Below are positions 1-64,000 of a stretch of DNA of 64,000 nucleotides, piece after piece; position 1 is the stretch's first letter, and each line of letters opens with the position of its first letter. The position numbers and the translations under genes are program-made. The stretch spans positions 1-64,000 of the forward strand of contig JAKFUG010000001.1 of NCBI GenBank assembly GCA_021732785.1. Reading direction: 5' to 3'. Under the pieces are notes generated by a model, which did not search any database, was not told the origin of the DNA, and saw only the letters and a list, made by a program, of their open reading frames with translations. The stretch is from Planctomycetaceae bacterium. GTDB lineage: Bacteria; Planctomycetota; Planctomycetia; Planctomycetales; Planctomycetaceae.

Positions 1-2
1 TG

Positions 3-143
3 CGGGCCTTTCTGGTGATCGAAAAGTGGTGCTTCCACACCGGCATGAACTGGCTGTCCGCGAAGTGGGGCATCGTCCGCGACGCCGTCCGCGCCTACCG
101 CACCCAACCCCACTATCGCCAACCAAACCCAGCCACTGCGTAA
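3..143 (+). CDS. C-terminal fragment of an unrecognised protein
   Basis: An open frame enters from the left edge and ends at TAA 141-143, giving the last 46 residues of a protein. The visible tail is moderately aromatic and basic (a KWCFHTGMNWLSAKWGIVRD stretch) with no hydrophobic segment or known motif. It converges on the glycosyltransferase gene that ends at 173. I do not recognise the family, and the rest of the gene lies outside the window. Confidence 0.5.
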   Translation, partial: RAFLVIEKWCFHTGMNWLSAKWGIVRDAVRAYRTQPHYRQPNPATA

Positions 144-172
144 CTCCTAAATCATTCGCCCGCGACCACCCA

Positions 173-1012
173 CTAATCCGCCCACCAGTAGCGGACGATG
201 CACCACAGCGCGTTGAAGCCATCGCTCGGACGGATGTGCTTGCCCTGTTCGTATGTCCGACCGGAGTAACTGACCGACATCTCATACACCCGGTGTTTGC
301 GTCGCGCCACTTTCGCCGTTAATTCCGGTTCGATCCCAAAGCGATTTTGCTTCAGCGTCGGCCAGATGGAATCAATCGCCGCGCGACTGAAGACTTTGTA
401 ACACGTCTCCATGTCGGTGAGATTGAGATCAGTGAAGCAGTTCGAGATCCACGTCAGCCCTTTGTTCGCCACCGAATGCCAAAAGTACAGCACGCGATGC
501 TCGTGATCGCCGAGGAACCGGCTGCCGAACACGACATCGGCTTTCCCTTCCACAATCGGCCGCAGCAACCGCGGATATTCGCCGGGGTCGTATTCCAGGT
601 CGGCGTCCTGAATCAAGACAATATGACCGGTTGATTTTGAAAACCCCGTCCGAACCGCCGCCCCTTTGCCCTGATTCTTGACGTGGTAATGGCAGGCGAT
701 CTCGTTCATCGGATCGGGATTCGCCGCCGCTTCCGCCGCCAGATCCTGCATCACCATGCGGCTGCCGTCTTTGGAACCGTCATCGACGAGGACAATCTCC
801 TTGCGGATCGGCACGCGCCGCACACGATCGACCAGCGACCGCAACGTTTTTTCCTCGTTGTAAACCGGCACGACCACCGACAGCACCATGTCCGCAGGAA
901 CGGCATAGATGCCGACTTCACGGCAGGTAATCTCCCCCAGCGTCCGGCGATGGGCTTCGTACCACGCTTCGGTATAGGGGGTGACGGACAGATCGGCATC
1001 GCTCGTCGACAT
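173..1012 (-). CDS. Family 2 glycosyltransferase, dolichyl-phosphate-mannose-synthase-like
   Basis: A GT-A fold glycosyltransferase of about 279 residues, probably acting at the cytoplasmic membrane face and moving a sugar from a nucleotide sugar to a lipid phosphate or glycan. The N-terminal ~40 residues are extra; the catalytic domain then begins with [11 protein letters not shown], followed by [11 protein letters not shown] and the metal-binding [17 protein letters not shown]. DxD-type Asp residues are intact, and GSRF and the later ETCYKVF segment are typical of DPM1/GtrB-like enzymes. There is no C-terminal membrane domain, so it resembles short DPM1 forms. I chose the ATG at 1012 (MSTSDAD); an upstream start at 1036 is possible. 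The acceptor cannot be read from the sequence. Confidence 0.9.
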
Positions 1013-1070
1013 GAATGATCTCGAAACACAGGACACGACGGATTAGACAGTGGACGAATTCAAAGGCGTC

Positions 1071-1134
1071 GGGGCGGGGGCCCCGACCTCAGTTTCCTGA
1101 TATCTTCAACACCAAAGGTCGGAGCCCCTGCCCC
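1071..1134. repeat. Imperfect inverted repeat, GGGGC(A/G)GGGGCYCCGACCT family
   Basis: Left arm 1071-1089 and right arm 1116-1134 are reverse complements with two mismatches, separated by a 26-base loop. This lies in the 354-base gap (1013-1366) between the divergent glycosyltransferase and DUF4432 genes. Apart from this palindrome I see nothing coding in the gap. It looks like a REP-type dispersed element rather than a terminator, because both flanking genes point away from it. Confidence 0.7.
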
Positions 1135-1366
1135 AACTCTTCTCACCGACACATGATCAGAAATCGGGCTCGCTCACCGCAAGCTGGCGAATCTCACGGA
1201 CCCCACTTAGACTGTTCCCCGCAGAGGAGTTGCGGGCGAAACGTCGGAACGAACAACGATAGTCGCCACGGGCGTGACATTCCAGCAGTACGCGGAAATC
1301 CGGTCCTCTGCGAGCGTTCTCCCGTCCCGTTGTCGAAATAATCGGTTTCTATTTGCCAGGGATCCC

Positions 1367-2551
1367 ATGCTGCCGGATCGAGACTTCGTCATTACCTGCT
1401 GCGATTCGGGTGTCCATCACGATGCGTTCCATGTCGGCCCAAAGGAATGCGGCCCGCTCGCCGGGGCCGGACACTGGGGCGTGACGGCGACCACCCTCCG
1501 CGGCGGCGAAAGCGACGGTGTGCAGGTGGTGACGGTCAATAACGGCGCGATCGAACTGTCGTTGCTGCCGACCCGCGGCATGGGTGTGTGGAAAGGACGG
1601 TACCGCGATTTGCCGCTCGGCTGGCAATCGCCGGTGCGACGCCCGGTTCATCCTTCGCTGGTGAATCTCCACGATCGCAACGGCCTTGGATGGCTGAATG
1701 GCTTCAACGAACTGATGTGCCGTTGTGGATTGGCGTTCAACGGTCCGCCGGGACAGGATGAAGGCACGGCGATCACACTGCACGGACGGATCGCCAATTT
1801 GCCCGCTCACCGCGTGGTAGTGCGAATTGATTCCGAACGGCCAGGAACCATTGAAGTACAGGGCGTGGTGGATGAAGCATCGATGTTCGGCCCGGCCCTG
1901 CGAATTACATCGACCGTGCGCATGCAAGCGGGATGTTCGCGCGTCGATTTCATCGATGAAGTCACCAACCTCGGTGGATCGGAAACGCCGTTATCACTTT
2001 TGTATCACATCAATATTGGCCAGCCGTTTCTCGAAGAAGGTTCGGAGAACGTCGTCCCCCATCGCGAAATCGTGCCGCGCGATCCGCATTCAGCGAAGGG
2101 CGTCGCAAACCATGCCGTATATGGCCCGCCGACCACCGGGCTGCCGGAAGAGGCGTTCTTCTACCGCCCGGTGGCCGACGAACACGGTTGGTCGACCGCC
2201 GTGCTAAAAAACAAAGCGGCCACCGCGGCGTTCGGCGTACACTTCAAGACCGAGCAATTGCCGTGCTTCACGGTGTGGAAGAACACGCAATCGCTGGCTG
2301 AAGGGTATGTCACCGGTCTCGAACCGGGCGTGAACCTGCCGAACTTTCGGGCGTACGAACGGCAACAAGATCGGTTGCCGAAACTTGCCCCCGGTGCGAC
2401 CTATCGCAGCGAATTTGCCTGGGAATTTGCGGACAATTCAAGTGATGTCACGACGATGGTGGACCGCGTAAAGGCGTTGCAGGCAACCGTCACGCCGATT
2501 GTCCACGCGGCTCCGCAACCGGGGTGGTCACCCTCGGGCGACCTCCAATAG
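1367..2551 (+). CDS. DUF4432 family protein (aldose 1-epimerase-like fold)
   Basis: About 394 residues of the galactose-mutarotase-like superfamily, DUF4432 branch, thought to act on sugars in the cytoplasm; the substrate is unknown. Family landmarks are the early LLPTRGMGVWKGRYR segment, GWLNGFNELMCRCGL, the histidine in LHGRIAN, and SLLYHINIGQPFLEEGS, which carries a further conserved His and acidic residues. The C-terminal half ends with a GLEPGVNLPNFRAYER stretch typical of mutarotase-fold proteins. The frame stays open upstream to 1274, but that part is not protein-like, and the ATG at 1367 (MLPDRDF) gives the usual family length. It converges on argG with a hairpin between them. No sugar-metabolism partner is adjacent. 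Confidence 0.87.
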   Translation: MLPDRDFVITCCDSGVHHDAFHVGPKECGPLAGAGHWGVTATTLRGGESDGVQVVTVNNGAIELSLLPTRGMGVWKGRYRDLPLGWQSPVRRPVHPSLVNLHDRNGLGWLNGFNELMCRCGLAFNGPPGQDEGTAITLHGRIANLPAHRVVVRIDSERPGTIEVQGVVDEASMFGPALRITSTVRMQAGCSRVDFIDEVTNLGGSETPLSLLYHINIGQPFLEEGSENVVPHREIVPRDPHSAKGVANHAVYGPPTTGLPEEAFFYRPVADEHGWSTAVLKNKAATAAFGVHFKTEQLPCFTVWKNTQSLAEGYVTGLEPGVNLPNFRAYERQQDRLPKLAPGATYRSEFAWEFADNSSDVTTMVDRVKALQATVTPIVHAAPQPGWSPSGDLQ

Positions 2552-2614
2552 ACGCTTGCCGCTTAGCGGATCCCACAGGCCGCATCCAAGTTCCGCCCCA
2601 TCCGCAACGAACAA

Positions 2615-2646
2615 GCATCCCGGCTGCGAGGAAGCAGCCGGGATGC
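2615..2646. terminator. Hairpin between convergent DUF4432 and argG genes
   Basis: GCATCCCGGCTGC and GCAGCCGGGATGC form a perfect 13-bp stem around a 6-base loop, placed between two convergent stop codons. There is no long T-run on either strand. The same core, with a compensatory A-T to G-C change in the stem, recurs at 43625-43658, so it belongs to a repeated hairpin family. A bidirectional transcription-ending role is inferred. Confidence 0.65.
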
Positions 2647-2654
2647 GGCGTCGC

Positions 2655-3869
2655 TTAATACCCGCGCTTGCGGATTTCCGCCTGCACGCGGCTCGGCAGA
2701 CCCATGATGCGCAGGAAGCCTTCCGCATCCGTCTGGTTGTAGCTGCCGCCGCCTTCCATGCTGGCGATGGCTTCGTCGTACAGGCTATTCGGGCTGGTGC
2801 GGCTCTGAACGAAGATATTGCCCTTGTATAACCCGAACGTCACTTCGCCGGTCACCGGCCGTTGGGAATTCTGCAAGAAGGCCATCAGGGCGTCCATCTT
2901 CGCGGTATACCAGAATCCGTAATACACCATCTCGGCGATTTCCGGCGAGATGCGGTCACGCAGATGGAGCAGGTCGCGGTCGACCGTTAGTTGTTCGACG
3001 ACGCGGTGGGCTTCATAAAGCAGCGTCATGCCGGGGGCTTCGTACACGCCGCGGCTCTTCATGCCGACGAAGCGGTTTTCGATCATATCGATCCGGCCGA
3101 CGCCGTTGCGACCACCGATGGTGTTGAGTTCCTTCACCATTTCGAGGGCCGACCGTTTTTGCCCGTTGAGCGTGACGGGCACCCCCTTGTCGAAACCGAT
3201 TTTGACCGACTCGACTTTATCCGGCGCGGCTTGCGGCGAGACCGTCATACCGAATTCGACGATGTCGACACCGCACACCGTCGGGTCTTCGAGTTTGCCG
3301 GCTTCATAGCTGATGTGCAGGCAGTTTTCGTCGGAACTATACGGCTTCGAAACCGACGCCTTCACCGGGATGTTCTTCTCGGCACAGTAAGCGATCATCT
3401 CCGTGCGGCCGGGGAACAGGGCGCGGAACTTTTCCATCCGCCATGGGGCGATAATCTTCACATGCGGATTGAGGGCATCCGCGGCCAGTTGGAACCGGCA
3501 CTGATCGTTCCCCTTGCCGGTCGCGCCGTGGGCATACGCATTCGCCCCGACTTCCTTCGCCACCTGCAGGCAAACCTTGGAAATCAGCGGCCGCGCGATC
3601 GAGGTGCCGAGGAGATAAATCCCTTCGTAGCGGGCCTGCCACTGCATCACCGGGAAGGCGAAATCGCGGCAGAGCTCTTCCTGCACGTCGACGATGCGGG
3701 CCGATTTCGCCCCGCAATCGTGGGCTTTCTTGAGGATCGCCTCGCGATCTTCGCACGGCTGGCCGAGGTCAACGTAAACGCAGTGGACCTCGTAACCTTC
3801 GTCCTGCAGCCATCCGAGAATGACCGAAGTATCCAACCCGCCCGAGTACGCCAGCACACAACTCGCCAT
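2655..3869 (-). CDS. argG: Argininosuccinate synthase
   Basis: Joins citrulline and aspartate with ATP to give argininosuccinate, the penultimate step of arginine synthesis, in the cytoplasm. The 404-residue length matches the family. The N-terminal nucleotide-binding P-loop reads VLAYSGGLDTSVI (SGGLDTS), followed by VDLGQP, the YLLGTSIARPLI signature, GATGKGNDQCRF and KPYSSDENCLHISYEAG. The frame remains open upstream to 4457, but residues before the ATG at 3869 (MASCVLAYSGG) do not belong to the family. No other arginine gene is adjacent, so it is probably transcribed alone, ending near the hairpin at 2615-2646. Confidence 0.97.
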   Translation of the reverse strand: MASCVLAYSGGLDTSVILGWLQDEGYEVHCVYVDLGQPCEDREAILKKAHDCGAKSARIVDVQEELCRDFAFPVMQWQARYEGIYLLGTSIARPLISKVCLQVAKEVGANAYAHGATGKGNDQCRFQLAADALNPHVKIIAPWRMEKFRALFPGRTEMIAYCAEKNIPVKASVSKPYSSDENCLHISYEAGKLEDPTVCGVDIVEFGMTVSPQAAPDKVESVKIGFDKGVPVTLNGQKRSALEMVKELNTIGGRNGVGRIDMIENRFVGMKSRGVYEAPGMTLLYEAHRVVEQLTVDRDLLHLRDRISPEIAEMVYYGFWYTAKMDALMAFLQNSQRPVTGEVTFGLYKGNIFVQSRTSPNSLYDEAIASMEGGGSYNQTDAEGFLRIMGLPSRVQAEIRKRGY

Positions 3870-3943
3870 GACCAGATTCGCTTTCCGCGTGAAATTGAGA
3901 TGCACCCACGGGTGGGCCCTGTTTGGCCCGTATCTTAACAGGT

Positions 3944-3976
3944 GAAGCCCCCCAGGGAAGGCATTCCCTGGGCTTC
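3944..3976. repeat. Hairpin of the GAAGCCCAGGGAA family
   Basis: GAAGCCC-CC-CAGGGAA pairs with TTCCCTGGGCTTC, with a 2-base bulge in the left arm. It lies between the divergent argG (start 3869) and the + strand gene starting at 4053. The same stem recurs at 15831, 17962 and, with altered but paired bases, at 19404. Here it lies upstream of genes, so it may be a stray copy or a leader hairpin rather than a terminator. Confidence 0.6.
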
Positions 3977-4052
3977 CTTGATTTCCCTTCGCGGTTCCTT
4001 GAAAATCAGATTGACCGAGAACCAAAGTGAGCTGGGTGCAGGAAGGTGCCGG

Positions 4053-4658
4053 ATGTCGATTGAACTGGCGGAAAAGCTGAAGCAGAAACTCACCGACAAG
4101 TGGGTAGTCGTTGACCCCGCGGCTCCCGAACTGAAGCGGTTCGCCCAATGGACCGGCAAGGTGAAGACGGTCAACATGAACGGGCGGGCGCTCGTCGAAT
4201 TCGATGGTCCGGTCGACATCAGTTGGTACGATATCGACCCGGCGTTTCTGACGGTCGTCGATGGTCCGAAACCGAAGGCGGCGCCGGCACCGAAGAAAGA
4301 AGCCGCCCCCGCTGCGAAAGCCGCGGCTCCTGCCGCCTCCAAACCGGGCGGGGGAAGTCCGCTCGATGCGATTCGCGCCGCTGGTGGTGCGAAACCCGCT
4401 GGTGCTGCTCCGGCGGCCGGGGCGAAACTCTCGCCAATTGAAATCATGCGGGCTCAAGCGGCCGCGAAAGCCGCTGCCGCGGGGGGGACTGCGACCGCTC
4501 CGCCAGCGGCCGTCGCCGCTGCTCTAGTGGAAGTACCGGCTGCGGCTCCGGTCGAAGCCCCCGCGAAACCGGCCGTGCCGACGACCGGTCCCGATGGCAA
4601 AAAGCTGTCACCGCTGGAAATGGCGCGTCTGCAAGGGGCGGCGAAGAACCCGTCTTGA
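4053..4658 (+). CDS. Small Ala/Pro-rich protein with repeated S-P-[IL]-[DE] motif, function unknown
   Basis: A 201-residue protein with a compact N-terminal domain (about residues 1-70, ending DISWYDIDPAFLTVV) and a long Ala/Pro/Lys-rich tail. Three copies of a short helical-looking motif sit in the tail: SPLDAIRAA near 102, SPIEIMRAQAAAKAAAAGG near 127 and SPLEMARLQGAAK near 186. The extension of the Rieske protein at 35819-36904 carries closely similar motifs (STADILAKIRAQKAAAAGG). I place the start at ATG 4053 because GGAAGG lies about 6 bases upstream; the open frame to 3942 runs through a hairpin. No signal peptide or membrane segment is seen. I do not recognise the family, and the motif may be a docking peptide. 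Confidence 0.75.
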   Translation: MSIELAEKLKQKLTDKWVVVDPAAPELKRFAQWTGKVKTVNMNGRALVEFDGPVDISWYDIDPAFLTVVDGPKPKAAPAPKKEAAPAAKAAAPAASKPGGGSPLDAIRAAGGAKPAGAAPAAGAKLSPIEIMRAQAAAKAAAAGGTATAPPAAVAAALVEVPAAAPVEAPAKPAVPTTGPDGKKLSPLEMARLQGAAKNPS

Positions 4659-4691
4659 TTAACGCGAACTTTGTGGTCCGCTAAACGCAAG

Positions 4692-5078
4692 CTAGGCGGC
4701 TTTGCGACGGCTGCGGCGACCGTAATAGGTGACCGTTGTCCCGGCTTTGCCGTTCCCGTTGCCGTCCACCGCTTCCACGATGTAGCTGTTGGACAGCAGG
4801 CGGTAGAACAGCAGCAGCACAAACGCCCCGGCCGTTCCAGCGCAGAAGCCGATCGGGCTGATGGGCGTGATCTTGTAGCTGGTGTTGAACAGCAGCAGCA
4901 CGCCACAGCCGATGAGGCTGCCGACAATCCCCATGAGCATCGTTCCCACGGCACCGCCGGGGTCACGGCCGGGCATCAGGCCCTTCGCGGCGAGTCCCAC
5001 GAGGGTTCCAAATCCCACCCACACCAAGAGTTCGTGGGCGGCTTGCTGCAAAATCGCCATCAGGTTGCTATCCGGCAT
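4692..5078 (-). CDS. GlsB/YeaQ/YmgE-type (transglycosylase-associated) membrane protein
   Basis: About 128 residues with three hydrophobic helices (LLVWVGFGTLVGLAAKGL, GTMLMGIVGSLIGCGVLLLF and IGFCAGTAGAFVLLLFYRLL) separated by a glycine-rich GRDPGGAVGTMLMG loop. This GRDPGG-plus-glycine-rich-helix pattern is the hallmark of the YeaQ/GlsB family, small inner-membrane proteins linked to general stress in other bacteria. The basic C-terminus (GRRSRRKAA) should face the cytoplasm. Family members are usually 80-90 residues; this one has an extended N-terminus and a longer tail. The ATG at 5078 (MPDSNLM) is preferred over an upstream start at 5135 that lies in a repeat. It converges on the 4053-4658 gene. 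Confidence 0.85.
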   Translation of the reverse strand: MPDSNLMAILQQAAHELLVWVGFGTLVGLAAKGLMPGRDPGGAVGTMLMGIVGSLIGCGVLLLFNTSYKITPISPIGFCAGTAGAFVLLLFYRLLSNSYIVEAVDGNGNGKAGTTVTYYGRRSRRKAA

Positions 5079-5096
5079 GGGAAGGCCTTTGGTTAG

Positions 5097-5130
5097 TCGA
5101 GAGTCGAGAGCGGAGCGTCCAGAGCCAGAC
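5097..5130. repeat. Dispersed repeat, copy 1 (TCGAGAGCGGAG...GAGCCAGAC)
   Basis: The stretch reads TCGAGAGTCGAGAGCGGAG followed by CGTCCAGAGCCAGAC. A second copy lies at 19365-19401. This copy sits just upstream of the GlsB-like gene. The rest of the 402-base gap 5079-5480 holds only the terminator at 5408-5444; a 132-codon open frame there (5175-5573) runs into pfaD and is not protein-like. Confidence 0.6.
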
Positions 5131-5407
5131 TGCATCAGCGTGGCGACCGAACTTCCACCCGCCTCCCGGGAATAGTGTTGAGCGCTCCCCGTTCAATACA
5201 GGGCTGTGTGAAAGAGAATCGGTTATGCCGGACGTGCGGCTTGAACCGGTTCTACGAGGTGAAAATCAACGGAAACCATTGCCGCAGAAATAGATCGGTG
5301 AAGAATTCCCGTGCTGGAATTCTGCTGACAAAGACGTCACTCGCGTTACAGTTTCGCCAATCGTCAAAGTCAGCCGGCAGGAATGATCACTGCGGCTGGA
5401 GATCAAT

Positions 5408-5444
5408 AGAAAACCCGCACTCCAACAAGGTGTCGGAGTGCGGG
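5408..5444 (-). terminator. Rho-independent terminator of pfaD
   Basis: On the minus strand CCCGCACTCC and GGAGTGCGGG form a perfect 10-bp stem with an 11-base loop, followed directly by TTTT. It starts 37 bases beyond the pfaD stop codon. Confidence 0.85.
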
Positions 5445-5480
5445 CGAATTGTTGATTCTGTCGCTCAAGCGATGCTGCGA

Positions 5481-7124
5481 TTACAACCCGAGGCGGGCTT
5501 TCACATCATCGAGTTCGCGCGGGCCGATTTGTGTTGCTTCGGCGGGAACCGGGAAACCCTGACTGCGCAGTGAGTTCAGACGCGTCATCACCGCCGCGCC
5601 GTGAATCAGGTTGTACCCGACGACAGTCACATTGCGATTCGCCGGTTGTTGCAGGAAGGTTCCCTTGGCCCACTCGTTGAACGCCCCCATCGCGGGCCCG
5701 CACCAGATCTGGTAATCGAGCCGCCGGTCGGCCAGCCCGGAGTTCGCCCAGCGCGAGGCTTGGCCGAGATACCAGCGGAAGACCAAGGCCATCTTGTGCT
5801 TGGGATCTTTTGCGGCCTTCGTGATCTGGCTCGGATCACGCTGCGTGAAGAATGATTCCGTCGAGCTCCAAACCTCATCGAGCGTGCACTTGAAGATTGT
5901 TTTCTCGATGGTCGCCCGTTCGTTGGCTGGCAGTGCTTCAATGCTCGGATACTCGCGGTAGAGGTCGTACAGCTTCGAAGCGCGCATCGGAAACATCGTG
6001 CCGCGTTTGAGCACCTGAACCTTCACACCCATTTCGAACATGTCGGCGGCGGGACACATGGTGGTGTCGGCCTGTTCGGCGTCGGCGAGCATCTGCCGGA
6101 CAACATCGCACGTGCCGGATTCGATGCACGCCTGATTAACAGAGCCGACCATCACGTAGCTGGCCCCCATCGCAAACCCGGCGGCGGTCGAAGCCGGGGT
6201 CGAAATCCCGCCCGCGGCACCGACGCGGAGCGGTTGCGCAAATTTGTATTGCGCCATCGCCCGATCGCGAAGCTGCAACATCGTCGGAATGAGCGTCACC
6301 GCGGGGCGATTGTCCGTGTGACCGCCCGAATCCGCTTCGGCCGTAAGATCTTGAGCGATCGGGATTTGCTCCGCGAGTTTGGCTTGGGCATGCGTTAACA
6401 GCCCTTGTTCGACCAATTGCGACAACATCTTGGCGGGCGGCGGGGCAAAGAACTTCGACGCCACTTCGACGCGGGAAACCTTGCACATCACGCGATTGGG
6501 GGTGACGATTTCGCCATTGGGACCGAGATGAATGCCGTGGGTCCGGAAGCGCACCACGTTAATCGTCAGGTCGAGAAACGCGGAGGCTTCCGCAAGTTTC
6601 ACGCCCCGTTGGATATAGAGCTCCACGCATCCCCGTTCGAGTGACGGATCGTGCGGGCTGTGGATCAGGTTGAAACCATACGGTTTGCCGGGAATGTTAG
6701 CCTGAATGCGGTCAATGGCGGCCTCGACCCGGGGGAGGGCCAGACCGGCGGAACCGAACATGCCCATCATGCCCGCGCGACCGAGGGCTTCCACGATTTC
6801 CGCGGACCCAATCCCCGCGGCCATCCCGCCGGAGACGTACGCATAGCGGGTCCCGTGATCCAAATTGAACGACGGATCGCCCAGGTTTTCGGGATGAATC
6901 GGCGGCACAAACCCCACCACAGGATAGGCTTGTGCATCGTGCGAGTCGGGGCCGATTGCCCCGCGACCGCCACGGGCCAACGCATAACCCTGCGTCGTAC
7001 TGACGATATACAGCGGCTGGTGCAAATCATTAACGGCTTCGGTGATCGACACGGGATCAATCGCCAGCGGCGTGCCGTCGGAAGTCCACCAACCAAGCAG
7101 TGAGGGGGCCGGTGCCAAACTCAT
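5481..7124 (-). CDS. pfaD: PfaD-family FMN-dependent enoyl reductase (polyunsaturated fatty acid synthase component)
   Basis: A 547-residue TIM-barrel flavoprotein of the nitronate monooxygenase-like/PfaD family. PfaD proteins act in trans as enoyl reductases of PfaABC polyunsaturated fatty acid or polyketide synthases. Evidence is the N-terminal SLLGWWTSDG...ITEAVNDLHQPLYIV segment typical of PfaD, RYAYVSGGMAAGIGSAEIVEALGRAGMMGMFGSAGL, KPYGFNLIHSPHDP, and the FMN-phosphate-binding GAAGGISTPASTAAGFAMGA. The C-terminal ~150 residues (DEVWSSTESFFTQRDP...FRWYLGQASRWANSG) are the PfaD-specific helical part. Length fits the family. It stands alone: no ketosynthase or acyl-carrier gene is nearby, so its partner synthase is elsewhere or it works otherwise. 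It is divergent from pdxJ and has its own terminator. Confidence 0.92.
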   Translation of the reverse strand: MSLAPAPSLLGWWTSDGTPLAIDPVSITEAVNDLHQPLYIVSTTQGYALARGGRGAIGPDSHDAQAYPVVGFVPPIHPENLGDPSFNLDHGTRYAYVSGGMAAGIGSAEIVEALGRAGMMGMFGSAGLALPRVEAAIDRIQANIPGKPYGFNLIHSPHDPSLERGCVELYIQRGVKLAEASAFLDLTINVVRFRTHGIHLGPNGEIVTPNRVMCKVSRVEVASKFFAPPPAKMLSQLVEQGLLTHAQAKLAEQIPIAQDLTAEADSGGHTDNRPAVTLIPTMLQLRDRAMAQYKFAQPLRVGAAGGISTPASTAAGFAMGASYVMVGSVNQACIESGTCDVVRQMLADAEQADTTMCPAADMFEMGVKVQVLKRGTMFPMRASKLYDLYREYPSIEALPANERATIEKTIFKCTLDEVWSSTESFFTQRDPSQITKAAKDPKHKMALVFRWYLGQASRWANSGLADRRLDYQIWCGPAMGAFNEWAKGTFLQQPANRNVTVVGYNLIHGAAVMTRLNSLRSQGFPVPAEATQIGPRELDDVKARLGL

Positions 7125-7572
7125 CGTCTCTTCGCCTAAACGGATAACGGACTGCGTCGCGACAGACGGAAATCACCGATTCGCCATTCTGCGATGCTCG
7201 TTGAACGGGAGTATTCTGCCGCACGGATAGAGAAAGTGATCGGCTTCTGCGAGCGCAGAATCGATAGAACTCGTAAACCCGTAACCCACCGTCGTTAAAG
7301 TGGCCTCAAATTGCGCAGGTTTCGGCGTTTGATTCATGAAAAAGGCGTTTGGAACAGTCGGTTCTGCGAGATTTGACGGGCGAGAATCGGGAAAAGTCCT
7401 GACGCCCGGGCAATCCCACGAACACCCCCCCACCGGACGGAGGTATGCTCCCGATAGTGAAGACGGCTTTACATTCGGATGATGTGTATTCAGGATATCT
7501 GAACACGCGAACCGATTGTGCGGCTGCCGGGTTGCGGTGGTTGTGCTCACTCCTGTCAGACATTTTGTTGCT
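7125..7572. other. Divergent intergenic region, pfaD/pdxJ
   Basis: A 448-base gap between two divergent start codons, so it should contain promoters for both. I see no convincing sigma-70 -35/-10 pair, no strong palindrome and no RNA gene. Open frames through it on the minus strand are low quality. Confidence 0.5.
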
Positions 7573-8301
7573 ATGACATATCTCAGCGTGAATTTGAATA
7601 AGATCGCCCTGATTCGCAACAGCCGGGGGGGCCACCTCCCGAGTGTGACGCGGGCGGCTGAGATTTGTCTGGAAGCCGGTGCCGATGGCATCACGGTCCA
7701 TCCCCGTCCCGACCAGCGACACATTCGCTATTCCGATGTCGATGCCTTGAAAGCGATGCTCAAAGTCGAGTTGAACATCGAAGGCAATCCCTTCAACCGC
7801 ACATTTCTCGAAGTCGTGCGGCGTGTGCGTCCCGCGCAATGCACTTTCGTGCCGGATGCTCCCGCGCAACTGACGTCGGATCACGGATGGAATCTCGAAC
7901 TCGACGCCATGCGGCTGCGACCGGTGATTCAGGAGCTGTCGCGGTTAGGGATTCGGATCAGCCTGTTCGTAGATCCCGCCCCGCCATCCATGGCAGCCGC
8001 CCGGGCGTTGGGGGCGCAGCGCGTGGAACTCTATACCGGGCCGTATGCCAAAGAGTTTGGTTCGGGACGGACCGAAGGCGCCTTGGCGCAATATGCGGCC
8101 ACGGCCCAAGCCGCGCTCGATGCCGGGTTGGAAGTCAACGCCGGGCACGATCTGAATCAGGAAAATCTGGGACCGTTTCTCGATCAGGTCCCCGGCGTGG
8201 CGGAAGTTTCGATCGGTCACGCGCTGATTACAGAAGCGTTAGAAGACGGTTTGAGTGCGACCGTCCGCCGATATGCGGAAATCTGCCACCGGTCGCGCTG
8301 A
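7573..8301 (+). CDS. pdxJ: Pyridoxine 5'-phosphate synthase
   Basis: Condenses 1-deoxy-D-xylulose 5-phosphate with 3-amino-2-oxopropyl phosphate to make pyridoxine 5'-phosphate, the last ring-forming step of DXP-dependent vitamin B6 synthesis. At 242 residues it has the usual length. Landmarks are the N-terminal LSVNLNKIALIRNSRGG, GADGITVHPRPDQRHIR (substrate-phosphate and His region), LNIEGNPFNR, PAQCTFVPDAPAQLTSDHGW, RVELYTGPYA and the C-terminal EVSIGHALITEALEDG. ATG 7573 gives the standard MTYLSVNLNK start; the 19 upstream in-frame residues do not match the family. It precedes gdhA by 74 bases on the same strand. Confidence 0.96.
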   Translation: MTYLSVNLNKIALIRNSRGGHLPSVTRAAEICLEAGADGITVHPRPDQRHIRYSDVDALKAMLKVELNIEGNPFNRTFLEVVRRVRPAQCTFVPDAPAQLTSDHGWNLELDAMRLRPVIQELSRLGIRISLFVDPAPPSMAAARALGAQRVELYTGPYAKEFGSGRTEGALAQYAATAQAALDAGLEVNAGHDLNQENLGPFLDQVPGVAEVSIGHALITEALEDGLSATVRRYAEICHRSR

Positions 8302-8375
8302 CAAGTCGGTTGCTCGCGGGCTACGATCGTGGGGTCGGTTCTTGATGAGCCTCCCGCGTCGAAAAGGAAATCCCC

Positions 8376-9608
8376 GTGGCGACTTCGTTCGATCATGCCC
8401 GCCGGTTTTTTGATCAGGCCGCCGATGTTCTCGATCTCTCGCAGAACATGCGCACGCTGCTGCTGACGCCGCAGCGGGAAATCAAAGTACAAGTGGCGGT
8501 CGAGCGCGACAACGGCGAACTCTCAACACTCATCGGTTACCGCATTCAGCACGACAAATCGCGCGGCCCGATGAAGGGCGGACTCCGGTTCCATCCCGAA
8601 GTCGATGAAGCGGAAGTCCTCACGCTCGCTTCACTGATGACGTGGAAAACCGCCGTCGTCAATCTTCCCTATGGCGGAGCGAAGGGGGGCATCGCCGTCG
8701 ATCCGCGAACATTGAGTGTGGGCGAACTGGAACGCATCACCCGCAAATTCGTGGACGAAATCCACGACATGGTTGGCCCCGACAAAGACATTCCCGCACC
8801 CGACATGGGGACCAATGCGCAGGTGATGGCGTGGTTTGCGAACCAGTACGAAAAGTTCTACGGCTTTCAACCCGCCTGCGTCACCGGCAAGCCCGTCGAT
8901 CTGCATGGTTCCGAAGGCCGCGAAGAAGCCACCGGCCGCGGCGTGGTGACGATCGCCGAAGCATTGTTCAAGAAGCTCAATCGCCCGTTGGTGGGAGCGC
9001 GAGTGGCATTGCAGGGCTTCGGCAACGTCGGGAGTTTCGCCGCAGAATATCTGATGGAAAAGGGAGCCCGCGTGGTGGGTCTCACCGACATGACCGGCGG
9101 TGTGTGGAATCCCGAAGGACTCGATGTCAGGAAGCTGCTGGAGCATGCCAAGTCGGCTGGTGGAGTAAAGGGTTTCCCCGGCACCGATCCGTTGTCGAAC
9201 GAGCAACTCTTTGGGGCCGATGTCGATCTGCTGATTCCCGCCGCCTTGGGAGGCGTGATCAATGCGGCCAATGCCACCAGCATTCGCGCTCCGTACATCG
9301 TAGAAGCGGCGAATAATCCCACGACCCCGGAAGCGGACGAAATCCTGCACAAGAAGGGCGTCATCGTTGTTCCCGATATTCTGGCGAATGCCGGCGGCGT
9401 GACGGTCAGCTATTTCGAGTGGGTGCAGAACCGCCAGCACTTCAAGTGGGATCTGGAACGCGTCCGCACGGAACTCAACAAAGTGATGCACGAGAGTTTC
9501 GAGCGCGTGTGGAAGATCGCCGAAGAAAAGAAGATTCCCCTCCGCACAGCCGCGTACGTCCTCGGCATCGGCCGCGTCGGCCGCGCCACGGTTCTGGGCG
9601 GCGTGTGA
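8376..9608 (+). CDS. gdhA: Glutamate dehydrogenase (Glu/Leu/Phe/Val dehydrogenase family)
   Basis: Interconverts glutamate with 2-oxoglutarate and ammonia using NAD(P). The 410-residue protein has the catalytic-lysine loop [16 protein letters not shown], the substrate-binding [23 protein letters not shown] and the Rossmann motif [13 protein letters not shown]. Length and order match hexameric bacterial and archaeal GDHs of the ~415-residue class; cofactor preference cannot be judged safely. The start is a GTG at 8376 preceded by AAAAGGA (8362-8368). It ends about 170 bases before the convergent sigma-like unit. Confidence 0.95.
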
Positions 9609-9770
9609 GTTCTGGAACTGTGCCTCGTCGAACCGGGACTACTCGCCGAGCGGCTCAAGCTTTTCCTCAGCGGCGCTTTCGCTGGCGTCTGCCCTGGACG
9701 TTCCATTGCGTACTGAGCTGAATGTCACGCGATGGGGCTCGGACGGGGGGCGGACAGCGGGCGCGATGCG

Positions 9771-9810
9771 AAAAACAAAAACGGGGCCTGTGTTTGCACA
9801 GACCCCGTTT
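9771..9810 (-). terminator. Strong Rho-independent terminator of the 9.8-11.4 kb minus-strand unit
   Basis: On the minus strand AACGGGG-T-CTGTG, loop CAAA, CACAG-G-CCCCGTT, then TTTTGTTTTT. A long GC stem with a near-perfect T-tract supports real transcription of the odd reading frames upstream. On the plus strand the same hairpin lacks a good T-tract but might help end gdhA transcription. Confidence 0.85.
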
Positions 9811-9840
9811 CGGTAGTCCATTCCTGCATCCGTGCCGGAA

Positions 9841-9948
9841 TCAGGCAGCGATACGAGGACGTGAGATACGATTCTGTCGCGGCGGGCGCACGTTCAGCGC
9901 AGAAGGCCGTTTGTCGTCTCTCAACGTCTCGCGGGTGGGCAAGTTCAT
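9841..9948 (-). CDS. Possible 35-residue protein overlapping the end of the sigma-like frame
   Basis: The ATG at 9948 overlaps the preceding TGA as ATGA, a typical translational-coupling arrangement. The frame runs 35 codons (MNLPTRETLRDDKRPSALNV...) to TGA 9841-9843, and the strong terminator follows 30 bases later. The product is basic with no recognisable domain. It could be a real small protein or the displaced tail of a frameshifted larger one. Confidence 0.35.
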   Translation of the reverse strand: MNLPTRETLRDDKRPSALNVRPPRQNRISRPRIAA

Positions 9949-11381
9949 AATGCCATCGTAAGCCTCATGTTCAAGCAAGAGTCGGCCACAATCCGCTGGC
10001 TGCGAGCCCGATCGTCGTAATCCAGCAGCGGAAGCTCGTCGGCGGCGAAGATCAACATCTTGTTTGCCTCGTCGACATCAGTCGTCGCCGACGTCGTCGC
10101 ACAAGGTGTCGTTTCCTTGGCCACCATAGATGTTGTCATCCGAGGTGTCGATCCAGTCTTCGAGCACCGGATGGATGAGCCAGAGTGCGAGAAGAGCATC
10201 CGACAGGCCGAGAGGAACCATTCCATCCTCAGCGTCCGGCTGCGTTCCCAGACCCAGGCACCGCTTGGCGGAGGGACGACCCTCGTCGCTGGCGTTGGAA
10301 CATCCAACAGAACCGTCTTCGCCAGCGGCTTGCAGCCCTTCCATGACAACTTCTTCCCGCTCAACTCCACCTTGGCCTCCGTGAGAAATTGTGTGGTCGA
10401 AACCATGACCGTGTAGGCCTCCTCGCGGAGTTCCCGGAACAAGCGCTGGCGGAAGTGGAATGTATAGCTCCTGTCCGTCGGTGCGGTCACCATGATCATC
10501 CTCCCCCGTGGATGCTCGGCCTTGGCAGAGCCTTCCACGAACCTGTCGACCGGCTCCTCCAAGTCTTCGACGTCCATCTTGACGACATCCTTGGCCCTGC
10601 GGTCGACCATCTCTTTGACAGCTTTCGCAAGCTTTGCCACGCCTTCAAGCAGCGCGCGCCGGCGATCATCATCGTACTCAAGCATGATAGAACTCTCCCT
10701 CGAATTGGACTGTTGGTAAGAACATCTGAATGCAACACGCATCCAAAACAACCAGAGCCGCGACCACACGACGGTGAGAACCGTCGGCGGTCGTTCCGAG
10801 GGCGGAGGGCGGGATTCCTGATCGCCGCAGGAGTCGTTCGATGCCTGGCGAACGATGATCTTCATGCCATTTTCATCGACGCGATTTGCCGCGGCATGTC
10901 GGACGAGTTCGCTCATACGTGCGTCCAGCGAGCGGCGCTGCATGGACAGGTGCTTCGCAATCTCTTCCGCTGTCTTGCAGCAACGCACGGCATCCAAAAC
11001 ACGGCGAAGCGACTCGGTCAACGTACCGCGGAAACGATCCAGAACGGAGTTCACGAGGTCGCAATAATCTACTTCTTTGATGTGATGATCAGCGATCGTC
11101 GCGCCAACAGCGACCTTTTGCAGCTTCGGATTCGTCTCGACGGATTCAATGTACTTACGGCGCAACCAATTCGTGGCTTCAAAATTCAGAACGCGAGTCA
11201 GCCAGGCAACCGGGCTCGGAATTTCCGACTGACATTCCAGCGCGGCTAAGAGGGCTTGTTGTACGAGATCGTCTCTCCGATGCGGATCGCCGTCGGCGAG
11301 TTGAGACGCCATCAGCCGCAAGAACCGCAAAATGCGGCCCCCATCTTTCTGCAGCAGGGCATCCAGCTCGTCCCGAGTCAC
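9945..11381 (-). CDS. Sigma-70-family-like protein whose frame runs on into a second unknown protein
   Basis: The GTG at 11381 has GGGAGG about 8 bases upstream and opens a sigma-like domain of about 175 residues: DDLVQQALLAALE followed by AWLTRVLNFEATNWLRRK resembles region 2 of ECF sigma factors, and TAEEIAKHLSMQRRSLDARMSELVR resembles a region-4 helix-turn-helix. It would steer RNA polymerase to particular promoters. The frame has no stop before a second likely start at ATG 10685 (MLEYDDDRRRALLEGV), which has its own GGGAGAG. The linker looks non-coding. The second part (about 246 residues) is charged, unrecognised, and loses protein-like character after about position 10300, where another frame looks better. 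I read this as two genes disturbed by indels, or a genuine fusion. An upstream open stretch to 11618 is probably not translated. Confidence 0.55.
   Translation of the reverse strand: MTRDELDALLQKDGGRILRFLRLMASQLADGDPHRRDDLVQQALLAALECQSEIPSPVAWLTRVLNFEATNWLRRKYIESVETNPKLQKVAVGATIADHHIKEVDYCDLVNSVLDRFRGTLTESLRRVLDAVRCCKTAEEIAKHLSMQRRSLDARMSELVRHAAANRVDENGMKIIVRQASNDSCGDQESRPPPSERPPTVLTVVWSRLWLFWMRVAFRCSYQQSNSRESSIMLEYDDDRRRALLEGVAKLAKAVKEMVDRRAKDVVKMDVEDLEEPVDRFVEGSAKAEHPRGRMIMVTAPTDRSYTFHFRQRLFRELREEAYTVMVSTTQFLTEAKVELSGKKLSWKGCKPLAKTVLLDVPTPATRVVPPPSGAWVWERSRTLRMEWFLSACRMLFSHSGSSIRCSKTGSTPRMTTSMVAKETTPCATTSATTDVDEANKMLIFAADELPLLDYDDRARSQRIVADSCLNMRLTMAL
10078..10344 (-). other. Alternative-frame ORF that may be the true C-terminal part of the second protein
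   Basis: In the +1-shifted frame the region encodes a coherent 88-residue stretch including GMVPLGLSDALLALWLIHPV and ending IYGGQGNDTLCDDVGDD. The overlapping long frame here is rich in Ser, Thr, Arg and Met and looks unnatural. A single indel between about 10250 and 10340 would join the two. The GGQGNDTL segment resembles one RTX-type calcium-binding nonapeptide, but a single copy is weak evidence. Confidence 0.35.
10693..10699 (-). promoter_or_regulatory. Internal ribosome binding site GGGAGAG before ATG 10685
   Basis: GGGAGAG lies 7 bases before an in-frame ATG in the middle of the long sigma-like open frame. This supports a separate translation start for the second protein. Confidence 0.55.
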
Positions 11382-11616
11382 ATCCGGCCCTCCCGGTGTC
11401 ACTATATCCGTCCACACGAAATAGTCGCGGTACGATCTCGGAGCGCACGGACTTTCCAGGAATATTTCTCCGTTTCTGTGAAAGAAGATTTCAAGCAAAA
11501 ACCCGTGCGCTTTCCACGGCTGCAGCGACTGTCTTATTGGCGGAAACCACACTCTTGCATGCAGTTGCAGCGAGTTACCAATTCGTATTCTCCCGCCATC
11601 TTCTAAAGGGATTGCC

Positions 11617-11904
11617 ATGTTGAAACACGCCTCTCACCCGTTTCGTCTCCCGAAAAAATTCGTCATCTGCCGGTGCGGTCTGCTGACCGTGGTTCTGGCG
11701 CACGCGCTCCTGCTGGTGGGTGAATTGTTGCCCCCGGGGGAAACGCATCACCACTGCAAATTGGCCGGCTATGGAGCGCTGCTGGTGGTGCTGACTTACC
11801 GTGCTGTGATCCTGACCCTGAACGGCGGCCGTGCTCCCACTAAGACACCCCATCCTCAACGGTCGAATTCCACGCCGCCTCGCGACGATCTCATCCACGG
11901 GTGA
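11617..11904 (+). CDS. Small two-helix membrane protein, function unknown
   Basis: A 95-residue product with two hydrophobic stretches (LLTVVLAHALLLVGELL and LAGYGALLVVLTYRAVILTL) flanking a GETHHHCKL loop, and a polar, Pro-rich tail. The AAAGGG at 11605-11610 is well spaced from the ATG. It ends 77 bases before the helicase start on the same strand, so the two may be co-transcribed. I recognise no family. Expression is plausible but not certain. Confidence 0.45.
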   Translation: MLKHASHPFRLPKKFVICRCGLLTVVLAHALLLVGELLPPGETHHHCKLAGYGALLVVLTYRAVILTLNGGRAPTKTPHPQRSNSTPPRDDLIHG

Positions 11905-11981
11905 TAGAATCGCACCATGGCTCGGTTAAACCCCTAACGCTTCAATATTATGAAGTGTTGTCGAAAAGGAGTTCGCGGATT

Positions 11982-14246
11982 GTGGCTGGGGATGATTTAA
12001 CGCCGAGTCAGCGGGCGGCGGTCGAGCACTATGAGGGGCCGTTGCTGGTGCTCGCCGGGCCGGGGTCGGGGAAGACGCGGGTGATTACCCGGCGGATTGC
12101 CCGGCTGGTAGACCGGGGGGTGTCGCCGTGGGAAATCCTGGCGATCACGTTCACCAACAAAGCCGCCCGCGAGATGGCCGAGCGCGTCGAGCGGTTGTTG
12201 CCCGGCCGACGGATGTGGGTCACCACGTTCCACAAGTTCTGTGCGCGACTGCTGCGCGAACGGGGCGAAGCGGTCGGATTGCAGCCGAATTTTTCGATCT
12301 TTGATACGTCCGATCAGCAGCGTTTGTTGAAGCAGGTGCTGCACGATGAAGACATCGATGCCACGCACTTCCCGCCGAACAAGATCGGCTGGCAGATCAG
12401 TCAGGTGAAGAACGAACTCATTACACCGGAGACGTTCAAAGCCCGGTTCGAGGAGCGCGTCGGCAACCACATGGAAGCCGTGGTCGCACGGGTCTATCCG
12501 AAGTACCAGCAGCGATTGATTGAGGCGAACGCGGTTGATTTCGATGATCTGCTGGTCCATGTCGCGCTGTTGTTGCAGGAACAGGACGACCTGCGAGCCG
12601 AGTGGGATCAACGGTTTCGCTACATTTTGGTCGACGAGTATCAGGACACGAATCGCGCGCAGTATCAGATTGTCGCCGCCTTGTCGCAGATCAATGCGAA
12701 TTTGTGTGCGACGGGTGATCCGGACCAGTCGATCTACGGCTGGCGCGGGGCACAGATCGAGAACATTCTGCGGTTTGAACGAGACTTCCCCAGCGTTGCC
12801 GTCATCCGTCTCGAAGAGAACTTTCGCAGCACGCCGGAGATTCTGCGCACGGCGGATGCCCTCATTGCGCACAACAAACAGCGCAAAGTGAAAGTGCTGC
12901 GGACCGACAACCCTAGCGGCCCCGAAGTCGAATTGCGGTTGTTCCTCAACGGTCGTGAAGAGGCGGAAGGAATCGCCGCGGACATTCGTCGGCAGGTCGA
13001 AGACGGTGACCGCCGCTGGTCCGACTTCGCGGTGTTTTATCGCGTGAATGCGTTGTCACGGTCGTTGGAAACGGCGATGGCCCGGGCGCGGGTGCCGTAT
13101 CAGGTGGCCGCCGGGGTGGCATTTTATGAGCGAAGCGAAGTCAAGGATTTGATCGGGTATCTGCGGATCATCGACAACCATCGAGATCGCATGGCGTTTC
13201 TGCGCGTGGTGAATACGCCGCCGCGGGGGATCGGCAAGACGACGGTCGACAAGCTGATGAAATGGGCCGATTCCGCGTCGGTGCCACTGCTGGACGCCGC
13301 GCGGTGTGCGGATCAGATTCCGGGTCTCTCGAAACGCGCCGTCACCGCGTTGCAACAGTTCGCCGGGTTGATCGACGAGTTCGCGGCGAAGTCTTACGGC
13401 CCCGTGGCGGAGACGCTCGTTGAGATCGTTAGCCGCACGCGCTACGGTCACGATGCCGCCCTGCAATCGGAAGAAGACCTGCAAAAAAAGAGCAATGTCG
13501 ATGAACTGATCAGCGCCGCGCGTCACTACGATGAAGTTGGCGGCGATGAATCCTCGCTCGGCGGGTTCCTCGAAACGGCCAGCCTTGCACAAGACCTCGA
13601 CGGCATTGAAACCGACCTCGGAGCGGTCACGCTGATGACGTTGCACGCCGCGAAGGGACTGGAGTTTCCGTGCGTCTACATCATCGGCGTCGAGCAGAAT
13701 CTCATTCCGCACGAACGCTCGCTGCGGAATTATGAGCCGAAGGAAATCGAAGAAGAACGGCGGTTGCTGTTCGTTGGCATCACCCGGGCCGAGCAGCATC
13801 TGGTGATGACGCACACCTGCCGGCGGGATGTCCACGGCCGCGAGTTGTCGACGATTCCCAGCGATTTTCTCAACGAGATGCCGTACACGAATGTCGATTG
13901 CACGCGCGGCAGCGGTTCGTGGTCGCCGGAAGAGGAATCGCAGGAAGTCGACATGGATGACCGGCTCGCAGCCCCGTCGCCCAAGTTCGCCGCATTGAAG
14001 TCGATTCTGCCGCGATTGACCACCGGAGCGGCACTCGAAGCGGGAACAACACGTCCAGCCGATGTCCCGCTCGGCTTCCGCGTCGGCATGACCGTCCGAC
14101 ATCCGCGGTATGGCCTGGGGACCGTCATCGAGATGTCCGACGGTTATGCCCGGAACCGGACCGTGCGAGTGGAATTCACAGACGATGGCCGCCAGGAAAG
14201 CTTCATCGCCAGCAAATGCCCACTGCAACCGGTGGGATTGCGATAG
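11982..14246 (+). CDS. pcrA: UvrD/PcrA-type superfamily 1A DNA helicase
   Basis: A 3'-5' DNA helicase used in repair, replication restart and removal of RecA or stalled RNA polymerase. About 754 residues carry all SF1A motifs in order: Q motif LTPSQRAAV, Walker A GPGSGKT, Ia ITFTNKAAREM, Walker B VDEYQDTN, III GDPDQSIYGWRGA, IV LEENFRSTPEIL, V LMTLHAAKGLEFPCVYIIG and VI VGITRAEQHLVMTH. The C-terminus (VGMTVRHPRYGLGTVIEM...VEFTDDG) is the PcrA/UvrD Tudor-like RNA-polymerase-contacting domain, which argues against Rep. I prefer the GTG at 11982 (VAGDDLTPSQR) because AAAAGGAG lies 10 bases upstream; the frame is open to a GTG at 11901. Confidence 0.96.
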   Translation: MAGDDLTPSQRAAVEHYEGPLLVLAGPGSGKTRVITRRIARLVDRGVSPWEILAITFTNKAAREMAERVERLLPGRRMWVTTFHKFCARLLRERGEAVGLQPNFSIFDTSDQQRLLKQVLHDEDIDATHFPPNKIGWQISQVKNELITPETFKARFEERVGNHMEAVVARVYPKYQQRLIEANAVDFDDLLVHVALLLQEQDDLRAEWDQRFRYILVDEYQDTNRAQYQIVAALSQINANLCATGDPDQSIYGWRGAQIENILRFERDFPSVAVIRLEENFRSTPEILRTADALIAHNKQRKVKVLRTDNPSGPEVELRLFLNGREEAEGIAADIRRQVEDGDRRWSDFAVFYRVNALSRSLETAMARARVPYQVAAGVAFYERSEVKDLIGYLRIIDNHRDRMAFLRVVNTPPRGIGKTTVDKLMKWADSASVPLLDAARCADQIPGLSKRAVTALQQFAGLIDEFAAKSYGPVAETLVEIVSRTRYGHDAALQSEEDLQKKSNVDELISAARHYDEVGGDESSLGGFLETASLAQDLDGIETDLGAVTLMTLHAAKGLEFPCVYIIGVEQNLIPHERSLRNYEPKEIEEERRLLFVGITRAEQHLVMTHTCRRDVHGRELSTIPSDFLNEMPYTNVDCTRGSGSWSPEEESQEVDMDDRLAAPSPKFAALKSILPRLTTGAALEAGTTRPADVPLGFRVGMTVRHPRYGLGTVIEMSDGYARNRTVRVEFTDDGRQESFIASKCPLQPVGLR

Positions 14247-14451
14247 TCCAGCCGCCACATCAGCGGTGATGTGACCCGCCTCGCACTCGATCTCTCGCGC
14301 GTCATAACCATACGGTTTCTACCTATTTTACGAATTTTGCTCAGGATGGGATTGAAAGCGGATTCGCGAAGTTTTACACAGGGAGCGTCGACCAATCATG
14401 CCGAACGATTCGGCAGGCCGACGAAATGAAATTTTGACTAAGGGGCAAGCG

Positions 14452-15804
14452 ATGAGTCCACGATCGACACGATTCGTAAACCGTTGGGCCATGGGTGCGG
14501 GCGGGGCGTTGGCCATGCTCGCCGTCAGCATGGGGATGCAGCCCCGCATCGCGCCGGAACCGGTGGCCGATGTTCCGCTTGCTCCGGCGTTGTCGGCACG
14601 ATCCATTGAACGAGCCCCTTTGGTCCGCATCCGCGACAGGGACGGAATCGGGCACTTCTGTACGAATCACACCGATCCGAATATTCCGTGCGCGATGTTC
14701 GCGCCGGGATACAAGCCAACGGTTCCAAATGAAGACACGCCAGACCCGGATAATGCCGGCGAGTTCGTGGTCTCCGGCCAGAAGTGGCCACAACCGGGTG
14801 GGTTGGGGACGACGGTTAGCATTTCCTATAGTTATTCGAATCTGCTGAACGGCGGGATGTCGGGCATCTCCAGTTCGCAACTCCAGAATGCCGTGCAGGA
14901 AGCGTTGAATGTCTGGGCCGCACAAGCCCCGTTGAGCTTCACGCTGGTATCGGATTCCGGCCCCTTGCCGACGGCCGCGGATACGAGTTATCCCGCCGGT
15001 TCGACACCCAACCTGCGTTTTGGCCATCACACGTTCGATGGTCCGTCGAACGTCCTGGCCCATGCCTACTTCCCCAATCCGGGATCGGGCCTGGCGGGAG
15101 ACTTGCACTTCGACAATGGCGAGAGCTGGGCCACGGCCCCGGCTTCCGGGAAGATCGATTTCCTCGAAGTCTGCGTCCATGAGATCGGGCATACCCTGGG
15201 GCTCAATCACGAACCCTCGCCGCCGGCCGGACAGAACGCGATCATGAATCCGTTCTACGGGGCCCGCTTTTCCGGCCCGGGGACGGCGTTCCTGCTGACG
15301 GACGACAAGAACGGCATCAAGAACATCTATGGAACCTCGAGCGGATGTTCGGTTCAGGCGATTATCGAACGGGCGAAATTGCTGCCGTTCGCGAAGGGCT
15401 TGAAACTCAGTTCCGCGACGAATGCGGAACGCTTCTATGCCGATCTCACCGAGTACAGCGCGCGAGTTCTCCAGGCCACACCGGCGGGCCAGCAACTCGC
15501 GGCGACGTACAAGAAGCACGGCCCGGAAGTGGTGGCAGCGCTCGTGAAGCGGCCGGAGTTAATCATGCAGGCGGTTGAAACCTTCACCGCGCTTCAGGAA
15601 CCCATGGCCCGGCACAATGCCCGGGACGAAGTCTTGCATTTGCCCACGGCAACGTACACACGGCTGATGGACTTCCTGAAAGCCCTCGACGGGACCGTTT
15701 CGGAAGACGCGCAAGCCGCGATTACTTCCGCACGAGAAGTGCTCGAGACCGCTCACACGGTCGACGGCGACACGGTTTCGATCGATTTCCGCACCGTGCG
15801 GTAA
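14452..15804 (+). CDS. Secreted matrixin-type (M10A-like) zinc metalloprotease
   Basis: A 450-residue exported protein. The start at 14452 follows AAGGGG by 6 bases and gives an N-terminal signal (RSTRFVNRW then an Ala/Gly/Met-rich hydrophobic run to about residue 30). A peptidase domain follows, with CVHEIGHTLGLNHE (the HExxHxxGxxH zinc site) and the Met-turn in NAIMNPFYGARF, then LTDDKNGIKNIYG, which normally closes matrixin domains. The last ~150 residues are helical and charged with no recognised domain; they may be a regulatory or cell-surface part. It probably cleaves external or periplasmic protein. It is single-gene, flanked upstream by the helicase and downstream by a strong terminator. 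Confidence 0.88.
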   Translation: MSPRSTRFVNRWAMGAGGALAMLAVSMGMQPRIAPEPVADVPLAPALSARSIERAPLVRIRDRDGIGHFCTNHTDPNIPCAMFAPGYKPTVPNEDTPDPDNAGEFVVSGQKWPQPGGLGTTVSISYSYSNLLNGGMSGISSSQLQNAVQEALNVWAAQAPLSFTLVSDSGPLPTAADTSYPAGSTPNLRFGHHTFDGPSNVLAHAYFPNPGSGLAGDLHFDNGESWATAPASGKIDFLEVCVHEIGHTLGLNHEPSPPAGQNAIMNPFYGARFSGPGTAFLLTDDKNGIKNIYGTSSGCSVQAIIERAKLLPFAKGLKLSSATNAERFYADLTEYSARVLQATPAGQQLAATYKKHGPEVVAALVKRPELIMQAVETFTALQEPMARHNARDEVLHLPTATYTRLMDFLKALDGTVSEDAQAAITSAREVLETAHTVDGDTVSIDFRTVR

Positions 15805-15830
15805 GCCTCATCCACGATCGTGACCGCCGA

Positions 15831-15864
15831 AGCCCAGGGATTCTGATCCCTGGGCTTTTTCTTT
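15831..15864 (+). terminator. Rho-independent terminator of the protease gene (GAAGCCCAGGGA family)
   Basis: AGCCCAGGGA, loop TTCTGA, TCCCTGGGCT, then TTTTCTTT: a 10-bp GC stem with a good T-run, 26 bases after the stop codon. Its stem matches the hairpins at 3944 and 17962, showing that this repeated hairpin family includes working terminators. Confidence 0.88.
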
Positions 15865-15868
15865 AAGA

Positions 15869-16981
15869 TCACGCCGCCGCAAACCGTCGCTGCCGGAATT
15901 GATCGAGTGCCACCGCCGCAACGATGATCACGCCGAGGATAATATCCTGCAATTCATTAGAGAGACCCAATTGCGTACACCCGCTGGCAATCACAGACAT
16001 GAGTGCAGCGCCAGCCAGAGTGCCGAGAATTGAACCACGACCGCCCGAGAGGCTTGCTCCTCCGATGATCACTGCGGCGATCACCTTCAGTTCGTATCCT
16101 GTGCCTGATGTCGGATTCCCGCCTCCCAGGCGAGAGAATTGGTAAATGCCGGCAAGCCCAACGAAGAATCCGCTCAACATATACACGATGATCCGGACGG
16201 CCGGAACATTGACACCGCACATTCTCGCTGTCGCTTCATTTGAGCCAATGGCATAGACATGTCGACCAAACACCGTGAAATGAAGTGATGCCGACAAAAT
16301 CACGGCGATCAGACCGCCCCACCAAATGCCGAGTGGAAATCGGACCCAGTCCAGAGCTCTGTCCCACCGTGCGCGAGGATGGTCCTCTGTCGATTGCGAA
16401 AAGTGGGGAGGCCACAAGGCGGCATTGCGCACGCTGGTAAATCGTTTCAGCCAAATGGGAACCTGGCTCTTGTCGAAATTGGCGTCGTCGGGCTCATAAG
16501 CAGCCGGACTGACTGTTTGGCCGCCATCCAGTTTTTGGGCCACCATTTTCGCCGCGCCAAGATAAATGGTCATTGTCCCTAATGTAACAATAAAAGGAAC
16601 AACTTTGAGATAACTGATGAGAACGCCGTTGATTGCACCCAGTAATATGCCGAGCGTTAACGCTGCCGTGATCGAGAGCCAAGGCCCCCAATTTAATTTC
16701 AGGCCGCAAGCGAGAACTGTTGCACAGAACGCGAGTCCCGTTCCTACGGAGAGATCGATCCCTCCGGAGATCACGACCACCGTCATTCCCAGCGCACAGA
16801 TTCCGACAACGGCACTATTGATAAACAACTGCTGCAGATTGTCCGATGTCATGAAAACCGGGGGACGGGATGAATTCGTCCACCGGAGCATCGTCGGCTC
16901 CAATACACAAAATAACGTATAGAAAACAATCAGCGCCAATAATGGGCCGCAAGCATTGGCGATTTTCTTCAATCGAGACAA
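15869..16981 (-). CDS. Sugar-type ABC transporter permease (RbsC/BPD_transp_2 family)
   Basis: An inner-membrane permease of about 370 residues from the ribose/xylose/galactose import family. It has a hydrophobic N-terminus, the hallmark GGIDLSVGTGLAF, about eight to ten membrane segments, FVGLAGIYQFSRLGGGNPTSGTGYELKVIAAVIIGGASLSGGRGSILGT, and a C-terminal helix. An unusual polar loop of ~65 residues (KLDGGQTVSPAAYEP... to ...RALDWVRF) lies in mid-protein. The start appears to be TTG at 16981. Such permeases need an ATPase and a binding protein, and neither is next to it, so partners must lie elsewhere. It lies 32 bases downstream of the DUF3472 gene and may share its transcript. Confidence 0.88.
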   Translation of the reverse strand: MSRLKKIANACGPLLALIVFYTLFCVLEPTMLRWTNSSRPPVFMTSDNLQQLFINSAVVGICALGMTVVVISGGIDLSVGTGLAFCATVLACGLKLNWGPWLSITAALTLGILLGAINGVLISYLKVVPFIVTLGTMTIYLGAAKMVAQKLDGGQTVSPAAYEPDDANFDKSQVPIWLKRFTSVRNAALWPPHFSQSTEDHPRARWDRALDWVRFPLGIWWGGLIAVILSASLHFTVFGRHVYAIGSNEATARMCGVNVPAVRIIVYMLSGFFVGLAGIYQFSRLGGGNPTSGTGYELKVIAAVIIGGASLSGGRGSILGTLAGAALMSVIASGCTQLGLSNELQDIILGVIIVAAVALDQFRQRRFAAA

Positions 16982-17012
16982 GGTGACAATCTCTTTGGCA
17001 AATGATCGGCGA

Positions 17013-17879
17013 CTATAAGCTGTCTGGCAGGTCCGCAGGAACGGCGGTGGCCGTTGCTGCGGGCAAGGTCATCACCCGATTGAGCGGATTGTGCTCATTC
17101 GTGATCGTTCCGCCGGTGGCGAGTTCGAAGCGCTCGTCCACTATCTGCGAGTCGATGTTCATCACTGGGTTCGAGTCGCCGGTGAACTTCGCCTGTCGCA
17201 GCGAATGCCAGGCACCGTCGGCTGACTGCACCGCCGCCGGTCCGAATTGCGCCCGGCGAGTGAGTGCTGCCGAAGCGCGATCCCGCTGAAAGTCTTCGAC
17301 AAACGAGTACAGCCCGCGCAATTCCGTGCGCTTTGACGGAACCGAGAACGTGACCAATTTTGTCCACGCTTTGGTGTCCGGCTCGAAAAGCCAGTTCGTG
17401 TAGAACGCCCGGCCATCCTTATGCGTCATCGACACGATGAAACGGTACGTCTCGTTCAAACTCCATTTCAGCGGAAAGAACGATTGCCCGCCGCTGCCTT
17501 CGCCGCCGAACCGTTTCACCCGCACGCGCGGATCGACGTGTTCCGTCTTCACGCGCTCTTCAGCGGGGGCCGCGTTGGGGTCGTTCTTCTCGGAATCCCA
17601 GATCGAGAACAATGCCAGCTTGTTGCCGTTGCCGAGTTCCTGAATGCCGTAGTAACCGGCGTCCCAACCGCACACGCAAAAGTATGTTCCCGGTGCGGAT
17701 GTGATCGGCCGACACGTGTTGTAAAACGCCATGCCCGTCGCCTGGGGATAGCCCAAATGGACCGACCGGCACGCAATGTCTTTCAGCTTTTCATCGGCGC
17801 GTGAAGATGGATTCGCGAAGCCGGCAATGGTCCCGGCGGCGGTCACCTGCAACCATTGTCGACGAGTCAGCGCAGACAT
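17013..17879 (-). CDS. DUF3472-domain secreted protein with a Tat-like signal
   Basis: A 288-residue protein whose N-terminus MSALTRRQWLQVTAAGTIAGF looks like a twin-arginine export signal. The mature part matches DUF3472: VCGWDAGYYGIQELGNG, ALFSIWDSEKNDP, a VKRFGGEGSGGQSFFPLKW core, and GRAFYTNWLFEPDTKAWTKLVTFSVP. The family is extracytoplasmic and may bind carbohydrate, but its reaction is unknown. The gene lies directly upstream of the sugar permease, which fits a role around imported sugars; that link is inference. Confidence 0.82.
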   Translation of the reverse strand: MSALTRRQWLQVTAAGTIAGFANPSSRADEKLKDIACRSVHLGYPQATGMAFYNTCRPITSAPGTYFCVCGWDAGYYGIQELGNGNKLALFSIWDSEKNDPNAAPAEERVKTEHVDPRVRVKRFGGEGSGGQSFFPLKWSLNETYRFIVSMTHKDGRAFYTNWLFEPDTKAWTKLVTFSVPSKRTELRGLYSFVEDFQRDRASAALTRRAQFGPAAVQSADGAWHSLRQAKFTGDSNPVMNIDSQIVDERFELATGGTITNEHNPLNRVMTLPAATATAVPADLPDSL

Positions 17880-17961
17880 GTTTATCTCGAACGAAAGGAA
17901 ATTGATTCGTGATCTTAACGCACGCCCTCGACCACGGCCAAGTCACTCTCCCACTGACAGA

Positions 17962-17988
17962 AGCCCAGGGATTCCGATCCCTGGGTCT
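17962..17988 (-). terminator. Hairpin downstream of the MOSC gene (GAAGCCCAGGGATTC family)
   Basis: AAGCCCAGGGA, a short loop TTCCGA, TCCCTGGGTCT: near-identical to the terminator at 15831 with one G-T wobble. It lies 8 bases past the MOSC stop on the minus strand. The T-tract is poor, so termination is inferred from family and position. Confidence 0.6.
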
Positions 17989-17995
17989 CTTCCCA

Positions 17996-18481
17996 TCATC
18001 CCTGCACCCGCACTTCATCCCCAATCTGAATCACGCCGCCCACCAGCACCTTGGCTGTCAACCCCCCGTGGCCGCGCATCGCGTTGAGTCCGCCGGGACC
18101 GAGATTCTCTTCCATGCGAGAACAGGGATCGCACGGCCCGGTTCCTTCCAGTTCGCAAGCGCCGATACGAAATCGTTTCCCCTTCAGTGCCAGCAGATTG
18201 ATCCCCGAAACCACCAGATTGCGCCGCAACAGCCCCGGCGTCACGTCCCGCTTGTGAACCATGCTCGCAATCGCGGGGAGATGTTCCGCTTGAATCAGCG
18301 TCACCTGCCGTTTGCCACCGGCCCGGCGTTTGGCATGGTGATCGTTTTCAAGACCATGATCGACCAGCAGCGTGGCGGTTGTTACCGAGAGCAACTCGCC
18401 GCGCGGATGGGGACTGAGCCCGATCCACTCAATGCGGCCCACCTGCGGCAAAGTCTCCAATCGTTCGGCGATGGTCTGCAT
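17996..18481 (-). CDS. MOSC-domain protein
   Basis: A 161-residue stand-alone MOSC (molybdenum cofactor sulfurase C-terminal-like) domain. Members transfer or carry sulfur in Moco-dependent systems or reduce N-hydroxylated compounds. It has the early [31 protein letters not shown], the [18 protein letters not shown] block and [12 protein letters not shown] containing the family cysteine, then [22 protein letters not shown] 18481 (MQTIAERL) has GGGAA upstream; 18 in-frame residues before it do not fit. It is divergent from the DUF1445 gene over 115 bases. Confidence 0.9.
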
Positions 18482-18596
18482 CGGTATCAATTCCCATGTC
18501 ACTGCGGAAGCCAATCGAATTGTACCGCCGCACATCGGCGCTGGTATGCTGGCGCTGCGAAGGGATCACGAATCGCTGACACGGAGATCACGCCGC

Positions 18597-19361
18597 ATGT
18601 TTCAGACGGGTTTCGAAGTCCGGCAGGCGTGCCGCGAGGGCGCATGGACCGGCCCCACGTGCGGGCTGGCGGCGGGGTATGCCCAGGCGAATCTCGTCGT
18701 GCTGCCGCAGGATTGGGCGTTCGAGTTCCTGCTGTTCTGCCAGCGGAATTCGCAGGCGTGCCCGTTGATTGAAGTGACGACCGCCGGTTCGTGGACGCCT
18801 TCGCTCACCGCGCCCGATGCCGACCTGCGCGGCGACTTACCCGGCTATCGCGTGTGGAAGAATGGCGAACTGGTGGACGAACCCGCGGACGTGCATCGTT
18901 ACTGGCGGGACGATCTCGTCAGCTTTCTGATCGGCTGTTCGTTCACATTTGAGTCCGCCCTGCTGCACGCGAAGTTGCCGGTGCGACATCTCGAACTGCA
19001 ACGCAATGTGCCGATGTTTCGGACCAACATTCCGTGTTTACCGGCGGGGCGTTTCGCGGGGCCGCTGGTGGTATCGATGCGTCCTTTCAAGCCGGCAGAT
19101 GCGATTCGAGCCGTGCAGGTCACGGGGACGTTCACACGATCGCACGGAGCGCCGGTCCACCTCGGCTTTCCGGAACAGATCGGCATCGCCGACATCAACC
19201 AGCCGGACTACGGCGATGCGGTCCCCGTCCACGCCGACGAATTGCCGGTCTTCTGGGCCTGTGGCGTGACCCCGCAAGCCGTGCTGCAAGCCGCCCGCCC
19301 ACCCTTCGCGATCACCCACAGTCCGGGAAAGATGTTCGTGACGGATGTGGTTGAGGGTTGA
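18597..19361 (+). CDS. DUF1445/YcsI-family protein (D-glutamate cyclase family, N-terminal type)
   Basis: A 254-residue cytoplasmic protein closely matching the YcsI family: [76 protein letters not shown] and the closing [17 protein letters not shown]...[13 protein letters not shown]. In vertebrate D-glutamate cyclase (DGLUCY) a domain of this family is joined to a DUF4392 domain, and a DUF4392 protein is encoded at 37345-38373. The reaction of the stand-alone bacterial form is less certain; older annotation calls it a putative hydro-lyase. ATG 18597 gives the family's usual length; the frame is open to 18372 but overlaps the MOSC gene. Confidence 0.9.
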
Positions 19362-19364
19362 AGC

Positions 19365-19401
19365 GAGTCGAGAGCGGAGAGTTGAGAGTCTGGAGCCAGA
19401 C
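19365..19401. repeat. Dispersed repeat, copy 2 (GTCGAGAGCGGAG...GAGCCAGAC)
   Basis: GAGTCGAGAGCGGAGAGTTGAGAGTCTGGAGCCAGAC is split here as GAGTCGAGAGCGGAG and TCTGGAGCCAGAC around a short variable middle. It matches the copy at 5097-5130. It sits directly beside the 19404 hairpin, in the gap between convergent genes. Confidence 0.6.
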
Positions 19402-19403
19402 AG

Positions 19404-19434
19404 GAAGCCCACGGATTCTTATCCGTGGGTCTCT
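19404..19434. terminator. Hairpin overlapping the 3' end of the ABC ATPase gene
   Basis: GAAGCCCACGGAT, loop TCTT, ATCCGTGGGTCTC. Compared with the hairpins at 15831 and 17962 the stem has CACGGAT/ATCCGTG instead of CAGGGAT/ATCCCTG, a paired substitution that keeps the fold. The right arm runs into the last codons and stop of the ATPase (19419). It lies between convergent genes, so it probably ends transcription from both sides. Confidence 0.65.
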
Positions 19435-20360
19435 GTGTCCCAGAACCGGTGCCCCGTCCGGTCAATGAACACATCTTCCAGCGTGGGCTTCGACAGCGAA
19501 ATCGCCGCAATCTCATTCGGAAACGCGGCGGCAAGATCGCGCAGCAAATCGAGCGCGGCGGGATGTTCCAGACGAATGGAATCGGTGAGCACGCGCGGGG
19601 CGATGTGAAAGTGTTCTTCCACCCGCGCCGCGAGTTGAGACGGTTCGGCGGTGCGGATCGTGATGCAGTCGCCCCCCAGCGATTGCCGCAATTCCGCGGG
19701 CGTTCCCGCTGCCACCAAACGGCCGCGGTCGAGGATCGCCAGCCGGTCGCAGTGTTCGGCTTCTTCCATCAGATGCGTGGTGACGAGAACCGTCACGCCG
19801 TCGTCGCGCTGCAACCGCGTGAGCACTTCCCACAGATCGAACCGCGCGCCGGGATCGAGGCCGGTGCTCGGTTCATCGAGCAGCAAAAACCGCGGCGAAT
19901 GGAGCAGGCTCTTGGCAATCTCGACCCGGCGTTTCAACCCGCCGGATAACGTATCGACGAGATCGCGCCGCCGATCGGTCAGTCCCAGCGCAGATAACAC
20001 CCGTTCGATGGCATGCGCCAAGACCCGACCGTGGAGGCCATAGAGTTGCCCCTGATGTGTCAGGTTCTCGGCGACCGTCAACTTGCCATCGACGCTGGGG
20101 GATTGAAACGTCACGCCGAGTTGCCGCCGGGCGGTTGCGGGATTGGCGGTCACATCCGTGTCGAACAGTCGGATCGTCCCTTTTTGCAACGGCAACAGCG
20201 TGGCGATCAGCCGGAACAGCGTGGTCTTTCCGCCGCCGTTGGGACCGAGCAGCCCGAAGATTTCGCCCGTGGCAACCGACAGCGAGACGGCATCGAGAGC
20301 CATGCGCTCGCCAAAGCGATGGGTAATGTGATCGAGCTGCAGTGCAGGGAATGCAGACAC
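19419..20360 (-). CDS. ABC transporter ATP-binding protein (ABC-2/CcmA-type exporter ATPase)
   Basis: About 313 residues: a nucleotide-binding domain with Walker A LLGPNGGGKTTLF, Q-loop VTFQSPSVDGKLTVAENL, signature TLSGGLKRRVEIAKSLLHSP, Walker B FLLLDEPSTGLDPG and the H-loop VTTHLMEEAEHCDRL, followed by an ~80-residue C-terminal extension typical of ABC-2 exporters. GLYGLHGR-type spacing fits the CcmA/DrrA group. The start is probably GTG 20360 (VSAFPALQLDHITHRF), with GGGAGA about 7 bases upstream, rather than 20399. No permease is adjacent, so the membrane partner lies elsewhere. It follows the respiratory operon but is separated by a hairpin. Its last residues (ETHG) and stop fall inside the 19404 repeat hairpin. 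Confidence 0.9.
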   Translation of the reverse strand: MSAFPALQLDHITHRFGERMALDAVSLSVATGEIFGLLGPNGGGKTTLFRLIATLLPLQKGTIRLFDTDVTANPATARRQLGVTFQSPSVDGKLTVAENLTHQGQLYGLHGRVLAHAIERVLSALGLTDRRRDLVDTLSGGLKRRVEIAKSLLHSPRFLLLDEPSTGLDPGARFDLWEVLTRLQRDDGVTVLVTTHLMEEAEHCDRLAILDRGRLVAAGTPAELRQSLGGDCITIRTAEPSQLAARVEEHFHIAPRVLTDSIRLEHPAALDLLRDLAAAFPNEIAAISLSKPTLEDVFIDRTGHRFWDTETHG

Positions 20361-20410
20361 GGAATTCTCCCACACGGAAGTCGAAACAAAAACCACCATC
20401 GTTCGATGCA

Positions 20411-20443
20411 GAAGCCCGACATTTTGGAAAATGCCGGGCTTCA
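20411..20443 (-). terminator. Hairpin after the respiratory operon
   Basis: GAAGCCCGACATTTT, GG, AAAATGCCGGGCTTC: a long stem with one internal mismatch, 42 bases beyond the coxD stop and before the ABC ATPase. The outer GAAGCCC/GGGCTTC matches the other hairpins here. A T-tract is lacking, so it may be a weak terminator or an mRNA 3'-end stabiliser. Confidence 0.6.
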
Positions 20444-20484
20444 AATTTCAGGAAGCATGCGACCCGTTGATCGTACGCCGGGGA

Positions 20485-20889
20485 TCAATGATGTTCGGGC
20501 TGCGGTTTGGCATGGCCATCGTCATGACCGTGTTCGCCACTGCCTGCGGCGGCTTGTTGCAAAGCATACTCACGCACCTGCGGGACATCCGGCGTGTAGT
20601 AATGGGCACCGACATCCGGGAAGAGGGCGAACGGCAACGCACACGCCAGAATTCCCGTCGGCAGCAGCAGCAGATACTTCCAGGCCCGCTCAAACTTGAG
20701 GTGCATGAAGAACATCATCACGCACAGGGCTTTCGCGGAAGCGATTGCCAGCACCAAGGCCCGCGTGACATTCTTGTCGGAAAACTCCAACAAGTCGGCG
20801 ATGATCGACAGCGCCGTGAACACGCACAAGGCAATGAACACCGCGAGGTACGTTCCGGCGTGGGAATGATTTTCGTCGTGATCGGACAT
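20485..20889 (-). CDS. coxD: Cytochrome c oxidase subunit IV family protein
   Basis: A 134-residue inner-membrane protein, the small accessory subunit of the haem-copper oxidase. After a His-rich N-terminus (MSDHDENHSHAGTYLAVFIAL) it has three hydrophobic helices, the middle one containing ALVLAIASAKALCVMMFFMHLKFE, which matches bacterial subunit IV (the AxxKxxxVxxxFMHL pattern). The C-terminal tail is Gly/His-rich. It is the last gene of the operon, 93 bases after coxC, with an inverted repeat in that gap. Confidence 0.88.
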   Translation of the reverse strand: MSDHDENHSHAGTYLAVFIALCVFTALSIIADLLEFSDKNVTRALVLAIASAKALCVMMFFMHLKFERAWKYLLLLPTGILACALPFALFPDVGAHYYTPDVPQVREYALQQAAAGSGEHGHDDGHAKPQPEHH

Positions 20890-20906
20890 ATTGGTTCTCG
20901 ATAGTC

Positions 20907-20980
20907 GTCAGAGGTCCGTTGTCAGTGGTCCGTTGGCGAGTCAGCTTTTCACAACTGACAACTGACCACGGACAACTGAC
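20907..20980. repeat. Inverted repeat, GTCAGTTGTCCGTGGTCAG family
   Basis: Left arm 20907-20935 and right arm 20952-20980 are reverse complements with several mismatches; each arm is itself built from short GTCAGTxGTCCGTTG units. It occupies almost the whole coxC-coxD gap inside the operon, so it would be transcribed and could form an mRNA hairpin between the two genes. Confidence 0.65.
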
Positions 20981-20982
20981 TT

Positions 20983-22050
20983 CTAAACGATGTAAATCAG
21001 CGGGAACAGGAAGATCCACACGAGGTCGACGAAGTGCCAGTATAACCCGGCGTTTTCGACGAACACGGCGTTGTCCAACGACAACGGCGAACGAATCGCC
21101 AGCACGAACAGAATCAAACCAACGATCACGTGAATCGCGTGGAAGCCGGTCATCAGAAAGTAATTCGATGCAAACAGGTTGCCGTACAGAATCGGCCGGA
21201 TCCGTTCGACCTTGAACCCGGACATCAGCGGTGCGAGGTCTTTGTCGTCGAGAATCGCCGTCTTCACATGACCCAGCAGCGTGTCCGTTGGTGGGTGGTA
21301 CTCTTCGCCCTCATGGGGGAACGGACCGAGGGCCAGCGTCGGGATCTTGCTGACATCGGTTTCCGTGCGGAGTTTATCCAATTCCGCGAAAGGGACCGCA
21401 AAGGAAACCTCGGCCCGAATGTGATCCCGTAGGTTCACATATTCGTTGTAGAACTTCTTGACTGCCTGCGCCTGTTGCAGTTCTGCAGCAGTCTTTTTGT
21501 CACCCGTGGCGGCTTGCAGATCGGTGATCTTCGTATCGAGTTCGGCGAGCAGGTCTTCCCGTTCGCGCTTGGTCGACTTCGGAGCGATCGCCGAGAGATG
21601 ACCATCCAATCGATTGCCAACCGTCTTCAACAACTTCTCCATGGACTGGCGGTCGCTCTCGGCGATATGGCCAGGGAGAATGTCGTAGTCGATTTTTCCG
21701 TAATACTCGAACGACTTGATACCGAGGAACAGAATCCCCAGCACGACGCTCGCCGTCATGAACAGGCGGGCTTTGGACGGGTTTCTCTGCAGCACGGCAT
21801 CGTGCGCCACCACCACGAAATAGCTGGAAAGAATGAGCACGAAGGTGTTGATCCCACCGGCCCAGATGTTGATGTGCGTGACGTGAATGTCGGTGGGCCA
21901 CCCGGCCGACCCCATCCGCATGACGATGTAGGTGCCGATGAAGGCCGTGAAGAACATGATTTCCGTGCCGAGGAACAACCACATTCCGAGCTTGCCGTTC
22001 GGAATGGGGATGCCCATGCGGAGCGCGGGGGCGGCGGGAGCGTGACTCAT
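20983..22050 (-). CDS. coxC: Cytochrome c oxidase subunit III with a large soluble insertion
   Basis: Subunit III of the haem-copper oxidase, needed for stable turnover. Three helices ([64 protein letters not shown]) and, at the end, [22 protein letters not shown] plus [19 protein letters not shown] give the five-helix form. Between helices 3 and 4 (about residues 122-288) lies an extra ~165-residue polar domain that is charged and probably partly coiled coil ([19 protein letters not shown]). Typical bacterial five-helix forms are ~200 residues; this one is 355. The family glutamate in helix 1 (GTEIMFF) and the histidines in helix 4 are kept. ATG 22050 (MSHAPAAP) is preferred over 22077. Confidence 0.93.
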
Positions 22051-22093
22051 CTCGTCGTTCTTTCTTCTCGACTGCAATCCGGAATCGGTCCGG

Positions 22094-23059
22094 CTAACGC
22101 GCCAGCGGCGTGTGCAGCAGCCGCATGTGATCCCCCGCCAGCACGATCAGCAGCAGGGGCAAATACACCAGGGAAATCCATAACACCCACCGGGCGGACG
22201 CCCGCGATTCACGCCAGGCAAAGCCCGCCGACGCCATCGCATACGCCAACCCGAAGACAATCGCCGTCACCGAATACCATCCCCCGGCCAGTCCACACCA
22301 CGCGGGCAATAAACTGACGGGAATCAGACCGATCGCATACGCCGTCGCCATCAATCCCGTCACGCCGCGCGACGGATGTACGCCGGGGAGCATCCGCAAT
22401 CCGGCATGGGCATAATCGTCCTGATAAAGCCACGCAATCGCCAGGAAGTGCGGGAACTGCCAGACGAACATCAACGCGAACAGCGCGAACGCCGACCAAT
22501 CGAGCGGTTGCCCCGCCGCGACCCAACCGAGCACCGGCGGCATCGCTCCGGGAATGGCTCCGACCGCGGTGCAGAGCGAAGTCCATCGCTTGAGCGGCGT
22601 GTAGATCCCCGCATAAAACACGAACGTCATTGCCGTCAATCCGGCGGTGAGCCCGTTCACTTGCCATGCCAGATACAGGCTTCCCGTCACAGCCGCGAGC
22701 AGACCCAGACCGAGCACTTCACCGCTGGCGAGGCGACCGGAGGGCAACGGGCGGGACATCGTTCGCCGCATGCGGGCATCGGTGTGCTGTTCCCACCACT
22801 GATTCAGCGCGGAAGACCCGGCGGCCACAATCGCAATGCCGATCCACGCATGCAGCAGTTTCGTCAGCGATGCGGCTTCAAATCCCCACGGGCCCTGTTG
22901 TCCCACGAGAAAACCGACCGCCACCGTAATGAGGACCATCACGGCGATGCGGGGCTTGGAGAGTTCGAGGTAATCGGCAAGGCGTGCGGTGAACGCCGCC
23001 GTCCAGTCGGACCGACGTTCTTCCACCGCGGCGGGAGCCAGTTCCGTCACCGTACTCAT
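22094..23059 (-). CDS. ctaB: Protohaem IX farnesyltransferase (haem O synthase)
   Basis: An integral membrane UbiA-family enzyme that attaches farnesyl to haem b, giving haem O, the first step to haem A for the oxidase encoded beside it. About 321 residues with the start [17 protein letters not shown], the first Asp-rich motif region [23 protein letters not shown], the second Asp site [42 protein letters not shown] and [13 protein letters not shown]. Its ATG (23059) overlaps the ctaA stop by 4 bases (ATGA), so the two are translationally coupled. The longer upstream frame overlaps ctaA out of frame and is not real. Confidence 0.95.
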
Positions 23060-24015
23060 GACGCACTCCCTGCAAGAGAAGAGTGCGACATCGGAGCAGA
23101 GACATTCATCGTGAGTGAAATCGGCAGCGCACGGTAACAGCGGACCAAGGCCACAACGGCGGTCATCAACGTCATCAAGCCAAGCACTTTGTGGAAGCTG
23201 CGAATGGCGACCTGCAACGAGGAATTCTGCACGGCCACAATGTCCCACTGCGGGTAGCCATATTTCACCGCCCACGTCGCGATGCCGAGTAACGCCTGCG
23301 CGACCACGAACCCGACGACCCACCGCCCGGCACGCACAATGTGCGGGGCACCGGTCCGTTGGGCGAACACGCAAAACGCGGCGGCGGCAATCACCACGGC
23401 AATCGCAAACCACGGATGAACGAGCCACGCGGTGGCGGAACCAAGATGCCGGAGCAATCCTCCCAGCATGTATTGGGCGAGGAGCACGACCACCAATGCC
23501 ACCCCCGCGATGAAGACCGTTCCGCTGCGGGAGGCATCCATCATCGGAGACGCGGTCTGCCAGTGCCGACCGGTCATGGCGACGAGTAAACCCATCAGAC
23601 TAAATAGCCATGCGGCGAATTGACCGTGCATGAGAGCCAGAACGCGTTCGTTTTGAATCACCCGACTGCCGCCGAGCAAACCCTGCAGGATCACGCCGCC
23701 CAGAATGATGCCCACCAGCGTGCGCACCGCGGGGCGACACTCCCAGGCGAACGCCGCGGCGGCCAGACCGAGCGTCATCAATCCGATGAGCATGCCCGCC
23801 AGGCGGTGACCATGTTCGAGAAACTTGTCACCGGTCGATTTCAACCACGGATAGGCGAGCATCCCATGACCATCGGACGTCGGCCAATCGGCAAAGGCCA
23901 TCCCGGCATCCACCGTGGTCACGACCGCGCCGATGCTGATGGGCAACAGCGCAACAATCGCTGTCAGCCATGCCAGGCGGTGGATCCACGGTGATTCAGG
24001 AACGGCGGTCGACAT
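23056..24015 (-). CDS. ctaA: Haem A synthase (COX15/CtaA family)
   Basis: An eight-helix membrane enzyme that oxidises the C8 methyl of haem O to the formyl of haem A. The ~319-residue protein has two similar four-helix halves with paired histidines: EHGHRLAGMLIGL and LMHGQFAAWLFSL in the first half, LVHPWFAIAVVI and SFHKVLGLMTLM in the second. GGVILQGLLGGSRV also matches the family. ATG 24015 (MSTAVPESPW) is preferred; a TTG at 24033 is possible. It sits 39 bases after coxA and overlaps ctaB. Confidence 0.92.
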   Translation of the reverse strand: MSTAVPESPWIHRLAWLTAIVALLPISIGAVVTTVDAGMAFADWPTSDGHGMLAYPWLKSTGDKFLEHGHRLAGMLIGLMTLGLAAAAFAWECRPAVRTLVGIILGGVILQGLLGGSRVIQNERVLALMHGQFAAWLFSLMGLLVAMTGRHWQTASPMMDASRSGTVFIAGVALVVVLLAQYMLGGLLRHLGSATAWLVHPWFAIAVVIAAAAFCVFAQRTGAPHIVRAGRWVVGFVVAQALLGIATWAVKYGYPQWDIVAVQNSSLQVAIRSFHKVLGLMTLMTAVVALVRCYRALPISLTMNVSAPMSHSSLAGSAS

Positions 24016-24054
24016 GCAGTTCACGAACGGCAAAAGGACGGAAACGGCTTGCTA

Positions 24055-25902
24055 TTAATGTCCGGCTTGCGCGACGGCTTGCCGTTGCGACAGCGGAACG
24101 TATTCGGTCTGCGGGAGGAAATCGGTGTCGTGGCACAACGGCGACGAATACTCGTACGGACCATGGTAACAGACCGGCGGGATATCGAAGTTGCCGTGAC
24201 CCGGAGGCGAGGGCGTGGTCCATTCGAGGCCGTTCGCATTCCACGGATTGCGACCGCAGCGCTTGCCGAAGAACATGCTGCCGAAGAAATTCGCGAGCAG
24301 GAGGAACTGCGAGAAGCCCATCACAATGGCCGCACACGTCATGAACTGATTCAGCGGCAGCAGGTGTTCAAGGTACGGGAAGTGGTACGGGTCGGCGTAG
24401 CGGCGCGGGAAGCCCGCCACACCGAGCAAGTGCATTGGGAAGAAGGTGCAGTTGAAGGCAATGAACGTCAATGCGAAGTGCAACTGTCCGAGTTTGTCGT
24501 TCATCATCCGGCCGAACATCTTCGGGAACCAGAACTGAATCGCCCCGAAGCAACCGAACAGTGTGGCCCCGAAGAGCACGTAGTGGAAGTGGGCGACGAT
24601 GAAGTAGGTGTCGTGAATGTAGATGTCGACGGGCACCGCGGCCATGAAGATGCCCGACAGGCCGCCGACGATAAACATCGACACGAACGCGATGCAGTTG
24701 AGCATCACCGCATTGAATTGAATGCGGCCGCCCCACATCGTGCCGAGCCAGTTGAAGGTCTTCACGGCGGAGGGCAGGGCGATGAGAATCGTCGAGACCA
24801 TGAACGTCATGCCGAGGGCGGGGTTCATCCCCGAGGTAAACATGTGGTGGCCCCAGACGATGAAGCCGAGACCGGCGATGGCGGCGAGCGAGTAGACCAT
24901 TGGCTTGTAACCGAAGATGGGCTTGCGGCTCATGCACGCCAGCATGTCGGACACCATGCCCATTGCGGGGAGCAGCATGATATATACGGCAGGATGGCTG
25001 TAGAACCAGAAGAGGTGTTGCCACAGCAGCGGCTGACCGCCGCCGATCGTCGGGGCCGCGTTATTCACCACAATGCCCGACGGAATGAAGAAGCAGGTTC
25101 CGAGGGTCCGGTCGGCCACGAGCATGAAACCGGCCGCCGTCAGCACCGGCAACGCGAAGGCTTGCAGAATCGCGGTGATGAACATCGACCAGATCGTCAG
25201 CGGCATGCGGAAGAGCGTCATCCCCGGGGCCCGCATGTTGATGATGGTGGTCATGTAGTTGACCGACCCCATCATCGACGATACGCCGATGAGTGTCAGC
25301 CCGATCAACCACAAGGTCTGTGCGAACCCGGAACCGGGTGCCGCCTGCTGAATCGCCGAGAGCAACGGATAGCTCGTCCACCCCCCCGCCGGTCCCCCGC
25401 CGAAGAAGAAGCTCGCGCCAAAGCACGCAATCGCGGGCCACATGAACCAGTAACTCAGCGCGTTCAGCAACGGGAACGCCATGTCGTCGGCCCCGATCTG
25501 CAACGGAATCAGGAAGTTCCCGAAAGCCCCGGCGAGAATCGGGATGATCACGAGGAAGATCATCACCGACGCGTGCATGGTGACGAGCATGGTGTACGTT
25601 TCGGGAGCGATCTGCCCGCCGTCACCCTTGAAAACGGTATCGCCCAGAATCGGCATCCGTTCCCAGGGAAACGCCAGTTGCCAGCGCACGCCGAGAGCCA
25701 GCGCCCCGCCGACCATCAGCATCATCAGCGTGGTGATGAGGAACTGCATGCCGATGACCTTGTGGTCGCACGAAAACGTCGGCAGTTGCCACAGCAACGA
25801 CAACGGGCTCGGTTCGGCATGCCCGTGACCGTGATGTCCGTGGCTGTCGTGATCGTGTCCGCCGGCACCGGGATGGCCAACGTCGGGGGTGACTGTGCTC
25901 AC
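24055..25902 (-). CDS. coxA: Cytochrome c oxidase subunit I, A2-type haem-copper oxidase
   Basis: The catalytic subunit: reduces oxygen to water at the haem a3-CuB centre and pumps protons. The 615-residue, 12-helix protein has TMHASVMIFL (haem a His), SHPAVYIM with the crosslinked His-Tyr pair (H303, Y307), GHHMF (CuB His pair) and TYFIVAHFHYVLFG (haem a3 and a His). Instead of the WxxGHPEVY glutamate of A1 oxidases it has WFYSHPAVY, the Tyr-Ser pair that defines A2-type oxidases. The N-terminus is strikingly His-rich (residues ~10-29, HDHDSHGHHGHGH), possibly metal-binding. The start is GTG 25902. It lies 93 bases after coxB. Confidence 0.96.
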   Translation of the reverse strand: MSTVTPDVGHPGAGGHDHDSHGHHGHGHAEPSPLSLLWQLPTFSCDHKVIGMQFLITTLMMLMVGGALALGVRWQLAFPWERMPILGDTVFKGDGGQIAPETYTMLVTMHASVMIFLVIIPILAGAFGNFLIPLQIGADDMAFPLLNALSYWFMWPAIACFGASFFFGGGPAGGWTSYPLLSAIQQAAPGSGFAQTLWLIGLTLIGVSSMMGSVNYMTTIINMRAPGMTLFRMPLTIWSMFITAILQAFALPVLTAAGFMLVADRTLGTCFFIPSGIVVNNAAPTIGGGQPLLWQHLFWFYSHPAVYIMLLPAMGMVSDMLACMSRKPIFGYKPMVYSLAAIAGLGFIVWGHHMFTSGMNPALGMTFMVSTILIALPSAVKTFNWLGTMWGGRIQFNAVMLNCIAFVSMFIVGGLSGIFMAAVPVDIYIHDTYFIVAHFHYVLFGATLFGCFGAIQFWFPKMFGRMMNDKLGQLHFALTFIAFNCTFFPMHLLGVAGFPRRYADPYHFPYLEHLLPLNQFMTCAAIVMGFSQFLLLANFFGSMFFGKRCGRNPWNANGLEWTTPSPPGHGNFDIPPVCYHGPYEYSSPLCHDTDFLPQTEYVPLSQRQAVAQAGH

Positions 25903-25995
25903 GTTGTCGAACCTTTTCTCTCGCAGCGATCGTCGATCGCAAAACTCGTCTCACGGCATTCGTTCCAGGAACGATCGCCGATCGATGCTCGGAAA

Positions 25996-26814
25996 TTACT
26001 TCTCATCGGCCTTCGCCGCCACCGCATCCGGCGTTGCGGGAACGCCGTCGTAGAACTGTTCTTTCGCCGCGTTGATTTTCCACGCTTCAAAATCTTCTTC
26101 GGAGGTGGCAATCACGCGGGCCTTCATCTTGTAATGACCCCAGCCGCACAACTCGGCACAGACCATGTCGTAGGTGCCAGTCTCCGTCACTTCGAACCAG
26201 ACGGGAATGACCAAACCGGGGACCGCGTCCTGTTTCACGCGCAATTCCGGCACGAAGATCGCGTGCTGGACATCATCGGAACGGAGGCTGATCGAAACGG
26301 GTTGACCGGCCGGAACGCGAATGTCGTTGACGGTGTAAATGTCGTCGGGTTGCGGACGGGGTTGCAGCGTCTTGCCGCGGGCGGGATAGCGGATCCGCCA
26401 TTCGAATTGCCGGGCGGTGACTTCAGCGACCGCCGCCGTCTTCTTCGGGAAGTAGGCCTTCACGCGGTAGTTCCGCCAGACGTCCATCTGGTAGAGGGCG
26501 ATGAAGAGCAGAATGCCCGACGGGACGATGGTCCAGATCACTTCGAGCGCATGGCTGCCGTGCGAGAACCAGACCTTTTCATCTTTCCGGATTTCCGCGC
26601 CGCGCCACAGCACATAGCCCAGCACGATATGCGTGCCGATGTAGGTCACCGCGACGATGATGAGAATCAAATAGAAGAGGTCATCGATCTTCTTGCCGAG
26701 CGTGGTATGGGCGTGACCGTCGCCGGGGAACCACCAGTACTCCGCGCCAATGGCGGTAAAGCCGACGGTGACCACCGCTGCAAGGCTGAAGAAGATTGCC
26801 CAGAATCGACCCAT
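25996..26814 (-). CDS. coxB: Cytochrome c oxidase subunit II (CuA-containing)
   Basis: Accepts electrons from a cytochrome or cupredoxin and passes them to haem a. The 272-residue protein has two N-terminal helices (residues ~5-25 and 45-70; a further hydrophobic stretch at ~92-110), then a periplasmic cupredoxin domain. All CuA ligands are visible: H184 in DVQHAIFVPEL, then C219-A-E-L-C223-G-W-G-H227-Y-K-M230. The usual RQFEWRIRYP (W, F electron-entry region) is present. There is no C-terminal cytochrome c domain, so it is aa3- rather than caa3-type. ATG 26814 (MGRFWAIFF) is preferred to the longer 26850 start. Confidence 0.95.
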   Translation of the reverse strand: MGRFWAIFFSLAAVVTVGFTAIGAEYWWFPGDGHAHTTLGKKIDDLFYLILIIVAVTYIGTHIVLGYVLWRGAEIRKDEKVWFSHGSHALEVIWTIVPSGILLFIALYQMDVWRNYRVKAYFPKKTAAVAEVTARQFEWRIRYPARGKTLQPRPQPDDIYTVNDIRVPAGQPVSISLRSDDVQHAIFVPELRVKQDAVPGLVIPVWFEVTETGTYDMVCAELCGWGHYKMKARVIATSEEDFEAWKINAAKEQFYDGVPATPDAVAAKADEK

Positions 26815-26870
26815 GACGGGAACACCCCTTGCTCGACACAAGACGACCATTGCGTCTTGAAAACGCTGCG

Positions 26871-28412
26871 TTATTGACCGACCGATTCTGTGGCTGCCAT
26901 GTGGGGAGCCGACGCGGGTTTCGCCGACGGGACCGACTCTTCAAATGGCAGGCTCATCACGAAATTCACGATGTCCCAGATATCACTGTCTTTGAGCACC
27001 GTGCCCCCGAAGGCGGGCATCGGCGTTCCCTTGATTCCGGCATACACGCGGCTGAAAACGTCAATCGGCCGGCGACCCCCGCGATATTGGCCCCGCGTCA
27101 AATCGCGCGGCGACAAGGGGTTGCCCCAGGTATCGTGCAGGCCACGCTTGGCATAGGTTTCGTTTGAACCGGGTTTCTTCCAGAAGTCCTCAATGGCGGC
27201 CCCGTTGCCGCGACCTTTGGCACCGTGACAGGTGTAGCACTTGGCTTTATCGGACATGTAGAGCAAGCGGCCGCGCTCGCGCGAGGCGGCATCGTCGGCC
27301 ACACGGGCTACTGTCGGCACAATGCGGCTCGCGGGATCGTCCGCCCGCTTCCACGCATCGGCGATGAACTCCGACGTGTCGTTGATCGTCCCTGCAAACT
27401 CTTCGTCGAGGTATTTCTTCAACTCTTCCCCAGCGGTCTTCTTGAGTTGACTCGCCGACTTGGCGGGCTCGGGCTTCTCGGCCTCTTTGTTGCCGGCCTT
27501 GCGGGCCTTGTCGTATTCGACCTTCGCCTCTTCATACGACTTCTTCGACTTCACGGCTTCCGCATCGAGGGATGTCTGCGAATAATCGCCCGACAGTTCG
27601 TCGACCAGCCGCTTTTCCATCTCCCCCCGCATGGCGAGCCAGCGGATGTACTCTACCACCGCTGCTTTTTCCTTGCCGCCGTCGTTGTTACCGAGCAGCA
27701 GAAACGACGGCATATAGGTGCCGGGAATGCCGTTCGTGATAATCCGTTCCAGATCTTCGCGGGCGGCTTTTTCGCTCGACAGCGTGGAGGTGAACTTGAA
27801 CAGGCCGAGGCGGTAATCGCGCGGACGGGGGTTGAGATACTGCGCCGTCGGTCCGTGGCCGTCTCCGGCGACGCCGTGGCAGTGGTTGCAGTTCTTCATG
27901 TAGACCGCGCGGCCGAGTTGCAACTGCTGGCCGTAACCGACAGAGACCCGATCCCCCGCTGCCGGGGCATCGCCTTTCGTTTTCAACTCGATCGTCTTCG
28001 TGGCGTCATCATATTTGACAACCATCGCCGTGGGATGCTTCGACTTGGCCAATGCGCCCGTCATCCACAGGAGTTCGCTGCCGGCACCGATGCCCGCCGA
28101 TGGGCCGTCCCACTTCACATGGAATTGTGTCGCAGACAGCGTTTCGCCTTCTGCGGCCGGTTGCACGGCTCCCTGCACACCACCGAAATCGACGGGGAGC
28201 TTATCCCACGCGACCAGATCGTGCGGCGTACCGAACGCATCGTGGATGGCTCCCTGCACGCCTTCGCGGGCTTTGGGCAATAGGTCGAGAGTGGTGTCGC
28301 GCCACGCGAACTGCGCCTCGGGGTTCTGAGAACACCCGACGGTCAGCACAACGAGACACGCCCCCCAAAGGAGCGAAGACCAACTTGGTAATGTCATTTT
28401 ACAGCGAAGCAT
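26871..28412 (-). CDS. Dihaem cytochrome c lipoprotein
   Basis: A 513-residue exported protein. VVLTVGC27 is a lipobox, so it should be lipid-anchored in the periplasm. Two CxxCH sites are seen, CNHCH at about 175-179 and CYTCH at about 392-396, with candidate distal methionines in GTYMPSFLLLG and TPMPAFGG, giving two class-I-like haem domains. A highly charged helical linker (~residues 285-345, SKKSYEEAKVEYDKARKAGN) joins them. An N-terminal ~150 residues without haem has no known domain. It lies directly upstream of coxB, so it is a natural candidate to deliver electrons to the oxidase. Similar arrangements replace soluble cytochrome c elsewhere; its place here is inferred. Confidence 0.88.
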   Translation of the reverse strand: MLRCKMTLPSWSSLLWGACLVVLTVGCSQNPEAQFAWRDTTLDLLPKAREGVQGAIHDAFGTPHDLVAWDKLPVDFGGVQGAVQPAAEGETLSATQFHVKWDGPSAGIGAGSELLWMTGALAKSKHPTAMVVKYDDATKTIELKTKGDAPAAGDRVSVGYGQQLQLGRAVYMKNCNHCHGVAGDGHGPTAQYLNPRPRDYRLGLFKFTSTLSSEKAAREDLERIITNGIPGTYMPSFLLLGNNDGGKEKAAVVEYIRWLAMRGEMEKRLVDELSGDYSQTSLDAEAVKSKKSYEEAKVEYDKARKAGNKEAEKPEPAKSASQLKKTAGEELKKYLDEEFAGTINDTSEFIADAWKRADDPASRIVPTVARVADDAASRERGRLLYMSDKAKCYTCHGAKGRGNGAAIEDFWKKPGSNETYAKRGLHDTWGNPLSPRDLTRGQYRGGRRPIDVFSRVYAGIKGTPMPAFGGTVLKDSDIWDIVNFVMSLPFEESVPSAKPASAPHMAATESVGQ

Positions 28413-28463
28413 CGGAACACCCTACCGGGTGAAAGACGGTTAAGACCCTGCGAATCCGGCCCT

Positions 28464-29330
28464 TCAGGAGGCCAGCTTCGACGCCGGCACCGGGATTTCC
28501 ATCTCGGTTGGTTCATTCGGCTTGATGGTGACGATCAGGGATTTCTGCAGCAGCTTCCCCTTCTCGTGCCAGACCTTGAATTCATGTTTCCCGGCGGGCA
28601 AATCCTTGATTTCGAACTTGCCGTCGGGTCCGGAAACCGCCGCGTAGGGGTGATCGACCGGCAGATGCCAGGCGGTCATCCACGCATGCACGTCGCAACC
28701 CACCTGGAAGGGTTCCGCTTCAGCGCGGGTGTAGACCAAATCGACGCCGACGGTTTCGTTGGGTTTCACGCCCTGATTGAACGACGAATTGCGGCTGGGG
28801 TAAGTGTGTGTATTGTGCAACGCCGCGTCGCTATTCAAAATTTTGACGATTTGCTTCGTCTGCACGACGAGGGCATGCGGCTTGAAGATACACGATTTTT
28901 GATCGAACACGATCGGTTCGGTCGGAGCCGTCGGCGTTCCCTTCGGAGCTTTGGCCAGGTAGATGAAGACGTTGGCGAGTTTGCCATCGTTCGCCACGAC
29001 CGATTCATCGGGAATCTGCTCGACACCGCAGACGTCGGTATCTTTCGGTGCCGCGCCTTTGGCGTACTTGGCGGGCAGCGGGGCAAAATCGCCCTGGATG
29101 ACGACCGTTCCCTTAAAGGAACCAATGCCCGTGGGGGCGGCGTCTCCGGGAGTGACCGCGGCATCGGTGGTTGCTGCCACGGCGGCATCGCCACCGGCAG
29201 CGTCGGGATTCGCGGGCCGATACCGGACGGTGGTCTTCGCCATCGCACCGCCGCCGCAGCCCGAAGCCACGACCGCCAGCGTCAACGCCAGTCCGATTGC
29301 CGTCAGTTGTTGCATTGCAGGCCGATTCAC
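28464..29330 (-). CDS. Cupredoxin-like lipoprotein
   Basis: A 288-residue exported protein with lipobox VVASGC, an Ala/Asp-rich linker, and a cupredoxin-like domain: KPHALVVQTKQIVKILNSD, ALHNTHTYPSRNSSFNQGV, then VGCDVHAWMTAWHLPVDHPYA, ending in a carboxypeptidase-regulatory-like tail (GPDGKFEIKDLPAGKHEFKVWHEKG). The His-...-Cys-x2-His-x2-Met set looks like a type 1 copper site, so it may carry electrons between the multihaem protein and oxidase. The start GTG 29330 overlaps the preceding gene's TGA (GTGA). An ATG 15 bases further in would give a more usual signal length. Confidence 0.8.
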   Translation of the reverse strand: MNRPAMQQLTAIGLALTLAVVASGCGGGAMAKTTVRYRPANPDAAGGDAAVAATTDAAVTPGDAAPTGIGSFKGTVVIQGDFAPLPAKYAKGAAPKDTDVCGVEQIPDESVVANDGKLANVFIYLAKAPKGTPTAPTEPIVFDQKSCIFKPHALVVQTKQIVKILNSDAALHNTHTYPSRNSSFNQGVKPNETVGVDLVYTRAEAEPFQVGCDVHAWMTAWHLPVDHPYAAVSGPDGKFEIKDLPAGKHEFKVWHEKGKLLQKSLIVTIKPNEPTEMEIPVPASKLAS

Positions 29331-32300
29331 TTCGAGCCTCCGGTTTCATCCGCCGTCTTCACGGCATTGTTCGTCGTGACGGCGTCATTCTTTTTGACAG
29401 GAACCGCCGCGGCGGCATCACCCGCATTCGGAGCCGCGGGCGGGGTCATGGGATCGTAGATGATGCGCCCGTCCCGTTCCATCAACCGATGGTAGTTTAA
29501 CAAGGCATCGCGGGCGGCAATCGTCTGCAGATTGCCATCGCCCCCGAACAAGCCTTCGAGGTTCTTTTTCCCCGGCGGGAAGTTCTGAGGCATCGATGTG
29601 TAGGGCGTGACCCAGGTCGGGCGGTACAGCCACAACTGCAGCCAGTCGGGACGCAGCCGCTCGCCCGCCATTTCGAGATTGGGAGCCCGAATGTCCTTCG
29701 TCGGATCGGTGGTGATGGGCATCCGGCCACCGACGGCGTGACACTTGATGCACACCGGGCTGTTGAGAATCTTCCACGATTCCGTCAGGTAATCGTCCTT
29801 CTTCTCCGGGAAGGCGCTGTGCAATTCCGCGGTCTTGTCCGCGAGGTAATTCGGCTCGCGCTGCGGAATGGCCTGGTACGGATACGGTGCTCCATCGGCG
29901 GCGGCGAAGTAATTCGCGAGTGCTTGCGCTTCGTCCGCACTCATGTTGAAGCGCGGCATCCGCAGGACCGTGGTGTGTCGAATCTTCTCTGGATTGCGGA
30001 GGAAGTTGAACAACCACGGCGTCTGGACCTTGATCCCTTCCTGATACAGCGGCGGCGGCGAAGCCTGCCACGCCAAAGCCAATTGCGTGACCTGCTTCGT
30101 TTCCACCAAACGGGCAGCCAACCATTCGGCATACTTTCCACCGCGAGCGGGCTGGATGGATTGCATCGCTGCCGCGGGGAAAATCAGCTTCGTGGTGGGG
30201 AACAGCGCCTTGTCGCCGACCTTCAGGTTTTCCCAAAGTTCCGCCACATACTCCTGATCCGCGGGATCGTCGTCCGGGTTCGGGTACGCGGCCATCATGC
30301 CGTGGAAGCTGAGGACCGGCAGCGACTTGGTTTCGTCGCCACTCTTCACGGCCATCGTTTCACCGGTGAGTCCATTCCGCGGGGGCTTCAGCCTGTTCAG
30401 CAATTCGACTGCCATCGGGAATTCGGCACTCGCATCGGATGCCTGCAACCCTTCAACATCGGCCCCGTAGCGAATCTCGGGCAACTCCAGCATGTGGCAA
30501 CCGGTGCAGTTGAACTGCTGGAGCAGTCCTTCGCCCTTGATCCGCGCCCCGGCTGGGCCGGTCGGATTGAAGAGATATTCCGGATTCGGCGGTTCCGCGG
30601 TCAAGCCGAGGACAAACGTCGCGATGGCGTCAATGTCCTCTTCATTGAACGGGAACTTCGGCATCCGCAGACGATCATCGTACGGCTTGGTTTCCGCCAT
30701 TTTGAAGTCGTAGCTGCGCGGTTGACGCAACTTCTGCCACAGGAAGCCGGGGCGACCGTGATGGCCGAGACTCTCGTAATAGAACGCTGCGGACGTTTCG
30801 CGATCTTCCTCGGCGGAATGCTTGTATTCCTTGCGGCGGGCTTTGCCGAGTCCTTCCTGCACCCGTTCTTCCAACGAGCCATCCGGCGCAATCTGCATCT
30901 GCAGGGCCTTGCCAGCGCGCCAGATTTCGAGCGTTACCGGGGTGCCCGGTTCCGTGCGTCGCAGTTGGGCTTCCAATTGGGCAGCGTCGGCGATCGCGAG
31001 GCCGTTGAAGGCCAGGATCACGTCATCCGTCAGGAGAGCGTCTTTCTCGCGCTTCTCACCATCGACATGCACGGCCGACAACGGCGCTGTGCCGGGGATC
31101 TTCGTGCCGATGCGGACACCCGCTCCCCCTTCGACGTGCAACCGTGTGGCATCGGCCGCCGCGAGCGTTTCGGTCGCCATGCCCAAACCTGGCTGGCCGT
31201 GATGATGGAGGTATTCGTGAATGTGTTCGAACGCCAGCCGCGAACGATCTTTCTTGCCCCAGTCCTGCAGTGCGGTGCCGATCGGGCGAGCGGTTTCGAA
31301 ATTGGGGATTTCGTGGCAGCCGTAGCAACCGTACTTGCTGATCGTCTTGCGGCCGACGTACAGGAGCTTGCGTTGATGCCATTCGGTGGGATCGAGCGCC
31401 CCTTCCGGGCCGCTGGCGAGTTCGATTTCATCCCCCTTCAATAATTTCGCGGGGATGGGGTACTTGCCGGTCTTCATGAACTCCTCAATCTGCCCGGGAG
31501 TGAGCAACTTGATGAGGAAGTTCTGCACGAGATCATCGAGCGCGGCCGGTTCCACAACATGCGTGGCATATTCGGCCGTGGGCTTGTAGTCCGCCGGTGC
31601 TCCCTTGAGCTTCAGCAGGAATGCCGCAATGTCGGCCGCGGGGTCGATGTACTTGTCCCCCTCACCCTGGGCTTCCAGGAAGAGGTGCGGCATCTTCGTC
31701 CGCGGATGATACCGTTCCGGTTCGCGAATCCAGGTGTAGAGCCAATCGAAACCGGCCTTGCCGGGCTTCAGTTTCGCATCGACGCGGGACAACTCGGGAC
31801 CGAAGTCCGCATGGACCCCCGCCATTTCTGAGTGCGTATGGCAAGCCACACAGCCCTTCGTCGCGAACAGATCTTTCCCGCGTTCGGCGTTCGGCTGGTA
31901 ACCATCGATCGGCGACAGCGTATCGAATGCTTTCGACTTACCCAGCAGGTACGTCGTCACCCCGGCGATTTCCACCGGATTGAACTTCGCCGCGAGATCG
32001 TCGTGCTGATTGGTCAGCTTGAAGAACTGCGGCATCCGGGTGGTGGGACGGAAGCTCTTCGGTTCTTCGGTCCAGTTTTCAATCCAGCCCTGCACCGATT
32101 TTGAAGCGATGTGCTGCAGCGATGGGCCGACCTTCCGCATCTTCCCGGCGACTTGTGTCGGATCATTCGCGACCTTCTCGGCATCTTCCGCAGCCGGTTC
32201 GAGCCGCAGATCGACGCCGACGATTTTGGTTCCTTCGAAGCCGTTGATTTCGTGGCAGCCGAAGCAGCCATACTTCTTGACGAGTTCGTAGCCCTTCACG

Positions 32301-33484
32301 ACCTTCGGAGCGGTGGCACCGAACTTGGGACTCGTGCCCAGTTCCACGACATTAATGTGACACTTGATGCAGTTCGATTCCTCGAACCGCTTGGGATTCA
32401 TCGGCTGTTCCCAGAAGTGGTTGTCGAACCAGCCGTATTTCTCGTGCCAATCATGTTCGATGGCGGGATTGTTGGGGGTGTGCGAGGCGTTCTGGAAAGT
32501 CGTCCCGGAGCCCTGGCCCGAGTGGCAGGACGTGCAGCCGAACTTCGGCAACGGATGGGGACTGGCGGACGTGAGGAACAGATCGAGACGCGGGTGCGAC
32601 GCAAACGGATGCTCGAAGGTGCCGGTCCCTTTTTCCCCCGAACCGTGCGGGAAACCGGGCTTCGTGCCGACATCGACGCTGTCGATCATGTAATGGCAGG
32701 TCCGGCAGCGATCGAAGCGCTGCACATTGACCAGTCCGCCCAGAGGGATTTCCAGCCGCGGCATCCAGTCCTGCTGAATGCGTTCGGGCGAGTTGAAGCC
32801 GTTGATGATCGGCCACAACATGAAATCGCGCTTCATCGCGGAAAACGGACTTGTGGGTTCAATCTTATTCACCGCAGCGGAGAGTCGGTCGATATCGGCC
32901 CGCAACGCCTTCACGCGCAGTTCGGCTTTATCGCGCTCGGCTGTCACGGCTGCCAGCGCCGCCTTGGCCTGCACGACTTGAAGGCTCTCGGTGCTGTAAC
33001 GCTTCTCGAATTCCGTGGCGGTTTGCTCGGCAGTTTCGTACTTCTCGCGGAACTCGTCCTGAACGGCTTTCGGGTCGTTGTCGCGAACCTTGAGGCCGTA
33101 GGTGGCGCGGGCCACATCCCGTTCCGCCCGCTTCGTCCGCAGCAGACGCATCGTCGCCGCCGACTTCTGAGCCAGGTCGGAAACCTGTTTTTGCAACCGA
33201 TCAACTTCAGTTTGCTGATCTTTGAGATGTTGATCCGCAGAGGATTCCTGGGCCTTGGCATCGGCAGATTGCTTCTGGAACTCGGGATCGGCCTTGATGG
33301 CGGCGATCTTTGCTTTGTCCCGAGCGGCAATGTGTTTGAGCGCGGCCCGCTGAAACGGACGCCATTCATCGGCGTAGTCCGCCCACATCATCCACACCGT
33401 GGTGGCCAGGAACACCACGGAGGAGAGGGCGAAAATCTTGTGCATCCGCTTCGGGTCGCGGAGGAAATCATCAGTCGCCGGCAT
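29327..33484 (-). CDS. Giant membrane-anchored octahaem cytochrome c with coiled coil and PDZ domain
   Basis: About 1385 residues. An N-terminal helix (FALSSVVFLATTVWMMW) anchors it in the inner membrane; residues ~55-210 form a long charged coiled coil. Eight CxxCH sites follow near 260 (CRTCH), 317 (CTSCH), 372 (CIKCH), 407 (CFGCH), 545 (CVACH), 720 (CYGCH), 993 (CTGCH) and 1245 (CIKCH). Five later sites are each followed by an R/K/S-MP motif (RMPQF, KMPHL, RMPKF, RMPRF, SMPQN), suggesting class I His-Met haem modules; the first three lack it. A PDZ-like domain (~783-865, DDVILAFNGLAIADAAQLEAQL...VTLEIW) is inserted inside module six. The gene follows cytochrome b and no cytochrome c1 gene is present, so this protein probably takes electrons from the Rieske centre. 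The start may instead be GTG 33493. Confidence 0.92.
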   Translation of the reverse strand: MPATDDFLRDPKRMHKIFALSSVVFLATTVWMMWADYADEWRPFQRAALKHIAARDKAKIAAIKADPEFQKQSADAKAQESSADQHLKDQQTEVDRLQKQVSDLAQKSAATMRLLRTKRAERDVARATYGLKVRDNDPKAVQDEFREKYETAEQTATEFEKRYSTESLQVVQAKAALAAVTAERDKAELRVKALRADIDRLSAAVNKIEPTSPFSAMKRDFMLWPIINGFNSPERIQQDWMPRLEIPLGGLVNVQRFDRCRTCHYMIDSVDVGTKPGFPHGSGEKGTGTFEHPFASHPRLDLFLTSASPHPLPKFGCTSCHSGQGSGTTFQNASHTPNNPAIEHDWHEKYGWFDNHFWEQPMNPKRFEESNCIKCHINVVELGTSPKFGATAPKVVKGYELVKKYGCFGCHEINGFEGTKIVGVDLRLEPAAEDAEKVANDPTQVAGKMRKVGPSLQHIASKSVQGWIENWTEEPKSFRPTTRMPQFFKLTNQHDDLAAKFNPVEIAGVTTYLLGKSKAFDTLSPIDGYQPNAERGKDLFATKGCVACHTHSEMAGVHADFGPELSRVDAKLKPGKAGFDWLYTWIREPERYHPRTKMPHLFLEAQGEGDKYIDPAADIAAFLLKLKGAPADYKPTAEYATHVVEPAALDDLVQNFLIKLLTPGQIEEFMKTGKYPIPAKLLKGDEIELASGPEGALDPTEWHQRKLLYVGRKTISKYGCYGCHEIPNFETARPIGTALQDWGKKDRSRLAFEHIHEYLHHHGQPGLGMATETLAAADATRLHVEGGAGVRIGTKIPGTAPLSAVHVDGEKREKDALLTDDVILAFNGLAIADAAQLEAQLRRTEPGTPVTLEIWRAGKALQMQIAPDGSLEERVQEGLGKARRKEYKHSAEEDRETSAAFYYESLGHHGRPGFLWQKLRQPRSYDFKMAETKPYDDRLRMPKFPFNEEDIDAIATFVLGLTAEPPNPEYLFNPTGPAGARIKGEGLLQQFNCTGCHMLELPEIRYGADVEGLQASDASAEFPMAVELLNRLKPPRNGLTGETMAVKSGDETKSLPVLSFHGMMAAYPNPDDDPADQEYVAELWENLKVGDKALFPTTKLIFPAAAMQSIQPARGGKYAEWLAARLVETKQVTQLALAWQASPPPLYQEGIKVQTPWLFNFLRNPEKIRHTTVLRMPRFNMSADEAQALANYFAAADGAPYPYQAIPQREPNYLADKTAELHSAFPEKKDDYLTESWKILNSPVCIKCHAVGGRMPITTDPTKDIRAPNLEMAGERLRPDWLQLWLYRPTWVTPYTSMPQNFPPGKKNLEGLFGGDGNLQTIAARDALLNYHRLMERDGRIIYDPMTPPAAPNAGDAAAAVPVKKNDAVTTNNAVKTADETGGSK

Positions 33485-33557
33485 AGTGGGCACTCAGTCA
33501 GCGGGAAAACGGGGTCCAACGGAAACAGGCAAAACGATCCGCAGTCACGCAGTCCGC

Positions 33558-34916
33558 TTAGATATTAAAGAACCACTCCGGAATCGCCACAATGTACTTC
33601 AGATTGAACGACCATCGCAGCACCATCTTGATCGGTAACGACGCCATGAACAGAATCAGATTCGACAGCACCATGAACCGGATAAAGCCCATCTTGACGA
33701 AGAACTTGCGGAAAATGGTCACCGCCATCAGCGGGGGCAGCACAGCCAGATAAGCAAATGTCAGCAACAATCCCAGCCACTCACGCAACAGGATGTAACC
33801 GGCCTGCGTCCCCGGATCAGAACCCGCCGGGGCAACCGGCATCTTGGTATTCATCACCTTATACCAGAACCACTCCGACACGTTGACGTTGTTGAGCAGC
33901 TCGAGTTTATGAACGTCCCAGAACTCGTAAGGTCCGAAGAAGTTCCAGTTCGGGCCCCGCAGGAATGTCCCGAGCACGATCATCGCCACCCACAACGGCA
34001 GGAAGCCGAAGAGGAACGTGCTGATCGCAAACTTCCGTTCATTGAACGTATAGTAACCATTGCCGAGCTTGTTGAAGTCGATGTACGGGATCGCCATCAA
34101 CCCCACAAGGATCATACTCGGCAAGACCACCCCGGCCATCCACGGGTCGTAGTACACGAGCATCTCTTGCAGACCGAGGAAGTACCACGGGGCTTTCGAC
34201 GGATTCGGCGTTTTCGCGGAAGAGGCAGGTTCTTCGAGCGGAGCCTGAAGCACAATTCCCCACGCCACCAGCAGGGCCGTCACGAGGACCATGCAGATCA
34301 ACTCGCTGTAAACCAAATCCGGCCAAACGAGAATCTTTTCGTTCTTCTCCTGGGAATAGAGCGGTTTCCCCGCGGCTTTGCGCTGATCATTTTCGACCGC
34401 ACAGGCAAACGACAGCCACGTAAAGAATGCACAGATGAAGAGCATCGCCACAATGGGCACATTGTCCGGCTTGCCGACGATCTGGCGGAAGTCGTAATCG
34501 GTCATGCTGAGCGCGAGGAAAATCAGCGAGGCGTTCAGCAGGATCCAACCCACCGTCGGTTTGACGATCCATTCCCGCAGCAGGATGACCGCCACAAACA
34601 GGCCAACCGACAGCGAGAAAAAGCTCACCGGACCGGACACCGAATCGACCGCCGACTTGAAGGCATCCGGCATCCGCAACAGAAACATCTGCGGGTTGTC
34701 GGAACCCGTCAGGTGGGCGGTGGCGACCATCCCCAGCATGGCGGCGTACAGCGCCCAGAAGCTGGCGACAGGGACCCCCTGACCGAACATCTTCACTTCG
34801 CCGTCGTGGTGGTAGCTGCGCCAGACCCACAACGTGTTCATCAGGAACAGCAGGAGATAGAGCCATCCCAGGCCGTAAATGACCGAGGCGGTGAGATCGG
34901 GATGATGCTCAAGCAT
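33558..34916 (-). CDS. Cytochrome b C-terminal (subunit IV-like) protein with extra membrane helices
   Basis: A 452-residue membrane protein. The middle (about 238-330) matches subunit IV of b6f-type complexes: NPSKAPWYFLGLQEMLVYYDPWMAGVVLPSMILVGLMAIPYID. APWY stands where the quinol-site PEWY motif occurs in many bc complexes. Ahead of it are ~225 extra residues with about five helices, and behind it several more, so it is over twice the length of PetD. It would complete the quinol-oxidising site with the cytochrome b6-like protein encoded just upstream (72-base gap). What the added helices do is unknown. Confidence 0.88.
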   Translation of the reverse strand: MLEHHPDLTASVIYGLGWLYLLLFLMNTLWVWRSYHHDGEVKMFGQGVPVASFWALYAAMLGMVATAHLTGSDNPQMFLLRMPDAFKSAVDSVSGPVSFFSLSVGLFVAVILLREWIVKPTVGWILLNASLIFLALSMTDYDFRQIVGKPDNVPIVAMLFICAFFTWLSFACAVENDQRKAAGKPLYSQEKNEKILVWPDLVYSELICMVLVTALLVAWGIVLQAPLEEPASSAKTPNPSKAPWYFLGLQEMLVYYDPWMAGVVLPSMILVGLMAIPYIDFNKLGNGYYTFNERKFAISTFLFGFLPLWVAMIVLGTFLRGPNWNFFGPYEFWDVHKLELLNNVNVSEWFWYKVMNTKMPVAPAGSDPGTQAGYILLREWLGLLLTFAYLAVLPPLMAVTIFRKFFVKMGFIRFMVLSNLILFMASLPIKMVLRWSFNLKYIVAIPEWFFNI

Positions 34917-34988
34917 AGTGGCGACCGTTGACCCGTCAAACCGAACGCAAACGACACGCAGTTCCAGAACCGAACGACCACACCGCGA

Positions 34989-35762
34989 TTACAGCGGCTG
35001 GCTGATCCCGCCATCCTTCCGCACACGCCAGAAGTGAATGGCAATCAGCAGCGCCACCACGAGCGGGATCGCCACGCAGTGGAGAATGTAGAACCGGTTC
35101 AAAGTTCCCTCACCGACGAAGCGACCGCCGAGCAGCAGGAAGCGGGCATCGCTGCCGTTGGTGATCAGATCGAATCCACCGATATTGAGCAGCTGCGCCC
35201 CGGGACCTTCATAACCCAGGAACGGCGTCGCGCGGGCCATGTTCGAACCCACGGTAATGGCCCAGATCGCCAACTGATCCCACGGCAGCAAATAGCCGGT
35301 AAACGACAGCAGCAGCGTGAGCACCAACAGCAGCACACCGATTACCCAGTTGAATTCCCGCGGCGGCTTGTAACTGCCGGTGAGGAACACCCGATACATG
35401 TGCAGCCACACGGTGATCACCATCGCGTGAGCCGCCCAGCGGTGAATTTCCCGCATGATGCCGAGCGTGGTGACATCGCGCAGGGCGAGGATGTCGTTGA
35501 ATGCAAATTGCAGGGTGGGCCGGTAGTAGAACATCAGCAGCACGCCGGTGATGGTCTCGACCAGAAACAGGAAGAACGTGATCCCCCCCATGCACCAGGT
35601 GTAAGACAGGGCGATCCCCTGCTGCTTGATGGACACCGGGTGGAGATGGAGGAAGAAGTTGGTGAGCATCACCACCACGCGGTTCCGGCGATCAACCGGT
35701 GCGGGATGGCGGAAAATGCTCTTCCAAATCTGGGAGCCGCGGATGTAGTCGCCGACGGACAT
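34989..35762 (-). CDS. petB: Cytochrome b6-like subunit (N-terminal half of cytochrome b)
   Basis: The 257-residue, four-helix half of a split cytochrome b that holds both b haems and takes part in quinol oxidation. Haem ligands appear in REIHRWAAHAMVITVWLHMYRVFLTG and in the fourth helix, FYILHCVAIPLVVALLIAIHFWRVRKDGG. The fourth-helix histidines are separated by 14 residues, as in b6 proteins (13 in mitochondrial-type b). FTGYLLPWDQLAIWAITVGSNM matches the conserved quinol-site loop. It sits between the Rieske gene and the subunit-IV-like gene, the expected order. Confidence 0.94.
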   Translation of the reverse strand: MSVGDYIRGSQIWKSIFRHPAPVDRRNRVVVMLTNFFLHLHPVSIKQQGIALSYTWCMGGITFFLFLVETITGVLLMFYYRPTLQFAFNDILALRDVTTLGIMREIHRWAAHAMVITVWLHMYRVFLTGSYKPPREFNWVIGVLLLVLTLLLSFTGYLLPWDQLAIWAITVGSNMARATPFLGYEGPGAQLLNIGGFDLITNGSDARFLLLGGRFVGEGTLNRFYILHCVAIPLVVALLIAIHFWRVRKDGGISQPL

Positions 35763-35818
35763 GTTGGACGGTCACCCCGAGGAAAGACTCTGTAAAACGA
35801 ACACAAACGCCGTGGAAA

Positions 35819-36904
35819 TCAGGCCAGCGAGCCATCGACGAACGATGTCGCATCCACCCATTGACCCATTTCTTCCTGGAACTTCATGCTCTTGTTGACT
35901 TCGAGCATCCCGTCTTCGGCGACCCGGAGACCCACGCGTTCGAGCGGACGCGGAGCCGGGCCTTCAAAGTTCACGCCGGTGATATAAAAACCGGACCCGT
36001 GACAGGGGCACTTGAATTTCTGTTCGCCGTCCAGCCAACTGGGCGTGCAGCCCAGGTGCGTGCAGACCGTCGACAAGGCGTAGATCAAGTCTTTGCCTTC
36101 GTACTGGTCGGTATGCACAATCCAGACGCCGAATTGATCTTTCCACTTATTCGAGACCGCATTGAGCGGGTAATCGCTCGGCGGGCCAATCTTGAATTTC
36201 GAGGGAGGCTCGACCAGCACGTTGGGGAACATGAACCGGGCCGTACCCAAGGTGGCGATCCCGGTGACGACAGACAACGCGGCCCACGCCATCGCAAACG
36301 GCGACAGCAGCACGCACCAGATCAACGCCCCAATGGCAATCAAGACGGGGCTGGCGAAAACGCCCCCCAACACGAATGAAACCAGCGAAACCCCCGCGAC
36401 CGTGACCAGACCGGCCAGACTGCGCCGAGCGGGAGCCGGCGCGCCCTTCTTTGCTGAAGGAGGCAACGGCCGGGCGGGCATCGGCGGGGCCACCACGGGG
36501 GGCTTGACCGCGGCGACCGGAGCCGCCGCACCGGGCTTCGCAGCCCGAACCATTTCCGCAATCGACGGCAGCGGTTTCGCCGGACCCGCCGCGGCAGCGG
36601 CTACCGGAGCACTGGCGGCAACGGTGGCCGCTGCAGCCGGTGTTGCCGGCGCAGGAGCCGCAGCGCCGCCCTTTTTCGCACGAATTGCAGCGAGAATATC
36701 CGCCGTCGATCCCGGCTTGGCAGCCGGAGCCGCGGGCTTGACCGGGGCCGTTTCCACCAGAGCAGCGGCGACCGGCGGCGCGGGCTCCGCCACCGGGACG
36801 GCTGCGGCTTCAGGGGCCGTCGCTGGCGATCCCCCCGCGGCGGCCGCCTTCTGGGCGCGGATCTTCGCGAGAATATCGGCGGTGGAGGGCTTCTTCTCTT
36901 CCAT
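35819..36904 (-). CDS. petC: Rieske iron-sulfur protein with long Ala/Pro-rich N-terminal extension
   Basis: Carries the 2Fe-2S cluster that takes electrons from quinol. The C-terminal domain has CTHLGC (C281, H283, C286) and CPCHGSGF (C299, C301, H302): four ligands plus the disulfide pair. About three membrane helices (163-225) precede it, rather than the usual one. The first ~160 residues are an Ala/Pro/Lys-rich, probably cytoplasmic extension with repeated motifs STADILAKIRAQKAAAAGG (7-25), STADILAAIRAKKGG (66-80) and SIAEMVRAAK (114-123). These echo motifs in the unrelated protein at 4053-4658. It is the first gene of the operon. ATG 36904 (MEEKKPS) is preferred; the frame is open to 36970. 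Confidence 0.93.
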   Translation of the reverse strand: MEEKKPSTADILAKIRAQKAAAAGGSPATAPEAAAVPVAEPAPPVAAALVETAPVKPAAPAAKPGSTADILAAIRAKKGGAAAPAPATPAAAATVAASAPVAAAAAGPAKPLPSIAEMVRAAKPGAAAPVAAVKPPVVAPPMPARPLPPSAKKGAPAPARRSLAGLVTVAGVSLVSFVLGGVFASPVLIAIGALIWCVLLSPFAMAWAALSVVTGIATLGTARFMFPNVLVEPPSKFKIGPPSDYPLNAVSNKWKDQFGVWIVHTDQYEGKDLIYALSTVCTHLGCTPSWLDGEQKFKCPCHGSGFYITGVNFEGPAPRPLERVGLRVAEDGMLEVNKSMKFQEEMGQWVDATSFVDGSLA

Positions 36905-37344
36905 AGCGAAACAACGCCGAGTGCGGACAAAGGACAGACTCAGCCGTCGCCGAGCAGGAACTTTGACCAAGAGTCTGGGAGTGTTTGCGACTCGCTCGAC
37001 AGTGCAACCGAAAGCCAGCAGAAACCGGTCTCGGTCCGTCGAGCCACAACGAACCTCGGGATTCTGGCATGATCAATCAAAGCTGACAACCGGATCGCTC
37101 ACCTGCCACCCTGTTTTTCTCAGAACCAAGAAACCCGGAGGTGATGGCCAGCATTGCGATAACGTCGCCATCACCTTACGTTTCTGTTGACTCCGCGGAT
37201 TTCCGGGAGCGATTGTCAACGGAATTTCCGCCCGCCTTGCGTCGGCGACTCAACCTATCGGCATCCGTTCCCTCGTTTGTGCGGCTTTCTCAAAGCCGGG
37301 AAGTTCCGCGTGCGGGCAGCCGATCCATCGGCGGGAGTGCATCG
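36905..37344. other. Divergent intergenic region upstream of the respiratory operon
   Basis: A 440-base gap between the Rieske start and the DUF4392 start. It must hold the operon promoter, but I see no clear -35/-10 boxes or operator palindromes. The in-frame extension of the DUF4392 gene (37141-37344) is not protein-like. Confidence 0.5.
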
Positions 37345-38373
37345 GTGTCATCGAATCCGCCGTCGCTGAATGATTGCTGGGAAACGCTCGATCAACTGAT
37401 TCGACGCGATCCCGCACGGCGCGGTCTGATTGAATCGGAAACCGAATGGCCGCCGTTGTGTCCGGGACATCTCCGCGCGGCGACCGATCATCTCGCACGG
37501 TTCGGACAGACCGTCTGGTTGATGACGGGCTTCTACATCCCGGCGGCGATGCCCGCCGCAGCGGAAACGGATGGCCCGCCGGGAACCGCATTGCTGGCCG
37601 CCGTGCTGACGGCGTTGGGGATGGACGTTTCGATTCTGACCGACAGCCGGTGTGCCGCGTGTGTGAAGACGGCCGCGGAACAGTATGGGCTTGCGGATCA
37701 AACGGTGGTGATCCTCCCGGAGACCGCGTGTGAAATCGAGATGTGGACGCGAGCCGCGTTATCATCGCCCGCAAACCGGGATTTATCGCACGTCATCGCC
37801 ATTGAGCGCGTCGGGCCAAGCTACACGTTGGCGGATCTCGGCCGCACTGATGAACCCGCATCCCACCGAGTCACATACTCCGACGCGGTCTCCGTAGAGC
37901 ATTATGACCATTGCCACAACATGCGCGGGTTGATCATCGACGAGTACACAGCGCCCCTTCATCGCGTTGTGGAAATCGTTTCCGCCGAACGACCGGGCGT
38001 GCGATCGATTGGTGTCGGCGACGGCGGCAATGAAATCGGCATGGGAGCCCTCCCGTGGACCGAAATCCGTCGACGATTGACGGGGCCGACAGCGAGCCTG
38101 ATCCCCTGCCGCATCGCGACCGATTGGACCGTGATCGCCGGAGTGAGCAACTGGGGTGCTCAGGCCCTCGCCGCGGGATGTGCCACCCGGCGGAATCGCG
38201 CGGACGTTCTTGCCAAATGGACCGTCGAATCGGAAGAACAGCGATTACGCAACCTCGTCGCCGCGAATCTGGCGGTCGACGGCGTCACCCGCCTGTACGA
38301 ACCAACGGTCGATGGCCTGCCGTTTCTGACCTACATCCAACCGTGGGAAGGCATGCGACGATTGTTCCAGTGA
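37345..38373 (+). CDS. DUF4392 protein (D-glutamate cyclase family, C-terminal type)
   Basis: About 342 residues matching the DUF4392/GLUCM_C family, found as the C-terminal domain of vertebrate D-glutamate cyclase, which converts D-glutamate to 5-oxo-D-proline. Landmarks: VWLMTGFYIPAAMPAAAETDGPPGTALLAAVL, HVIAIERVGPS, NMRGLIIDEYTAPLH, SIGVGDGGNEIGMGAL and the late TDWTVIAGVSNWGAQALAAG. I prefer GTG 37345 with GGGAG 8 bases upstream; the frame runs to 37141 but that part has no family match. Its natural partner, a DUF1445 protein, is encoded at 18597-19361. It is divergent from the respiratory operon and unlikely to be linked to it in function. Confidence 0.87.
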   Translation: MSSNPPSLNDCWETLDQLIRRDPARRGLIESETEWPPLCPGHLRAATDHLARFGQTVWLMTGFYIPAAMPAAAETDGPPGTALLAAVLTALGMDVSILTDSRCAACVKTAAEQYGLADQTVVILPETACEIEMWTRAALSSPANRDLSHVIAIERVGPSYTLADLGRTDEPASHRVTYSDAVSVEHYDHCHNMRGLIIDEYTAPLHRVVEIVSAERPGVRSIGVGDGGNEIGMGALPWTEIRRRLTGPTASLIPCRIATDWTVIAGVSNWGAQALAAGCATRRNRADVLAKWTVESEEQRLRNLVAANLAVDGVTRLYEPTVDGLPFLTYIQPWEGMRRLFQ

Positions 38374-38447
38374 AGCGGGTTTCCGTGCGCCCCGACTCTT
38401 CAAACTGCAAACGATCTGTGTGACGCGGCTGTGGCAACCGAACATGG

Positions 38448-39392
38448 TTATTGAACCACGGCTTCAACTTTACCGGTTTCATTGACAACCAGGACGCGGC
38501 TGTCGGCTGCCGTCCAGCGCGATTTCAGATAGCCGAGTGCGACACTTCCCACACCATCGGGCGATCGTGCCGCGGACGTGATCACGCCAATGTTTTGCGA
38601 TCCCTCCGCGTCACGGATGATCGCCCCCGCGGCCAAGGGTGAATCGCTCCGCAACCGCCGTAATTCCCGGTTCGTGTGACCAAGGGCGTCCAGCCGCGCG
38701 ATGGGTTCCTGCCCGAGATAACACCCCTTGGTGAAGCTGATGGATTGAGGCGTACGGCCGACTTCCTGGGCAAGATGGTCTTCGGAAATGTCGCGGCCAT
38801 AATAGGGGAATCCCGCTTCAATCCGCAGCGATTCCGCCTCGTCCGACGTGCCGCGCACCGCACCGGCGGCTTCCAGCTTCTGGATGAGTGCCTCAGCGGC
38901 AGAACGGGGCACAAGCAGCAGCCACGTGGGATCACCGAGCCAATCCACGCGCGCCAGTCGCAGCGAAACACCGTCACAGGATGCAAACTTCGATTGATAG
39001 TGCGGCCACTCCGCTGACAGCGCCGCATCCCCCACGATGGCCCCCATCATTGCCGGGGCGTGCGGTCCCCGCAGCAGGATCTCGCTGACACCCGCCGACC
39101 GATCGGTCAACTGCACGTCTTCCCGAATCAGGTAACGATCCAGATGCGCCATCAATCCCGGCGCGGCCCCGGTTATGGTTTCCAGCCACAAGGAAGTTTC
39201 ATCGACGAAGATCGAAATGAAGCCGAGAATGCGGCCTTTCACGTTGCAGACAAACGCTTCGCACCCCTGTCCCGGCGTCAGCCGCAGGAGATCGTTGGTG
39301 CAGAAATTGTGCAGAAACTTCGCGCGGTCTTTGCCCGCCAATTCGATGTGGCTGCGCGTCTCATCGACAAAAAACATCGTTTCGATTCTCAT
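38448..39392 (-). CDS. ygfZ: YgfZ/GcvT-like folate-binding protein
   Basis: A folate-binding protein of the YgfZ/IBA57 family that helps assemble or repair certain 4Fe-4S enzymes, including MiaB in E. coli. About 315 residues with DRAKFLHNFCTNDLLRLTPGQGCEAFVCNVKGRILGF at the N-terminus, and the family signature KGCYLGQEPIAR, whose cysteine is required for function in E. coli. MiaB is encoded at 61917-63365 in this window. ATG 39392 is used; TTG 39398 and ATG 39380 are alternatives. Confidence 0.93.
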   Translation of the reverse strand: MRIETMFFVDETRSHIELAGKDRAKFLHNFCTNDLLRLTPGQGCEAFVCNVKGRILGFISIFVDETSLWLETITGAAPGLMAHLDRYLIREDVQLTDRSAGVSEILLRGPHAPAMMGAIVGDAALSAEWPHYQSKFASCDGVSLRLARVDWLGDPTWLLLVPRSAAEALIQKLEAAGAVRGTSDEAESLRIEAGFPYYGRDISEDHLAQEVGRTPQSISFTKGCYLGQEPIARLDALGHTNRELRRLRSDSPLAAGAIIRDAEGSQNIGVITSAARSPDGVGSVALGYLKSRWTAADSRVLVVNETGKVEAVVQ

Positions 39393-39473
39393 GCTCAACG
39401 AGCCCGCAGCGCCACAACAAATTGCCCGTAGGCTTCAACTTGCTGGCGAGGTTAATGTTGGGAGTAAACCGAG

Positions 39474-39550
39474 GTGTGCCACTGGCTCTGCCAGTGTCTT
39501 GTATTCGTCAGTCCTTGTGATCCATCACACTGGTAGAGCCAGTGGCACAC
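39474..39550. repeat. Palindromic element GTGTGCCACTGGCTCTGCCAGTGT, copy 1
   Basis: Left arm 39474-39497 and right arm 39527-39550 are reverse complements with one mismatch. Each arm also contains a smaller palindrome (CACTGGC...GCCAGTG), so it can form a hairpin or a cruciform. It is followed by T6. It lies between the RDD gene (stop 39578, minus) and ygfZ. Other copies are at 47063, 53001 and 60459. Confidence 0.85.
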
Positions 39551-39577
39551 GGCGTTTTTTGTGGCTATCCCGCTTTG

Positions 39578-41464
39578 TCATGACGCCGGCGGTGTCGGAT
39601 TGTGTCGCGGCCAGTTGAGCGGCAGGCTCGCTTTGTCCACGACGATGGAGTCCGCGCACATGTCACCCAGGCGCTGGCTTTTCGGCAGGCACGACGCCAT
39701 CAGGATCGCCACGAAATAGTTGAACATGCCGTCGATGACGAGCAGAAACTGACGGATCATCCCGCGGAAGAATCCGATGGGGACGAATGTCGTGCGGATG
39801 ACACGGATCTGGAAGAGCCACTTGCCGGGCGAAAGACCCCAGATGCCTTCGAGCGTGCCGAAGAACAGAACGGCGAAGATCACATAGAACATCATGCCCA
39901 GCGCGAAACCGAACACCCAGGTAATCAGCGAGGTGAAGTCTCTCGCGTTGATCCGTTCTTCGATGATCGCCATCACGTCGCCCATCGCCCACAGGATGGC
40001 AAACGCGGCCCACATGGGAGCACCGAACAGAATCACATCCACGGCCCGCGCGGCTCCCCGACGGCCAATGGAGGCCAGCCGTACCGTGTCGTGACCGAAG
40101 CTATAACGACGGTCGCGATGTTTCTCCACAGCAAAATGGGCGATCGTTCCCAGGATCAGCGTGGTGATCACCGGGATGATGGTGATCAACCCATAGATCG
40201 GCCAGAAGTTCGGTCGGGATGTGTCCAGAAAGGATGGATCACCGACGCGTTTGACCGGGCCGAAACCGTCCGGCGTGAGTTCGACGGTATTGAGCGACAT
40301 CGGGGCGATAAGGCTCATGGTCACGAACAGTAGCGTGCCATCGGGTTTGACCAGCGGCACCGGCGATTCCGCGGGAAAGGCCGGCAGGCGATGTTTCATC
40401 ACAAAACCCTTCTCGCCTTTGGTGAAGAGTTGTAGGGACGAACCGGTGTTACCAATCCCGCTGTTTCCGTAATCGAGAACCACAAACGCCGGCTCATTTT
40501 CGAATAACACCGCGGTGGCGGGGAGATCAAATTCACCGATCTGCAACGTCCACGGCGTGACTTCCGCGGGATCGTTTAATTGAAGCGCATCCGCGGGGCC
40601 GTCTTCTGTGATGATTGTGGCCGAGGACGAGATCGTGGGATCAATCGCCGACCAGAGTTTTGCTGAACGAGTCGCGGTGGGGTTGTTGAAGTCGGCCAAA
40701 GCCACCCACGCCCGTCCGTCGGGCAACGGGACGGCAAACACGCCGTTGCTCTCGTTTCCCGTGGAGTACGGTGTCATCGTACCGCCACCGAAACGGATGC
40801 GGACTGTCCGTCCCGGGATCGTGGTCTTCGCGGCGGCAATCGCTTGCTGAAATTCTTCCGGCAGCTCGAGCCGCCCGCGCTCCACCCATTCGCCATCGCG
40901 ATAGTCGTACCATTTCACAGCGGGTTGTCCCGCAACGCGATCGAGAATGCTGAGTTGACCGTTCACCACAAAGGGCAATGAGGGTTCGCTGAGCTTCAAT
41001 TTCGGATAGGTCGTGCGAATCTGCCGATCTTCGACGGTGCTGACGGCGGTGGTCGAAATCAAAAACAACTGGTCGCCGGCGGCGAGGGCTTTTTCGAAGG
41101 GGACCGTGATCACGAGATCGGATTGGCGGTCCCACGTGCCATCGCCGTTGATGGCCCGTAACGAAGACCGCGGGGGCGCACCCGGCGTGACCGTGGTCAC
41201 CGAGACCCACAAGCGGTCCTGCCACCAGACGGTCTGGCTGGCCGCAATCGATTCGACTTTGAACGAGAAGACCGACGGAGCGCTCCGCGGCATCAGCATC
41301 GGCACAAGAAACTGCGGGATGATGAGCTGAATGAAACCGAGAATCGCGGCGGAAATGAACAGCACGGTGAAGAGCTGCGTCCGCCCTTCCTTCGACCAGA
41401 ACCCCGGCGGAGCATCCGGGGCGATGCGAAAATCGTCATCGGTCAATTCGAGCGCGTCCGCCAT
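39578..41464 (-). CDS. RDD-family membrane protein with a large N-terminal extracytoplasmic region
   Basis: About 628 residues. After a cytoplasmic start and one helix (TVLFISAAILGFIQLIIPQFLVPML) comes a ~350-residue region rich in beta-strand-like segments, perhaps a propeller-type domain (repeats of short strands and loops such as WYDYRDGEWVERGRLELP). A second helix (PIYGLITIIPVITTLILGTIAHFAV) leads to a C-terminal RDD domain: SIGRRGAARAVDVILFGAPMWAAFAILW, LEGIWGLSPGKWLFQIRV, and QRLGDMCADSIVV. RDD domains are found in transport-like membrane proteins of unknown substrate. The start is ATG 41464. It lies downstream of floA with a palindrome between. Confidence 0.82.
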   Translation of the reverse strand: MADALELTDDDFRIAPDAPPGFWSKEGRTQLFTVLFISAAILGFIQLIIPQFLVPMLMPRSAPSVFSFKVESIAASQTVWWQDRLWVSVTTVTPGAPPRSSLRAINGDGTWDRQSDLVITVPFEKALAAGDQLFLISTTAVSTVEDRQIRTTYPKLKLSEPSLPFVVNGQLSILDRVAGQPAVKWYDYRDGEWVERGRLELPEEFQQAIAAAKTTIPGRTVRIRFGGGTMTPYSTGNESNGVFAVPLPDGRAWVALADFNNPTATRSAKLWSAIDPTISSSATIITEDGPADALQLNDPAEVTPWTLQIGEFDLPATAVLFENEPAFVVLDYGNSGIGNTGSSLQLFTKGEKGFVMKHRLPAFPAESPVPLVKPDGTLLFVTMSLIAPMSLNTVELTPDGFGPVKRVGDPSFLDTSRPNFWPIYGLITIIPVITTLILGTIAHFAVEKHRDRRYSFGHDTVRLASIGRRGAARAVDVILFGAPMWAAFAILWAMGDVMAIIEERINARDFTSLITWVFGFALGMMFYVIFAVLFFGTLEGIWGLSPGKWLFQIRVIRTTFVPIGFFRGMIRQFLLVIDGMFNYFVAILMASCLPKSQRLGDMCADSIVVDKASLPLNWPRHNPTPPAS

Positions 41465-41505
41465 CACGGAGATCTTTCAACTGCTCGAAACAGGGGCCAT
41501 CGGAC

Positions 41506-41625
41506 GGGTGCCATGCTTGCAGCCCTGGGCAAGCATGCTTCTGGATCTTGTTTCCGCTGAATCAGAACTCGGGCAAGTCTCACGGTTCGGTCTCATGCTT
41601 GCCCAAAGCTGCAAGCATGGCACCC
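41506..41625. repeat. Long inverted repeat GGGTGCCATGCTTGCAGC
   Basis: Left arm 41506-41537 and right arm 41594-41625 pair over 32 bases with two or three mismatches; each arm contains a further palindrome (CATGCTTGC...GCAAGCATG). It separates floA from the RDD gene on the same strand. A different sequence family from the CACTGGC element, but the same architecture. Confidence 0.85.
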
Positions 41626-41682
41626 CCACATCAAGAATCCGGTGTTATCATTGTCACGGATTCATCGTCATCACCGAACAAA

Positions 41683-42642
41683 TCACGCGGGGGTGCCGTT
41701 GGTGATTTGACGTTGTGAACGCAAGCAGCCGGCGCGGTACGATTCGGACATGGCGAGCGGAATTTCGGCTTCGGCGAGCACCAGTTTCGCCTGATTCTCG
41801 ACCGTGAGCGCCCGGAATTCCTGTTCGGAAGCCACGGCCCGCGCCCGGCGTTCTTCCGCCTTGGCACGGGCAATCCGCATATCGGCTTCGGCTTGATCCG
41901 CCTGCAACCGGGCTCCCACGTTGTCGCCGACATCAATATCGGCGATGTCGATCGACACGATTTCATACGCGGTCTGCGAGTCCAGACCCTTGTTCAACAC
42001 GGCGCGGGCGATGAGCATCGGGTTCGCCAGCACATCGGTATGGGTGGCACAGGAACCAATCGCCGAGACGATCCCTTCCCCCACGCGGGCAATGATGGTT
42101 TCTTCGGTGGCACCGCCGACCAGTTGCGACAGGTTCGTCCGCACGGTGACACGGGCGCGGGCCTTCAGTTGAATGCCGTTCTTGGCCACGCCGTCCAACG
42201 TCCCGCGGCCTTTTTTCAGATCGGGACAATCAATGACTTTCGGATTCACGCTGGTATTCACGGCTTCCAGCACATCACGACCGGCGAGATCGATCGCCGA
42301 CGCGGTGTTCCAGTCGAGCGGAATTTTCGCCCGATGCGCGGCGATCAACGCGCGAACGCAACGCAGCACGTTCCCTTCGGCGAGATAGTGCGCTTCCAGT
42401 TGCCGCGCCGTGACGTCTTTCAAACCCGCCTGCAACGCCATGATGTGGGCATCGACAATGGTCGTCGGATTCACCTTCCGCAGCGACATGAACAACAGCG
42501 TGAGCGGGCTGATCCACGCGCGGGAAAAATAGGCCCGCAGCCACAACCGGAAGTACATCGCAAAGACGGCGAGCCCGATGATGCCGAACAGTACGGCAAA
42601 ACCAACGAACACCAGGATGAGAATCATCCAGAAATCATTCAT
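41683..42642 (-). CDS. floA: Flotillin-like protein FloA
   Basis: A 319-residue membrane-associated SPFH-family protein that organises membrane microdomains in bacteria. It has an N-terminal hydrophobic hairpin ([34 protein letters not shown]), the FloA-specific [19 protein letters not shown] and [17 protein letters not shown], then the SPFH core ([71 protein letters not shown]) and a C-terminal coiled coil ([27 protein letters not shown]). Length is close to B. subtilis FloA. It lies upstream of the RDD gene on the same strand and could share its transcript. Confidence 0.94.
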
Positions 42643-42740
42643 TGCGGCACCTTATCAAATCAAGACGCACAAACCGTGACGTGATCGCGAATGGCCGGAT
42701 TGTACGCTGTCCCCGTACGGGTTCCCAGCCTGTCGCCTTG

Positions 42741-42813
42741 ACAAGCCCGAAGCGCGAGCGCCGGGTACATTGATGCGTCGTAAATGCACCCGGCGCTGGC
42801 GCTTCGGGCTTGT
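42741..42813. repeat. Inverted repeat ACAAGCCCGAAGCGC-AGCGCCGGGT
   Basis: Arms 42741-42766 and 42788-42813 are 26 bases each with one mismatch and a 21-base loop. It lies 10 bases past the stop of the membrane-protein gene at 42823 (minus strand) and upstream of floA, so it would be a strong hairpin at the end of that transcript. Confidence 0.88.
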
Positions 42814-42822
42814 AATCGTTGT

Positions 42823-43434
42823 TTAACGTGAACCGAAGTAGAACAACAGCATTCCCATTGCGACTTTGTGAATTCGGTCGTCGAGCACGTTTCGCATGCC
42901 GGTGAATTCACACACGGCGACGACCCCCACCGTGCCGAGCACCACGAGCGCTTTCGCATCCCCCCAGAAGCGGGACGGGGGCGTTCTTCGCCAGCGGGCC
43001 CACCACCGTGTGACGCTTCGCAACATCGTTCCCAGCAGATAAGCAAAAACCATCCCCAGCAGGGTGATGGCCCGCGGTTCCCAGATCCGATTCTGCTGAT
43101 ACAGGTAACTCGCCAGTCCGATAAACGACCCCATCAGCAACAGCCGAATGGAATGCTTCGGAAGAAACAGCGGATGCCGCTCGTCTTCGAGAATGCCTTC
43201 CTGTTCGAGTCGCAACCGGGTTTCCCGGGGCAGGTCGACAAACCGCCGCGAGGTGAAATAGTGGGCGAGCGCCATCAGCAGCGTTTCAACCCAGATGACA
43301 TCGAGGTCATCGCGCCCCGCGGCCAGATTCACGACGACGACCGCGACCACAATCAGCGTCAACAGCGCCCGCACGCTGCCCGTCGGCATGCCCAGCGGCG
43401 GCCACGTTTGCGGCGAGCCTTCAAGTTCAGCCAT
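42823..43434 (-). CDS. Multi-pass membrane protein of unknown function
   Basis: A 203-residue protein with four or five hydrophobic helices: VRALLTLIVVAVVVVNLAA, IWVETLLMALAHYF, IRLLLMGSFIGLASYLY, AITLLGMVFAYLLGTML and ALVVLGTVGVVAVCEF. A polar stretch (DLPRETRLRLEQEGILEDERHPLFLP) lies between helices 2 and 3. GAGGAG 8 bases before the ATG supports the start. I recognise no domain. It precedes floA on the same strand, with a large hairpin between, so joint expression is possible but unproven. Confidence 0.75.
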   Translation of the reverse strand: MAELEGSPQTWPPLGMPTGSVRALLTLIVVAVVVVNLAAGRDDLDVIWVETLLMALAHYFTSRRFVDLPRETRLRLEQEGILEDERHPLFLPKHSIRLLLMGSFIGLASYLYQQNRIWEPRAITLLGMVFAYLLGTMLRSVTRWWARWRRTPPSRFWGDAKALVVLGTVGVVAVCEFTGMRNVLDDRIHKVAMGMLLFYFGSR

Positions 43435-43624
43435 GCCACGTTCTCCTCAAAGTTGTTCATCATCAGAACGCGAAGCGCTCCCCCGCGGATCAAAACCGGA
43501 GATTGCCCGCGTTGCGAGGGTAACTTACGACATCTCATGGCAGACAACGACCGTACACGTCGCGAATCGGCGAAATCTTCGCCAAGCGGGGAGATTCTCG
43601 CCGCATAGCGATGATCGCGTCGAA

Positions 43625-43658
43625 AGCACCCCGGCTGCTTCTGAGCAGCCGGGGTGCT
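43625..43658. terminator. Hairpin of the CCCCGGCTGC family in a long gap
   Basis: AGCACCCCGGCTGC, loop TTCTGA, GCAGCCGGGGTGCT, then GGTTTTCC on the plus strand. Its stem matches 2615-2646 with a compensated base pair. It lies in the 347-base gap 43435-43781 between divergent genes. It follows a 23-codon open frame (ATG 43537 to TAG 43608) on the plus strand, so it may end a short transcript or act as a leader hairpin for the gene at 43782. Confidence 0.6.
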
Positions 43659-43781
43659 GGTTTTCCCAACCGACATCCGATTGAACAGCAATGCAGAAAT
43701 CGATTGCAACACGGGCACTCGGTTTGCATAGAATGGCTCACACGTGTGAATCTCCCGGCGAATTGAATTGAGGATTCTTTG

Positions 43782-44900
43782 ATGCGGCAGCAATGGTTCG
43801 TTTCGGTCGCGATGGCGACGATGCTATACACGGCGACTCTCCCGGCGGCGGAGGCGATCGGTCCCGATGCCGCAGCCTTGAAAGCCGCCCGGCAAAAAGC
43901 GGCTGCGTTTCTGAAGACATCGCAAAGCGAGGACGGCAGTTGGACGTCCGCGGAAGCCCCCGGCGTCACGGGCCTGGTGACATTCGGGTTGCTCGCGGGC
44001 GGCGTCCCCGCCGATGACCCCACGGTCGCCAAGGCGCTCAAGCACATTGAAACCTTCGTCCAACCCAACGGCGGGATTTACTTCCCCAAAAGCAACCACG
44101 CCAGCTACGAGACCGCCATTTCGGTGATGGTCTTCGCGGCGGCAAACCAGGGGGGCAAGTACGACGCACTCCTCGCCAAAGCCGACAAATATCTGCGGGG
44201 TTTGCAATGGGATGAAACGGAAAAGACCGACAAATCCGATGTCAAATATGGAGGCACCGGCTATGGACGCAACAACGACCGCCCCGATTTGTCGAACACG
44301 GTCTTCTTTCTGGAAGCGCTGCAGGCCAGCGGCGCGAAGAAAGACGATCCCGCCGTACAGAAGGCGCTGATTTTTCTATCGCGCTGCCAGAACCTGGAAA
44401 CCGAGAATAACACGACGCCGTTTGCCTCGAAGATCAACGACGGCGGTTTCTACTATACCCCGGCGGCGGGCGGGACATCACAAGCCGGCAACAACCCCGA
44501 CGGCGGCCTCCGCTCGTATGGCAGCATGACCTACGCGGGGTTGAAAAGCATGATCTTCGCCGGAGTGACGCCGGACGATCAGCGCGTGCAGGCGGCAACC
44601 ACGTGGATCAAGAAATTTTACACCGTCACCGAAAACCCCGGCCTCGGGCAACAGGGCGTGTATTACTATTTTCAGATGTTCGCCAAAGCGCTGTCGACCA
44701 TGAACGTTGATCAGCTTGAAGACGCCGCGGGGAAGAAACACGACTGGCGGAAGGAACTCGCCGAGCACGTCTTCAGCGTGCAGCAACCGAACGGCAGTTG
44801 GGTGAACACCAACGCCCGCTGGATGGAAGGGGATCCGAACCTCTCCACCGCGTACGCCCTCATGGCCCTCAAATACTGCGACCCGAAACCCGCGAAGTAG
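43782..44900 (+). CDS. Secreted prenyltransferase/squalene-cyclase-fold repeat protein
   Basis: A 372-residue exported protein with a signal peptide (RQQWFVSVAMATMLYTATLPAAEA). The mature part is an alpha/alpha-toroid with repeating turns of the squalene-oxidase/prenyltransferase type: QSEDGSW, QPNGGIYF, NDGGFYYTP and QQPNGSWVN, separated by paired helices. The catalytic DxDD of squalene-hopene cyclase is not visible, so it is probably not a cyclase. Such secreted proteins are common in planctomycetes; their role is unknown, perhaps binding or structural. ATG 43782 follows GAGGA by 7 bases. A palindrome follows the stop. Confidence 0.85.
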   Translation: MRQQWFVSVAMATMLYTATLPAAEAIGPDAAALKAARQKAAAFLKTSQSEDGSWTSAEAPGVTGLVTFGLLAGGVPADDPTVAKALKHIETFVQPNGGIYFPKSNHASYETAISVMVFAAANQGGKYDALLAKADKYLRGLQWDETEKTDKSDVKYGGTGYGRNNDRPDLSNTVFFLEALQASGAKKDDPAVQKALIFLSRCQNLETENNTTPFASKINDGGFYYTPAAGGTSQAGNNPDGGLRSYGSMTYAGLKSMIFAGVTPDDQRVQAATTWIKKFYTVTENPGLGQQGVYYYFQMFAKALSTMNVDQLEDAAGKKHDWRKELAEHVFSVQQPNGSWVNTNARWMEGDPNLSTAYALMALKYCDPKPAK

Positions 44901-44904
44901 ATTT

Positions 44905-45008
44905 GTTTAGCCGCGACCCGCAGTCCGCGGAGGGGAGCGATCGCGTGGACCGCACAACACGCGATGCACGCTCCACGCGAGCGCTCCCTTGCCGGGTCGC
45001 GGCTAAAC
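44905..45008. repeat. Inverted repeat GTTTAGCCGCGACCCG
   Basis: Outer arms 44905-44920 and 44993-45008 are perfect complements; inner arms GGGGAGCGATCGCGTGGA and TCCACGCGAGCGCTCCC pair imperfectly, together giving a ~104-base element. It fills most of the gap between the squalene-cyclase-fold gene and aroB. Confidence 0.85.
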
Positions 45009-45065
45009 AGTTTGCGCCGTACAATCATCGCCGTGTGAAATCGGTGCGTTCTTTCACGGGAAGCG

Positions 45066-46208
45066 GTGATTGTGTCGACGGCGGAGCAAACGGTGTGCGT
45101 GAGTCTGGGACCGCGCACCTATGAAATTCTGATCGGACCGGGGCTGCTGCCGAAAACGGCGGACATCATCTGGCGTTGGCATGTCCAGCACGCGGGAAAG
45201 CCGCCGGCGCAACCGGGGGCGCTGATCGTCACCGACACCAACGTCGCCAAACTGCATGCCGATGCGGTCCGGCAAAGTCTCGAAGCCGCGGGTTGGAGCG
45301 TGGATGTCATCGCCCTTCCCGCAGGCGAAAAGTCCAAGTCACTCGATGTCGTTAACACGGTGTATGACCGTCTGATTGAACGCCAGGCGGACCGCCGCAC
45401 GGTGATCTTCGCCGTGGGTGGCGGCGTGGTGGGGGATGCCGCGGGGTTTGTGGCGGCGACGTACAGCCGCGGCGTGCCGTTCGTGCAGGTGCCGACGACG
45501 TTGCTCGCCGATGTCGACAGCAGTGTCGGTGGGAAAGTTGGCGTGAATCATGCGCTCGCGAAAAACATGATCGGCGCGTTCTACCAACCGTTCGGTGTGT
45601 TGATTGACACCTCCGTGCTGGCGACGCTGCCCGACCGTGAATACAAGAGCGGCCTCGCGGAAGTCGTGAAGTATGGCGTGATCCTCGACGCCGAGTTCTT
45701 CGCACAATTAGAAGCCCAGACGGACCAACTCAATCGCCGCGACGCCGACACGCTCGCCGCCGTCATCGCCCGCAGTTGCCGATTGAAAGCGGACATCGTC
45801 GAAAAGGACGAATACGAACGGACGGGTCTCCGCGCGGCGCTCAACTACGGTCACACCTTCGCCCACGGCTTCGAAGCATTATGCGGTTACGGCGTGTTGT
45901 TGCACGGCGAAGCGGTGTCAATCGGCATGGTCTGCGCGAGCCGCCTCGCCGAACGCCGCGGGTTGATTGATGCGTCGGTAACGAAGCGCCAGGTCGACCT
46001 GCTATCGGCGCTGGGTCTGCCGTTGCGATTACCGGACGGCCTCCGTATCACCGCATCCGATATGGTTGCGCGCATGCGGCTCGACAAGAAGGCGATCGCG
46101 GGGCAACTGCGGTTCGTGCTGCCGACGCGGATGGGGCATGTCGAAACGATGGCGAATATCCCGGAGAACGATGTTCTCGCGGTAATGGAAACGGTGGGGG
46201 TGGTTTAG
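45066..46208 (+). CDS. aroB: 3-Dehydroquinate synthase
   Basis: Second step of the shikimate pathway: turns DAHP into 3-dehydroquinate using NAD and zinc. A 380-residue protein with GEKSKSLDVVNTVYDRLIE, the NAD-binding GGGVVGDAAGFVAATYSRGVPFVQVPTTLLADVDSSVGGKVGVN, KYGVI, NYGHTFAHGFE (zinc His) and LLHGEAVSIGM. Length is normal. The start is a GTG at 45066, or GTG 45072 six bases on. No other aro gene is adjacent. Confidence 0.96.
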   Translation: MIVSTAEQTVCVSLGPRTYEILIGPGLLPKTADIIWRWHVQHAGKPPAQPGALIVTDTNVAKLHADAVRQSLEAAGWSVDVIALPAGEKSKSLDVVNTVYDRLIERQADRRTVIFAVGGGVVGDAAGFVAATYSRGVPFVQVPTTLLADVDSSVGGKVGVNHALAKNMIGAFYQPFGVLIDTSVLATLPDREYKSGLAEVVKYGVILDAEFFAQLEAQTDQLNRRDADTLAAVIARSCRLKADIVEKDEYERTGLRAALNYGHTFAHGFEALCGYGVLLHGEAVSIGMVCASRLAERRGLIDASVTKRQVDLLSALGLPLRLPDGLRITASDMVARMRLDKKAIAGQLRFVLPTRMGHVETMANIPENDVLAVMETVGVV

Positions 46209-46274
46209 CGCTTGCCGCTTTGCAGGTAACCAGCGCGGACTATGAAATCTGCAAAGCGATGATCGTGGATTCTT

Positions 46275-47033
46275 TTATCTCGTTGACGGTTCGTCGCGGA
46301 TCAGCCGCCAGCCCAATGTGATCGCGACGAGCACATGGAACGGCGCGAACATCGACGTCATTGCCACCATGCGGCTGATGGCTTCGGGCATCAGTGGCAG
46401 ATCGCGCGGATTGTGGTCGAACTGCAGCACGAAAAGCATCGAACCGGCGACCGCAGCGAGCAGTGTCGGCCCCCACAAGGTCACCGCCCGCAACGAAAAC
46501 GGCGGGTTCATCCAGACGCTGAGGCCCGCGCCACCCGCCATTCCTCCACACAATCCCGCCACCCAGATATTGCCGCGACTGCTGCTCATCATCGGGAACT
46601 GCTCGAGAAAAGCGTATTCCGCCCCGACGTAGACGGCGGCACTGACCGGCACTGCGGGAATCGTCAACCACCAGTTGCGGCCCTGCCAGCGCGACAACGG
46701 CAGCAGCACGAACAGTCCGAACGTGATCCCCGGGAGATACATCAGGCCGAATCCCTGAATCGCGTTGACTCCCGACGCCTGCATCACCTGCTCGATGCCG
46801 ATTTCAACGACCAGCACGCCCGTCGAAATCAGGCCCAGCATCCCCATCAGTGTCACCATCCGCAACAGCCGCACGGACCACCGCGGATGCCGCAACGTCG
46901 GCGGCGTCCCCCGGCGAAACAGCCACGTCTTCCACACCCGCAGCACCGCCCACACCGCCCACGGAGGATCCCGCCGCGGATCGTTTTCCAACGCATCCGC
47001 TGTCAGTTCCGTGTCCAAAACATCCGGCGGCAT
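46275..47033 (-). CDS. Multi-pass membrane protein of unknown function
   Basis: A 252-residue protein with a polar N-terminus (DTELTADALENDPRRDPP) and about five to six helices: TLMGMLGLISTGVLVVEIGI, GLMYLPGITFGLFVLLPL, WLTIPAVPVSAAVYVGAEYAF, IWVAGLCGGMAGGAGLSVWM, LWGPTLLAAVAGSMLFVLQF and FAPFHVLVAITLGW. No catalytic motif is seen and I recognise no family. It is convergent with aroB. A palindrome copy lies just upstream of its ATG at 47063. Confidence 0.72.
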   Translation of the reverse strand: MPPDVLDTELTADALENDPRRDPPWAVWAVLRVWKTWLFRRGTPPTLRHPRWSVRLLRMVTLMGMLGLISTGVLVVEIGIEQVMQASGVNAIQGFGLMYLPGITFGLFVLLPLSRWQGRNWWLTIPAVPVSAAVYVGAEYAFLEQFPMMSSSRGNIWVAGLCGGMAGGAGLSVWMNPPFSLRAVTLWGPTLLAAVAGSMLFVLQFDHNPRDLPLMPEAISRMVAMTSMFAPFHVLVAITLGWRLIRDEPSTR

Positions 47034-47062
47034 GAGCAGACTTTCCGAGGAAATGAACGGTC

Positions 47063-47127
47063 GTGTGTGCCACTGGCTCCGCCAGTGTCCTTTTCTGATC
47101 GATCACCGCACATCGAAGTGACACACG
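47063..47127. repeat. Palindromic element GTGTGCCACTGGCTC, copy 2 (degenerate)
   Basis: The left arm 47063-47089 (GTGTGTGCCACTGGCTCCGC then CAGTGTC) matches the other copies well and keeps its internal palindrome. The right arm is worn down to AAGTGACACACGA (47115-47127). It lies between the MBOAT gene's 3' end and the start of the 46275-47033 gene, both on the minus strand. Confidence 0.7.
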
Positions 47128-47149
47128 AACCTTGTCGTCAATCTCGATC

Positions 47150-48565
47150 TCAAAACTGAAAGTAGATGAATTGCCGGGCATCGAATCGCCCGCAACTGAG
47201 CACCAGCCAGATGCCGGCATAGTACACCACCCAACGGACATACCACGGGGCAGTGATGATCCGTGCCGATGTGATCTGCCAGCGAGCAGCAACGACCTCC
47301 GCGGCTTCGATACCGATGATCGTGATCGCGATTTCCCAAAACGGCAACCCCGGCGCGATCCTGTTCATCGCCATCGATGGGGCGGTGATGAACTCCATCA
47401 GGCCGGACACGCACGCCGAACCGACGGCGAGAGCATTTTCGAAGGAGGAGGCGCGGAACAGAATCCATCCGCCACAGACCGCGAACAACGTCAGCGGCCG
47501 ACCGAGCCCCTTCGGCACCCGTACGAAAGGACTGAGCCAGCCACACAGGACCAACAGGGTGCCGTGATAGAGCCCCCACAGCACATAGTTCCATGCGGCA
47601 CCGTGCCAGAGACCGGAAATGGCGAAGACGATCAGGAGATTCCATGCGTGCCGCGCGGGTCCGACACGGTTGCCACCCAGCGGGAGATAAAGGTAATCGC
47701 GGAACCATTGCGACAACGATCGATGCCAGCGGTGCCAGAATTCCGAGAGTGACGCGGCGGCATACGGGCGATCGAAGTTTTCCATCAGTCGGTAACCCAT
47801 CACCTGCGCGGCACCGATGGCGATGTCCGAATACCCCGAGAAATCGCAGTAAATCTGCCAGGCGAAGCAGATCACACCCAACGGCGCAGCGAGCCCGTGC
47901 TGGCTTTCCGGGAAGTGGAACACCGCGTCTGCGGCGATGGCGAGCCGATCGGCCACCACCGTCTTCTTGATGAAACCCCACAGCATCCGCAGCAGACCCA
48001 TCCGCACCTGGTCGTAGTCAAACGGGTGCGGCGCGCGAAACTGCGGCAACAACGCCTGCGGTCGTTCAATCGGCCCGGCGACCAACTGCGGGTAGAACAT
48101 CACATAGAGCGCATAGATCCCGAGATGCCGTTCCGCCCGTTGACGGCCGTAGTAGACTTCGATGGTATACGCCATCGCCTGAAAGGTGTGGAAGCTGAGC
48201 CCGATGGGCAGCATCAATCGACCGAGATCGGCCCATTCCTGACCGAACAGCGCAGCAACGGCCCGCAGATTATCCCACACGAACGGACCGTACTTGAAGA
48301 CGGCGAGCAGCGCGATGTTCGCGACAAGGCTGAGAATCAGCGCGGGTTTTCGCCACCGGGGAGAGGCGTCTTCGATCACGATGCCGGCGATGTAATCAAT
48401 CGCGATGGACGTCGCGAGAATCAGCAGATATGCCGGGACAAACGCCGCGTAAAATACGCACGACATCGCCAGCAACCACGCCCATCTCCAGGCCTGCGGC
48501 AGTCCGAAATAGACCGCCGTGACGAATGGAAAAAAGACCAGGAACCGGAGCGAATTAAACAGCAT
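47150..48565 (-). CDS. MBOAT-family O-acyltransferase (AlgI-like)
   Basis: A 471-residue multi-helix membrane enzyme of the AlgI branch, which moves acetyl groups across the inner membrane for acetylation of exopolysaccharide or cell-wall polymers. It has MLFNSLRFLVFFPFV at the start, LPIGLSFHTFQAMAYTIEVYYG, YPQLVAGPIERP, FAWQIYCDFSGYSDIAIGAAQVMGY, SLSEFWHRWHRSLSQWFRDYLYLPLGGNR and the catalytic-His region ISGLWHGAAWNYVLWGLYHG. The usual SGNH/AlgJ/AlgX partner is not in the window. It follows the VWA gene by 45 bases and may be co-transcribed with it. Confidence 0.93.
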   Translation of the reverse strand: MLFNSLRFLVFFPFVTAVYFGLPQAWRWAWLLAMSCVFYAAFVPAYLLILATSIAIDYIAGIVIEDASPRWRKPALILSLVANIALLAVFKYGPFVWDNLRAVAALFGQEWADLGRLMLPIGLSFHTFQAMAYTIEVYYGRQRAERHLGIYALYVMFYPQLVAGPIERPQALLPQFRAPHPFDYDQVRMGLLRMLWGFIKKTVVADRLAIAADAVFHFPESQHGLAAPLGVICFAWQIYCDFSGYSDIAIGAAQVMGYRLMENFDRPYAAASLSEFWHRWHRSLSQWFRDYLYLPLGGNRVGPARHAWNLLIVFAISGLWHGAAWNYVLWGLYHGTLLVLCGWLSPFVRVPKGLGRPLTLFAVCGGWILFRASSFENALAVGSACVSGLMEFITAPSMAMNRIAPGLPFWEIAITIIGIEAAEVVAARWQITSARIITAPWYVRWVVYYAGIWLVLSCGRFDARQFIYFQF

Positions 48566-48610
48566 GCTCCGGTTCCGGGTGACTTTGCGGGAGAATTTTC
48601 TGGACGGAGT

Positions 48611-49243
48611 TTACTCCATCTGTTGCCGTTCTTCATCCGTGAATTCGTTGCTGACCGGGGCACATGCGGCGGCTTGCGTTCGCATGCGGGCCACCTTGGC
48701 GGATGTCGCCCGGTACGCCGCATCGACTTTGTTCGCTGCGAAGTTGGCCGTTCCCGCCGCCGTCATGCCGATGGACCCCGCTTCCGCGAACGCATCCTGA
48801 TTCGCCCCGAGGAACGTGAACTGCCAGTTGTAGACCGACTGCTGGTGCTCGATCATCTTCTTGATCGTCGCCTTGGAAAACTCCTGGCTGGAGTTTTCCT
48901 CACCGTCGGTCATCACCACGAAGACGACGAGCCCCGGACGATCGGCTTCCAGCATCATCCCCAGCCGCTCGCCGGTTTCATTGATCGCCCGGCCCATCGC
49001 ATCGAGCAGCGCCGTTCCGCCGCGGGGGACGAGTTGATACCGCGGCACCTTCCCCACCGGCACGCCACGGTGGACGAATTCGTAATGCGTGTCGAACTGC
49101 ACCAGCGTGACCAGCGCTTCGCCCGGTTGGCCCGCCTGATCGGTGAGAAACGTGTTGACGCCCCCTTCCGCATCCGCCCGGATGGCTTCCATAGACCCGC
49201 TGCGGTCGACGACCAGCGTGATATCGGTGAGATTGTTGTTCAT
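48611..49243 (-). CDS. VWA-domain protein
   Basis: A 210-residue protein made almost wholly of one von Willebrand factor A domain. The MIDAS metal site is complete: TLVVDRSGSMEAI (DxSxS), the Thr in PRGGTALLDAMGRAI, and VVMTDGEENSS. No signal peptide or helix anchor, so it is cytoplasmic, like small VWA proteins that bind partners through the metal site. The C-terminal ~40 residues are helical and Ala-rich. GGAGG 7 bases before ATG 49243 fixes the start. Its partner is unknown. Confidence 0.9.
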   Translation of the reverse strand: MNNNLTDITLVVDRSGSMEAIRADAEGGVNTFLTDQAGQPGEALVTLVQFDTHYEFVHRGVPVGKVPRYQLVPRGGTALLDAMGRAINETGERLGMMLEADRPGLVVFVVMTDGEENSSQEFSKATIKKMIEHQQSVYNWQFTFLGANQDAFAEAGSIGMTAAGTANFAANKVDAAYRATSAKVARMRTQAAACAPVSNEFTDEERQQME

Positions 49244-49456
49244 GTGCAGCCTCCTGGAACGATGGCGGGGAAACGCGAGACGGGATCACTCCTCATGATA
49301 CGAAGGAAAGTTCCGTTCGGATCACGGATTTTGGTTTTGCTCGATGTCTTTTCGACACACGGGCGAGGCAAACGTTCGCAGCTTGCGGGCGAAGATCCGA
49401 CGAAGCTGGACGACCAACATCTGGCGACTCGCAGCGAGACGCGGTAATATCCACTC

Positions 49457-49696
49457 ATGAGCCACACCTTGATCGCGAACCTTGACGCTCGCATTCTGGA
49501 AGCCGTCGTTGCGCCGGGCGAGCCGACTTTCAGCATCCCGGTGGCACGGGCCGTGGCGTCGCTGAATTTTACCGACGATCAATCCGCCGAAATTCGCAAA
49601 CTGCTCGACAAGAACAACGCCGGTACCATTTCCGCACGCGACCGCGCCAAGCTGGAAGGTTATGCACGGGTTGGCAATTTCTTGAACTGGCTTTGA
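49457..49696 (+). CDS. Small conserved-looking protein, function unknown
   Basis: A 79-residue acidic, helical protein (ILEAVVAPGEPTFSIPVARAVASLNFTDDQSAEIRKLLDKNN, then RDRAKLEGYARVGNFLNWL). The closing pattern, alcohol/acid-rich helices ending in ...LEGYxRVGxxLxxL, resembles small planctomycete and cyanobacterial proteins often found next to HNH or toxin genes; I say this from general familiarity only. A GC-rich hairpin (GCCCGC...GCGGGC, 49703-49722) follows and may end transcription. Confidence 0.65.
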   Translation: MSHTLIANLDARILEAVVAPGEPTFSIPVARAVASLNFTDDQSAEIRKLLDKNNAGTISARDRAKLEGYARVGNFLNWL

Positions 49697-49710
49697 ACAA
49701 AGGCCCGCAC

Positions 49711-49989
49711 ATGTTTGGCGGGCAAACCCTTGTAGGGCAGGTTGTGCCCACCAACGTATGCGGGCATGGCGTACCCTATTTAGCTATTGTCCTATACGCA
49801 TGCGTTGCAACTGCAATTTTCGCGACATTTGAATTGTCCCGATCTGCTGATGTTCGCTGGTCATATATGTCGGTAAAGAAATCAGCCGATCCTGCGCTGC
49901 TCTGGCCATTATATTTGCTTCCATTTATTGTGGCGGCTTTTTTAATTGCCTGCAATAAACTCATCGAGCGTTGCAAGAATCACAGGTGA
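49711..49989 (+). CDS. Doubtful small two-helix membrane protein
   Basis: An open frame of about 92 residues with two hydrophobic stretches (YLAIVLYACVATAIFATFEL and LWPLYLLPFIVAAFLIACNKL). The DNA from about 49790 to 49990 is more AT-rich than the surroundings, which may point to acquired sequence. The first ~20 codons fall in a hairpin and a repeat-like stretch (TGTAGGGCAGGTTGTGCCCACC split region), so the true start, if any, may be further in. No ribosome binding site is convincing. The rest of the 357-base gap up to 50053 holds nothing else I can name. Confidence 0.3.
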   Translation: MFGGQTLVGQVVPTNVCGHGVPYLAIVLYACVATAIFATFELSRSADVRWSYMSVKKSADPALLWPLYLLPFIVAAFLIACNKLIERCKNHR

Positions 49990-50053
49990 GTCCCCATCTT
50001 CTTTCCAAGCGCCGCTGCTGGGAGAGGAACTCTGGCAGGATGGCCCGGCATTC

Positions 50054-50427
50054 TCATGACCGCAATTTCTCTCGCAGCCATGCGGCTTCTGCCATCAAGC
50101 GTGGTTCCAGTTCTTGTAGCCGTCCGGCCAAATCCATGCTGGTGTGCAATGCCGTTAGCACCAGGATTTGGTCATTGTCCATGTCGCAAACGAGAACATG
50201 CTTCTGCACGCGGTAAAACCATAAGCCGGGAGAAAACTCGGGCTACAACCGGAGAATTGACGGAGTTTCACGCAGTCGATCCAAAGCGGCTTCGATTTCA
50301 TCCAGATACCGATCAGCGGCTTTCCGCCCCCATATCTTGACAGAAAGCGCTCGATCTCACGCACGTCGGCCACAGCCCGATGCGTTAATGCGACGACGGC
50401 TGGCATCAACGGTTTTTCCCGGCTCAC
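50054..50427 (-). pseudogene. parE: Broken ParE/RelE-type toxin gene
   Basis: The first ~30 codons (GTG 50427; VALTHRAVADVREIERF) are the start of a ParE toxin, but the frame then shifts near 50340. The continuing toxin sequence is in another frame: IWGRKAADRYLDEIEAALDRL then LRETPSILRL, an in-frame TAG at the spot where Gln is expected, and PEFSPGLWFYRVQKHVLVCD, MDNDQILVLTALHTSMDL to TGA 50054. So it holds both a frameshift and a nonsense codon, and a working ribosome-killing or gyrase-blocking toxin is not expected. Its GTG overlaps the antitoxin stop as GTGA, the normal coupling for this type of operon. Confidence 0.85.
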
Positions 50428-50669
50428 TCGCCGTTCCTCTTGATCAATGCGCGCAAGTTTCCTTGATAAGTGACCGTTTGCCCGTGAATCGCGTCGTGGT
50501 AGCCATCGAGAATCGCATTGCGGACGCGCGCGGCTTCGAGACGTTCCATTTTTTCACGGAGCACATCGCGGACAAACTCGCCGGCCGTTGGATACAGCGT
50601 GCCCGCACCAGAGTTCTGGTCAATGAAGGCCCGCATTTCATCGGTTAAGGAAAGATTGAGCGTGCCCAT
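50424..50669 (-). CDS. parD: ParD-type antitoxin
   Basis: An 81-residue antitoxin. The N-terminus MGTLNLSLTDEMRAFIDQ is a ribbon-helix-helix DNA-binding start (strand, then helix); LYPTAGEFVRDVLREKMERLEAARVRNAILDG is the second helix and toxin-binding region. ATG 50669 with GGAGG about 7 bases upstream is preferred; the frame opens at 50702. It normally represses its own operon and neutralises ParE. Here the toxin gene downstream is dead, so the antitoxin may persist as a relic, regulator or anti-toxin against an invading system. Confidence 0.85.
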   Translation of the reverse strand: MGTLNLSLTDEMRAFIDQNSGAGTLYPTAGEFVRDVLREKMERLEAARVRNAILDGYHDAIHGQTVTYQGNLRALIKRNGE

Positions 50670-50867
50670 CGAGGGTCCTCCTTCAATCGGATTAACGATC
50701 ACTTCAAACCAGTTGGGACCAAAGCATAACGAAGCTGTGGGACGGAAAAAATGTCCACCGTTTCTTTGCCAACAGTCTCAGCCGAGTCGATACCATGACA
50801 CCGCCTTTGGACTTGTCGTGATCTCTTTCATGCCCCGCTTGGGAAAGACTGGATTCCGACTATCGCC

Positions 50868-52814
50868 TCATTCTTCCGTTTCACGCAGCTTGGCGAGAAT
50901 GCTGTAATCCTCCAGCGTGCTCGTATCTCCGCTGGATTCGCGGCCGGCGGCGATGTCGCGGAGGAGGCGGCGCATGATCTTGCCGCTGCGGGTTTTCGGT
51001 AGCCCCGCGGTGAACTTGATCTTGTCCGGTGTGGCGAGTGCTCCAATATGCTTGCGGACGTGGGCGATCATTTCCTTTTCGAGAGCCGCGTTGCCGTCAC
51101 CGGTTTTCAACGTGACGAAGCAGCAGATCCCTTCGCCTTTGATATCGTGCGGGAAACCGACGACCGCGGCTTCGGCGACCAATGGGTGGGCGACGAGGGC
51201 CGATTCGACTTCCATCGTGCTGAGCCGGTGACCGGCGACGTTGAGCACATCGTCGACACGACCCATCACCCACACGTAACCCTCTTCGTCCTTACGGGCG
51301 CCATCACCGGCGAAGTAACAGCCGGGAATGGTGCTGAAGTATGTCGATTTGAACCGCTCGTGATCGCCGTACAACGTCCGCAGCATCGACGGCCACGGTT
51401 GCTTCATGACGAGTAAACCGCCCTCATTCGCGCCGAGACTGCCTCCGTCTTTGTCAACGATATCCGGTACGACTCCGGGTAATGGTTTCGTGCAACTGCC
51501 GGGTTTCGTCGCCGTCACGCCGGGAAGCGGGCTGACCATGATGCAGCCGGTTTCGGTTTGCCACCACGTATCGACGATCGGGCAACGCTCGCCGCCGATA
51601 ATTTTGTGGTACCACATCCACGCTTCGGGATTGATCGGTTCCCCCACGGAGCCGAGCAGTCGCAGGCTCGATAGATCATGCTTGTTCGGCCACTGGTCAC
51701 CCCACTTGATAAAGGCGCGGATAGCGGTGGGAGCCGTGTAGAAAATGCTGACGCGGTATTTCTCGATGATCTCCCAGAAGCGGCCTTCGTTCGGCCAGTT
51801 GGGAGCCCCTTCGTACATCATCACGGTGGCTCCGTTTTGCAGCGGGCCGTAGCAGATGTAACTGTGGCCAGTGATCCAGCCGATGTCGGCGGTACACCAG
51901 TAAACGTCTTCTTCTTTCAGGTCGAAGACCCATTTCGTGGTCATCTGCGTGCCGAGGAGATACCCCGCGGTGGTGTGGAGGACGCCTTTCGGTTTGCCGG
52001 TGCTGCCCGACGTGTAAAGAATGAACAGCGGGTGTTCGCTGTCGACATCGACCGGCTCGCAATCGGCCGAAACATCGGACATCAGGTCGTTCCACCAGTA
52101 ATCGCGGTCCGGCTGCATGTGAACCTGTGTGCCTGTCCGACGGACCACAACCACCTTCTGCACCGTGGGTGATTTCAGCAGGCTTTCATCGACGGCCTGC
52201 TTCAACAACACTTCCTTACCACGCCGCCAGCCACCGTCGGCGGTGACGATCACCTTGGCTTGAGCATCGTTGTTGCGATCGGCGACAGCATCGGAACTGA
52301 AGCCGCCGAAGATGATCGAGTGCGTGGCTCCGAGACGAGCACATGCCAGCATCGCGATCACGAGTTCCGGAATCATCGGCATGTAGAGCGTGACGCGGTC
52401 GCCGGTCTGCACGCCGAGACGTTTGAGCGCGTTCGCAAACTTGCAGACTTCACGATGCAGATCCTGATAAGTCAGCACACGGCTGTCGCCGGGTTCACCT
52501 TCCCAGATGATCGCCGCTTTGTTTTTCCGCCACGAAGTGAGGTGCTTGTCGACGCAGTTGACCGAGGCGTTAAGTTTGCCGCCGGTGAACCACTTCGTTT
52601 CGGGCATCTCTCCGGAAATGACCTGGTCCCACTTTTTCGACCAGGCGAGATTCGAGGCGAGTTCGCCCCAGAAACCGGCGGGGTCATCTTTCGCCCGTTG
52701 CCACATCTGTTCGTATTGCTGTTCGCTGCTGATGTGCGCCTGCGCGATAAAATCGGTCGGCGGGGGGAACTTGCGGGTTTCGTTCAGCGACGAGTGAATG
52801 GCATCGGCGGACAT
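50868..52814 (-). CDS. acs: Acetyl-CoA synthetase
   Basis: Activates acetate to acetyl-CoA through acetyl-AMP; cytoplasmic ANL-family ligase. At 648 residues it is of normal length. Seen in order: [54 protein letters not shown], the P-loop [47 protein letters not shown], and the C-terminal lysine region [16 protein letters not shown], the site acetylated to switch the enzyme off in other bacteria. ATG 52814 (MSADAIHSS) with GGAGA upstream is preferred. It is divergent from the DUF58 gene. Confidence 0.97.
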
Positions 52815-53000
52815 CGCGGTCAATCTCCGGAGGCAAATCGAATGGGGCGTGCCGCGGCCATTTTTTTCGGATTCGCAGGGCGGTCCCTGTCGTCTGGCAC
52901 GCATGGATAAACCCCGATCTTACGGGCCGTTCGCAGAAGGGTCAACGTGTGAAACGTCTTGTCCGCGGGTCAGTGATCGAAGGGAAACAATTGATGTCGC

Positions 53001-53079
53001 TGTGCGCCACTGGCTCTGCCAGTGTGAATTGTCACTATGACTTGCGAAGAGAAGACACTGGCAGAGCCAGTGGCACACA
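53001..53079. repeat. Palindromic element GTGTGCCACTGGCTCTGCCAGTGT, copy 3
   Basis: Arms 53001-53025 and 53055-53079 pair with one mismatch. It lies in the 450-base gap 52815-53264 between the divergent acs and DUF58 genes; the rest of the gap shows nothing clear. The bases before the right arm (TGCGAAGAGAAG) are shared with the copy inside mfd. Read on the plus strand it encodes CEEKTLAEPVAH, the same peptide found in Mfd. Confidence 0.85.
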
Positions 53080-53264
53080 GAAACAAACTCCGAAAATCTT
53101 CCTGTCAGGCGAAGACCAGACGAATCGGCATTGATCAATTTGATGAAATCGCCGGGGGTGGACGGGCGGTGAGACTGGACGCGGCAGGCGGAACGGCATG
53201 TAATTCAGATCGCGCTCTTTCCGTTTGCCGACTAAAACCGTCTCGACGACCAAAAGCGGTCCGC

Positions 53265-54677
53265 ATGTCCGAATCGCACGATTACGACGCCCGCGAGCGC
53301 CATTTCCCCACCGCCGGTGCCTTGGCGTTGCTGACCGCCGGGGCGATGACCGCGGCGTACTTTGAATTCCCGTTCATGCACCGGTCGTGGTGGCCGCGAG
53401 CGTTTTATCCCCTGTTCTGGTTTGTCGTGGGGTGCATTGCGGCCTTTGGTACGTGGCAACTCGTCTGGCATTATTTGCCGGCACAATGGGCCAGACGGTT
53501 ACCGGGGTTGAGCCGGTACCGGGTCAAGTTCCCCCGCGAAGGGATCGGCTTTCTGCTCATCATGATGGTGCTGTTTGTCGGCTCGTCGCTGACGCAGTCC
53601 AACATGTTGCTGCTGGTGTTTGCCGCGATGGCGGGCCCGTTCGTGGTCAACGGGTGGATCACGTTCAACATGCTGCAGGGGCTGCGCGTCCATCGCACAC
53701 CGCCGGCGCGGGCGATGGCTTCCGAACTGTTCGCCGTGGAATTGGTACTCGAAAACCAATCGACGTTGCTGTCCGCCTGGATGATGTCCGTCGAAGATAA
53801 CCTGTTCCATCAGAAGGTGCTGAGCCCCTCTTCGGTGTTGTTCGTGCGGGTGCCGCCGCGGGAATCGCAGGTGGGGTATTATCAACTGCAGTTGCCGCAG
53901 CGGGGCAAATATGAATTCGGTCCGCTGCGGGTGACGACACGCTTTCCGCTGGGGCTGATCGAGCGCAGCCTCATTGTTCGCGAGACCGGCACCACGCTGA
54001 TTTACCCGCGCATCGGGCGCTTGTCCCCCGGCTTCAAGCGGCAACTTCTCGGGGCCAGCGAACAGGTGGAAGTTTCGCAATCGCGGTCGGGCGTCTTTGA
54101 CGACGAGTTTCACACGTTGCGTGAATATCGGACGGGAGATAATCCGCGGGCCATCCATTGGCGTTCGTCCGCCCGGCGAGGAACGCTCATTGTCCGCGAA
54201 TATCACCAGAACCGCGAACATAATCTGCAGGTGATGATTGATCTTTCGGGAGTGAAACCGGAGTACGCCGCCCAGGCGGAAGCCGTGTTATCGCTCGCGC
54301 TCACGTTGTGTGTGGAATATCGCCATGAGTGTCGCGGGGGACACCTGACCGTGGTCTGCGGAGGACGGGAACCCTTCCGTTGGGAAGCCTCGAAAACGTC
54401 GTCGGGCATGGATCAACTGCTCGACTGGCTGGCAATGGTGGAGATGGCCTCCGACGAGTATTTCGCCCTGATTGCCCGCGAAACACTGGAGCAGGTGGAT
54501 ACCGGCACGCGGGTGATTGTCGTCAGCACGCGGAAACAGGAAGCCGCGCCGTGGGGCCGGTCGGTGGCGATGGTCCGCGGGATGCCGGTGCAATGGATTG
54601 AAGTGACGCCGCAGCGTTTTGCCCAGGCGGTGGTCTTTCCGGAGACGGGTCCGGACCGGAGGCGTCGCCATGCGTAA
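53265..54677 (+). CDS. DUF58-domain membrane protein
   Basis: A 470-residue protein. Two N-terminal helices pairs (FPTAGALALLTAGAMTAAYF, FYPLFWFVVGCIAAFGTWQLVW; then IGFLLIMMVLFVGSSL and MLLLVFAAMAGPFVVNGWITF) precede an immunoglobulin-like region and the DUF58 domain: DEFHTLREYRTGDNPRAIHWRSSARRG and LIVREYHQNREHNLQVMIDLS, matching the R-x-Y-x-x-G-D-x-x-R-x-I-x-W signature. DUF58 proteins form units with MoxR ATPases and TgpA-like transglutaminases. The transglutaminase follows with an 8-base overlap, but no MoxR gene precedes it. ATG 53265 is preferred; the upstream frame to 53037 runs through a palindromic repeat. Confidence 0.9.
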   Translation: MSESHDYDARERHFPTAGALALLTAGAMTAAYFEFPFMHRSWWPRAFYPLFWFVVGCIAAFGTWQLVWHYLPAQWARRLPGLSRYRVKFPREGIGFLLIMMVLFVGSSLTQSNMLLLVFAAMAGPFVVNGWITFNMLQGLRVHRTPPARAMASELFAVELVLENQSTLLSAWMMSVEDNLFHQKVLSPSSVLFVRVPPRESQVGYYQLQLPQRGKYEFGPLRVTTRFPLGLIERSLIVRETGTTLIYPRIGRLSPGFKRQLLGASEQVEVSQSRSGVFDDEFHTLREYRTGDNPRAIHWRSSARRGTLIVREYHQNREHNLQVMIDLSGVKPEYAAQAEAVLSLALTLCVEYRHECRGGHLTVVCGGREPFRWEASKTSSGMDQLLDWLAMVEMASDEYFALIARETLEQVDTGTRVIVVSTRKQEAAPWGRSVAMVRGMPVQWIEVTPQRFAQAVVFPETGPDRRRRHA

Positions 54678-57048
54678 TCGATGGGGCCGCATCCAGCTCG
54701 CGACGGTGTATGCCATCAGTTTATATGGCTTAACGGCATTGGCGAGTTGGATCCTCGCGCGGGCGGAAATGGAAGAATCCAATTACGTCACGTGGTGGAT
54801 TTCGATGACCACGTGGCCGGTGTTGGCGATCGCGTTTTATTTCACCGAAGGCCCGCGCGGGTGGAAGCTTTCGGCCTGGTTCGCGAACCTGCTGGGGGCC
54901 GCCGCGGTGGCGACCGCCGCATGGGAATTTTTCGGTCCGAACCAGCAGGCCAAACTGCTTTCCGGTGCGCATCTGCTGGTGTATTCGACGTGGATCGTGA
55001 TGTTCCAGGAGAAGAATATCCGCTTCTACTGGTGGGTGATGGCGCTCGGTGTTTTGCAGGTGGCGGTGGCTTCGGTGCTGACCGATCGCGAGTGGTACGG
55101 CGTCTCGCTGATGGTTTACCTCTGCGCGGCCTTGTGGACCATGAGCGTGGCTTCGCTGTATCAGATTCAGCAGCAGTTCGGGGGCGAAGGTGTCATTTCG
55201 TCACCGCGGAACGGCTACGAACATGCCCCGCGCCACTTCGTGCAATACGACGAGCATCACCGTTGGTTAACGCGGCGGTTTGTCGCCGGATGGTCGTTTC
55301 TCGTGGCGGCTTCGTTGCTGGTGAGTGCCGCGTTCTTCGCCTTCACGCCCCGGGTGTGGGTGGGTCCGAAGAATCTGTTCGGCAATGAATCGACGCCGAT
55401 GAACGAGCAACGCAACACGACGGGCTTTGCAAAAAACGTTCAACTGGGAGAGATGGGAACGATTCTGGAAAGCGTCAAACCGGTGATGAACGTCCAGGTG
55501 TTTGATGCGTTCACCGAAAAGATTTTGCCGCTGGACCGCTTCACCAACCGGATGGGGATGAGCGAACTGATGCTCCGCGGGTCGGTCTTGACCACGTACT
55601 CCAAAGGAAACTGGTCGCTGGATCGCCCGGACCGCCCGATGCGGATTCCGCGTTCGTTTTCCAAGGCCGGCTTTCGATTGCAAATCGATCTGGAAACGCT
55701 GGATCGCGAATCGCTGTTTTCTGCCGGCTTGCCCGAAGGAGGCACGATCGGCCCCCGGCGCGAATCGTTGTATCTCTCGCACATGACGGGATTGATCAGT
55801 CGCGAATCGGCACCTGAAACGGCGGCCCGCTGGTCGTACTATTTCTACATCGAGCCGCCGTCGCGCGAGCTGGCGGAAATTCACGGCGTGGCTTTGTCCA
55901 ATCTGGCGTACCGCGCCAGTCTGTCGGATGGCCACATTTACGAGTGCCTGGTGCTGCCGCCGACCGGGTTAAACCGTCTGCGTGAACGAGCCATCCAGTT
56001 GGTGAGTCAGGCCGAGAAACAGGCGGGCGGAACGTTGTCCCGATACGATAAAGCCAAGTTGCTGGAAAATTACCTCCGCGATTCGGGCGAATTTGGCTAC
56101 ACGCTGGATCTCTCGGTCAAAGATGCGAGCATCGATCCGGTGGAGGACTTCCTCTTCAATCGCAAGGAAGGTCATTGCGAGTACTTTGCGAGCACGCTGG
56201 TGTTGATGCTTCGCGCGGTGAATATTCCGGCGCGGTTGATCAGCGGCTTCAAAGGGGCGGAGTCCCTTTCCGGAGATACGCTGTGGCAGGTGCAGGACCG
56301 CCACGCGCATGCCTGGGTGGAAGCGTGGACGGGCAACAATCTGTGGGTCACGCTCGATCCCACACCGGCACTGTCGCGGCAAAAATCGGTCGAGGAAGTT
56401 GCCGCCCGCGTCGGCTTCTGGGAACGATTCCAATCGCAGACAACGAACCTCTGGAACGATTATGTCGTGCGCGTGAACCTCGAACGGCAGAACCAGGGAA
56501 TCTACGGCCCGCTCAAGGAATTCGGCCTGAAAGCGTGGGAAATCCTTCGCAGTGTCGGTTCTCTCGGGCCGCTATTGTGGCAGCGCCTGGGCGACATGCT
56601 CCGGAGTCCGCAGGAATGGATTTCCATCACGGGCGGTCTGTTCGGACTGGCCTTGGTGACGTTCACGGCCCTGGTGATCCGTGGCGTGCGCTGGCTCTAC
56701 CTTTGGTTCCGCAAGGGAGGCTGGCGGGAGTGGTCATCGCGCCGGTGGCAACAGCGGACCGTCGTGGCGTTCTACGAACAGTTCCTGCGCTTGACCGAAC
56801 GCGCGGGGTTGCATCGAGAGGCGACCCAAACCCCGGCGGAATTCGCGGAAGAGGTTCAATCCAAGTGGCACCCCTTGCTGAAACCGGCGGGGATGCTCAC
56901 CGTTCCGCAAAGCGTGTGCGCCGCGTTTTATCGAGTCCGCTACGGGGGAGAATCTCTGCCGGAAAGCGATCTGCTCACACTTCAGCAGCAGGTCGCCGAG
57001 ATGGCGAATCTCGTCTTTCCGCCGCGCCGCAATTCCGCATCGCATTAA
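54670..57048 (+). CDS. TgpA-like transglutaminase-domain membrane protein
   Basis: A 792-residue membrane protein: about six N-terminal helices (DUF3488-like, residues ~10-200), a periplasmic region, then a transglutaminase-like core with GHCEYFASTLVLMLRAVNIPARLISGF (catalytic Cys near 502), DRHAHAWVEAW (His near 544) and LWVTLDPTPAL (Asp near 562). One more helix (LFGLALVTFTALVIRGVRWLYLWF) leads to a cytoplasmic DUF4129-like tail (FYEQFLRLTERAGLHREATQTPAEFAEEV). The full Cys-His-Asp triad suggests an active protease or crosslinker. It overlaps DUF58 by 8 bases, so the two are coupled. Confidence 0.92.
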   Translation: MRNRWGRIQLATVYAISLYGLTALASWILARAEMEESNYVTWWISMTTWPVLAIAFYFTEGPRGWKLSAWFANLLGAAAVATAAWEFFGPNQQAKLLSGAHLLVYSTWIVMFQEKNIRFYWWVMALGVLQVAVASVLTDREWYGVSLMVYLCAALWTMSVASLYQIQQQFGGEGVISSPRNGYEHAPRHFVQYDEHHRWLTRRFVAGWSFLVAASLLVSAAFFAFTPRVWVGPKNLFGNESTPMNEQRNTTGFAKNVQLGEMGTILESVKPVMNVQVFDAFTEKILPLDRFTNRMGMSELMLRGSVLTTYSKGNWSLDRPDRPMRIPRSFSKAGFRLQIDLETLDRESLFSAGLPEGGTIGPRRESLYLSHMTGLISRESAPETAARWSYYFYIEPPSRELAEIHGVALSNLAYRASLSDGHIYECLVLPPTGLNRLRERAIQLVSQAEKQAGGTLSRYDKAKLLENYLRDSGEFGYTLDLSVKDASIDPVEDFLFNRKEGHCEYFASTLVLMLRAVNIPARLISGFKGAESLSGDTLWQVQDRHAHAWVEAWTGNNLWVTLDPTPALSRQKSVEEVAARVGFWERFQSQTTNLWNDYVVRVNLERQNQGIYGPLKEFGLKAWEILRSVGSLGPLLWQRLGDMLRSPQEWISITGGLFGLALVTFTALVIRGVRWLYLWFRKGGWREWSSRRWQQRTVVAFYEQFLRLTERAGLHREATQTPAEFAEEVQSKWHPLLKPAGMLTVPQSVCAAFYRVRYGGESLPESDLLTLQQQVAEMANLVFPPRRNSASH

Positions 57049-57087
57049 GCGGAAGCGTCGCTCGTTCCGAAGTCACAAGGCGACGCG

Positions 57088-58245
57088 CTACTGCTGATCC
57101 AGCTTGTAGGGCGTCTCGATAATCGCTTCGTCAAACAGCTTGCGGACAAAGTCCTGCGGCAAGTTTTTCTGGCGTTCCAGTTCCAGTTTGTCCTGGATTT
57201 CGTCCTGAACGTCGGCGAAGGGTTTACGGGATTCGGTCTGCCGGTCGGTAATGCGAATCAGGTGGTACGCCGTTTTGCCTTCCCACACGTCGCTTACCTT
57301 GCCGACGGGTTGCGTGAACAGCAGGTCTTCCAGTTTCGTTTCCGCCAAGCTGCCGACGCGCGTCCAATCCCAGTTCCCACCTTCGGTCGCGGTGGGACCG
57401 TCGGAATACTTCTTGGCCACCGTTTCGAACGGCGTCCCGCGTTGCAGTTCCTGTTGGGCTTGCTCGATGTTGGCCCTGGCATCCTTCCGCGATGACCGGC
57501 CGTCAAACGAGACTTGAACTTGCTGCCATTTCACACGCGCGGGAATGGCGTAGTCGTCGAGGTGTTCCTGATAATAGGCGACCAGTTCCGGTCGCGTGGG
57601 CGTCGGTGGACGCTCGACTTTCGACGACAGATATTCCATCGCCATGCGGTTGGTGGCAAAGGCCGACCGAACGGCAGCCAACGAGGATTCTCGCTCCTTC
57701 AGCGCCAATTCCAGTTCGGTTCGCGAAAGGGCTTTCAGTTCGCCTTTCAACTTGGCGACTTCCGTCTCAAACAGTTTGTCGATGTGCTGCTCGAACTGTT
57801 TCGCCTGATCGGGCTTCAGGCTGCTCCGCATGCGTTCGACGAGTAACCGTCGTTCGATGTGACCGCGCAAATCGCGCTGAATGATCGCTTCCCGTAGTTT
57901 GCTGTAATCGTCCGGGTTTTGAATTTTCGTCCGGGCCACGCGCAGGTAATCGCCGTATTTGTCGAGCACGTCGCCAGCGAAAATCGGTGCGCCGTTGACG
58001 GTCGCAATCACGCGGGCGTTGAAAACCTGGGTATCGTCGCCGGTGTCGACGGAATTCGACGCTTGCAGCACCGCGGAGGTGGTGCCTTCTTTGGTCGCTT
58101 CCGCCAGACGCTGTTCGACCTGCGAGTCGTCCATCGAGACGCGGCGCGGTGGAGGTTGCAGCACGGGATTGTCGTGCTTCTTGGTCAGAGCCTGGCAGCC
58201 CGCCAATAACACCAGCAGCGTGAATGTGTGGACAACACGTCGCAT
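57088..58245 (-). CDS. Parvulin-type peptidyl-prolyl isomerase lipoprotein (SurA/PpiC-like)
   Basis: A 385-residue exported protein with lipobox LLVLLAGC, hence lipid-anchored. It has a chaperone-like N-domain (FNARVIATVNGAPIFAGDVLDKY and several helices), a charged helical middle, and a C-terminal parvulin domain: KWQQVQVSF, ANIEQAQQELQRGTPFETVAKKYSDGPTATEGGNW, LAETKLEDLLFTQPVGKVSDVWEGKTAYHLIRI. It likely helps periplasmic or outer-membrane protein folding. It lies directly downstream of mfd (43 bases) on the same strand and may be co-transcribed. Confidence 0.9.
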   Translation of the reverse strand: MRRVVHTFTLLVLLAGCQALTKKHDNPVLQPPPRRVSMDDSQVEQRLAEATKEGTTSAVLQASNSVDTGDDTQVFNARVIATVNGAPIFAGDVLDKYGDYLRVARTKIQNPDDYSKLREAIIQRDLRGHIERRLLVERMRSSLKPDQAKQFEQHIDKLFETEVAKLKGELKALSRTELELALKERESSLAAVRSAFATNRMAMEYLSSKVERPPTPTRPELVAYYQEHLDDYAIPARVKWQQVQVSFDGRSSRKDARANIEQAQQELQRGTPFETVAKKYSDGPTATEGGNWDWTRVGSLAETKLEDLLFTQPVGKVSDVWEGKTAYHLIRITDRQTESRKPFADVQDEIQDKLELERQKNLPQDFVRKLFDEAIIETPYKLDQQ

Positions 58246-58288
58246 ACCGCCGCCGTTTCCCTACAGGCCATCCCCCAACAAATTGCCC

Positions 58289-61200
58289 TCACCCTGCCGA
58301 GAGTCGTCGACTTTCCGCAGGGACGGAAGGCGGCGTGTTGTAGCTTTCAACGGGTTTCGACTGCAAGATGGATTTGAGAAAGCCCAGAATCTCCGTTTTC
58401 CGGTCTAGTTTTGTTGGTAAGGGGATGTAGGCCTGCCGTTCGCTCACCACGCGAATGACGTGAGGCGACTGCTTCATCAACTTCTGCATCTTGCGTGGGT
58501 TGCGGTATCCGAGCACCACCCATTCATCTTCGAGATGGATGTCGTCGATCTGCCAGACGAGCGCGTCGAGTTGCAGCGATCGGATCTGAATCAGCGCTTC
58601 GACCGGCGGCGGGACTGGGCCGAAGCGATCGCGGAATTCCTCGCGCACCTGCTCCAACAGTTCGTGCGACGACACCGAAGTCACCTTGCGGTACATCTCG
58701 ATTTTGGGTCGTCCGCTGGGGACATATTCCGGCGGCAGATACGCCGACATCGGCAAGTCGACGGCGACGTGCCGATGCTCTTTCATCGGTTCCCGCTTGA
58801 GCGCCCGCACCGCGTTTTCGAGCAACTGGCAATAGAGTTCATAACCGACGGCGGCGATGTGCCCGCTCTGTTCGGTGCCGAGAATGTTCCCCGCCCCGCG
58901 GATTTCGAGATCGCGTAGCGCGATCTTGAATCCCGCCCCGAGTTCGCTGAATTCCTCGATCGCCTTCAACCGCCGCGCCGCGGTCGAGGTGAGCGTCTTG
59001 CCTTCACTCAGCAACAGGTAACAATACGCCCGGTGCTTGTACCGCCCGACGCGGCCGCGCAATTGGTGCAGATCGGACAGTCCATAATTCTCGGCCTGAT
59101 GGATGAAAATGGTGTTCGCATTCGGGATATCGAGGCCGCTTTCGATGATCGTCGTCGCCACCAGAATGTCCGTTTCTCCACGGACAAATTTGAGCATCGC
59201 GAGTTCCAGCGGGTCTTCGCTCATCTGGCCGTGCATGATGTCGACTTTGGCTTCGGGGACCAATGTCCGCAGCCGGTTGGCGATCGATTCGATATCAAAG
59301 ATGCGGTTGTGGACGAAGTAAATCTGACCGCCGCGGTTCATCTCGCGCACGATGGCATGTCGGATCAATTCGCCATCAAACCGGCAGACGCGAGTCTCGA
59401 CCGCCAACCGATCCTGCGGCGGCGTTTCCAAATTCGAGATGTCGCGCACGCCGAGCAACGAGAGGTGCAGTGTCCGCGGAATCGGCGTCGCGGAAAGCGT
59501 CAGTACGTCGATTTCCAGGCGGAACTTTTTCAACGTTTCTTTCGCTTCCACACCGAAGCGTTGTTCCTCGTCGATGACTAAAAGCCCGAGATCCTTGAAC
59601 CGCATGTCGGGCGAGACGATGCGGTGCGTGCCGATGACGATGTCGATCGTTCCCGCGGCGAGCCCCTCAATCACTTCTTTCTGCTCGCCCTTGGTTTTGA
59701 ACCGCGACAGCGAGGCAATCGTCACCGGGAACTCGGCCATCCGTTCGCTGAAACTGCGGAAATGCTGCTCGGCAAGGACCGTCGTCGGCACCAGCACCGC
59801 GGCTTGTCGACCGGCATCCACGGCTTTGAAAACGGCCCGCATCGCGACTTCCGTCTTGCCGTAACCGACGTCGCCGCAGATGAGTCGGTCCATCGGCCGC
59901 GGCAGCATCATGTCGCCCTTCAAGTCGGCAATCGCCCGTAGTTGGTCATCGGTCTCGGTATACGGAAACGCGGCGTCGAACTCCTGCTGCCAGTGACTGT
60001 CTTCCGGACACGCCAGCCCCGGCTTGGAATCTCGCTCGGCCTGCAAGCGGATCATGTCGGAAGCCATGTCGGACACGGCTTCGGCGACTTTCTGCTTCTT
60101 CTTCGCCCAGCCGGTCCCGCCGACCTTGGAAAGTTCCGGCGTCGACTTCCCGCCGCCGACGTATTTCTGCACGAGGTGAATCAACGTCACCGGAACGAAC
60201 AGCTTGATCGCGTCTTTGAATTCGAGGTGCAGGTGTTCTTCCGTCTGGCCCTCTTTTTCGAGGAGTTTCATGCCGCGATACCGGCCGATGCCGTGCGAAA
60301 GGTGAACGATCAAATCGCCTTCCGCGAGATCGAGAAAGCTGTCAATCGCCCGTGATTCAAGCCGCTTCTTCCGCGGTACCCGGACGACTTCGGTACGACT
60401 GAAGAGTTCGTTGTCGCTGAGAACGAGCAGCGTCGGAGTGGCTCTTGATGACGTCTCCGTGTGTGCCACTGGCTCTGCCAGTGTCTTCTCTTCGCACGCT
60501 TCCTCGACACTCGGCAAGACACTGGCCGAGGCAGTGGCACCCAAGGAAAGCAACCGAAACCCGTGCGAAACGTGGCCGAGGCCAAGTTGCACGCGGCTTA
60601 CGAGGTCCGGCGCGGATTCCGCGAGTAACTCTGCTAAGCGCAAACGGGCGGCTTTGTTGTGACACGCGATCAGGATCGTCTCATCCCGTCCCGCGGCTTC
60701 GGCGAGTTCCGCGAGGGCTTCGCTCTTCGGACGTACAAACCGTTCGATCGACTGCGTCTTCAAATGGCACGTTGTCTCATACCCGTTGGCCACAAGCCCC
60801 GCGAGTTGGACCGAACCGAACCGTTGGCACTGCGCGAACGTCGCCTCGACGCTGAAGAGGCCGCGGCGGTCGTCCAACCGTTGCAAATAGAGTTTGCCTT
60901 CCGCTTGCAGATCGTCCAGTTCCTGCAACACGACCCATGCCCCTGTCGGCAACGAGGCCAACAGGTTCTCGCCGTCAGAACGCAGCGTGTCGGTCGCTTC
61001 GCCGGTGTTTTTGATCGGCGAGATCAACGTCAGCGTGATCTCGCGCAGTTCCTGCAATTTCTGCTGCGTTTCGACGGAAAACGTCCGCAGCGAATCGATT
61101 TCATCACCGAAGAGTTCGATGCGGACGGGATCACTGGCATCGGGCGAGAAGACATCGAGGATGCCGCCGCGGAGGCTGAATTCGCCGGGCATTTCGACGG

Positions 61201-61732
61201 CGGGAACACGTTCAAAGCCGCGATCCTGCAACCATGTCGAGATGGCATCGAGATCGAGTGTATCGCCGACGCGCCACCGTTGTGTGGCTTCTTCTCGACG
61301 GCTGCGGCTCGGGACCGGTTGCAGCAGCGCTTGCATCGTGGCAATGACAATCCGCGGCGGGGTCGCGCTTTCCAATGCCTTCAGTACGCGCAACCGGCTG
61401 CCGAGGATCGGGTCCGACATCCGCAATTCTTCGGGGAGCATTTCCCACGCGGGAAACAGCAGCGGTGTCACCCCGGCAAATGTTTGAACATCGAGCGCCC
61501 ACGCATCGAGTTCTTTCTCGCGCGGCAGAATGACCAGCACCGTTGACGGGGCCACCGAAGAGAGTGCAGCGACGACCATCGCCGCGGCGGAAGCCCAGGC
61601 ACCGTCGATGCTGGTGAGCTGAGCCGCCGTCAGCGCGCGCGCCACCGCCTGGAAATCCGGCTGCCGGGCCAGTCGAGCGGCCAGGTTTTCCAGTTCACTG
61701 CGATCAACGGATGGTGTGTCGTCCGCCGTCAT
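58289..61732 (-). CDS. mfd: Transcription-repair coupling factor
   Basis: Pushes stalled RNA polymerase off damaged DNA and recruits UvrA. The 1147-residue protein has a UvrB-homology N-domain (VPAVEMPGEFSLRGGILDVFSPD), the polymerase-interaction domain LAEGDLIVHLSHGIGRYRGMKLLE, translocase motifs (ICGDVGYGKTEVAMRA, LLVIDEEQRFGVEAKE, TLSATPIPRTLHLSLLGVRD, SGLDIPNANTIFI, QLRGRVGRYKHRAYCYLL) and the C-terminal TRCF domain. Between FRLLSLG and LLVLSDNELF there is an extra stretch of about 40 residues (391-433) encoded by a palindromic repeat (60459-60540) inserted in frame: PSVEEACEEKTLAEPVAHTE is part of it. It falls before the polymerase-interaction domain, at a domain linker. Length is otherwise normal. 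Confidence 0.96.
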   Translation of the reverse strand: MTADDTPSVDRSELENLAARLARQPDFQAVARALTAAQLTSIDGAWASAAAMVVAALSSVAPSTVLVILPREKELDAWALDVQTFAGVTPLLFPAWEMLPEELRMSDPILGSRLRVLKALESATPPRIVIATMQALLQPVPSRSRREEATQRWRVGDTLDLDAISTWLQDRGFERVPAVEMPGEFSLRGGILDVFSPDASDPVRIELFGDEIDSLRTFSVETQQKLQELREITLTLISPIKNTGEATDTLRSDGENLLASLPTGAWVVLQELDDLQAEGKLYLQRLDDRRGLFSVEATFAQCQRFGSVQLAGLVANGYETTCHLKTQSIERFVRPKSEALAELAEAAGRDETILIACHNKAARLRLAELLAESAPDLVSRVQLGLGHVSHGFRLLSLGATASASVLPSVEEACEEKTLAEPVAHTETSSRATPTLLVLSDNELFSRTEVVRVPRKKRLESRAIDSFLDLAEGDLIVHLSHGIGRYRGMKLLEKEGQTEEHLHLEFKDAIKLFVPVTLIHLVQKYVGGGKSTPELSKVGGTGWAKKKQKVAEAVSDMASDMIRLQAERDSKPGLACPEDSHWQQEFDAAFPYTETDDQLRAIADLKGDMMLPRPMDRLICGDVGYGKTEVAMRAVFKAVDAGRQAAVLVPTTVLAEQHFRSFSERMAEFPVTIASLSRFKTKGEQKEVIEGLAAGTIDIVIGTHRIVSPDMRFKDLGLLVIDEEQRFGVEAKETLKKFRLEIDVLTLSATPIPRTLHLSLLGVRDISNLETPPQDRLAVETRVCRFDGELIRHAIVREMNRGGQIYFVHNRIFDIESIANRLRTLVPEAKVDIMHGQMSEDPLELAMLKFVRGETDILVATTIIESGLDIPNANTIFIHQAENYGLSDLHQLRGRVGRYKHRAYCYLLLSEGKTLTSTAARRLKAIEEFSELGAGFKIALRDLEIRGAGNILGTEQSGHIAAVGYELYCQLLENAVRALKREPMKEHRHVAVDLPMSAYLPPEYVPSGRPKIEMYRKVTSVSSHELLEQVREEFRDRFGPVPPPVEALIQIRSLQLDALVWQIDDIHLEDEWVVLGYRNPRKMQKLMKQSPHVIRVVSERQAYIPLPTKLDRKTEILGFLKSILQSKPVESYNTPPSVPAESRRLSAG
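60459..60540. repeat. Palindromic element inserted in frame inside mfd, copy 4
   Basis: Arms 60459-60485 (GTGTGTGCCACTGGCTCTGC then CAGTGTC) and 60518-60540 (GACACTGGC-CGAGGC-AGTGGCAC) pair with a few mismatches and match the intergenic copies at 39474 and 53001. It stays in frame with mfd, adding an apparent linker insertion rather than breaking the gene. Confidence 0.85.
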
Positions 61733-61916
61733 TCACTGCGGTCCGCGCAAACGCCCGCACGCCACCGATGCCGTCGGGCACCGGGGCGTTTGAGTTTTTG
61801 TGTCGGCGGAATTGTAGCGAAGTTTCGCATTCCGCCAAGTCGTCTTAGCCGCTCGTCAATGACGGGGGGAGCGCCAATCATGTACGCACACGGGGGATTT
61901 CGCAAAGCGGCAAGCG

Positions 61917-63365
61917 TTATGCGAGAATCGGCAACAACATCGACGCCCCGTGTTGGTATTCGCGAGTCACGATTTCGCCCATTAATGTTGTCGGCGTGCA
62001 ATCGGCAATTTGCACATCGACCAGCGTACCCGCCAGTCGCGGATTGCCGGGGAAGACGATGATGCGGTCACACATGCTGCGCCCCATCAATTGAACCGGG
62101 CCGGCGGTCGCGTCGGTTTCGCCCCGCTTTTCGGCGGTCTTGCTCATGCCCTCGACGAGGACTTCCACTGTCCGGCCGATGAACGCCGCGTTGTCTTCTT
62201 CGCTGATGGCGTTCTGCAGCTCAAGCATTTCCTGATTACGCTGCCGTTTGACCTCTTCGGGGATATCGTCCGGCATCATGTCAAACGCTTTGGTTCCCGG
62301 CCGCGGGCTGTATTTGAAAATGAAGCTGTTCTTGAAGCGGAACTCGCGAATCAAGTCGAGGCTCAACTGGTGCGCAGCATCCGTTTCGCCGCAGAAACCG
62401 ACAATGAAATCGCTCGACACGGCGGCATTCGGCAGCGTCGTCTGGATGCGGGCCATCATGTCGCGGTACTGAGCGATGGTATAACCGCGCTTCATCCGCT
62501 TCAGCATTTCATCGCAGCCGGATTGGGCCGGAACATGCAGATACTGCGCACACTTCGGCAAGTCGCGAACGGCCTGCAAGAGATCGTCGGTCATGTCGCG
62601 CGGATAGTTCGTGACGAACTTCAACCGCAGCAAGCCGTCGATCTCCGAAATCGCGGCGAGCAGATCCGACAGCCGCCATGTCCGGCCGTCTTCGACAAAC
62701 CGAAAACTGTTCACCGTCTGACCGAGCAGCGTGACTTCTTTCACGCCCTGATCGACCAGCACACGGCACTCTTTGAGAATGTCCGTCGGATTACGGCTCT
62801 GTTCCGGTCCGCGCGTCATCGGCACGACGCAGTACGTGCAGAACTTATCGCAGCCGAACATGATCCGCACGAACGCCTGATACGGCGATGGCCGCATCGC
62901 CGGTTCCCGCAGCGGGTCGTAGCTTTGGAAGCTGCCGGAGACTTCGGTTCGCGTCCCTTCCCGGCGATTGAGGCTGACGGCGACCGCCCGTTGACGGCTC
63001 ACACGGGCTTCGTCAATCAGCCGGGGAATCTCGGCGAGTTGTCCGGTGCCGACGACGATGTCGACATGCGGCGCCTTCTGAAAGACGAGTTCCTGATCCT
63101 TCTGCGCCATGCAGCCGAGAACACCGATGACCTGTTGCGGCCGCGCCCGTTTGCTGAATTTCAAGCGGCCGAGCGCACTGTAGATTTTGTGCTCGGCATG
63201 TTCCCGGACGCTGCAGGTGTTGAAGAGAACCGTGTCCGCATCGGCAATCGCTTCGGTAAGTTCATACCCCTGTTGACGCAGCGCCGCCACGACCAGTTCG
63301 CTGTCCAGCATGTTCATCTGGCAGCCAACGGTTTCGATAAACAGCTTGTTATTGTGCGTCGTCAT
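61917..63365 (-). CDS. miaB: tRNA-2-methylthio-N6-dimethylallyladenosine synthase
   Basis: A radical-SAM methylthiotransferase that modifies A37 of tRNAs reading UNN codons. The 482-residue protein has the N-terminal UPF0004 domain with three cluster Cys (VGCQMNMLDSE, FNTCSVREHAE, VLGCMAQKD), the radical-SAM motif GCDKFCTYCVVPMTRG, VTLLGQTVNSFRF and a C-terminal TRAM-like part (LVEGMSKTAEKRGETDATAGPVQLMG). Length is normal. YgfZ, which supports MiaB in E. coli, is encoded at 38448. About 180 bases upstream of mfd on the same strand. Confidence 0.96.
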   Translation of the reverse strand: MTTHNNKLFIETVGCQMNMLDSELVVAALRQQGYELTEAIADADTVLFNTCSVREHAEHKIYSALGRLKFSKRARPQQVIGVLGCMAQKDQELVFQKAPHVDIVVGTGQLAEIPRLIDEARVSRQRAVAVSLNRREGTRTEVSGSFQSYDPLREPAMRPSPYQAFVRIMFGCDKFCTYCVVPMTRGPEQSRNPTDILKECRVLVDQGVKEVTLLGQTVNSFRFVEDGRTWRLSDLLAAISEIDGLLRLKFVTNYPRDMTDDLLQAVRDLPKCAQYLHVPAQSGCDEMLKRMKRGYTIAQYRDMMARIQTTLPNAAVSSDFIVGFCGETDAAHQLSLDLIREFRFKNSFIFKYSPRPGTKAFDMMPDDIPEEVKRQRNQEMLELQNAISEEDNAAFIGRTVEVLVEGMSKTAEKRGETDATAGPVQLMGRSMCDRIIVFPGNPRLAGTLVDVQIADCTPTTLMGEIVTREYQHGASMLLPILA

Positions 63366-63407
63366 CGGTATTCACCAGCCCGCAGCGCGAGCAAGGGAGT
63401 CAGGAGG

Positions 63408-63538
63408 GGAACCACGGAATACACGGACCACACGGAAAAATGCAGGAAATGAATGCAGAAGGGGAGGGGCAGACAATCCTCAGTCCATCGCTCCCTTCCC
63501 TCGCATTTTTCCGTGTCCTCCGTGTATTCCGTGGTTCC
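63408..63538. repeat. Long inverted repeat GGAACCACGGAATACACGGA
   Basis: Arms 63408-63443 and 63503-63538 are 36 bases each with one or two mismatches; loop 59 bases. It fills the gap between the small membrane protein gene and miaB (both minus strand). A different sequence family from the other palindromes in the window. Confidence 0.87.
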
Positions 63539-63574
63539 TCGTATTTGTTTTCCGTCGCTGACGCTTCCGGCTCG

Positions 63575-63802
63575 TCAAGCGGCTTTTGCGGTCGGTTTCG
63601 GCGTTGTTTCGCGGGTGGCTTCCAAGCCCGGCAGGCGGTCTTTCTCGGCTTGGATCGCGGCGGCTTCAGCTTCGCGGCGACGGGTTTCGGCGTTCACCAG
63701 ATCGGCGAACGTTCGTCGCCGATGCAGCACCATCAACGCCAGCAGCGTCTGCACGGCAAACACCGCGGCGATGCCATAAATCAGCAGCGACCATCGGGAC
63801 AT
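63575..63802 (-). CDS. Small single-helix membrane protein with charged tail
   Basis: A 75-residue protein: one N-terminal helix (SLLIYGIAAVFAVQTLLALMVL), a basic stop-transfer (HRRRTF), then a charged helix (NAETRRREAEAAAIQAEKDR) and a Pro/Lys/Ala end. Probably an inner-membrane protein with a short cytoplasmic coiled coil. GGAG upstream supports ATG 63802. Lies between efp and miaB on the same strand. No known family. Confidence 0.6.
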   Translation of the reverse strand: MSRWSLLIYGIAAVFAVQTLLALMVLHRRRTFADLVNAETRRREAEAAAIQAEKDRLPGLEATRETTPKPTAKAA

Positions 63803-63818
63803 GATGGGCTCCACCCAA

Positions 63819-63895
63819 GGTGGCAGGCGATAGGTGGTCGGTGGCAGGCAGAAAAGACTCTTCTGCCCATCACCGACCACCTGCCACCCATCACC
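63819..63895. repeat. Inverted repeat GGTGGCAGGCGATAGGTGGTCGGTGGCAG
   Basis: Arms 63819-63853 and 63861-63895 pair over 35 bases with about six mismatches and a 7-base loop; each arm contains the unit GGTGGYAGG twice. The right arm touches the efp stop codon, so on the minus strand this hairpin directly follows the gene. Confidence 0.75.
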
Positions 63896-64000
63896 TACTC
63901 CCGCACGCGTTCCACATACTCACCGGTTTGCGTATTGATCTTCACCATGTCGCCGGTGTCGACGAAGGACGGAACCTGGACTTCGACACCGTTATCAACC
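63895..64000 (-). CDS. efp: Elongation factor P, C-terminal fragment
   Basis: The last 34 codons of a gene entering from the right edge. The residues (NGVEVQVPSFVDTGDMVKIN then TQTGEYVERVRE and stop) match the C-terminal OB-domain end of EF-P, which relieves ribosome stalling at polyproline. The signature VPSFVDTGDxxKxxTxTGEYxERV is clear. The rest lies outside the window. Confidence 0.88.
   Translation of the reverse strand, partial: VDNGVEVQVPSFVDTGDMVKINTQTGEYVERVRE

Follow-up and report, generated by a model that had tools for sequence, protein, structure and literature searches.

A PDZ-bearing octahaem cytochrome c as the probable c1/f counterpart of a b6f-like complex in Planctomycetota

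In the window, a 64,000-nucleotide stretch of DNA from a Planctomycetaceae bacterium, the minus strand encodes an octahaem cytochrome c of 1385 aa (29327-33484, ATG at 33484). We consider it likely that this protein is the cytochrome c subunit of a b6f-like Rieske/cytochrome b complex, in which it would do the job of cytochrome c1 or f, and that a PDZ domain lodged inside it is a lineage-specific accessory. The complex itself is of a known kind, because a hexa-/octahaem counterpart from anammox bacteria has been published, according to extracts of that report (PMC12954380); what is new here is the PDZ domain within the octahaem subunit. The gene lies in a series on one strand that runs from a Rieske protein, a b6-type cytochrome and a subunit IV-like protein through the octahaem cytochrome to a cupredoxin-like lipoprotein, a dihaem cytochrome c and a CuA oxidase:

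35819-36970, minus strand: Rieske iron-sulfur protein (Pfam Rieske, E 4.3e-8; CTHLGC and CPCHGS motifs)
34989-35762, minus strand: cytochrome b6-type subunit with H107/H121, H228/H243 and C57 (Pfam Cytochrome_B, E 1.1e-40; motifs)
33558-34916, minus strand: subunit IV-like protein, 452 aa, quinol-site motif APWY (Cytochrom_B_C, 22.0 bits versus 20.7)
29327-33484, minus strand: octahaem cytochrome c (open reading frame, haem motifs, homologs)
28464-29330, minus strand: probable lipoprotein with the cupredoxin-type ligand set H172, C212, H215, M218 (translation, ligand conservation)
26871-28412, minus strand: dihaem cytochrome c, CxxCH at 175 and 392 (Pfam, translation)
25996-26850, minus strand: cytochrome c oxidase subunit II with a CuA-type Cys/His/Met motif (Pfam COX2; translation)
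24055-25902, minus strand: cytochrome c oxidase subunit I (Pfam COX1, E 5e-148)
23056-24033, minus strand: haem A synthase family, COX15-CtaA (domain scan of operon genes)
22094-23428, minus strand: UbiA family, probable haem O synthase CtaB (domain scan of operon genes)
20983-22077, minus strand: cytochrome c oxidase subunit III (domain scan of operon genes)
20485-20889, minus strand: cytochrome c oxidase subunit IV (domain scan of operon genes)

The ligand residues of the neighbouring proteins are conserved. The Rieske ligands C303, H305, C321 and H324 are kept in 29 of 29 rows (rows shorter than half the target length were omitted), H107, H121, H243 and C57 of the b6-type subunit in 32 of 32 rows and H228 in 31 of 32, and the cupredoxin-type ligands in 35-36 of 36 rows of the lipoprotein, whose tentative GTG start overlaps the octahaem gene stop by four bases. 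Across 34 loci, two of which (L014 and L050) represent one gene region, the octahaem gene stands beside genes for Rieske (32/34), b6 (32/34) and subunit IV (33/34), and COX2 and COX1 follow in 19 of the 22 loci of the window's family, the remaining three loci ending too early. A search of the genome returned no match to cytochrome c1 (PF02167) and, for cytochrome f (PF01333), one match below the cut-off on another contig and none over it; c1 and f domains are likewise absent from the Pfam list of the octahaem protein itself. Gene order and these searches agree with a sequence-only reading of the same DNA, which had proposed that the octahaem gene replaces that of c1/f after a split cytochrome b. 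A separate c1 gene always co-occurring with the operon would, on that reading's own terms, have spoken against it; the gene-order survey found no conserved c1-like gene there, the conserved neighbour being the dihaem cytochrome c. Reading frames of at least 100 aa with a single CxxCH occur at scattered places in 6 of 22 family loci, and in L053 the one that adjoins the octahaem gene has the look of an out-of-frame translation.

The octahaem protein itself is divided as follows:

33380-33436, minus strand: single N-terminal membrane helix, residues 17-35 (hydropathy)
32843-33352, minus strand: coiled-coil stretch, residues 45-214 (3.46-residue period over 69 homologs)
32285-32737, minus strand: tri-haem domain with CxxCH at 260, 317 and 372, probably bis-His with H297, H310 and H335 (ligand conservation)
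31925-32287, minus strand: class I haem module 4, C407 and M484 (motifs, ligand conservation)
31607-31888, minus strand: class I haem module 5, C545 and M598 (Pfam Cytochrom_C 533-626, ligand conservation)
30605-31387, minus strand: class I haem module 6, C720 and M941, split by the PDZ domain (ligand conservation, PDZ mapping)
30869-31195, minus strand: PDZ domain of HtrA/DegP type, residues 764-872 (Pfam, sequence match, fold prediction)
29915-30532, minus strand: class I haem module 7, C993 and M1176, with a beta-rich insert at about 1005-1115 (ligand conservation, structure prediction)
29465-29782, minus strand: class I haem module 8, C1245 and M1298 (ligand conservation)

Its eight CxxCH motifs lie at 260, 317, 372, 407, 545, 720, 993 and 1245, and MP occurs at 484, 598, 941, 1176 and 1298, with further MP at 1, 241 and 1255. 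A hydropathy scan revealed one strongly hydrophobic window, at residues 17-35, and the eight motifs and single membrane helix reported earlier were both recovered. The coiled coil, also reported earlier, emerged as a periodicity when the hydropathy of residues 45-214 was averaged over 69 homologs (peak at 3.46; value 3.41, with none of 300 shuffled sets exceeding 1.49), whereas the target alone gave no significant period (1652 of 2000 shuffles reached its height). The tri-haem domain weakly matched 8k9e, a solved chain of c7-like type (E 4.6e-6; 0.009 for the best stretch). AlphaFold2, run twice on alignments of 14 rows and without haem, reached mean pLDDT values of 47 and 58; the haem domains were predicted at low confidence, and mainly the PDZ domain, a few helices and the beta-rich insert of module 7 were well predicted.

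To count motifs and ligands across homologs, we excluded L017 (cut at a contig end, with five CxxCH), L050 (the same as L014) and L099, L103, L129 and L130, which have the same C-terminal 600 residues as L016, L013, L018 and L009, respectively; near-copies such as L008 and L019 were retained. All 69 distinct sequences, target included, carry eight CxxCH, and the haem motifs are therefore not a product of chance. In L066 the Cys aligned to position 260 is part of an insert, and the true first CxxCH, at L066 residue 126, is unaligned. Outside the haem motifs, the residues invariant across all 69 sequences include five Met and, of His, exactly three; from these we infer five His/Met and three bis-His haems; judged from sequence, the last five are probably His/Met and the first three bis-His, as the sequence-only reading had suspected. 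No match to the octahaem protein at E 1e-60 was present in 42 of the 170 family genomes.

Close counterparts are described from Kuenenia stuttgartiensis, whose Rieske/cytochrome b complexes Kustd1480-1485 and Kuste4569-4574 have, in extracts of the report, a hexa- or octahaem cytochrome c where cytochrome f would be expected, with the coiled coil of Kustd1485 modelled as wrapping the complex (PMC12954380). A b6-like cytochrome b, a subunit IV-like protein, a Rieske protein and a multihaem cytochrome c are common to these complexes, as there outlined, and to the planctomycete operon. The anammox complexes are NAD(P)-coupled according to the same extracts, whereas the planctomycete operon continues instead with a CuA-type oxidase, adds the PDZ insertion and has no NAD(P) oxidoreductase domain among the genes scanned. 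Homologs from two genomes with hydrazine-synthase-like hits match the target in all eight CxxCH and in all eight distal-ligand residues; these two anammox-type proteins (L152 and L153) are about 950 aa long against 1385 aa for the target, and the likeness to Kustd1485 is one of description only. The assignment of families f44 and f75 to anammox was inferred from HZS-alpha hits, most of whose open frames span about 809-844 aa; PF18582 by itself is no diagnostic marker, as it matches in 57 of the 294 genomes. Genes for Rieske, b6 and subunit IV adjoin the octahaem gene in L153, and none of the three was present within the 15 kb fetched around that of L152.

In b6-type cytochrome b the haem His spacings are 14 and 15, and PEWY is the usual quinol-site motif of b6f and bc1 complexes. 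The b6-type subunit has these spacings of 14 and 15, and its Cys57 occupies what we take to be the place of the haem c_n cysteine; spacings, Cys57 and Rieske ligands are shared with b6f/bc1. Unlike those complexes, the planctomycete operon is without f or c1 and has an eight-haem subunit, a larger subunit IV (452 aa) and APWY rather than PEWY. Extracts of one report state that in Phycisphaerales alternative complex III is present and bc1 absent (PMC11266412); NrfD-like membrane subunits, as in alternative complex III, were absent from the operon genes scanned.

The PDZ domain lies inside haem module 6, between C720 of the sixth CxxCH and its Met, M941. Pfam PDZ_2 matched residues 813-865 (E 3.4e-8, 34.1 bits versus a curated cut-off of 27), and GLGM, residues 766-769, sits where the peptide-binding loop belongs. 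The sequence-only reading had put a PDZ-like stretch at about 783-865; domain and place stand, and the extent is longer, about 764-872. Structure prediction, the check then suggested, arranged the strands and helices of residues 769-866 in a PDZ-like succession (pLDDT of blocks reaching 92), and the model superimposed on DegP with a VIA-align Z of 13.8 (rmsd 2.3, 96 residues). Foldseek (E 5.6e-6) found DegP, DegQ and HtrA to be the closest folds, the sequence matched DegQ at E 0.002, and PDZ1 of these proteins is the best match by both sequence and fold; HtrA, DegP and DegQ have a protease domain, whereas the octahaem protein has none by Pfam. The rest of the genome yielded no close copy of the segment (E 0.001 for the best match there, 35% over 54 residues). 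The magnetosome cytochrome MamP (4jj0) likewise joins a PDZ domain to CxxCH haems, and the predicted target domain matches its fold with Z 11.0. We know of no link between MamP and a quinol complex. The nine Pfam families listed for the octahaem protein do not include magnetochrome, for which the library may hold no model. In MamP, as far as extracts of the report describe it, the PDZ domain precedes two magnetochrome domains, whereas that of the target lies inside a class I module (PMC3971196). In the full-text literature searched, which covers few subscription journals and no preprints, no paper combined PDZ with multihaem, Rieske or planctomycete, and a related search on PDZ of the same coverage returned only magnetosome papers.

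PDZ domains occur in 25 of the 69 sequences, at three sites: inside module 6 (site A, 13 sequences including the target), between modules 5 and 6 (site B, 11 sequences) and, in L066 only, between haems 1 and 2 (site C; PDZ_6, 35.1 bits versus a cut-off of 27). Our own profile and Pfam scans detected none in the other 44. The profile had been built from 15 of the 24 rows found with it and missed the domain of L066; among 31 rows Pfam counted 16 and the profile 15, a difference resolved as L066, and in the second batch a Pfam scan of the 29 rows without PDZ gave no match to the domain at E 0.01. On a tree from which 11 far rows were left out, at least five changes of PDZ state are needed. A single clade was rejected for the 24 site A and B rows (AU test, p 8e-57) and for the site B rows (p 4e-64; without L126, 0.0033), in tests that applied LG+G4 and no mixture model, kept long outgroup branches and scored L066 as PDZ-free. 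Related bacteria appear, on these sequence comparisons, to have gained PDZ domains separately at other positions of the same scaffold.

The PDZ domain changes faster than its host. Between the target and 11 of its 12 site-A relatives, identity is 0.30-0.48 across the PDZ domain and 0.66-0.73 across the haem core; the twelfth shows 0.75 and 0.91, respectively. This gap argues for weak constraint on the domain; because its divergence is about twice that of the haem core and 44 of 69 sequences have none, we regard it as an accessory and not as part of the electron wire. A hydrophobic-Gly-hydrophobic peptide loop is nevertheless kept in 21 of the 24 site A and B rows, and this motif, together with the presence of PDZ at three sites of one scaffold, makes docking or self-association the most likely function. 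We lean towards some selected binding role, and docking or dimerisation is the likely form it would take. The domain could instead be a near-neutral insert in a domain-tolerant loop, without a selected binding function, a reading that we think possible but doubtful. Its fast divergence would fit, as would further, unrelated inserts, which L013, L014, L132, L131, L106 and L114 carry at site A or B and L112 and L116 between haem 4 and its Met, and none of which matched above any Pfam cut-off; non-PDZ inserts at PDZ sites fit a tolerant loop as well as they fit selection. Persistence of the binding-loop motif speaks against it, as do recurrence at three sites and the five or more changes that the tree requires.

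Among binding roles, the domain may be a dimerisation surface between the halves of a dimeric complex, by analogy with MamP, whose dimer is stabilised through PDZ contacts in the excerpted account (PMC3971196). The fold match to MamP and the dimeric state given for Rieske/b complexes in the anammox extracts (PMC12954380) favour this, but three insertion sites would need different partner contacts and most relatives must dimerise, if at all, without a PDZ domain, and we judge it unlikely. Recruitment of a periplasmic chaperone or protease, to help assemble the complex or control its quality, is improbable. The closest PDZ folds are those of DegP, DegQ and HtrA and the insert of L014 and L132, at the same site as the PDZ domain, has a weak parvulin-like match (Rotamase_2, E 0.006 and 0.01), but that match is under the curated cut-off and neither a protease nor a chaperone is among the operon genes scanned. 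The proposal of the sequence-only reading, that the domain tethers the oxidase or another operon partner by its C-terminus into a quinol-oxidase supercomplex, fared poorly and now seems very improbable. An oxidase is encoded beside the octahaem gene, the peptide-loop motif is kept and Rieske C-termini in the family are often hydrophobic; however, such tails are also found without PDZ, a by-eye comparison of the C-termini of nine operon proteins found none specific to PDZ-bearing lineages, and the PDZ-free sequences include L013, L014 and L051, which hold the same oxidase operon. That the octahaem protein works outside the quinol-oxidising complex, for example in extracellular electron transfer, is hardly credible. 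For a c1/f role eight haems would be many, and ExtP, encoded in a selenite/tellurite operon, resembles the b6 subunit, but nearly all loci link the gene to Rieske, b6 and subunit IV and anammox counterparts are described within such complexes in the extracts (PMC12954380).

In the b6f-like complex that we favour, the octahaem subunit would be anchored by its one helix, and its long coiled coil would perhaps wrap the complex, as modelled for Kustd1485 in the published extracts (PMC12954380), leading to the three putative bis-His haems and then to the five class I His/Met haems. Quinol oxidation would be bifurcated at cytochrome b, with the Rieske protein handing one electron to a haem of the octahaem subunit; from there, either the cupredoxin-like lipoprotein or the dihaem cytochrome c would carry electrons on to CuA in the oxidase encoded alongside. 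Housed in a loop of haem module 6, the PDZ domain would stand outside this path and be dispensable for the complex.

A bolder reading, which we hold to be quite unlikely, is that Planctomycetes repeatedly built a peptide-docking PDZ domain into the octahaem subunit of a quinol complex, at three positions, to hold a partner such as the oxidase, a carrier or an assembly factor at the haem wire; if this is true, respiratory supercomplexes would have been reached by a convergent route, through domain insertion. On the likelier reading of the octahaem protein as the c1/f counterpart, this position of a core respiratory complex would be filled by an eight-haem wire that has a single ligand pattern, strictly kept by all the Planctomycetota homologs read over their full length, and that accepts extra domains in its loops. 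The repeated appearance of PDZ in it provides natural pairs, with and without the domain, in which a docking module in a respiratory complex may be tested.

We collected homologs of the octahaem cytochrome c from 14 named loci and from genome searches of the phylum (114/294 genomes with a match at E 1e-10, many covering parts only) and the family (128/170 at E 1e-60); the genus g3 genomes listed had no octahaem protein at E 1e-60. The start codon is backed by MPAT- or MPAN-type beginnings in close relatives. The protein and its neighbours are as follows.

Features of the locus
35819-36970, Rieske protein, upstream of the octahaem gene
34989-35762, b6-type cytochrome b, upstream of the octahaem gene
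33558-34916, subunit IV-like protein, upstream of the octahaem gene
33484 (ATG) to 29327 (stop), minus strand, octahaem cytochrome c, 1385 residues
Residues 260, 317, 372, 407, 545, 720, 993 and 1245 of that protein, eight CxxCH motifs
Residues about 764-872 of that protein, PDZ domain
28464-29330, probable lipoprotein with the cupredoxin ligand set H172, C212, H215 and M218, downstream of the octahaem gene

Exactly eight CxxCH motifs were found in 33 of the first 34 loci, the remaining one being truncated by a contig end, and in all 40 further loci. In an alignment of 69 distinct sequences, from which duplicates had been removed, motifs 2 to 8 kept their Cys and His in 69/69, and C263 and H264 of motif 1 in 68/69, because motif 1 of the exception, the distant homolog L066, sits elsewhere and is unaligned. 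M484, M598, M941, M1176 and M1298, positioned after CxxCH 4 to 8, were invariant (69/69), and the only non-CxxCH histidines conserved at 97% or more were H297, H310 and H335 (each 69/69), the same three being recovered when the first domain was aligned separately for 32 of the sequences. Given these five invariant Met and three invariant extra His, the best inference from the alignment is that the protein would carry three bis-His and five His/Met haems. All these ligand residues were retained in two homologs whose genomes gave hydrazine-synthase-like matches. Residues 17-35 form the sole window of hydropathy above 1.6, and residues 45-214 showed a coiled-coil period of 3.46 residues averaged over the 69 homologs (3.41 versus at most 1.49 among 300 shuffled sets); for the target sequence by itself the period was below significance. 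Haem module 7 contains a well-predicted beta-rich insert (residues 1005-1115) without a match in a Pfam scan.

The sequence-only reading had placed this protein in the cytochrome c1/f position of a quinol:oxidase complex. Across the genome no profile match to cytochrome c1 was found, and none to cytochrome f above cut-off. Among 34 loci, Rieske was present in 32, b6 in 32 and subunit IV in 33; Rieske was missing from L011, and Rieske and b6 from L017, both loci ending at contig ends, and neither b6 nor subunit IV was found at the locus L062. In 31-32 of 32 rows the b6 subunit has His pairs spaced 14 and 15, the rule for b6 proteins, plus C57, which we take to stand where b6f has its haem c_n cysteine. 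At its quinol site the subunit IV-like protein reads APWY (P243, W244 and Y245 in 32/32), lacking the Glu of the usual PEWY. The b6-type subunit also scores near ExtP of a selenite/tellurite reduction operon (260.9 bits versus a cut-off of 290). Ahead of its membrane region, the Rieske protein carries an extended N terminus rich in Ala and Pro, with repeated STADILAxIRAxK-like segments. Downstream, the cupredoxin-type ligands of the lipoprotein were conserved in 35-36 of 36 rows; the protein may be a blue-copper electron acceptor and is present as two copies in L051-L054. Further downstream lie a dihaem cytochrome c, COX2 (CuA-type motif), COX1, CtaA, UbiA/CtaB, COX3 and COX4. In the window's family, COX2 and COX1 followed at 19 of 22 loci (counting L014 and L050, one region fetched twice), the other three ending too early, and in 2/12 non-family loci (L057 and L064), whose fetched flanks were of unequal length. 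In the family's loci the dihaem c is the sole other multi-CxxCH frame, and single-CxxCH frames occurred at scattered positions in 6/22.

Within haem module 6, Pfam PDZ_2 matched residues 813-865 above cut-off (E 3.4e-8), the nearest solved sequence was DegQ (E 0.002), and GLGM at residues 766-769 occupies the position of the PDZ peptide-loop motif. An AlphaFold2 model of residues 630-1010 was poor overall (mean pLDDT 58, pTM 0.37) but placed the strands and helices of a PDZ fold at 769-866, where block pLDDT reached 92. Foldseek matched the predicted domain to HtrA-family PDZ domains (best E 5.6e-6), and VIA-align matched it to DegP (Z 13.8, rmsd 2.3 over 96 residues) and MamP (Z 11.0). The K745-K918 spacing is 173 residues in the target versus 67-92 in same-family relatives without the insert.

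Pfam scans of the 31 first sequences gave PDZ in 16, L066 included. Using a PDZ profile built from these octahaem proteins on 69 sequences, we found the domain inside module 6 (site A) in 13 and between modules 5 and 6 (site B, M598-C720) in 11, where the spacing is 216-251, once 355, residues versus 111-135 without an insert. A third site, between CxxCH 1 (126) and CxxCH 2 (339), is occupied in L066, from another family of the same class (residues about 212-268, PDZ_6 35.1 bits versus a cut-off of 27). PDZ was undetected in the remaining 44/69 (29 in one joint scan, the others in separate scans). PDZ was present in all of 16 additional rows from genus g252 and the target's own genus, some repeating earlier genomes, and ten rows of other genera in the same set had none, four of these belonging to genera with an incomplete stretch or frame or counted before.

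The site A rows form one clade with full support; nine site B rows form another, with L115 and L126 placed elsewhere. Grouping all 24 A and B rows was rejected (p 8e-57), as was grouping the site B rows (p 4e-64; p 0.0033 with L126 removed). A tree built from 1132 core columns requires at least five changes of PDZ state with L066 counted, or four without it; gains and losses are indistinguishable from this count, and different sites cannot be one insertion event. Six family rows carry other, non-PDZ inserts at A or B, among them a different domain of about PDZ length at site A in L013, L014 and L132, with a weak, below-cut-off parvulin-type PPIase match (L014 E 0.006, L132 E 0.01). In L112 and L116 the stretch from haem 4 to its Met is longer by 80-90 residues, which marks a further place where insertion is tolerated.

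In 11/12 site A relatives, PDZ identity to the target was 0.30-0.48 versus 0.66-0.73 for the haem core, and by-eye comparison of the operon C termini found none that sets PDZ lineages apart; the domain is therefore accessory. The hydrophobic-Gly-hydrophobic loop is kept in 21/24 A and B rows, the exceptions being L115 and L126 (LGA) and L107, whose profile match begins past the loop. PDZ domains mediate self-association in MamP (PMC3971196). A near-neutral insert is a further reading of the domain and not the likeliest; the likeliest selected roles are self-association and docking. Tethering of the oxidase, which the sequence-only reading had put forward, is not supported.

Anammox complexes combine a b6-like cytochrome b with subunit IV-like and Rieske proteins and have cytochrome f replaced by a hexa- or octahaem c, one being modelled with long helices that wrap the complex (PMC12954380). 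The window's operon is of the same kind; here no NAD(P) oxidoreductase was found among the operon genes scanned, and a CuA-type oxidase is present. A second Rieske/b complex elsewhere in the genome (contig C64, L138 5931-8440, minus strand), in which cytochrome b continues into a fused segment bearing two CxxCH (623 aa), resembles the fused arrangement of anammox Kuste3096-3097 (PMC12954380). In the open-licence literature we found no paper on PDZ in such a subunit. The kind of complex is thus already known, and what is new is the recurrent insertion of a PDZ domain.
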